Source of the DNA: a virus
Strand: one strand, 5' to 3'
IMG/VR virus record: IMGVR_UViG_3300023184_000515
Span: 1-23,904 of that record
DNA length: 23,904 nucleotides
Shown here: in pieces, positions 1 through 23,904 of the stretch
Layout: every line of letters begins with the position of its first letter
Numbering within the stretch: position 1 is the stretch's first letter
Made by a program: the position numbers and the translations under genes
Notes under the pieces: model-generated
Databases searched by the model: none
What the model was told of the DNA's origin: nothing
The model's input: only the letters and a program-made list of their open reading frames with translations

Positions 1-51
1 CCTAAAGACTCTGAATTTCTGTGTACTTTTAAGCTAACAAACCGAATATAT
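1..51. other. Flank upstream of tRNA-Asn, no gene seen
   Basis: Short AT-rich stretch before the tRNA. No protein-coding frame or convincing promoter is visible. It could be a spacer from a tRNA operon or the leader of the tRNA gene. It is presumably host chromosome, if the tRNA is the prophage attachment site. Confidence 0.4.
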
Positions 52-127
52 TCCTCGATAGCTCAGTCGGTAGAGCGCCGGACTGTTAATCCGTAGGTCC
101 CTGGTTCGAGCCCAGGTCGAGGAGCCA
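52..127 (+). tRNA. tRNA-Asn (anticodon GTT)
   Basis: A complete 76-nt tRNA that can be folded by hand. The acceptor arm is TCCTCGA (52-58) paired with TCGAGGA (117-123), followed by discriminator G and an encoded CCA (125-127). The D stem is GCTC/GAGC. The anticodon loop is CTGTTAA with GTT at 85-87. The T arm carries GGTTCGAGCC. The lowest pair of the anticodon stem (position 27-43) is a C/T mismatch. An encoded CCA fits a proteobacterial chromosome. It points away from the minus-strand phage block, and phage genes begin about 100 bp past its 3' end. That fits the common pattern in which a tyrosine integrase uses the 3' end of a tRNA gene as attB. The integrase itself is not in the window. 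Confidence 0.97.
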
Positions 128-147
128 AGATTAGTGAATGAAATCAG

Positions 148-175
148 GGCCTTACAGAGATGTGAGGCCTTTTTT
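148..175 (+). terminator. Rho-independent terminator after tRNA-Asn
   Basis: GGCCTTAC (148-155) pairs with GTGAGGCC (162-169), with one G-T wobble and a 6-base loop, followed by six T residues on the + strand (170-175). It lies 20 bp after the tRNA CCA and is the expected end of the tRNA transcript. It also blocks + strand readthrough into the antisense side of the endolysin gene. Confidence 0.8.
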
Positions 176-186
176 GTTTGTATGGT

Positions 187-218
187 TTGTTCCCCAAAAA
201 ATGAGTTGTTCCCCAAAA
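187..218. repeat. Pair of 13-bp direct repeats between tRNA and endolysin
   Basis: TTGTTCCCCAAAA occurs at 187-199 and again, identical, at 206-218, so the copies are 19 bp apart. They sit in the roughly 100-bp gap between the tRNA 3' end and the first phage gene. Two short direct repeats beside a tRNA attachment site are what integrase arm-type sites can look like, but this is inference. The second copy also lies inside a weak minus-strand hairpin. Confidence 0.6.
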
Positions 219-221
219 CTC
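196..221 (-). terminator. Weak candidate terminator at end of late operon
   Basis: Read on the minus strand, GAGTT (221-217) can pair with AACTC (207-203) across a 9-base loop, followed by A and then six T residues (201-196). The stem is only 5 bp, so it is weak. It begins 10 bp after the endolysin stop codon, where the late transcript should end. Confidence 0.4.
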
Positions 222-230
222 AAATTTTGA

Positions 231-674
231 TCAAAAAATAAGCAAGCTTTCTGCCTTTCGGCGCTCTTCTAATCCGCGCAAAACTCTCCCACCGCCCTTG
301 GTCCAAAGCATCAGTTGCTCAGCTGCACCTTCCCAATCCTTAGCATTGATTTTTCGCTTCAAAGTTGAAGTCTGAAGCCGACCAGTGCCAAGGTTGTAGC
401 AAAAGTCAACGACTGCGTTGCACTTCCGCTCATCTGTAGCCAAGATCGGGCAGTTACGCAAAACACCGGGCAGGTACGTATGCTCAAGCTCAATCATCAA
501 AAGCGCCCGTGCCGTGGGTTCATCCATCGGTGCATCTTCTAAAGTTACCTTGCGTTTATCTGCGTAGTAGGTAGAACCATAGCCAATGGTAGCCACGCCT
601 GCCGGACATAAATACGGCTTGGCGCGGTAGCCTTCAAACTGACGGCACAGGGCTGCGGCTAACTCTAGGTTCAT
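231..674 (-). CDS. Endolysin, GH24 (T4/P22-type) lysozyme
   Basis: Predicted muramidase that cleaves the N-acetylmuramic acid to N-acetylglucosamine bond of peptidoglycan for host lysis. The 147-aa length is normal for GH24. The catalytic region is near the N-terminus: E14 in FEGYR, C23 and T29 in ATIGYGS, giving E-x8-C-x5-T. This is the E-(D/C)-T signature in its cysteine form. Further family-like motifs are NAVVDFCYNLG near residue 90 and RRKAE at the C-terminus. There is no signal peptide or signal-anchor helix, so export should depend on a canonical holin. Its ATG overlaps the stop of the upstream membrane protein (ATGA, 671-674), as in a coupled lysis cassette. No Rz/Rz1-type spanin was recognised beside it. 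Confidence 0.93.
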   Translation of the reverse strand: MNLELAAALCRQFEGYRAKPYLCPAGVATIGYGSTYYADKRKVTLEDAPMDEPTARALLMIELEHTYLPGVLRNCPILATDERKCNAVVDFCYNLGTGRLQTSTLKRKINAKDWEGAAEQLMLWTKGGGRVLRGLEERRKAESLLIF

Positions 675-1165
675 AGTCCGCGTTGCTTCAAAGTACGGTC
701 TAAAAACCAGAAATTTATTGTCCCAGCCAAAAGAGCTGAGAAATCTGGTGACATCATTGTTTTAAACACCTCGGTGGCTTGTGCACCTGCGAGCCATGCG
801 TTCCAAGCAAACCAAATATGAACAAACGACCAGATCAATAGCATCCAATAAGTAACCACCGGCCTGACTGAAGCTGACAAACTTGCGGCCCATCCACCAG
901 CTGCTTTGACCATATCGGCTTGCTGATGGATTGCCGCATTGAAAGCATCCATGACACCAACGTCTACTGCGGCTTCTCTCTGAGCACCTATTTCAGCCAA
1001 TCGCATCTGACCGCGTTGTTGCTCAAGCTCACATTGCCTTGAAAACATCATCAGTTCATGGGCGCGCTCGTTTTTCTTATCAAAGAACTTTAGTACTTCT
1101 GGGGCCATTCGAAATAAACCACCAAAGATGCCACCTAAAATTCCACCGCCCAATAGATCAAACAT
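671..1165 (-). CDS. Phage membrane protein, holin-like
   Basis: A 164-aa protein. It has a glycine-rich N-terminus (residues 5-17), then a charged, probably helical soluble segment (about 28-75). A hydrophobic Trp/Phe-rich span follows at about 102-125 and a second hydrophobic segment at about 142-156 ending in FWFLDRTLKQ. This N-terminal glycine patch, coil and C-terminal 'SVRP..TYW' membrane hairpin recurs in phage proteins encoded beside endolysins and is often annotated as putative holin. The start is supported by GGAG 8 bases upstream, and the stop overlaps the endolysin start by 4 bases. Lysis function is inferred from position and membrane topology. The exact family is not certain. Confidence 0.7.
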   Translation of the reverse strand: MFDLLGGGILGGIFGGLFRMAPEVLKFFDKKNERAHELMMFSRQCELEQQRGQMRLAEIGAQREAAVDVGVMDAFNAAIHQQADMVKAAGGWAASLSASVRPVVTYWMLLIWSFVHIWFAWNAWLAGAQATEVFKTMMSPDFSALLAGTINFWFLDRTLKQRGL

Positions 1166-1198
1166 TAAATTACTCCAAGTAATTTGAAATTCAACTAA

Positions 1199-1393
1199 CT
1201 AAATTCCGAGCAGTTTTTTTACAAATTCAGCTGCGACACCGGGTCCGAATAAAACAGCAGTAATTACACCGTAGAGTAAATATTCAATTTTAGACATGCG
1301 CTTATCACCCGCTTTAAGTGTGTCTTGGATCTTGCTGTATCTCTCTGCGCAAATTGCCTCATGGACTGCAAGCTTAGTTTCAACTGGTTCCAT
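1199..1393 (-). CDS. Small single-span phage protein, second holin candidate
   Basis: A 64-aa protein with an N-terminal charged region beginning MEPVETKLAVHEA, one transmembrane helix at about residues 36-54, and a short lysine-containing tail. Small proteins of this design are common just before the endolysin module in podophages and are candidate type II or T7-type holins. I use the ATG at 1393 because homologous-looking phage proteins begin at this sequence. A GTG at 1417 would add eight residues and overlap the upstream stop. Neither start has a strong ribosome binding site. It lies 33 bp ahead of the other holin-like gene in the same orientation. Confidence 0.6.
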   Translation of the reverse strand: MEPVETKLAVHEAICAERYSKIQDTLKAGDKRMSKIEYLLYGVITAVLFGPGVAAEFVKKLLGI

Positions 1394-1406
1394 AAAAATT
1401 AAATAA

Positions 1407-1787
1407 TTAAATATCACAATTGCTCAACAAACTTTTAGCAACAGTGAAAGCTTCCGCGCTACCCGCGCCCATTGGAATTGCATCAGAAGGGATAATGTCG
1501 CATACATCATTACCGTCACGCAAAGCATGAATGCAATAGCACAGCGTGTCATCTTCTAACGCAACCAATTCGTGCCTATGATCTTTTCGAATGAAAATGA
1601 TATGCGGTGCATGATATATATTTTCCAAACCTTCTAGAGTGATTTTTATTGAGCCGCGCGATAAGAGTGTTTGATGGTCAAATTGATGTGAATGACCTTG
1701 CTCAAGGTCACCCGCTTTTTTGAAGTGCATTTGTCGAACATAAACAGATGACACGCAACTAACGGCAATTTCAGGATGGTCGTTCAT
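1407..1787 (-). CDS. Small cupin-like phage protein
   Basis: A 126-aa protein with the look of a single-domain cupin beta barrel. GHSHQFDH (H32, H34, H38) is followed by a beta-rich stretch and then KDHRHELVALED (H70, H72). The spaced His residues resemble the two metal-binding motifs of the cupin superfamily, although the second motif is imperfect. Function is unknown: it could be a small enzyme acting on host metabolites or a structural beta barrel. It sits between fibre-related genes and the lysis genes, 3 bp after the preceding stop, with only a weak GGAA upstream. Five cysteines (C11, C83, C85, C96, C124) argue for a cytoplasmic protein or metal binding. Confidence 0.6.
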   Translation of the reverse strand: MNDHPEIAVSCVSSVYVRQMHFKKAGDLEQGHSHQFDHQTLLSRGSIKITLEGLENIYHAPHIIFIRKDHRHELVALEDDTLCYCIHALRDGNDVCDIIPSDAIPMGAGSAEAFTVAKSLLSNCDI

Positions 1788-1790
1788 TGA

Positions 1791-2093
1791 TTATGTTCCG
1801 CTAACTGGAATGCTTGCGGTTTCAACCATAGGAGGTTCAATCCATGTTGGGTCAACAATCACAGAATTAGTTGCCGCATCATAGATGTGCTTTCCAAAAT
1901 AAATGTTTTTAGGCAAAGGACTAGACAGCTCTACCGCTTCGTAATCTGCAACATTCAATTCATTAGCCTCGCAAAAATCATTAAGCAAAAATTCTAATGT
2001 TGGTTGGTTTGCGTTATCAGACATTGCAACTCTTGATTCAACTAGATGCTTGTCATTTTTACGATAAATAATAGTGTGAATTTTTGTCAGCAT
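1791..2093 (-). CDS. Hypothetical phage protein downstream of tail fibre
   Basis: A 100-aa acidic protein with no membrane segment or signal peptide. It has an N-terminal beta-like start (MLTKIHTIIYRKND), a helical middle (LEFLLNDFCEANELNVADYEAVEL) and a C-terminal section with HIYDAATNSVIVDPTW. The last portion resembles the C-termini of small phage proteins encoded after fibre genes, some of which are fibre-assembly factors, but I cannot assign a family. It lies 9 bp after the 181-aa protein and 3 bp before the cupin-like gene, so it is probably co-translated with them. A weak AAAG is the only ribosome-binding hint. Confidence 0.6.
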   Translation of the reverse strand: MLTKIHTIIYRKNDKHLVESRVAMSDNANQPTLEFLLNDFCEANELNVADYEAVELSSPLPKNIYFGKHIYDAATNSVIVDPTWIEPPMVETASIPVSGT

Positions 2094-2102
2094 AATAATC
2101 TT

Positions 2103-2648
2103 TCAAGATTCTGTAATGGTTACAAAACTAAAACTTGCATTTGTAGTGCATGTGGCTGTGCCTTTCCCTGAATTGTAAATTCCTGTAATTCTGTATCGTA
2201 ACGAATCACCATTGCCCATATAAAATTGTCCGATTGGATTAGGACTTCCATTTGCAGTAGTTCCATAATTTGCAGAGGCTGTTGATATTGCGGCGTTATA
2301 TGGACTTGCTCCTGCCGAACTTCTCCAAAAAATACTTTTGGCAACCGCAATAGTAGAAACTGCCGCAATATCTGCCGCGTTAGTATTTGTGCAAGTTATT
2401 TGAAAACCCGCTATATTGTTTGAACCACCACCATTTGTTGAAGTAATGATTTGACCGCCACCGGAACTAGAAACAATTGCCATTTGGAAATATCCGGTGT
2501 TGTTGTTTGGGCTTTGCGAAAAATATTGTTCAAAATTGATTGGAATTACCCTTGTTGCAATTCCCGATGATTGCGTAAATAAAGTAATCCAAGCTCCTGA
2601 TGCAGATCCGCTTACTGAACCTCGTTGCATTGCTACTGTTTGTGGCAT
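2103..2648 (-). CDS. Small beta-rich virion protein, probable fibre-associated
   Basis: A 181-aa Ser/Gly/Asn/Thr-rich protein beginning MPQTVAMQRGSVSGS, with alternating small polar and hydrophobic residues typical of virion beta structure and few charged residues. There is no signal peptide or membrane span. An excellent ribosome binding site (TAGGAGAAAGAT directly before ATG) lies upstream. It is encoded 17 bp after the tail fibre, whose C-terminus lacks an obvious tip or chaperone domain, so it may be a fibre tip, adhesin or decoration protein. That role is inferred from position and composition only. Confidence 0.6.
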   Translation of the reverse strand: MPQTVAMQRGSVSGSASGAWITLFTQSSGIATRVIPINFEQYFSQSPNNNTGYFQMAIVSSSGGGQIITSTNGGGSNNIAGFQITCTNTNAADIAAVSTIAVAKSIFWRSSAGASPYNAAISTASANYGTTANGSPNPIGQFYMGNGDSLRYRITGIYNSGKGTATCTTNASFSFVTITES

Positions 2649-2665
2649 ATCTTTCTCCTAAAAAT

Positions 2666-5600
2666 TTAATAGCCGCCCGTTGCACCAAAAGCAACGAATG
2701 CTTGTGTACCACTGGCTACCGTTACAGCTCCAGTTGATCCATTGACAGACGTCACTCCGCTATTTGTCACCGTAACTCCACCAGTTGACGTGCTAACAGA
2801 AATTCCAGTCCCAGCAGCTAGACTTGTTACTCCTGAATTCGTTAAAGTCACTGTTCCACTTGTCGATACAGTTCCACCACCTGACATTCCTGTTCCAGCA
2901 GTTACCGTAATACTAGTTACAGATCCATTTCCTGTACCCGCACCGATTGCAGTTCGGTATGTAGCTGCATCAAGCGCAGAAACAGTGTTATCAATGTTGA
3001 ACCTTGGAAAAGATATCGCACTTGGATTTATCAGTGTGAAAAGATTTGCACCTAAAGTGGTAGCACCCAAAGCCGTTCTAGCAGTTGCGGCTGTGGTTGA
3101 GCCCGTACCACCGTTTGCAAGTGCAACAGTTCCAGTGACGTTTGATGAAGTTCCCGTCGTGTTTTGGTTTAGTGTTGGTACATCACCTGCTTGGATTGTG
3201 GACAAAGTTACGTTTGTGCCATTGCCTCGCAAATAAGAGCCGCTTGTAACGCCACCCGCAAAAGTATTTATTGCGCCTTGAGCAGTTGAAGTTCCTGATC
3301 CACCGTTAGCAACTGCAACCGTTCCCGTAACGTTTGCAGAAGTTCCTGTAGTATTTTGATTTAGGGTTGGGAAAGTACAATTTGAAAGTGTTCCCGAAGA
3401 GGGTGTTCCTAGTGCACCACCAACTGTTACATATGAACCAGCAGCTTGTTTGCCGTTAAATGTGCTCCAGTCTGTTGAGGTCAGATACCCGCTGACTGTT
3501 GATGATGCAGCCGCCATACTGATTACGGGAGTCGTTCCACCAGAGGAGACAACCGGCGCTGTACCCGTGACTGAGGTAACAGTACCTCCAGAACCTGTGG
3601 CGGCGATAGTAATACCCCCCGCGCTATTGGTGATCGTCACACCAGAACCTGCTGTAAGAGTTGCGCGGGTAAATCCTATTCCATTACCAATGTCTAGCGC
3701 ACCGTTTGCTGGCGTAGTTGCTAAACCTGTACCACCATTTGTAACTCCTACGGTTCCTGAAACATTTGAAGCTGTTCCCGTTGTGTTTTGATTAAAAGTC
3801 GGCCAAGTAAATGTGCCAGTGCTGAAATTTCCTGATGTTGGAGTTCCAAGAATAGGCGTCACCAAAGTTGGTGATGTAGAAAGAACATTTGAGCCAGAAC
3901 CAGTTGAAGTTGTGACACCTGTACCGCCGTTTGCAACAGCAACTGTTCCTGAAACATTTGAAGCTGTTCCCGTTGTGTTTTGATTAAAAGTCGGCCAAGT
4001 AAATGTGCCAGTGCTGAAATTTCCTGATGTTGGAGTTCCAAGAATAGGCGTTGTTAGAAATGGACTAGTCAAAGTTTTATTGCTTAAAGTCTCAGCGCCT
4101 GTTAGCGTCGCAAAACCACTTGCAGTAAATGCCGCACTTGTCCATGTAGAACCACTCCAAACAAATAAATTATTTGAAGTTGTATTCCAGTACAAAGCAC
4201 CTGTAATTAAAGCGTTGCCATCATTGTCTAATGTTGGCGCAGATGACTTAGAGCCTAGATACCTGTCGTCAAATGCGTCATAACTAGCGGCAGCATTAGT
4301 TGCACTTTGTGCTGCATTAACTGCACTAGTACTGGCGTTACCCGCATAAGTGGAAGCTTGTGATGAGCTTGTGCTTGCGTTGGTAGCGTAAGTGTTTGCT
4401 AAAGTTGCACTTGCAGCAGAGGCAGTTGCACTACCTAAAATCCCATCTACATAAAGTTTGGTTGCTGCATCTTGATTTGCTGTTGGATCACCTAAGCCCA
4501 CTATCTTATTAGCTCCCATTGCAATGGCACCTGTCATGGTTCCACCTGCAATATTTAGCTTTAATGAATTTGCTGTGTCTGCATAGATTTTGGTAACAGC
4601 ATCTTGCGCTAAGGTGGGATCGCCAACTCCAGTGATTTTGTTAGTTCCCATTGCAATAGCACCAGACATAGTGCCACCTGTGAGATTCAGTTTTAGTGAA
4701 GTTGCTGAATCTGTATAAATTTTAGTGACAGCATCTTGGGCTAAGGTGGGATCACTCAAGCCTGTAATTTTATTAGCTCCCATTGCAATAGCGCCAGACA
4801 TAGTGCCGCCAGAGACGTTTAATTTCAATGTGTCAGCAGTATCAACATAAGTTTTAGTTACAGCATCCTGAGCAAGTGTGGGATTGCCCAATCCAGTAAT
4901 CTTACTGGTACCCATTGCAATAGCACCAGACATAGTGCCCCCACCAAGTGGTAATTTGGTTGCAATTGAATTTGCTACAGTTGTCGAAAAACTCGCATCA
5001 TTACCCAATGCCGATGCAAGTTCATTTAATGTATCTAGCGTGCCGGGGGCAGAAGCAACTAAATTACTAATAGTTGAGTCAACGTAACTTTTATTTGCTG
5101 CATCTGAGCTAAATGTTGGTGTGCCAAGACCTGAAATCTTATAACTTCCCATAGCGATAGCACCGGACATAGTACCGCCAGCCAGATTAAGCTTAAAAGC
5201 ATCTGCTGTATCTACATATGCCTTAGTAGCTGCATCTGTACTTAATGTTGGAGTTCCAAGGTCAGTGATCTTGTTTCCGCTCATTGCTAATGAACCAGAA
5301 AGGGATCCACCTATAAGATTTAACTTTAAGGCTGTAGCGTTATCAACATAAAGTTTAGTGGTTGCATCTGAGTTGTTTGTTGGATTCGCTAGGCCTGTGA
5401 TTGTGGACGCTGTTGTACTGTCCATATCTAAAAGACCAGTTATCGTCACATTATTAAATGTTGATGTACCACTTGAAGTGACGTTACCTGTGACATTACC
5501 TGTAACGTTGCCTATTACTGCACCCGTGTGCGTACCAGAACTATTGCCAGCAAGGCTGCCTGTAAGGTTGCCGATAAAGCCTGTGGTTGATGTAACACTT

Positions 5601-5935
5601 GTACCAGTGATTGCAAGTGGGTTTAATCCACCAATCACAGCACCATTGATAGTGCCACCCGTGAAAGCCACACTCGAAGAGGTAATTGGGCCAGAAAATC
5701 CATTTGTTGCTGTCACAGTTCCGGTCAAAGAAGAAGTACCAGTTACTGCCAGATTTCCACCAACGGTAAAACTATCTCCCGCTGCGCCAGTTTGAAAATC
5801 TTTGAGTTGGCTCATCAACTCCCTGATCGCGTCATTTACTAGACTTGGAGCCATGCCCTCGCCCGTGTTGATTGAATCAATATCCGTGTTCAGTGCTGGA
5901 GTTGATGAAAACTCAGATATTTTTGTCCGTGCCAT
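2666..5935 (-). CDS. Tail fibre protein with internal repeats
   Basis: A 1089-aa, Gly/Ser/Thr/Asn-rich protein with almost no cysteine, typical of trimeric phage fibres. Residues 1-75 are the likely virion-attachment module (MARTKISEFS..., then AIRELMSQLKDFQTG and FTVGGNLAVTGT). Residues about 188-500 hold six to seven roughly 43-residue repeats around the core LKLN..GGTMSGAIAMG..KITGLG.PTLAQDAVTK.YVD. Residues about 640-1000 hold further repeats built on NQNTTGT..NVSGTVAVANGGTG. The end (GAVTVASGTQAFVAFG) shows no recognisable lectin, lyase or chaperone domain. The start is supported by AAGGGA 6 bases upstream. It follows a terminator and leads the fibre/lysis module. Many apparent frames on the other strand here are repeat-driven shadows. 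Confidence 0.92.
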   Translation of the reverse strand: MARTKISEFSSTPALNTDIDSINTGEGMAPSLVNDAIRELMSQLKDFQTGAAGDSFTVGGNLAVTGTSSLTGTVTATNGFSGPITSSSVAFTGGTINGAVIGGLNPLAITGTSVTSTTGFIGNLTGSLAGNSSGTHTGAVIGNVTGNVTGNVTSSGTSTFNNVTITGLLDMDSTTASTITGLANPTNNSDATTKLYVDNATALKLNLIGGSLSGSLAMSGNKITDLGTPTLSTDAATKAYVDTADAFKLNLAGGTMSGAIAMGSYKISGLGTPTFSSDAANKSYVDSTISNLVASAPGTLDTLNELASALGNDASFSTTVANSIATKLPLGGGTMSGAIAMGTSKITGLGNPTLAQDAVTKTYVDTADTLKLNVSGGTMSGAIAMGANKITGLSDPTLAQDAVTKIYTDSATSLKLNLTGGTMSGAIAMGTNKITGVGDPTLAQDAVTKIYADTANSLKLNIAGGTMTGAIAMGANKIVGLGDPTANQDAATKLYVDGILGSATASAASATLANTYATNASTSSSQASTYAGNASTSAVNAAQSATNAAASYDAFDDRYLGSKSSAPTLDNDGNALITGALYWNTTSNNLFVWSGSTWTSAAFTASGFATLTGAETLSNKTLTSPFLTTPILGTPTSGNFSTGTFTWPTFNQNTTGTASNVSGTVAVANGGTGVTTSTGSGSNVLSTSPTLVTPILGTPTSGNFSTGTFTWPTFNQNTTGTASNVSGTVGVTNGGTGLATTPANGALDIGNGIGFTRATLTAGSGVTITNSAGGITIAATGSGGTVTSVTGTAPVVSSGGTTPVISMAAASSTVSGYLTSTDWSTFNGKQAAGSYVTVGGALGTPSSGTLSNCTFPTLNQNTTGTSANVTGTVAVANGGSGTSTAQGAINTFAGGVTSGSYLRGNGTNVTLSTIQAGDVPTLNQNTTGTSSNVTGTVALANGGTGSTTAATARTALGATTLGANLFTLINPSAISFPRFNIDNTVSALDAATYRTAIGAGTGNGSVTSITVTAGTGMSGGGTVSTSGTVTLTNSGVTSLAAGTGISVSTSTGGVTVTNSGVTSVNGSTGAVTVASGTQAFVAFGATGGY
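3753..4051 (-). repeat. Perfect 107-bp direct repeat inside the fibre gene
   Basis: Positions 3753-3859 and 3945-4051 are identical over 107 bp, 192 bp apart. The offset is a multiple of three (64 codons), so both copies encode the same stretch (ILGTPTSGNFSTGTFTWP...). The lack of synonymous differences implies recent duplication or gene conversion. It is a ready substrate for in-frame deletion or expansion. Confidence 0.95.
4438..5373 (-). repeat. Degenerate ~43-residue repeat array in the fibre
   Basis: About 129-bp units encode repeats with core GGTMSGAIAMG, KITGLG and DAVTK.YVD. Roughly six full units plus a partial one are visible. One unit carries an insertion after SYVDS of about 40 residues (SNLVASAPGTLDTLNEL...). 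Units are diverged at the DNA level, unlike the 107-bp repeat downstream, so they are older. Confidence 0.9.
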
Positions 5936-5952
5936 ATAAGTCCCTTAAATGC

Positions 5953-5974
5953 AAAAACCGCCCTAAGGCGGTTT
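5953..5974 (-). terminator. Minus-strand terminator before the tail fibre gene
   Basis: Read on the minus strand, AAACCGCC (5974-5967) pairs with GGCGGTTT (5962-5955) around loop TTAG, and the right arm runs into five T residues (5957-5953). It begins 17 bp after the stop of the large ejection protein and ends about 10 bp before the fibre ribosome binding site. No promoter can fit between terminator and fibre start, so it probably works as a leaky attenuator. Confidence 0.8.
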
Positions 5975-5990
5975 AAATTGCGTGTTTTTA

Positions 5991-7991
5991 TCAATAGAGC
6001 AATGAGTTCAATCGATTGCTAACTCCCGCTGCAGCTTCTGCGCCAAAGATGCCAGATCGTGCGCCACCATAAATTCGCTCCCTGTCAATCTTTTCAAGAA
6101 TGTCTTTCAATGACTGCGCTTGTGTTTGTGCCTCACCCCCACGCTTAAGCAAAATGCTGCCAATCTGGTCTCTAACATTTTCTGGAGTCATCGTGCGACC
6201 TGCAATGTTTTTAACCGTTGTAGCCAATGCCAAAGGATCGCCAGTTTTGGCAGCAGTTCCCGCAGCGCCAAGGTCTTTCATCAACTGTGCGCTTTGATCA
6301 TCCATTCTTGCTTCACGACCTGCAGTCTGCGAGCCGCGTCCGACAGACTCCAATTTTTTAAGTCGGGCTTCAGCAGCCACTGTTGAGGCAAACTCTCTAA
6401 ATGCCCGCTCTGATGGAAATACCTCTTTGAGCTTCTCTCTGGTTGAAGGCTCCTTCCACATATTCATCATCTGTGTTTGGCCCCCCATCGTTCCTAGCTT
6501 TTGTCTCAGGCCCTCAAACGCCCCAACTTGAAAAGCCTCAAACTCAGACTGCCCCATGCTGCGAACCCGCTTATTGATTGATACGGCATCAAGGTTTATC
6601 AATCGCCGTCCAGCTTCCGCAGCATCAATCAACTGGCTTGGCCCCGCATATGCATCTCTTGCTTGTTTGTACAAGACCGCCCCCGTGCGTGGGTCAGTTG
6701 TGGCTGTATCAAGCTTTCCAACAATCAAATCTTTTAAATTTGCAAGTTTGAGTCCAAAGGGAGTGAGTTTGCCCTCCTTATCAACCGATTTAGAACTCGC
6801 CAGTAAACCATCCATCCCTTGTTTGACGTAGTCCAAATCTCTCATCCCAGCTTTTACAGGAGAGGAATCTTTAAAGCTTGAAATTGTGAATGGCACTCTG
6901 TCCAATACCGCAAGTTCCCTGCCCTTTTCAAAAGCACCAATTTGTTCCGCTGCTCTTAAAAGAGTTCGAGTCTCATCATCAAGAGGTACTTCAATCTTGT
7001 GAAGTTTTTCATACAAAGGGGCTGAAGCAATTTTCCGTTTTGCATTTAAATCTTCAACAAATGGTGGCAGCCTTTGGCCTTGGGGGCTCAAACCCGATTC
7101 GGCAGATGAGCGAAGCCTGTCGGCCCGCCCAGCTTGGCGCTGGTTGATCATGTTCTCCGCTGCATTTTGGGTTTTACCCGGCAGCGTAGCCATCGTGTCT
7201 AAAAGGTTTCGAGTATTTGTACCGGCTGAGTCTGCAAGCGTTGCCTCAGGACCTAATTTATTGAGCCTTGCCGCTGCCTGATTTGATCCGCTCTGATCGC
7301 GAAGCATCGCTTCTGCAATACGTCTTTCTGCCAAGTCCTTTGTGTCTTTAAGCCCAAATCTGGCACCAACATTTTGTCCAACATTAACAACGGCATTTTT
7401 AACGCCTTCAGTTGCTGGGCCTAAAATCGCACCTAATAAGGTTGAAATACCAGCTGTTTTCGGTATGTCGCCGACTTCCTCTGATGATCCAACGCCTCCA
7501 ATAAGGCCAAAGCCCCCGCCGGTTAGTGCTGCTGCCCCATATGGGTTCTTGACAACTGGCAATGCTTGCTTAATTACTTTAGCCGCAGGACCTCCTAGCG
7601 GCAAGCTTGCAATGAATTGTGATGCGCCTGACGTAAAGGGAGCTTCTTTGCTTCGCGATATGTCTGCACCGCGATAGAAATCTCTGTTTCTTCGGTACGC
7701 TTCAGTAAAAGTCTCGGGGCCTTTACGCCCCACCCCTGTGCCCGTAAGTGTGTCAACTGCACCCCATAAACCACCGTAGGCTTCATCCATCAAATTGAAT
7801 GTTGGCCCTTGTGTTGCATTCATCAAAGCTCTGACGGGTGCTGAAAGAGAAGCGCCACGTTGAAAGTTCTCGTTCACAACGGGTGTATCAGTCGTTGCAG
7901 CTGATTGTTTTGCTGCCTCTTGCTCTTGCAACCGAAGTCTTGCACGAGCAATCATTAGCATCTTCTCTTTATCGGAATTCAGTTCTTCCAT
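5991..7991 (-). CDS. Large internal virion (ejection) protein
   Basis: A 666-aa protein, highly charged and helical at the N-terminus (EKMLMIARARLRLQEQEAAK). Two glycine-rich hydrophobic stretches follow at about 152-169 (YGAAALTGGGFGLIGGVG) and 180-192. A long helical, Lys/Arg/Glu-rich remainder follows. Position and character match the large ejection proteins of podophages (P22 gp16 or T7 gp16 analogues) that enter the cell envelope with the DNA. No lytic transglycosylase motif was recognised. I chose the ATG at 7991 because AGGAG lies 8 bases upstream; an alternative start at 8024 adds 11 residues. The gene overlaps the end of the upstream protein by 13 bp and is followed by a terminator. 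Confidence 0.75.
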   Translation of the reverse strand: MEELNSDKEKMLMIARARLRLQEQEAAKQSAATTDTPVVNENFQRGASLSAPVRALMNATQGPTFNLMDEAYGGLWGAVDTLTGTGVGRKGPETFTEAYRRNRDFYRGADISRSKEAPFTSGASQFIASLPLGGPAAKVIKQALPVVKNPYGAAALTGGGFGLIGGVGSSEEVGDIPKTAGISTLLGAILGPATEGVKNAVVNVGQNVGARFGLKDTKDLAERRIAEAMLRDQSGSNQAAARLNKLGPEATLADSAGTNTRNLLDTMATLPGKTQNAAENMINQRQAGRADRLRSSAESGLSPQGQRLPPFVEDLNAKRKIASAPLYEKLHKIEVPLDDETRTLLRAAEQIGAFEKGRELAVLDRVPFTISSFKDSSPVKAGMRDLDYVKQGMDGLLASSKSVDKEGKLTPFGLKLANLKDLIVGKLDTATTDPRTGAVLYKQARDAYAGPSQLIDAAEAGRRLINLDAVSINKRVRSMGQSEFEAFQVGAFEGLRQKLGTMGGQTQMMNMWKEPSTREKLKEVFPSERAFREFASTVAAEARLKKLESVGRGSQTAGREARMDDQSAQLMKDLGAAGTAAKTGDPLALATTVKNIAGRTMTPENVRDQIGSILLKRGGEAQTQAQSLKDILEKIDRERIYGGARSGIFGAEAAAGVSNRLNSLLY

Positions 7992-9268
7992 CGCTCTCGC
8001 TCCTGATCCGTCATCACGTCCCATTCCTGTTGTGTAAATCCCGATGCGGGTTTAGATTTACTAGGCTGAGCCTTATTTAAGTTTGCAGCAACATCTGGGG
8101 CTTTTTGTGCAGATACTGCACCCATGCTTTTGACAATCCGGTCTAGCTCATTTGCTTGATTTTTTATGTTAGCCCGCCCAGTTATCAAACCTTTAGCGGA
8201 ATTAGGATCAGTGACAATTCCCTCAAGTATTGCCAAATCGGGACCGTTTAAAACACCTAATCCGTAAGCCTCTTTTGCTTGAAGCAGCATATTTTTGTAT
8301 TTAGTACTTAGATTTGCACGAGTCGTCATGTTCGTGAAATCTTTGTTTTGGGGGTCTTGTAAAGCAGCCACAAAAGATTGAACAGCGTTTGATGTGTTTT
8401 GTGCACCAATGATTGCCCTTTGCTGACTCTCGGGTAGTTTTGCACCATCCTTTGAAATCGCACCGGGTACTTGGGTGACTCCCGCTTGAGGGTTGAATTT
8501 ATTGAATGTCGATACTTGACCAGAGGGATCAGTTACGGTTTCAACACCTTCACGATTAAATTTATCTCTTTCAAGCTGCAATCTTCCACCACTGATGCCA
8601 TTTGCGGCAAGCTCGCCGGGTGTCATTGATTTCTTGATTTTCTCAACCGTTTGTCCCGTGTTTTTGTCTCTCACCAAAATAAAGTTACCAGCGTCAATCT
8701 GCTCAGTATTAGGTAGTGGCATGACATCTAGCACACGCATCTTGCCTTGTTTACTGATTTGAGCAACGATGGGCATTCCCTTGGCCGACATAAAGGTCGA
8801 TGGGGTGGTCGAAAACTCATCAGGCGGGTCGTATTTGTCTGCCAATTCCATATACACCTTGGCTTGCTGTGGAGGTAGATCAGGATCAGATGCCACATCC
8901 CTGTAAACCTTTGCAATATTTAATCCACTTGGGTCTTTGGATGTTTCAGACAACTTGGTTCTCAATGCAGCTCTGGCATCTTGCATGCGTTTCATTTCTG
9001 AAATTTTTGCACCCGTCAGTTGTTCATTGATCGCAGTGTCATAAGTACCTTTAAACGCTTGTTGTCCTTGTTGTAAACCCTGCGCAACCAGTGGTCCAAG
9101 CCCTTGCCTGACAGGGGAGCGACCAGAGTTGGCGAGCAAAGAAAGTCCAACACCCATCAGCCCAGACTGATTTGCTTGCTCGTTTAGCTTTCTAGACTGC
9201 TCGTCCCCCAACAAGCCGGGTAAGTAGCTAGGAGACTGTCCAAAAAGTCGTTGCAGATATTCGTCCAT
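7979..9268 (-). CDS. Internal virion protein, putative ejection protein
   Basis: A 429-aa soluble, mostly helical protein. It starts MDEYLQRLFGQSPSYLPGLLGDEQSRKLNEQA, contains a short small-residue stretch (GLMGVGLSLLANSG, about 36-49), and has a central region with DPSGQVSTFNKFNPQ. The C-terminus is charged and ends QERERWKN. N-terminal 'LLG...A...G.ll..' followed by long helices is common in podophage internal core proteins. A ribosome binding site AAGGAAAC precedes the ATG, and the gene begins 9 bp after the preceding stop. Function is inferred from position between the other ejection-type genes. No enzymatic motif was seen. Confidence 0.65.
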   Translation of the reverse strand: MDEYLQRLFGQSPSYLPGLLGDEQSRKLNEQANQSGLMGVGLSLLANSGRSPVRQGLGPLVAQGLQQGQQAFKGTYDTAINEQLTGAKISEMKRMQDARAALRTKLSETSKDPSGLNIAKVYRDVASDPDLPPQQAKVYMELADKYDPPDEFSTTPSTFMSAKGMPIVAQISKQGKMRVLDVMPLPNTEQIDAGNFILVRDKNTGQTVEKIKKSMTPGELAANGISGGRLQLERDKFNREGVETVTDPSGQVSTFNKFNPQAGVTQVPGAISKDGAKLPESQQRAIIGAQNTSNAVQSFVAALQDPQNKDFTNMTTRANLSTKYKNMLLQAKEAYGLGVLNGPDLAILEGIVTDPNSAKGLITGRANIKNQANELDRIVKSMGAVSAQKAPDVAANLNKAQPSKSKPASGFTQQEWDVMTDQERERWKN

Positions 9269-9277
9269 ACAGTTTCC

Positions 9278-9682
9278 TTACATAAGCGATAGCGGTTCAC
9301 GCTTACGCCGTTTAATTTCCAACAAACTTGATATCTGATCGGCTTGCATGGGCCGCGTAGCTCTCATGGCGGGAGCACCCCCACCACCTTGAGGGCGCTG
9401 TGACATCAGAGCTTGAAGGCCACTACTTCCTAAAGATTTTGAAAGATTGGCGTTGGCAGATAAAGGCCCAGTAGCTGCCTGACTTGGCGAGATCAAGCCG
9501 GGTACTGCAGCCTCACCTGCTTTTGCTGCAATTGCCTTTGAAGCCTCTCCCGTTATGTAGGGGGAAACAGTGTTTGCAGCCTCTGCGGCTAGGGCTGCAC
9601 TTTCGATCGCAGTTGTTGCAGCCGCCGGGGCTGCAACAGCACCTGCAGCTTCAGCCGCAAGAAGTGGCTCGAACCCGCTCAC
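9278..9682 (-). CDS. Ala-rich small virion protein
   Basis: A 134-aa protein with an alanine-dominated N-terminal half (residues 8-65), a Gly-rich linker (QGGGGAPAM) and a basic C-terminus (LEIKRRKREPLSLM). It starts with GTG at 9682, overlapping the previous stop as GTGA. GGAGGT 10 bases upstream supports this start. The low-complexity helix may insert into membrane or pack inside the virion. The neighbours suggest an internal virion or ejection role, and no named family was recognised. Confidence 0.7.
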   Translation of the reverse strand: MSGFEPLLAAEAAGAVAAPAAATTAIESAALAAEAANTVSPYITGEASKAIAAKAGEAAVPGLISPSQAATGPLSANANLSKSLGSSGLQALMSQRPQGGGGAPAMRATRPMQADQISSLLEIKRRKREPLSLM

Positions 9683-10512
9683 GACAAGATACCTCCAAGG
9701 ATTGCGCCGCCCGCTGTCCCTAAGGGTGTGCCACCAAACAAAGAATTACCCACAATACCACCCCCGATAGCGCCCGCCAGTGGGTTCCTGTATGTGGGCT
9801 GAGTTGTCATACCGCCTTGAGGTGAACCATAAGCTGCGTTGAGATACGAGTTCAATTTGGCTTGGGGCAAGTTCTGATCAAAGTTGAATCTTTGGATTGA
9901 ATCATCCAGCGCCGCTTGCTGATATCCCTCAGACATCTGTCCTAAATTGAGCATCTGGTTGATGTCCGTGTAGTCTGCTTGTGCAAGCTGTGGGGCAGCG
10001 CCAATCAAAGTTTGCTGCCTTGCTCGCTCAGCGTCATAATTTTGGTATGCAAGGTTTCCAGCCGTATTGGTTAATGACTGCGCAAATTGACCAGTAGCTC
10101 TGTCTTGTAATTGGCCCATCGCATTGCTTCCGTACCGCCCGGCTTTGCTAGCATTGGAGTTAATTGAGTTCATGGCATCTTGATATGAGGTTTGCGCAGC
10201 ATTGGCTGCCGTATTGAACGCCCCTGAAAAGAATGGATTACCACCTAGGTAATTACCTTGAATAGTCGAGAGTGCTTGCGCTTGCGCTGCCGGGTTTAGG
10301 GGATTTCCCATCGATGCCCGGTTTTGGGCTGCAACCATAGCGGACTGCGTCTGCTGAGAAGGCGAGACGTAAGTTTGACCGGGGTAAAAACTAGGGGTTG
10401 TTGGCGCTTCATAAAGATTTTGGGCTTCACTTAAACCGTATTGCACATACGGGCGCACTGCTGGGTCGAGTTCTGTTCTCGTCACTGTATTTGTTCCACC
10501 ACCACCACTCAT
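9679..10512 (-). CDS. Internal virion protein with C-terminal glycine zipper
   Basis: A 277-aa Ala/Gln/Asn-rich protein. The middle (about 100-200) is helical with many Q and A residues. The C-terminus has a glycine-zipper membrane hairpin (AGAIGGGIVGN and GTAGGAILGGILS). This is the profile of small podophage ejection proteins (T7 gp14 or P22 gp7 analogues), which form part of a conduit through the envelope. The ATG at 10512 is preceded by GGAGG and overlaps the stop of the GNAT-like gene (ATGA). A TTG six codons upstream is less likely. Confidence 0.75.
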   Translation of the reverse strand: MSGGGGTNTVTRTELDPAVRPYVQYGLSEAQNLYEAPTTPSFYPGQTYVSPSQQTQSAMVAAQNRASMGNPLNPAAQAQALSTIQGNYLGGNPFFSGAFNTAANAAQTSYQDAMNSINSNASKAGRYGSNAMGQLQDRATGQFAQSLTNTAGNLAYQNYDAERARQQTLIGAAPQLAQADYTDINQMLNLGQMSEGYQQAALDDSIQRFNFDQNLPQAKLNSYLNAAYGSPQGGMTTQPTYRNPLAGAIGGGIVGNSLFGGTPLGTAGGAILGGILS

Positions 10513-10904
10513 AAAACCTCCATTGCCCAACTACGGGGCTTAAAACCTAATTGTTTTGCTCTGCGAACCCATCCGGGTCGCCAAGACTCAAAAGTCAACC
10601 TCTTAGACTTTTCTTGTTTAGCAATTGTTTGAAGGTGTTGCCAAGCTTCATCAAAATGAACTGGCGCAGCCAGATAGGCACACCAGACATGAAGAGCCTC
10701 ACCTTTTGGCTGAAGAACACCAAAGCCAACTGGCTCATTGCCAATTGCAAGAAGCCATAACATTGAGCGCCCCGAATAACAGTCTGCGTATACGTCTTCC
10801 GGGATCCAAGGTTCTGGTGATTTGTTTTGAATTGTTAGTAAACCTGCACGGATAAAGGACCAACAAGCTCGAAGCTCATCTGGTTTGATAAAAACAGCAT
10901 CCAT
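10509..10904 (-). CDS. GNAT-like acetyltransferase-fold protein (T7 gp13-like position)
   Basis: A 131-aa protein with a GNAT-like pattern. A helical N-terminus (ELRACWSFIRAGLLTIQ) leads to DVYADCYSGRSMLWLLAIGNEPVGFGVLQ, resembling the beta4 strand, and then LHVWCAYLAAPVHFDEAWQHLQTIAKQE. The C-terminus is LTFESWRPGWVRRAKQLGFKPRSWAMEV. The usual acetyl-CoA loop (Q/R-x-x-G-x-G/A) is not clear, so catalysis is doubtful. T7 gp13, also around 130-140 aa and between tail tube and core genes, is a comparable small assembly protein. It begins 1 bp overlapping the upstream stop (TGATG). Role in virion assembly is inferred. Confidence 0.65.
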   Translation of the reverse strand: MDAVFIKPDELRACWSFIRAGLLTIQNKSPEPWIPEDVYADCYSGRSMLWLLAIGNEPVGFGVLQPKGEALHVWCAYLAAPVHFDEAWQHLQTIAKQEKSKRLTFESWRPGWVRRAKQLGFKPRSWAMEVL

Positions 10905-11215
10905 CAACCTACAACCAAATACGAATACGATCTATCAACTGCCGAGTTGGCACTATGTGAGAGAGTTGCAGAACCGTTTGTGCGTGAACTGACATAAACC
11001 AGATTCATCCAAGCTGCTGCATTAGCTGTTTTCGGCATTAAAACAATAACCGAATCTGCGCCAATTCGAGCATCAGACAGCGTTGTAAGCGTGGCGCTTA
11101 AAGCAGCCAACGTAATTGATCCAATATTGTTTGTTTTGCCATTCATGGCTTGATTAACTACTTCAGCGACAGACCGTGGGTCTCCACCAAAGCTTGGTAA
11201 AACTCTGTAACTCAT
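10904..11215 (-). CDS. Small conserved virion-type protein after the nozzle gene
   Basis: A 103-aa Ser/Ala/Thr/Asn-rich, probably beta-sandwich protein. It starts MSYRVLPSFGGDPRSVAEVVNQAMNGK and continues NNIGSITL..., DARIGADSVIVLMPKTANAAA and SATLSHSANSAVDRSYSYLVVG. The 'NGKTNNIGSITL' and 'DARIGADSVI.LMP.TANAAA' stretches recur in small proteins of many podophage tail regions. Its function is not established; it may be a fibre adaptor or decoration. The ATG overlaps the stop of the nozzle gene by 4 bases. Confidence 0.7.
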   Translation of the reverse strand: MSYRVLPSFGGDPRSVAEVVNQAMNGKTNNIGSITLAALSATLTTLSDARIGADSVIVLMPKTANAAAWMNLVYVSSRTNGSATLSHSANSAVDRSYSYLVVG

Positions 11216-12624
11216 CGCTTGCCTCGGTTCACGATATCTAAATCAATCCCAACAGCTGTAGTCCAAGAGCCAGTGGGAATCGTTTTGATACGGTGATATC
11301 GACCATGAGAGCGCAACCCTACTCTATTCTCACTGTCAGCAGCAACTGCGTTGGTGTAAATCAATGAGTCACTTAATAGACTTCGAGATGCAACTGAAAC
11401 GGAAGCAGAACCACCGTCAATTTGAGGCCTTGCGAGTTTTATCAGTGAGGGGGTAGAACTTAAGTCACCTGTGATGATTTCAGAAATTGAATTGTTTCCT
11501 TGAAACGTAACCACCTTGGTGCCATTAACACCCCCTAAAAGTAACTTATTACCTGACCAAAATCGAGAGTCAAGTGAAACTGACAAATTGTCCAAATTTC
11601 CATAGTTATCAAGTGCTTCAAGCGTCATTGCATTTGTAGCAGCCTCTGCGATGTACTGAGCGTCTGTGTAACCATGAGACCAACGACCGACTTGCCAGTT
11701 ATAAATCAGCAGAGACCTTCCGCCGCTGACTGAATTTGGGTAACACCAAAATACGCATCTTCGAACAGGGTCAACGGCTGCACTCATCTCACCTATTCGC
11801 GAAAGTGTAATGTCATTAAAAAACCACCGATCTACTTTTTCAGCGCCTATCGGTTTGATTGACTGCCCATCACACATGTAAAAGCCGTCATCGCTCAAAA
11901 AGAAAGAGACAGAGCCAAACTGGGCGATAGAGTTTCGCTCCAAGCACCCAAGCCCTCGACTGATGGTGTCAAATTGAAAATATAAGGGTGATCCCGCATA
12001 GCTCATGCGAGAGATACTTCGCTCGTTATAAACAATTCCAAATTCACCGCCCACAATGCCCTGAATGTTGCCGCCGTCTGCGATGTCTTGAATATCAGAC
12101 TGACTTGTGGTGCTACTTGTCCAATTGGTCTCATCATTGATGTCTGACCAGTAAACACGGTTTGGATTTGCGGTCGTGTGGGCGGCTACAACAAAGTCAC
12201 GAATGACAGTTACAAACTTAGCAGCGGGAGCCGCAGCAGCAACGTCTGCAAATAATGCTGAAACGCCTAACGAGTAGGCTTGAATTTTTTGACTTCCATT
12301 GGCTGCTAAAACAATTTTTCCAAATTGAGCAAAATTCCACCTAGTACCTGAATAACCGCCCGCCTTGCTGACATTGCTCAATGAAAGTGTTGTGTTGCTA
12401 AATGTGAAAAGTTTGGTATCTGATGATGCAAAAAGTGTAATATTTCCTGAAAACTGCCCTGCAAATAAATCGTTCAAAGCTTCTGAAGCAGCCGAGCTAA
12501 TTTCGGCCACTGCTGGCAAAGGTCCATAGCCAATGGCTTGGGGCACCACATTTAAGGCTTCGGTTAGAGACCCAGCAATACCGGGCTGGTCTGGAAGCCA
12601 CTCACCAAAACTGACCATTGGCAT
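11212..12624 (-). CDS. Tail nozzle / tail-hub (packaged-DNA stabilisation) protein
   Basis: A 470-aa protein rich in repeated beta-strand segments. Examples are GNITLFASSDTKLFTFSN, RDFVVAAHTTANPNRVYWSDINDETNW, GIVYNERSISRMSYAG and VSFFLSDDGFYMCDGQ. The 'NRVYWSDINDETNW' and 'E.SIYR...' blade-like segments are characteristic of the beta-propeller nozzle proteins of podophages. The length is close to P22 gp10 (about 470 aa). It seals the portal-adaptor channel and forms the tail tube. The gene lies directly after the adaptor (1-bp overlap, TGATG), with AGGTGG as ribosome binding site. Confidence 0.8.
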   Translation of the reverse strand: MPMVSFGEWLPDQPGIAGSLTEALNVVPQAIGYGPLPAVAEISSAASEALNDLFAGQFSGNITLFASSDTKLFTFSNTTLSLSNVSKAGGYSGTRWNFAQFGKIVLAANGSQKIQAYSLGVSALFADVAAAAPAAKFVTVIRDFVVAAHTTANPNRVYWSDINDETNWTSSTTSQSDIQDIADGGNIQGIVGGEFGIVYNERSISRMSYAGSPLYFQFDTISRGLGCLERNSIAQFGSVSFFLSDDGFYMCDGQSIKPIGAEKVDRWFFNDITLSRIGEMSAAVDPVRRCVFWCYPNSVSGGRSLLIYNWQVGRWSHGYTDAQYIAEAATNAMTLEALDNYGNLDNLSVSLDSRFWSGNKLLLGGVNGTKVVTFQGNNSISEIITGDLSSTPSLIKLARPQIDGGSASVSVASRSLLSDSLIYTNAVAADSENRVGLRSHGRYHRIKTIPTGSWTTAVGIDLDIVNRGKR

Positions 12625-13238
12625 CAGACCACCTGCATCCGTAAGGGGTTACCAGCAAACTCTGCGGCATCGTCACTTGAACTTAAGTCACTTAACGCTC
12701 TTTCAAATAATCCAGCCCAAACGGTAAGGCGCTCATCGGACATAAGGTATGGCTCTGCCTCACCCAACGCTGCATAAAGCAATGCATCAGGTGCTTCAGT
12801 TAAAAAAACATTACTTGCGTTGCTGGACGATAAAAATAGGGGCTTTTGATAGTACAAAAGAGACAAGTTGTAAACGCTGTCGGGTATTCGAGCCAAAACC
12901 AAATTGCTGCCGATGCTTGTGAAGATTTCTGGGCGACCCGTGACGTTGGTGATACCGCTTCCGTAAAAAGCAGTGGGTGCGTTATAGGCCAAAGCACCTA
13001 CGGGAGTGCTACTAATATGCAACTCACGCAGCTGTAAAAAGTCACTTGGCAGGGCCACTGAGGCCGTACTTGCGACCGTTGTGAGTGTCGATTGGGACAA
13101 CATTGCGCGAATACGCAGAACACGCCTTAGGCGTATTTCTGCCAATCGGATGAAATCTTCAACTTTTGAGCTCAGATCTGAGCGACCTAAATACGCAGCC
13201 ACATCAGTTTTGAGTTCTGTATAAGTACTGAAAGCCAT
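12624..13238 (-). CDS. Head-to-tail adaptor protein
   Basis: A 204-aa protein, helical at the N-terminus (YTELKTDVAAYLGRSDLSSKVEDFIRLAEIRLRRVLRIRAM). A beta-rich centre (VALPSDFLQLRELHI) and a C-terminal helix region (APDALLYAALGEAEPYLMSDERLTVWAGLFERAL) follow. The pattern 'FI.LAE.R..R.LR', 'LP.DFL..R.L' and 'P.lLlYaAL.eA..yl.....' is the phage adaptor family found in SU10- and T7-like viruses. It docks twelve copies under the portal. Its ATG follows the previous stop immediately (TAAATG), with GGGAGGG as ribosome binding site. Confidence 0.88.
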   Translation of the reverse strand: MAFSTYTELKTDVAAYLGRSDLSSKVEDFIRLAEIRLRRVLRIRAMLSQSTLTTVASTASVALPSDFLQLRELHISSTPVGALAYNAPTAFYGSGITNVTGRPEIFTSIGSNLVLARIPDSVYNLSLLYYQKPLFLSSSNASNVFLTEAPDALLYAALGEAEPYLMSDERLTVWAGLFERALSDLSSSDDAAEFAGNPLRMQVV

Positions 13239-13541
13239 TTAGACCCTCCCCGGCCTCGTTCGAAATGCTCGGTTGTCCGGATGGTTAAGCCAAGCCTTGA
13301 ATCTGGGTTCATCTAACACAGCAAAGCCGCGCATGACGCCTTGTTTATTTAACTCATCAATGACTGTGAGTGGAATACTTGCAATTCGGTTACCAAAGAG
13401 TTCATCCGACCAACGTGATTTTTCATCGTAGGCATTAAAGTTCTTTTTGTTAGATTCAATAATGCCGCTGACATCTTGAGCCGTTTCAATGACAACGCCG
13501 TTATCTCCATTGGCATGAACTCTTTGATCACGAAATTTCAT
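13239..13541 (-). CDS. Small neck-region protein downstream of capsid
   Basis: A 100-aa soluble protein (MKFRDQRVHANGDNGVVIET ... DELNKQGVMRGFAVLDEPRFKAWLNHPDNRAFRTRPGRV). The C-terminal 'L..PDN..FRTRPGRV' motif recurs in small podophage proteins encoded between capsid and adaptor, and its role is unknown. The first ATG is at 13541, directly after a terminator T-tract, with no ribosome binding site in the usual window. It may therefore be translated poorly or from a processed transcript. It is followed without a gap by the adaptor gene. Confidence 0.75.
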   Translation of the reverse strand: MKFRDQRVHANGDNGVVIETAQDVSGIIESNKKNFNAYDEKSRWSDELFGNRIASIPLTVIDELNKQGVMRGFAVLDEPRFKAWLNHPDNRAFRTRPGRV

Positions 13542-13545
13542 TTGT

Positions 13546-13573
13546 AAAAAAGGGGACAAGTTTCCTTGTCCCC
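13546..13573 (-). terminator. Strong minus-strand terminator after the major capsid gene
   Basis: On the minus strand GGGGACAAG (13573-13565) pairs perfectly with CTTGTCCCC (13560-13552) around a 4-base loop. Six T residues follow (13551-13546). It starts 14 bp after the capsid stop codon. The next gene's ATG is only 4 bp beyond the T-tract. It resembles the arrangement after T7 gene 10 and would give high capsid expression with reduced readthrough. Confidence 0.92.
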
Positions 13574-13587
13574 AATCCTCATGGCAA

Positions 13588-14535
13588 TTAACTTAGATCA
13601 GAAATGATGCCGTGGGCGGCTTCACTGCGAACTTCAAGCGTGTATTCAACTAAAAGTTGGGTTTTCTCAGAATCACCAACCTTAGCCAAATCATTCGTTT
13701 GGAATGGGCGCAAATAAGCAATTGCTGCGTACTCAGGGTCAAGCACAAAAGCAGTTTCATCGCCGCCGTTACCATTGAGCATGAACCTATTAGGTACAAC
13801 GCTCATAGAGCCAAAATCACTCAAGTACACATCGGCAGCACCTACGATGGTTGTCGGTGCATCAGCAGGGGCCATATAGCGCTGTGCTGCAATACCAGCA
13901 AAAGAGCTAACTACCTGCTTGTGAGCCGGGGTCACCATCAGAATCTTTGGTGTACCGCCATTGGTAAATACTGATTTCACAACAGACTGCAGAAGTGCCT
14001 CAGTAAAGGTTCGGTTTGTACCTGACACACGAGCAGTTGTTCCACTTGCACCAGCAGTGCCGCTTGTGCCAAGTGAAGTATTGCTTGCAAGCCAAGTTTG
14101 TAAACCACCCAATACCCTTGCAGCAGATCCAGCAGATCCATTGCTTGAGACAGTGTTGTTCAACAGTGCGTACTCCATATCACGCTTAATTTCAGAACTT
14201 GCCTTAGCCAGTTCGTAAGCTTTTTGAGACTTGCGCCCTGCCTTATCAACAGACTCTAAAGTGCCAGTGACACCAATGGTTTTTTCCGAGATTTGTGTTC
14301 GGTTACCCACTCGAACCGTTGGCACCGCTGCTGTTGTTGATGCATCTGCCCCTTCTATGGCCGCATTAACTCGCGGGGCAGCAAGTTGATCCGTTTGCCA
14401 CTCATGATAAGTATTGGTTGCTTTGGATTTGCCAATAGAAGACATGAAAGGCGTGGAAGTTGGTGAGATTGAGTAAATGGTGTCACTCAAATCTTCGCGA
14501 ATACCAACCGCCGCATAAGTGCGAAATGTTGTCAT
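13588..14535 (-). CDS. Major capsid protein, SU10-type (DUF5309 family)
   Basis: A 315-aa HK97-fold coat protein. The N-terminus (TFRTYAAVGIREDLSDTIYSISPTSTPFMSSIGK) and YHEWQTDQLAAP are typical of the SU10/DUF5309 capsid family. So are VGNRTQISEKTIGVTGTLESVDKAGR and the E-loop/A-domain region with ALLNN. The C-terminal 'DPEYAAIAYLRPFQTNDLAKVGDSEKTQLLVEYTLEVR' block is also diagnostic. It forms the icosahedral head together with the scaffold encoded upstream. A good ribosome binding site (GAGG, 7 bases before ATG) and a strong terminator right after the gene fit high expression. Confidence 0.93.
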   Translation of the reverse strand: MTTFRTYAAVGIREDLSDTIYSISPTSTPFMSSIGKSKATNTYHEWQTDQLAAPRVNAAIEGADASTTAAVPTVRVGNRTQISEKTIGVTGTLESVDKAGRKSQKAYELAKASSEIKRDMEYALLNNTVSSNGSAGSAARVLGGLQTWLASNTSLGTSGTAGASGTTARVSGTNRTFTEALLQSVVKSVFTNGGTPKILMVTPAHKQVVSSFAGIAAQRYMAPADAPTTIVGAADVYLSDFGSMSVVPNRFMLNGNGGDETAFVLDPEYAAIAYLRPFQTNDLAKVGDSEKTQLLVEYTLEVRSEAAHGIISDLS

Positions 14536-14543
14536 AAATTACC

Positions 14544-15509
14544 TCATATAAATTTTTCAAAAACAGATGCAGCATCGGATACCTTTCCAGATCTCCTAAG
14601 TTGCGCCTGTGCTTTTTTTAGATTCTCATCAGTTGAGCCTCGCTGCGCTGCAGCTGTACCCGGTCTGAGCATCTTGGGTGCCTCTTGAACCTTTTTGGTC
14701 GTACTGGGCGATTGTTTTTGCAGCTTCACGTATTGCGAAGCCAAGTGCAAAGCATGGATCATTCGGGAGTCGTAGGCTTGCGCTATCTCCTCATCAGTGA
14801 ACCCTAAATGCTTTGCTACATCTCGTAAGTCCTGTCTTACCTGATCACCTTTTTCAGGATGACCATACTCAGGAATCACTTCAACCACCCGCTGCTTTTG
14901 TTGCTCGGCATATTGCCGAAGTTGCTGAAATTGCTCGGCTTTTTGTTGTTCAACAATTCGAGCTCTTTCTGCTTGCACTTGAGAGACTTGCTTTTCTCTC
15001 TCAGAGCGTTCGGCAACCTTTACAGCGTATCCAATAGGATCATCGTATTTCAGGGCATCAAGGTCTTCGCCCTTGTCTTGTTGTTGAAGAAAGGAGTCAA
15101 TCAATGCAATCTTGTGTGCGTAAACATCACGAGCTTGCTTTGCTTGCTCCAAAGCAACCTTTTCGCTTTCGACCTGCTTGCGCTGATCGGCTACAAGTTG
15201 TGACTTCTTTGTGTAGTCAATCCCTTTTTGATAACCGTCAACCAGCTCCTCAAAAGTAACCTCCCGATCTTCACCAGCGGCTTTCACTTTGAATCGCTGT
15301 GGCTCAGGAACCTCACTTTCTTCGGTGCTGGTCTCTTGATCATCAGACTCAGTCTCAACAGCTGATAGCGCCTCTTGTGGCTCTGGTGCGGCCTCTTGCT
15401 CGCCCTCTTGGGGTGCCTCTGCTCGCTCCATTAGCCCTAAGAATGCTCCCGCAGCCTCATTCATCGTCATTGAACTACTCCCAGACTCTGGGGCTGTGTT
15501 CTCACTCAT
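14544..15509 (-). CDS. Capsid scaffolding protein
   Basis: A 321-aa protein. It has a disordered acidic N-terminus (Glu/Ser/Pro-rich, residues 1-75), a short 'FKVKAAGEDREVTFEELVDGYQKG.DYTKK' segment, and a long Gln/Glu/Lys coiled coil (about 100-215). A basic C-terminal tail contains a helix-turn-helix-like end (KAQAQLRRSGKVSDAASVFEKFI). Composition, length and position directly before the capsid gene identify a scaffold, which templates procapsid assembly and then leaves. I chose the ATG at 15509 because AGAAGG precedes it; an in-frame extension to 15578 would run through a terminator hairpin. It stops 8 bp before the capsid ATG. Confidence 0.88.
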   Translation of the reverse strand: MSENTAPESGSSSMTMNEAAGAFLGLMERAEAPQEGEQEAAPEPQEALSAVETESDDQETSTEESEVPEPQRFKVKAAGEDREVTFEELVDGYQKGIDYTKKSQLVADQRKQVESEKVALEQAKQARDVYAHKIALIDSFLQQQDKGEDLDALKYDDPIGYAVKVAERSEREKQVSQVQAERARIVEQQKAEQFQQLRQYAEQQKQRVVEVIPEYGHPEKGDQVRQDLRDVAKHLGFTDEEIAQAYDSRMIHALHLASQYVKLQKQSPSTTKKVQEAPKMLRPGTAAAQRGSTDENLKKAQAQLRRSGKVSDAASVFEKFI

Positions 15510-15524
15510 TTGCCTTCTCCAATG

Positions 15525-15546
15525 AAAAAACCCGCACAAGGCGGGT
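15525..15546 (-). terminator. Minus-strand terminator immediately before the scaffold gene
   Basis: On the minus strand ACCCGC (15546-15541) pairs with GCGGGT (15535-15530) around a 5-base loop. T residues follow from 15530 to 15525. Only about 15 bp separate the T-tract from the scaffold ATG, filled by the ribosome binding site, so no promoter fits. On the + strand there is no T-tract, so it is not a terminator for the divergent gene at 15593. Confidence 0.78.
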
Positions 15547-15592
15547 CGAAAATGATAAATTTGCGAATCAAGTCGCATCTTTACCGCTAAAT

Positions 15593-15991
15593 ATGAAAAT
15601 CAATTACTTTATAAAAGTCCCATCTTTACTGTTGGGTTCTATTCTTTTATTTTTCTCAACCCTATGCTTTTCGCAAAATGTAATTACATTACATTGCAAA
15701 ACTAACACTGGAGAATCGATGGCTAGACCTCTGGTCATTGACTACTCAAAAAATTCTGCCAAGTGGGGTGGAGTCGACCCCTACGAAATTAAATTCAAAA
15801 CAGACGAATGGATCACCTTAGTTCAAGGTGACTCATACAATAAAATTGGTGGTGAAATAGCAGTGCTAAATAGACTCACAGGTGAATACAAAAGAGTAGT
15901 AATTGGTGAATTTTGCACCGATTCAACCTGCACTTCAAAAAGAGTCAGCAACGCGTATTACTTTGGTACTTGCTTTCAACAAAAATACTAA
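15593..15991 (+). CDS. Secreted small protein, moron candidate (cassette A, first gene)
   Basis: A 132-aa protein with a Sec signal peptide (MKINYFIKVPSLLLGSILLFFSTLCFSQ, cleavage near residue 26-28). The mature beta-rich domain is about 105 aa with four cysteines (C35, C108, C113, C127) that could form two disulphides. The 'C.TNTGESM..PLVIDYS', 'W...' and 'VLNRLTGEY' pattern resembles small periplasmic beta-barrel proteins of unknown function found in proteobacteria and their phages. It is on the strand opposite to the late operon and is AT-rich. I chose the ATG at 15593 because the signal peptide starts there; upstream codons would overlap the scaffold. No strong ribosome binding site or promoter is seen. 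Confidence 0.75.
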   Translation: MKINYFIKVPSLLLGSILLFFSTLCFSQNVITLHCKTNTGESMARPLVIDYSKNSAKWGGVDPYEIKFKTDEWITLVQGDSYNKIGGEIAVLNRLTGEYKRVVIGEFCTDSTCTSKRVSNAYYFGTCFQQKY

Positions 15992-16046
15992 AACAACGTA
16001 TGCCGCCTCTACGCAATCCGATTCGTTCACATCTTGATCGTTAAAC

Positions 16047-16397
16047 ATGAAAAACAATTACTACAAAAAATTAGTTCCCTTATTTTTAGTTGCGTTCCTT
16101 TTGATTCCAACATATTCAAATTCGCAACAAGGCCTTGCAAATTTTGGCTCTGTTGATTGCGGACTATGGTTAAAAGATAACGACCGGATGAAATCTCTTT
16201 ACAAATCTTGGCTGTTGGGATTTTTAACAGGCATGAACTTATCTGACACTAAAGTTGTAAAAGCAAATTTTCTTGACAAGTTAAGTTCAACGTCACAAGC
16301 TTACGTCTTTGTGGATAACTATTGTCAGCAAAATCCACTCAAAAACACTATAGATGCCGCAATGGTTTTAATTTTAGATTTAGAGAAACAAAAATAA
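16047..16397 (+). CDS. Secreted small helical protein, moron candidate (cassette A, second gene)
   Basis: A 116-aa protein with a clear signal peptide (lysines, then LVPLFLVAFLLIPTYSNS, cleavage near residue 26). The mature domain is helical, with two cysteines (C38 and C93), WLLGFLTGMN (55-64) and YVFVDNYCQQNPLKNTIDAA. The 'W.xG...G' and 'YC..NP' pairing resembles small periplasmic helical proteins such as the Rap1a/Tai immunity and HdeA-like groups. I cannot claim membership. It lies 55 bp after the first secreted gene. Its stop is 9 bp from the stop of the convergent late gene. Periplasmic protection or exclusion is an inference. Confidence 0.78.
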   Translation: MKNNYYKKLVPLFLVAFLLIPTYSNSQQGLANFGSVDCGLWLKDNDRMKSLYKSWLLGFLTGMNLSDTKVVKANFLDKLSSTSQAYVFVDNYCQQNPLKNTIDAAMVLILDLEKQK

Positions 16398-16406
16398 TCA
16401 TCAAAT

Positions 16407-16640
16407 TTATAGAACCTTCCATCGCTTCTTTACTATCCGATCCGTTGCTGCAACTGATTCAAAGTGCGCTTGAATTTCTTTTAAAACCTTAAGCTTTAGG
16501 TAAAACCTCTCTCGCCCGCGCTCATCATCTTCATTAGAGTTAGCAATCTGATTGAGCATTGAATCTTGCAATGCCGCCATCTCACTGGTCCAAAACTCAT
16601 CAGATACCAAATTTTTGGCTCTCTCTGACCGATCAATCAT
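16407..16640 (-). CDS. Small helical phage protein after the 579-aa gene
   Basis: A 77-aa charged protein (MIDRSERAKNLVSDEFWTSEMAALQDSMLNQIANSNEDDERGRERFYLKLKVLKEIQAHFESVAATDRIVKKRWKVL). Its two helices and the 'RERFYLKLKVLKEIQAHFESV' segment are of a type often encoded in podophage head modules, with unknown function. The ATG at 16640 overlaps the upstream stop by one base (TGATG) and has AGGAGG upstream. It is the last late gene before cassette A interrupts the operon. Confidence 0.75.
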   Translation of the reverse strand: MIDRSERAKNLVSDEFWTSEMAALQDSMLNQIANSNEDDERGRERFYLKLKVLKEIQAHFESVAATDRIVKKRWKVL

Positions 16641-18379
16641 CACTGCCCTCCTGTTGAGCTTGCATCAAGATTTGCATTCACAACACCATAAATTGGCTTA
16701 CCCCCAGAGTCATATCCAATTACTGGACCTCTGTTGCCATAACTTGAGCCACTGTAGTTGTACATATCAGTCGTATTACTCACATTGCCAAGCTGCTGGT
16801 TGATGACGTCCTGATAAGAGTCAAAGCTGCCGGGGGCGTATCTTGTAAACGAGCCCTCAATTGGGGTTGTACCAAAGGCAAAACCGCTTGGTAAATTAGG
16901 CGTATAGCCAGCCACTCCACTTCTAAACATTGGCCCACCAGTTTGAGGCTGCGTCATCTCTTGACCTGAATTGATGGCATTGATCACATCACTCATTGTT
17001 TTGGGAGATTTCAGACCACTCACAATTGACTGATATGCATTGGCGTTTGGTGCTTGACCTTGAGTCACGCCAGAGCCTAGTGGCGTGAATGAATCCTCTA
17101 CCCCACGCTCAGAATAGTAGTTGCCACTTGAGGGGGTTGGAAGATCACCAAACTTGCCATAAATTGATTTGACCAACTGGGGGACCAATGTTGAAACATC
17201 GTTGCGGTTTGGCACCACCATCTGTTTGGTCGTTTGTGTAGGTGTTTGATAGGCTTGGTTATAAGCACTTTGTCCAAATTGAAAGGGAACGCCCTTTTCC
17301 TTGGCTAAATTAGCAACTGAAAAGTTAGCTGGCAATCTGCCACCATTTGTTGCTGCCAATTGATCAACTAACGCCTGAACACCAACGGAGTTTTTCTGGG
17401 CTTGCTCCAGCGTCTTGCCTACTCCTAATTCAAAACCATACTTTGGATCTAAAGCGGCCACCGCTTGTGGTTTAGCAAAGGCTGCATAAATATCATCCAT
17501 CGATTTGGCATTTTTAAGCGATCCAAGCATGTCGCTGTATTCAGCCGTGGTCAAAGCCCCCGTGTTAAGCGCAAGAGACAAAGCAGCATTGGCCTGATCC
17601 CCCGTCAAGGTATCTTTACCGTCTTTTACTATCAGCTTGCCGTTTTCAAAGGAAGTCACCATTGGACGCTGGGTCACCGGGCTTGTGAACTGGACACTGT
17701 TACCCAATACATTTGTCGAAACGTTGGGCAAGCTCTGATCGAGCTTGTAGGTTCTAGTTACTGGGTCGTACACACCATATGGATTTTCATTGGCATATCG
17801 ACCTGCAAATGGATCAGACTCAAGAGCCGCTACCGTAGCTGACAGCTGTCCGGGTTTACCCAAAGTCTTTGGATCAAATGGGTCATAACCAATGGAGGCC
17901 ATCGCACTGACGTATTCAGTTTGGGTTGGATTTCTTCCAAGCGTTGTTCTGTAACCTGCAACCACACTTTGAGAGTCGTAGTTATAGCCTTCTAGGCTAT
18001 TGTTCAAAATACCCAAACCTTGAGTCAATGAGCCTTGCCAATCTGGGTTATAGGAGCCACCTCCTGTGAAAAACTCATTAGCAGCCTTGACCTCGGTCTC
18101 TGACGCATCTCGACCATATTGATTGTTGTAGGCAAAATCTACGGCGTTTTGAATGGCTTGCTTTTCACTTAGAAGTGAAGCGTTTTGATTGGCAGCGTAG
18201 CTGTTAACTGCAGTTGCATCAAAGCCCAACACCCGTCCAAGCTGCTCAGCTGATACCCCATATTCGACAGCGTCTTTCAACACTGCTTTGTATAGGTCAT
18301 CACCCGTCAAATTTCCAAAGGTATTGCCAATGTAATCTTTGACCGCCGTGTCAGTGAAAAAGTTAGGTGCTGTCGCCAC
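16640..18379 (-). CDS. Large phage protein of unknown function between portal and scaffold
   Basis: A 579-aa soluble protein with no signal or membrane span. The N-terminal third is helical, with two related segments: FAYNNQYGRDASETEVKAAN and, about 70 residues later, YRTTLGRNPTQTEYVSAMASIG. These 'Y...xGR.pt.tE' units resemble helical repeats of the DUF4214 type. The C-terminal half is Gly/Asn/Ser/Gln/Tyr-rich and probably disordered (QTGGPMFRSGVAGYTPN, SGSSYGNRGPVIGYDSGG). It starts with GTG 5 bp after the portal stop, with GGGG upstream. Position suggests a head or internal component, but no family was recognised. Confidence 0.7.
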   Translation of the reverse strand: MATAPNFFTDTAVKDYIGNTFGNLTGDDLYKAVLKDAVEYGVSAEQLGRVLGFDATAVNSYAANQNASLLSEKQAIQNAVDFAYNNQYGRDASETEVKAANEFFTGGGSYNPDWQGSLTQGLGILNNSLEGYNYDSQSVVAGYRTTLGRNPTQTEYVSAMASIGYDPFDPKTLGKPGQLSATVAALESDPFAGRYANENPYGVYDPVTRTYKLDQSLPNVSTNVLGNSVQFTSPVTQRPMVTSFENGKLIVKDGKDTLTGDQANAALSLALNTGALTTAEYSDMLGSLKNAKSMDDIYAAFAKPQAVAALDPKYGFELGVGKTLEQAQKNSVGVQALVDQLAATNGGRLPANFSVANLAKEKGVPFQFGQSAYNQAYQTPTQTTKQMVVPNRNDVSTLVPQLVKSIYGKFGDLPTPSSGNYYSERGVEDSFTPLGSGVTQGQAPNANAYQSIVSGLKSPKTMSDVINAINSGQEMTQPQTGGPMFRSGVAGYTPNLPSGFAFGTTPIEGSFTRYAPGSFDSYQDVINQQLGNVSNTTDMYNYSGSSYGNRGPVIGYDSGGKPIYGVVNANLDASSTGGQ

Positions 18380-18384
18380 TTGGA

Positions 18385-20430
18385 TTACCCCGGAATTTCA
18401 ATGTTGCTGCTGATACCTGCACCCAGCTTTGCAGCCTTGAGTTGCACTTCGGCTTCAAACTCAGCCTTCTTGAGCTGCAGTTCAGCTTGCGCTTTTTCTC
18501 GTGCAAGCTGAATCTCAGCTGCTGCCTTTTCTCTTTTGGCATGGATGTCAGCCATGGCTTTTTGCTTATCGATCTCAATTTGAGCTTGCGCTTGAGCCAT
18601 CATGGCTTGCATAGCAGGGTCTTGCTTAGGCTGCTGCGGCGCTGGGTTTGATAGCTGCTGGTCTTGCTGCGGTGTGATTGATTTAAAGAACACCGCCGAG
18701 TCTTTGAAACCCGCAGCTTCAATCATTCGGCTTAAAGTCTCACGATACTGGGCTACCGACACCAATGGATTGGCTGGCCCATAGCCTTGAATAATTTGTT
18801 CTTGCTTGGCAGCGATCATTGAAAGCATCGCCATCTGCTCTTGCCGATTACCCGTTCCTAATCCCACATTAATCTGTACATCGTATTGATTTGACCATTC
18901 GCGTGGATCCATCTCAACGTACTCACCGCGCATTCTGATTAATCGAGCCTTGTCCTGATACTTGCAAAGTAAATGCAAGATGCCTTCAAATAGGCTCTTG
19001 ACACCCGTTTCAGCAAAGATACGGGCGACCAGTTCCAACTTTCCGGAAGAAGCGTTTGTGAATGCTGCCACAGCCGTAGCTGTGACGTTTTGCAGCACAT
19101 TGGGGTCTAGCCCCTGTGTTGCATCTGATATCCCCGTTCGCTTGGATTGAACATTGTCCAAATACTCCAGCATTGGAAACGCTTGAGATGCAACAGGCTG
19201 CACTGCCAAAGGGACAACCGCTTGGGGGTTTTTCATCCTCACAATGCCGCCGGGGGTGGCGGATAACAAATCATCCAAATTGACTTGACCCTCAACTGCG
19301 CCAATACGCACGTTATTTGTCAGATACAAGTTGTCAAGCATCTGGCGAGTAATCGTTGACTTTTGCAACTGCAAGTCCATTGCCTTATCTGCCAAACTCA
19401 AGCCGAAAAACTTACTCGGTATTGGGATGGGGCAAATTGAGTGAAAAGGCACATAGTCCACCTCTTCAGCCGAGAGCACTGTTTGGGCTGCATAAAGAAC
19501 CCTTACCAACTCAGCAATACCATCACCGTCCATGTCTGTGCGCACATAGCACTCATACACTTCAACGTCTTGCATGGTCTCGTCCGTGCTTTGCGAATTG
19601 TCAGGCTGCTCACCTTGTGAGTATCTGGCAATGCGCTCCGGGCTGAACGACAAGTCATCGTAACTGGCAAGGTTTGCGACAACTTCTGAATCAAACCCCA
19701 TTGCGACCAAATCTGAGCGGGGCACAAGCGTGCGCTGCGCAATAAAGGGTGAGTTCTTAATGCTTAAACCACGTTTGGAGATCAAAAACTCCTCAGGTGC
19801 AATCATCTCAATCTTGACTTGACCGACCTTAGACTTCCTTGCCACTTTGACCGTGAAGCTTAACTCTGTGATCGGCTTACCCTTATCGTCAAGTTCAGGT
19901 TGATCATCCACAGTCATTACAGATTTACTTGAATGCTCTTGCTCGACAATCTCATAAGTGCCATCTGACAACAGCAATGACAACTCAGTTTCAGTCAGGT
20001 TTTCATAAACCTCTTTAGTGACATCAATTTTGTCATTCCAATAGGCTTTGATCACGCCAACCTTTTGCAGCAATGCCGACTTAAACCAATCGTGCATCAA
20101 AGCAAAGCCATCGTTATCACGATAAAAAACCCAGTTGCAATAAGCTGTAATTTGTTTGGCTACCTCATCATCGCCGGGGGCTTGTGGCTCAAAACGGACA
20201 ATGTCATCGCTACCTGTAAAGATTCGTATCAGTTGAGGCAGCGCACCATCAACAACTTCCGCGACTTCCCCTGTGACTATTTGTGATCGGCCCTCTTGCT
20301 CATTGCCGTAAGGCATCCGAAGGTAATACTCCAGTGCCATTGCTCTTTGATCCACTGTCTCCGAGGTCACGTACCCTATCGCTGACTCGATTTCTGCGTC
20401 CAGCAGTGTTTTGAGCTTCTCTTCGTTCAT
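18385..20430 (-). CDS. Portal protein (P22-like)
   Basis: A 681-aa protein forming the dodecameric DNA channel at one capsid vertex. Family-typical segments are RMPYGNEQEGRSQIVTGEVAEVVDGALPQLIRIF near residues 40-75, a long wing region, and MDGDGIAELVRVLYA. FHSICPIPIPSKFFGLSLADKAMDLQLQKSTITRQMLDNLYL and GISDATQGLDPN are also present. The C-terminus (about 600-670) is a long Ala/Glu/Lys/Gln coiled coil, consistent with the barrel seen in P22 portal. The ATG at 20430 has AGGGAG upstream. A longer start at 20454 is unlikely. Confidence 0.93.
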   Translation of the reverse strand: MNEEKLKTLLDAEIESAIGYVTSETVDQRAMALEYYLRMPYGNEQEGRSQIVTGEVAEVVDGALPQLIRIFTGSDDIVRFEPQAPGDDEVAKQITAYCNWVFYRDNDGFALMHDWFKSALLQKVGVIKAYWNDKIDVTKEVYENLTETELSLLLSDGTYEIVEQEHSSKSVMTVDDQPELDDKGKPITELSFTVKVARKSKVGQVKIEMIAPEEFLISKRGLSIKNSPFIAQRTLVPRSDLVAMGFDSEVVANLASYDDLSFSPERIARYSQGEQPDNSQSTDETMQDVEVYECYVRTDMDGDGIAELVRVLYAAQTVLSAEEVDYVPFHSICPIPIPSKFFGLSLADKAMDLQLQKSTITRQMLDNLYLTNNVRIGAVEGQVNLDDLLSATPGGIVRMKNPQAVVPLAVQPVASQAFPMLEYLDNVQSKRTGISDATQGLDPNVLQNVTATAVAAFTNASSGKLELVARIFAETGVKSLFEGILHLLCKYQDKARLIRMRGEYVEMDPREWSNQYDVQINVGLGTGNRQEQMAMLSMIAAKQEQIIQGYGPANPLVSVAQYRETLSRMIEAAGFKDSAVFFKSITPQQDQQLSNPAPQQPKQDPAMQAMMAQAQAQIEIDKQKAMADIHAKREKAAAEIQLAREKAQAELQLKKAEFEAEVQLKAAKLGAGISSNIEIPG

Positions 20431-20521
20431 AAGTCTCCCTAATCTGCAACTCAAGCTCTAAGACCCGCCTCTCAAGCTGGTCTAGCTTTGTTTCTATGTT
20501 TCCTTGGCGGTTTACCCACAT
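20300..20521 (-). CDS. Small coiled-coil protein overlapping the portal start
   Basis: A 73-aa frame, MWVNRQGNIETKLDQLERRVLELELQIRETYERRE followed by a Arg/Asn/Ser-rich tail. The first 35 residues form clean heptads (L/V at a and d positions). GGGAG lies 5 bases before the ATG. It starts 90 bp upstream of the portal ATG and overlaps the portal by 131 bp in another frame. The heptads outside the overlap argue that it is real; the tail inside the overlap may be dictated by the portal. Function is unknown. Confidence 0.45.
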   Translation of the reverse strand: MWVNRQGNIETKLDQLERRVLELELQIRETYERREAQNTAGRRNRVSDRVRDLGDSGSKSNGTGVLPSDALRQ

Positions 20522-20537
20522 GACTGCTCCCAATGCA

Positions 20538-20566
20538 TTGCAAAATCCATGTTTGTTATGTATTCT
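20538..20566 (+). promoter_or_regulatory. Candidate sigma70-like promoter for cassette B
   Basis: TTGCAA (20538-20543) and TATTCT (20561-20566) are separated by 17 bp. Each hexamer matches the consensus at four of six positions. Transcription would begin at about the ATG of the following gene (20573), giving a leaderless or near-leaderless message. That would fit the lack of a ribosome binding site there. Confidence 0.3.
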
Positions 20567-20572
20567 TCAAAT

Positions 20573-20935
20573 ATGAGCAATATTGATAGTTCGTCACACG
20601 AATCACCTCTTCACCCGCCTCCAGCGGCGTTTTTAGCTTGCCTTGTATCTTGTTGGGCAATTTGGTGGTGTCTTGATACGTTTCTGACGCTGATTGATTT
20701 ACCAATAAGCTCACTATCAATTCGTCAAATTGCTTTAATCATCATTAGCCCAGTTGTGATGTACATCAGCTGGAAAGTTCTTTTATTCTTTGCTGCCGAA
20801 ATGAAAACCGGTTTAAGTGAGCTTAAAACATACGGCACAAAATGGCAGTTTGTAACCGGGTTGTTTATTACGTTTTTTGTCATGCCAATGAGCCTTGGCC
20901 TTATTTGGTTTATGTACCAAGTTTTTACGGCTTAA
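20573..20935 (+). CDS. Three-span membrane protein, moron candidate (cassette B, first gene)
   Basis: A 120-aa protein with a short polar N-terminus (MSNIDSSSHESPLHPPP) and three hydrophobic segments at about 18-42, 51-77 and 88-117, linked by a charged loop (EMKTGLSELKTYGTKWQ). No enzymatic motif was seen. I chose the ATG at 20573; upstream ATGs at 20549 and 20558 add unlikely polar residues and none has a ribosome binding site. It is transcribed opposite to the late operon, back to back with the portal module. An inner-membrane superinfection-exclusion role is an inference from position and topology. Confidence 0.65.
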   Translation: MSNIDSSSHESPLHPPPAAFLACLVSCWAIWWCLDTFLTLIDLPISSLSIRQIALIIISPVVMYISWKVLLFFAAEMKTGLSELKTYGTKWQFVTGLFITFFVMPMSLGLIWFMYQVFTA

Positions 20936-20956
20936 AGTAACTCCTATTTAAATAGC

Positions 20957-21322
20957 ATGAGTTATAAAAAATTACTTGAAGAGTTAGGTAACAGCCTTCT
21001 AATGGCCAGCGTTCTTTTTGCGCTTGGTTGTTTCAGCTTCATAGCATTCAAAACAATAGCAGTTGAGCCATTCAGCACAATGAATTTATTTAATTTAATA
21101 AAAGCATTGTTTTTTGGACTCACAGCCTTAGCAACAGTTTTAGCTGGAATCTTTTTTGTGTTTGTTGCTTATGATTGGTATCAACAATTGATTGCAGAAG
21201 ACAGCACTCTCAAAGTTCTTGGCGCATGGTGTCTAATTTGCATAGCTGCTCTATGGACAATTTTGATGCTTTACTACGTCTATCACATCTCTCCAAAATT
21301 TATTACTAACTATATTTTGTAG
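20957..21322 (+). CDS. Three-span membrane protein, moron candidate (cassette B, second gene)
   Basis: A 121-aa protein with three hydrophobic segments (about 13-34, 46-72 and 85-108). There is a short polar loop (DWYQQLIAEDSTLK) between spans two and three, and three cysteines inside or near the spans. Size and topology match the preceding gene, though the sequences are not obviously similar. It starts 21 bp after it, probably in one transcript, without a clear ribosome binding site. Its stop lies 6 bp from the stop of the convergent large terminase gene. Function is unknown. Confidence 0.7.
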   Translation: MSYKKLLEELGNSLLMASVLFALGCFSFIAFKTIAVEPFSTMNLFNLIKALFFGLTALATVLAGIFFVFVAYDWYQQLIAEDSTLKVLGAWCLICIAALWTILMLYYVYHISPKFITNYIL

Positions 21323-21328
21323 AAATAA

Positions 21329-22597
21329 TCAAATCACCCACTTCGTATTTACCTTAAGCGGCTTACCCCAATCACTCATTGGCGTTTCATTCATACCGAG
21401 TGCGAGATATCTAAAAGCATCAGCAGCGTGACTTGACCAATCGTGAATTGGCTTGTCATAGAACACATTACGCTTTTCATCCCACTCACGTCTATAGTTC
21501 TTAAGGCCATCTAAGCCGCCTCTTACCCTTGGTACATTGAACCAGCATCGATTTAGCAGCCTTCTTGTGGCTTGTATACCGTCATCAACAGACAGCTTAG
21601 GTGCAACGCTGATGCGAAGCCCAGCTCCCTCAAGCATTTCTTTTCGAGACTTGCCAGTGCCCAACTCTCTAACCGCAACGTCGTGCGGCAAGATGTGCTC
21701 CGAATCTGCCCACTTGTTCTCTTTTATCCAATTAACGTACCAATCAAGACCCACCCCGTGGTTCTCAACAAAATCAATGAGCCTGACTTCTTGACCTGTC
21801 ACTTGAGCAACCCAAATGCAAGTTGAATCGCTCATTCCTAAATCCCAAGCCGTAAATGTTCTGCATAGATCATCACGTGTGATCTCGCACATCCGCTTCT
21901 TCTCTTCAAGCTCGTTCAAGATGCTGCCATAGTAGCTGCCCTCAACGGCCGCAGTAAATGAGCACTGAAACTCGACCTCATACTTCTCAGGCCCCATTTC
22001 GCGCTTGGCTGCTGCCAACTCTTCAGGCAGCAATATCTTGGTATCACTGGCCCTAAATTCAAGCAGCGTCCAACCATCCTCTACTTCTGCCCTGTCGCGC
22101 AGATCCTTAAAGTGATTGCTGCCCTTTGGTGTGCCAATAAATAAAGCCTTACCCTGCCTGTCTGCCAATGCGGGTCGCACAATCTCTGACCAAATCTTGG
22201 GGTTTTGATCGCCATACTCATCTAGACAAACAAAATCCCAAAACTGCCCCCGTAATGAGTCAAATGAATCAGACCCATAAAGGCTGATTCTTCGGCCCCA
22301 GAAATCCACTCTAAGCTCAGAATGATTGGCAACAGCACCTAATGGGCTGGTGTATTTGAGTAAATAGTCCCACGCCACACGCTTGGCTTGTGAGTAGGTA
22401 GGCGCAATGTAGGCATACCTTGGGTTTTCTTTCTTATTTTGAACGGCATCGCGAATCAAATGATTCAATGCTGCGACGGTTTTGCCCATCCGCCTGTGCG
22501 CCACCACAACTGCAAACCTGTTTGCATCCAAAGCATCATGGATTTGAAGCTGAGGTGCACGGGGCGCATAGGGAATAATTAGTTCTCGTTTGCCCAC
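21329..22597 (-). CDS. terL: Terminase large subunit
   Basis: A 422-aa DNA-packaging motor. The N-terminal ATPase has Walker A AHRRMGKT (33-40), Walker B FVCLDE (122-127, catalytic E127), and the coupling segment FIGTPKGSNHF (153-163). The C-terminal RNase H-like nuclease has the acidic triad at D252 (TAWDLG), D306 (LPHDV) and D393 (HAADAFRY). It pumps DNA through the portal and cuts the concatemer. Start is a GTG at 22597, overlapping the small subunit by 19 bp, with no strong ribosome binding site, so translation is probably coupled. Confidence 0.97.
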   Translation of the reverse strand: MGKRELIIPYAPRAPQLQIHDALDANRFAVVVAHRRMGKTVAALNHLIRDAVQNKKENPRYAYIAPTYSQAKRVAWDYLLKYTSPLGAVANHSELRVDFWGRRISLYGSDSFDSLRGQFWDFVCLDEYGDQNPKIWSEIVRPALADRQGKALFIGTPKGSNHFKDLRDRAEVEDGWTLLEFRASDTKILLPEELAAAKREMGPEKYEVEFQCSFTAAVEGSYYGSILNELEEKKRMCEITRDDLCRTFTAWDLGMSDSTCIWVAQVTGQEVRLIDFVENHGVGLDWYVNWIKENKWADSEHILPHDVAVRELGTGKSRKEMLEGAGLRISVAPKLSVDDGIQATRRLLNRCWFNVPRVRGGLDGLKNYRREWDEKRNVFYDKPIHDWSSHAADAFRYLALGMNETPMSDWGKPLKVNTKWVI

Positions 22598-22872
22598 TTC
22601 ACAACCATCTCTATTGGGCCACCAGACTCACCACTGACCTGCAAAGGTAACAATTTGGGATAAATCGTTCCCCAGAAAACTCGCTCATTGGCAGGGTCCT
22701 CTTTAGCCCAATCAACAAGGCGCTGGCTTCCCCCTAACTTGTCAGCTGCCAGCGCAATTGCATCTTTGGCACTGGTGGATGTCTTGTTACCAGAGCCTTT
22801 AGGACGACCCATCCCAGCTCTTGGAGGTTTGCGTTTTGCAGTATTTACCAGTAAATTAGTGATTTGGGTCAT
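22579..22872 (-). CDS. terS: Terminase small subunit (probable)
   Basis: A 97-aa protein with a basic N-terminus carrying GMGRPKGSGNKT (20-31), a motif seen in many small-terminase-like and DNA-binding phage proteins. A helical central region (AKDAIALAADKLGGSQRLVDWA) and a C-terminal acidic/hydrophobic tail (LLPLQVSGESGGPIEMVVKW) follow. It is short for a terS but is in the expected position, overlapping terL. It would recognise the packaging site and recruit the large subunit. No ribosome binding site precedes the ATG at 22872; an internal ATG at 22812 is possible. Confidence 0.8.
   Translation of the reverse strand: MTQITNLLVNTAKRKPPRAGMGRPKGSGNKTSTSAKDAIALAADKLGGSQRLVDWAKEDPANERVFWGTIYPKLLPLQVSGESGGPIEMVVKWANEN
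22829..22857 (+). promoter_or_regulatory. Candidate sigma70-like promoter for cassette C
   Basis: TTGCGT (22829-22834) and TAAATT (22852-22857) are separated by 17 bp, matching consensus at three and four positions. It lies inside the 5' end of the small terminase gene. Transcription would start about 20 bp before the ATG at 22885. The match is weak and could be chance. Confidence 0.28.
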
Positions 22873-22884
22873 GGAAAGTCAAAA

Positions 22885-23091
22885 ATGGAATATGTCATCG
22901 CAATACTGCTAGGGCTTATTTATTACGCAGTGCTTAAACTCGTAGAGTTAGTCAAAGAACAAAAACAAAATCAAGAATTACAAATGAAAGCTCATAAAGA
23001 ATTGATAGATGAGCTTTATCACTTCAAAGTAAAGTTCATTGAGCACAGCACAAAAGATGAACGCAGTATTGACCGCGCATACTTGCCGTAA
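22885..23091 (+). CDS. Membrane-anchored coiled-coil peptide, moron candidate (cassette C, first gene)
   Basis: A 68-aa protein with one N-terminal hydrophobic helix (MEYVIAILLGLIYYAVLKLV) followed by a charged helical segment (KEQKQNQELQMKAHKELIDELYHFKVKF). This is the layout of a small inner-membrane protein with a coiled-coil domain, resembling an i-spanin in outline but far from the lysis genes. GGAAAG sits 9 bases before the ATG at 22885. An earlier in-frame ATG at 22864 would overlap the terS start. It is divergent from terS with 12 bp between starts. Confidence 0.6.
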   Translation: MEYVIAILLGLIYYAVLKLVELVKEQKQNQELQMKAHKELIDELYHFKVKFIEHSTKDERSIDRAYLP

Positions 23092-23102
23092 GCAAAAATA
23101 AT

Positions 23103-23549
23103 ATGAAAAAACTTCTACTTCTCTTTTTGCTAATGCTTGCTACTGCAAGTTCACAGGCTCAAAAAATACCGCCAACACCAATTGATTTGCGATCAGCTTA
23201 TTGCGTTAAACTTTATCAAAACTCAATAAAATTATTTGAATTTGATTTAGCAGAGGTTAAAAAAACCGATTCAAACTTGTATTTATCAACAACAGCTTTT
23301 GTTGAAAAACTTCGTAATGATTTAGATAAATTACAAAACTATCTATTGCCACGTACAAAGTTTTTAGCAGTAGAAGGACTCATAACAGCTGCAGAACAAT
23401 TTGGAAAAGACGATGCTTTAACCGAATCTTGCATCAATCGTTGCACTGATAACAAAGTTTATCAAGCATGCCGGGCCTCATGTAATGTAGAAACAGGCTT
23501 TAACAACAGAAACAAAATGTGTAGCGATCTTTCGTGGTTACCTTATTAA
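23103..23549 (+). CDS. Secreted Cys-rich protein with twin CX3C, moron candidate (cassette C, second gene)
   Basis: A 148-aa protein with a signal peptide (MKKLLLLFLLMLATASSQA, cleavage after residue 19). The mature part is mainly helical and AT-rich in codon use (many Lys, Asn, Leu). It has six cysteines: C34, C110, C114, C123, C127 and C140. C110-x3-C114 and C123-x3-C127 form a twin CX3C pattern that could staple two helices through disulphides in the periplasm. It begins 11 bp after the membrane peptide, with no good ribosome binding site. Its stop codon abuts the stop of the opposite gene with zero spacing. No family was recognised. Confidence 0.78.
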   Translation: MKKLLLLFLLMLATASSQAQKIPPTPIDLRSAYCVKLYQNSIKLFEFDLAEVKKTDSNLYLSTTAFVEKLRNDLDKLQNYLLPRTKFLAVEGLITAAEQFGKDDALTESCINRCTDNKVYQACRASCNVETGFNNRNKMCSDLSWLPY

Positions 23550-23732
23550 TTAGTAACCAGCTTTTTCGCGTCGCTCTTTACCAGCCGACTCAACACCTTC
23601 ATGCATTTTCATGGCAGCTTTTGACTTGTAAGTTTCACGGCCCCCATACTCAGTGATCTTGCGACCAGCTTCAGCAATGCGTTTATAAACACGCTTGTGA
23701 AGCTCACTCATCTTGTTGCCAGAACCTTTCAT
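23550..23732 (-). CDS. Small basic protein upstream of terminase
   Basis: A 60-aa lysine/arginine-rich soluble protein (MKGSGNKMSELHKRVYKRIAEAGRKITEY...MHEGVESAGKERREKAGY). A ribosome binding site AAAGGT precedes the ATG at 23732. Its basic helical nature and place ahead of terS suggest a DNA- or RNA-associated role, but there is no recognised family. The next late gene, terS, lies 678 bp further on because cassette C intervenes. Confidence 0.65.
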   Translation of the reverse strand: MKGSGNKMSELHKRVYKRIAEAGRKITEYGGRETYKSKAAMKMHEGVESAGKERREKAGY

Positions 23733-23772
23733 GACTTACCTTTCGTGAATTGCATGTTGACATATTCTTACC

Positions 23773-23904
23773 TTAAGAATGATCACACCCGCCGCCGCTA
23801 GGCCAGCAAGAAGAGCTTCTGCGCGGCTTGTCTCTACACGTTGTGATCTGCTGCCGTAATTTGTCTACGCCACCAGGGCGGCGTTGGCGATAGCCACACA
23901 CAAC
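23773..23904 (-). CDS. Possible 3' end of a gene entering from the right edge
   Basis: A minus-strand frame is open from the window edge for 43 codons to TAA at 23773-23775. It contains RRPGGVDKLRQQ and is rich in Arg, Cys and Ser. The start lies outside the window. The stretch is noticeably more G+C-rich than cassette C. The composition is unusual, and this could be chance. It ends 40 bp before the ATG of the small basic protein. Confidence 0.3.
   Translation of the reverse strand, partial: VVCGYRQRRPGGVDKLRQQITTCRDKPRRSSSCWPSGGGCDHS

Follow-up and report, generated by a model that had tools for sequence, protein, structure and literature searches.

Introduction

The late genes of phage λ are transcribed under Q antitermination (PMC7326022). 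In T7, the terminator Tφ stands directly after gene 10, the major capsid gene, and the genes beyond it are expressed by readthrough; an apparent strong terminator directly behind the capsid gene is likewise described for LUZ100 (PMC10134795). In both T7 and LUZ100, late genes are read by a phage RNA polymerase. For UFV-P2, a LUZ24-like phage, two late transcript modules have been proposed, with their boundary behind the capsid gene (PMC3890496). In the P22-like phage L, a terminator ends the procapsid module inside a late operon with one promoter; it is predicted only, and the phage L paper acknowledges such intra-operon terminators in one-promoter late operons but leaves them unexplained. The SAS/ESAS elements of cluster K mycobacteriophages are repeats at translation starts, half of them with an inverted repeat just upstream. 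They differ from terminators of this kind in being 13-bp repeats in 11–19 copies per genome with 17-bp imperfect repeats, and the sections describing them do not present them as terminators (PMC3203893).

Here, we compare these systems with a late operon on a 23,904-nt stretch of the virus record IMGVR_UViG_3300023184_000515 (the window); the early region lies outside it. As in phage L, terminator-type elements stand inside the operon: a preliminary description had pointed to three minus-strand hairpins with T-tracts, designated here T1, T2 and T3, ahead of the scaffold gene, a 100-aa gene and the fibre gene, respectively. No phage RNA polymerase of the T7 or LUZ100 kind was noticed in annotated relatives of the window. 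A tRNA-Asn region matched 399 of 399 sampled genomes of the family to which the Variovorax genome belongs; since the similarity of tRNA genes extends well beyond a single family, this match names no host.

Results

Sites were scored with a value d of the d'Aubenton-Carafa type, which combines hairpin energy and U-tract, and those with d > 0 were regarded as terminator-grade. The minus strand of the window held only three such sites, T2 (d = 33), T3 (d = 17) and T1 (d = 14), the next-best site having d = −10. Each of the three is a G+C-rich hairpin followed immediately by a U-tract, which is the sequence signature of an intrinsic terminator. Dinucleotide shuffles (100) gave a mean of 0.59 sites with d > 0, and three or more in 1 shuffle of 100. 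The d value of T2 was reached in 0/100 shuffles and that of T1 was equalled or exceeded by the best site in 13/100, so that by strength alone neither T1 nor T3 stands far beyond chance. A hairpin scan of the window gave 31 matches (shuffles: mean 20.6, sd 4.3), and T1, T2 and T3 led this list when it was sorted by G-C pairs. A start codon follows each of the three hairpins within 30 nt (P ~0.0016 if matches fall in intergenic DNA), the distance being 10–23 nt. Thus, an origin as chance hairpins was rejected for T2 by the shuffles and for the set by position.

The hairpins were present where they had been placed before, and the distances between T-tract end and ATG (15, 4 and 17 nt; ATGs at 15509, 13541 and 5935) agreed as well. 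Intervals this short leave no room for a promoter in the window, and the genes 3' of the hairpins therefore depend on readthrough or antitermination. The more general claim that no promoter can fit holds for the window but not for the L029 and L040 clades, in which a −10-like TGATAGAAT lies 6 nt upstream of the ATG behind the hairpin. The three hairpins fall into two kinds, T2 on the one hand, and T1 and T3 on the other.

The major head protein gene (minus strand, 13588..14535; PHROG 1328, E 7e-107; Pfam SU10_MCP, E 3e-100) is followed, 14 nt 3' of its stop codon, by the T2 hairpin GGGGACAAG-GAAA-CTTGTCCCC (minus strand, 13552..13573) and its U-tract of six T (13546..13551). Like Tφ and the LUZ100 terminator, T2 immediately follows the major capsid gene, in a promoterless gap for which no sigma-70-like site was listed. 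At 74 of 96 loci, a hairpin with d > 0 lay no more than 80 nt from the capsid stop, and the same test at the stops of eight other genes gave 0/150. When 90% clusters were counted, 23/38 (within 120 nt) or 22/37 had a terminator-grade post-capsid site. The stretch 3' of the capsid stop folded with a median z of −4.6 (below −2 in 30/37 clusters), and the stem was also present in 14 of 18 more distant phages. The sequence of these stems differs among clades and the pairing is kept. Both-sided changes occurred at 5 pairs in three small alignments of 4–5 distinct sequences each, with weak shuffle support in two of the three and only one of them rare (22/500 shuffles).

The 15 clusters that had no site with d > 0 mostly carried a long stem without a directly following U-tract (L076, L077, L079, L086, L087 and L095) or a stem with a loop of tens of nucleotides (L068, L070, L071, L073 and L078); no clear stem was seen just 3' of the capsid stop in L089 and L090. 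The U-tract was likewise absent at the post-capsid stem of phiM5, phiGT1 and MW202496. For the clusters in which the stem lacks a direct U-tract or has such a long loop, RNA protection fits better than termination. The LUZ24-like phages (Bruynoghevirus) have a homologous capsid gene and the same order of scaffold, capsid and 100-aa genes as the window. Terminators are annotated 3' of the capsid gene in the records of Salmonella phage 7-11 and of LUZ24, in the latter between the capsid and the 100-aa gene, as T2. T2 is a real, selected boundary 3' of the capsid gene, and its distribution points to an ancestral, deeply conserved post-capsid hairpin.

The 100-aa gene behind T2 (minus strand, 13239..13541) belongs to PHROG 3982, of unknown function, and has homologues down to 22–30% identity in distant phages, e.g., PaP3, LUZ24 and IME234. 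The predicted structure of its product (mean pLDDT 72) had no PDB match with E < 1, and its former designation as a neck gene was dropped; the names scaffold, major head protein, DNA-ejection and fibre were upheld. Unlike the LUZ24-like phages, which have their own Shine-Dalgarno sequence (SD) behind the hairpin, the window has none between T2 and the ATG of this gene. An ATG close behind the hairpin with no SD after it also occurred in L002, L003, L006, L017, L022, L030, L053, L062, L063, L072 and L096. The only SD-like sequence near the gene, GAGGA (minus strand, 13576..13580), lies between the capsid stop and the hairpin. Its GAGG is 35 nt from the ATG, or 13 nt if the 22-nt hairpin is discounted. 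In several such clusters, including the window (GAGGA in part), the SD-like sequence is paired in the lower stem of the lowest-energy hairpin. Strong SDs precede the capsid gene (median −6.1 kcal/mol) and the gene that follows the 100-aa gene (median −6.3 kcal/mol).

Both the hairpin scan and the d score located T1 (stem GACCCGC..GCGGGTT; minus strand, 15529..15547, T-tract running on to 15525) ahead of the scaffolding protein gene (minus strand, 14544..15509; PHROG 3927, E 7e-50). The tail of T1 (minus strand, 15509..15528) consists of the remainder of the T-tract, the spacer CATT and the SD GGAGAAGG, and its last base is the A of the scaffold ATG. The T1 22-mer CCCGCCTTGTGCGGGTTTTTTC was found in 33 viral contigs. 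Relatives showed no hairpin like T1 upstream of the scaffold gene, where the gap is mostly 13–58 nt, and no site with d > 0 preceded the scaffold gene in the PaP3, LUZ24 and PhiCHU stretches; a role of T1 as a conserved tier border was rejected on this ground. The gap just upstream of T1 (15593..16397) is filled by two antisense ORFs with signal-peptide-like starts (plus strand, 15593-15991 and 16047-16397). Neither had a PHROG or Pfam match (the first was PHROG-scanned as 15299-15991), and no relatives of them were found among viral contigs. T1 was rejected as their terminator because it lies on the minus strand and they lie on the plus strand, and no plus-strand site with d > 0 was found near them. 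T1 also lacks the orientation with the inserted gene that is expected of the terminator of a moron, a gene that brings its own promoter and terminator.

T3, located by the same two approaches, has the hairpin AAACCGCC-TTAG-GGCGGTTT (minus strand, 5955..5974, T-tract to 5953), and its tail (minus strand, 5935..5952) contains the spacer GCATTT and the SD AAGGGA and ends with the A of the fibre ATG. The 1089-aa tail fibre gene (minus strand, 2666..5935; PHROG 38058 and others) had homologues in 25 relatives, none of which carried a hairpin of the T3 kind upstream of it, so that T3, too, is unsupported as a conserved tier border. T3 was found in one sister contig only (L115), with its sequence unchanged; T2 was identical there too, the flanks of both differed, the later part of the fibre gene had diverged, and T1 lay beyond the extent of this contig. 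Of the four operon tiers proposed in the preliminary description, only the boundary at T2 was retained, T1 and T3 being without counterpart in relatives.

We defined a composite as a hairpin, T6, a short spacer, GGAG and a start within 10 nt. T1 matches the gap pattern of this composite, with CATT as the spacer, T3 is composite-like by eye (T5, AAGGGA, start 5 nt on) but outside the exact pattern, and T2 is not of this type. The composite 20-mer GGGTTTTTTCATTTCTGGAG occurred in at least 120 viral stretches, as compared with 1 for one rearranged control, and 69 of its 78 distinct contexts combined a hairpin, an upstream stop within 100 nt and a start within 25 nt. None of 60 genomes from the family to which the Variovorax genome belongs contained it, but at the viral density only about 1 or fewer would roughly be expected there, too few for the absence to speak for phage-specificity. 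The spacer from T6 to GGAG, for which 3–13 nt were allowed, measured 7 nt in 56 of the 93 distinct contexts. The distance of 22–25 nt from hairpin edge to start in 112 of 142 cases is partly imposed by the patterns searched for, and no weight is placed on it. Among 30 family representatives scanned of the 45 families of genes 3' of composites, 4 were major head, 2 major tail and 2 sheath genes. By instances, these classes made up 105 of 221 among the matches listed, which are redundant; lysis, chaperone, tape-measure and fibre genes also stood 3' of composites.

In λ, positions 1-20000 held 8 sense sites with d > 0 and 1 antisense site (shuffle mean 0.22), and 5 of the 6 gaps of at least 30 nt held a site, before E, FI, J, lom and orf-401. 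As in the window, hairpin and U-tract precede the next start, in λ by 17–29 nt, in a tightly packed late operon, with a site on either side of the capsid gene and one ahead of a fibre gene; T2 differs in leaving 10 nt and no SD ahead of the next start. Sites of the hairpin/U-tract/SD type occur in unrelated phages and in λ as well. No site with d > 0 was found ahead of the late genes examined in P2. Hairpins on both sides of the capsid gene, a pattern that λ shows and that in the window encloses scaffold and capsid together, were rejected as a general rule, since composite-preceded major head genes also had a site with d > 0 after their stop in only 7/31, 0/19, 1/1 and 0/1 distinct complete cases.

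As for antitermination, the 37.7-kb MW202481 stretch had only two sense-strand sites with d > 0, one 89 nt after an annotated Q gene and one after the capsid gene. The annotated Q protein had no Pfam match, and the Q protein of Venkman had a sub-threshold one only. Q in the relatives is thus a matter of annotation only; in λ, Q antitermination is known.

Discussion

We propose, with about as much credence as doubt, that the operon contains three intrinsic-terminator-type elements of two kinds, which would stop unmodified RNA polymerase and be passed by antiterminated polymerase, with T2 also forming the 3' end of an abundant capsid mRNA. At T2, part of the transcripts would end right behind the major capsid gene, and the stable stem at their 3' end would protect the abundant scaffold/capsid mRNA. 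Through such termination and protection, the genes after T2, expressed from readthrough RNA, may yield less product. T1 and T3 would be lineage-specific boundary elements that join a terminator of upstream transcription to the ribosome binding site for the gene behind it, with the hairpin edge ~20 nt ahead of the start codon. A Q-type antiterminated polymerase would be expected to pass all three hairpins in lytic growth, so that scaffold and capsid would not be starved, and unmodified transcription, either leaky or due to prophage readthrough, would be stopped at them. What the comparison shows is sequence, position, conservation and distribution, and from these we infer termination, readthrough, antitermination and mRNA protection.

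Several other readings were weighed against this one. It is possible, although we lean against it, that T2 mainly stabilises capsid mRNA, as a 3' stem or a processing stem, termination being secondary. The stem is indeed kept more widely than the U-tract, as the six clusters without a direct U-tract, the five with long loops and the three phages illustrate, but a pure stabiliser needs no U-tract and 22/37 clusters have terminator-grade sites. Rather unlikely, in our estimate, is the earlier model of three partial terminators that give the operon four tiers and determine the stoichiometry of its proteins. The conservation of T2 agrees with it, as do the apparent terminator of LUZ100 (PMC10134795) and the two modules of UFV-P2 (PMC3890496), but it leaves T1 and T3 without counterparts, and T1 would cut scaffold and capsid, the most needed products. 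T1-like composites, moreover, stand before major head genes elsewhere; given these and the D/E site of λ, the position of T1 before scaffold and capsid, once called counterintuitive, is not odd. It seems very doubtful that T2 also contributes to translation initiation at the 100-aa gene, with GAGGA folded toward the ATG or translation coupled to that of capsid. The absence of an SD behind the hairpin in the window and 11 clusters, next to genes with strong SDs, would suit it, and in T4 genes 25 and 38 a stem, likewise 3' of the SD, shortens the spacing from 22 to 5 and from 27 to 11 (PMC3014915). However, the spacing at T2 would stay long (35 to 13), and GAGGA is partly paired, whereas the T4-type SD is free.

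Two readings concern T1 and T3 only, and we hold each to be quite improbable. Composites of this type may be 5' leaders of highly expressed genes, in which the hairpin insulates or protects the ribosome binding site, with terminator likeness as a by-product. The major head, major tail and sheath families and the 7-nt spacer speak for such leaders, but insulation needs no U-tract, other gene classes stand downstream too, and the instance counts are redundant and hold among the matches listed. T1 and T3 may instead mark mosaic joints, as linkers for recombination or as what is left of inserted genes: T1 adjoins an insert of ~0.9 kb, absent from relatives, that carries the two antisense ORFs, T3 precedes a fibre gene diverged in its later part, and λ has such sites around lom and orf-401. 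The opposite orientation of T1 to these ORFs and the retention of T3 while its flanks change argue against this.

The proposed division into two kinds of element bears on other phages as well. The comparison separates two kinds of intra-operon hairpin, the post-capsid stem and the terminator-SD composite, which are testable apart, and λ, the best laboratory system, resembles the composite arrangement before its capsid and fibre genes. As a speculation to which we give a low probability, tailed phages may share a stop-and-start element (hairpin, U-tract, preferred 7-nt spacer and SD), with a preference for positions ahead of the virion genes whose products are most abundant (major head, major tail and sheath). 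It would act as a 5' leader insulating and stabilising the message if the polymerase is antiterminated and as a stop for unmodified polymerase. If this is true, one element would silence virion genes in the prophage, yet give strong translation in lysis.

Three terminator-like hairpins in the late operon

The window is a linear fragment of 23,904 bases, in which the late genes follow one another on the minus strand in the order terminase, portal, scaffold, SU10-type major head protein, 100-aa gene, two virion structural genes, ejection protein, fibre and endolysin. Minus-strand hairpins with T-tracts precede scaffold (T1, 15547-15529), the 100-aa gene (T2, 13573-13552) and fibre (T3, 5974-5955), exactly where the preliminary description had placed them. 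In a terminator score joining hairpin energy with the U-tract (d; our own script, d'Aubenton-Carafa type), they were the sole minus-strand sites with d>0 in the window; shuffled windows gave a mean of 0.59 such sites, and three or more in only 1 of 100 shuffles. Each ends 10-23 nt upstream of a start codon. The only plus-strand d>0 site (148-169) lies 3' of a tRNA-Asn gene (52-127). Matches of this tRNA and its strong terminator (52-169, plus strand) to bacterial genomes continue beyond the tRNA, the best of them as far as about position 180; the region may be a prophage junction or host DNA.

The scaffold frame (14544-15578) stays open upstream across T1 as far as an ATG at 15578; the Shine-Dalgarno (SD) sequence favours 15509 over 15578 as the predicted start. 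Between portal and a 78-aa gene, a 579-aa gene (16640-18379) has no PHROG or Pfam match, and tblastn with it retrieved only five loci, including the window.

The hairpin after the capsid gene is conserved

Capsid relatives from 80 viral contigs, 11 bacterial genomes and four annotated phages make, with the window, 96 loci. A d>0 hairpin lies within 80 nt 3' of the capsid stop in 74 of these 96, window included, and 68 of the 100 sense-strand d>0 sites in 1.21 Mb fall between the capsid and 100-aa genes. Of 150 stops scored for eight other genes (terminase, portal, 78-aa, scaffold, 100-aa, two structural genes and ejection), none had a d>0 site. Of the 22 loci without a site, L075 is truncated by the contig end and, by eye, L089 and L090 show no clear stem directly after the capsid stop; most of the remainder keep a strong stem whose U-tract is poor or absent, or one with a long loop. 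Collapsing at 90% capsid DNA identity left 38 clusters, 37 of them usable, with d>0 after the capsid stop in 22 and a fold z < -2 in 30; the 38 representatives carry 39 sense versus 13 antisense sites. The post-capsid stems differ in sequence among clades while their pairing is kept, two-sided changes being present but few. Judged from these comparisons, T2 is ancestral.

Eighteen more distant annotated phages were inspected singly. Nine have a d>0 post-capsid site (LUZ24, HTVC106P, MJing1, IME234, 7-11, MW202711, MW202879, Lyrsu01 and ppBeUSDA76-2), five a stem without a directly adjoining U-tract (PaP3, PhiCHU, phiM5, phiGT1 and MW202496), and four neither, in our own reading (Bernal13, RHph_I1_23, LAh_6 and SU10); SU10 has a modest stem after the capsid gene and, one gene further on, a d>0 site. 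Post-capsid terminators are already known from T7, LUZ100 and UFV-P2 (PMC10134795, PMC5592923, PMC3890496) and from the annotated LUZ24 record. Deep conservation of the stem in this family was not found in the open-access literature, which is weak evidence of novelty.

Some loci carry inserted genes right behind the capsid gene: in phiGT1 (L104) one annotated as an HNH nuclease, and in L007 (1845-2480) and L019 (10976-11600) genes that look HNH-like by eye, directly behind the hairpin. A tRNA-Met comes after the post-capsid stem in phiM5 (L101).

Start of the 100-aa gene

Ten nucleotides separate the T2 stem from the ATG of the 100-aa gene in the window, with no SD among them, a layout shared by eleven more clusters. 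An SD follows the stem in four clusters that have a stem without a U-tract (L076, L077, L079 and L095), and good SDs occur at the capsid gene (median -6.1 kcal/mol, 31 cases) and at the gene following the 100-aa gene (-6.3, 26 cases). An SD-like GAGGA 5' of the T2 stem resembles the arrangement of T4 genes 25 and 38 (PMC3014915), which would suggest a split-SD start. As part of this GAGGA is paired in the extended hairpin, however, coupling of the 100-aa gene to capsid translation is as likely.

The preliminary description had left no room for a promoter between hairpin and start. The spacing in the window agrees with that, but in the L029 and L040 clades a -10-like TGATAGAAT, with one variable position among 11 distinct sequences, ends 6 nt 5' of the ATG, and the 100-aa gene may have its own promoter there. 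L094 also has a promoter-like -10 directly after the terminator; in L029, L040 and L094 this element is 6-7 nt from the downstream start codon of the 100-aa gene, a leaderless layout.

T1 and T3 are local sites of a widespread type

The proposed division of the operon into tiers by the three hairpins is supported at the conserved T2 boundary but not at the others: none of the relatives carries a site ahead of scaffold, where the gap is short in nearly all, or ahead of fibre (25 fibre junctions). A sister contig with 90-97% DNA identity retains T2 and T3 unchanged with altered flanks, and stops short of T1. T1 adjoins an insert between the 78-aa gene and scaffold with two antisense ORFs (15593-15991 and 16047-16397, plus strand), which have signal-peptide-like starts and similar sequence around them; no relatives were found, and they are possible lysogenic-conversion genes. 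Also antisense to the late genes, two plus-strand ORFs with membrane-spanning-like stretches by eye (20504-21322) lie in the 874 nt that separate terminase from portal, and one with a signal-peptide-like start (23103-23549, plus strand) adjoins a small gene (22579-22872).

T1 and T3 combine hairpin, U-tract, SD and start codon in one composite element. Thirty-three viral contigs contain the T1 22-mer, in many cases ahead of CATTTCTGGAG, or a sequence close to it, and a start codon; in 26 of the 33 an ORF on the same strand ends no more than 100 nt upstream, and in four the 22-mer lies within an ORF of at least 80 codons. The 20-mer GGGTTTTTTCATTTCTGGAG was found in at least 120 viral stretches, versus one for a version with rearranged SD letters (a single control pattern). 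Among the matches listed, its 78 distinct contexts include a hairpin of -6 kcal/mol or lower in 77, a start within 25 nt in 76, an upstream stop within 100 nt in 70, and all three in 69. When the spacer was allowed to vary from 3 to 13 nt, it measured 7 nt in 56 of the 93 distinct contexts listed, most commonly as ATTGCCT (17) and CATTTCT (11). BLAST with a 34-base composite matched 726 phage records at E ≤ 1, 301 of them over at least 80% of its length.

At least 221 composite instances (redundant counts, and lower bounds) precede 45 protein families, including the window's own scaffold. Representatives of 30 families were scanned: four are major head, two major tail, one minor-tail/Ig, two sheath, one tape measure, one tail chaperone, one baseplate hub, five lysis/peptidase, four fibre/spike and one HNH proteins, and eight are unknown or without match. 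The two biggest families among the instances listed (56 and 27) are major head proteins. On the upstream side, where there are 68 families, terminase, head decoration, protease and tail terminator are among the ten representatives. In Pseudomonas phages Haddon and Lodos the composite stands between decoration and major head genes, in E. coli 733R5 and Klebsiella KpF5 it precedes a 163-aa tail gene, and in Citrobacter CF1 the terminase small subunit. On this sequence evidence, T1 and T3 appear to be local in this lineage, yet of a widespread type. A recurring composite before head and tail genes was not found in open-access literature searched under other terms, which is weak evidence of novelty.

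Lambda positions 1-20000 hold eight sense and one antisense d>0 sites. Five of the eight sense sites lie between genes, ahead of E (major capsid), FI, J, lom and orf-401; they occupy five of the six gaps of at least 30 nt. Those before the capsid gene, after it and before the fibre gene resemble T1, T2 and T3, respectively. A clear GGAG is missing from the E site. No d>0 site precedes the P2 late genes examined.

Proposed roles of the hairpins

In lambdoid phages, Q acts as the antiterminator of late transcription (PMC7326022). Intra-operon terminators are already acknowledged in the phage L paper (PMC8022706), which says of those in late operons that they are not unique and that their role is unknown; it suggests partial termination, or a block on transcription begun without antitermination. 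A 37.7-kb stretch of MW202481, a relative, has just two sense sites, one 89 nt after an annotated Q gene and one after the capsid gene. This is the layout expected of a Q/tR' system, but Pfam gave no confirmation of that Q.

The termination, readthrough and mRNA roles of T1-T3 are predictions, and we think that both phage L proposals would hold here. T2 would act by partial termination and 3' protection of the capsid mRNA, and T1 and T3, which carry their own ribosome site, would chiefly halt unmodified transcription.
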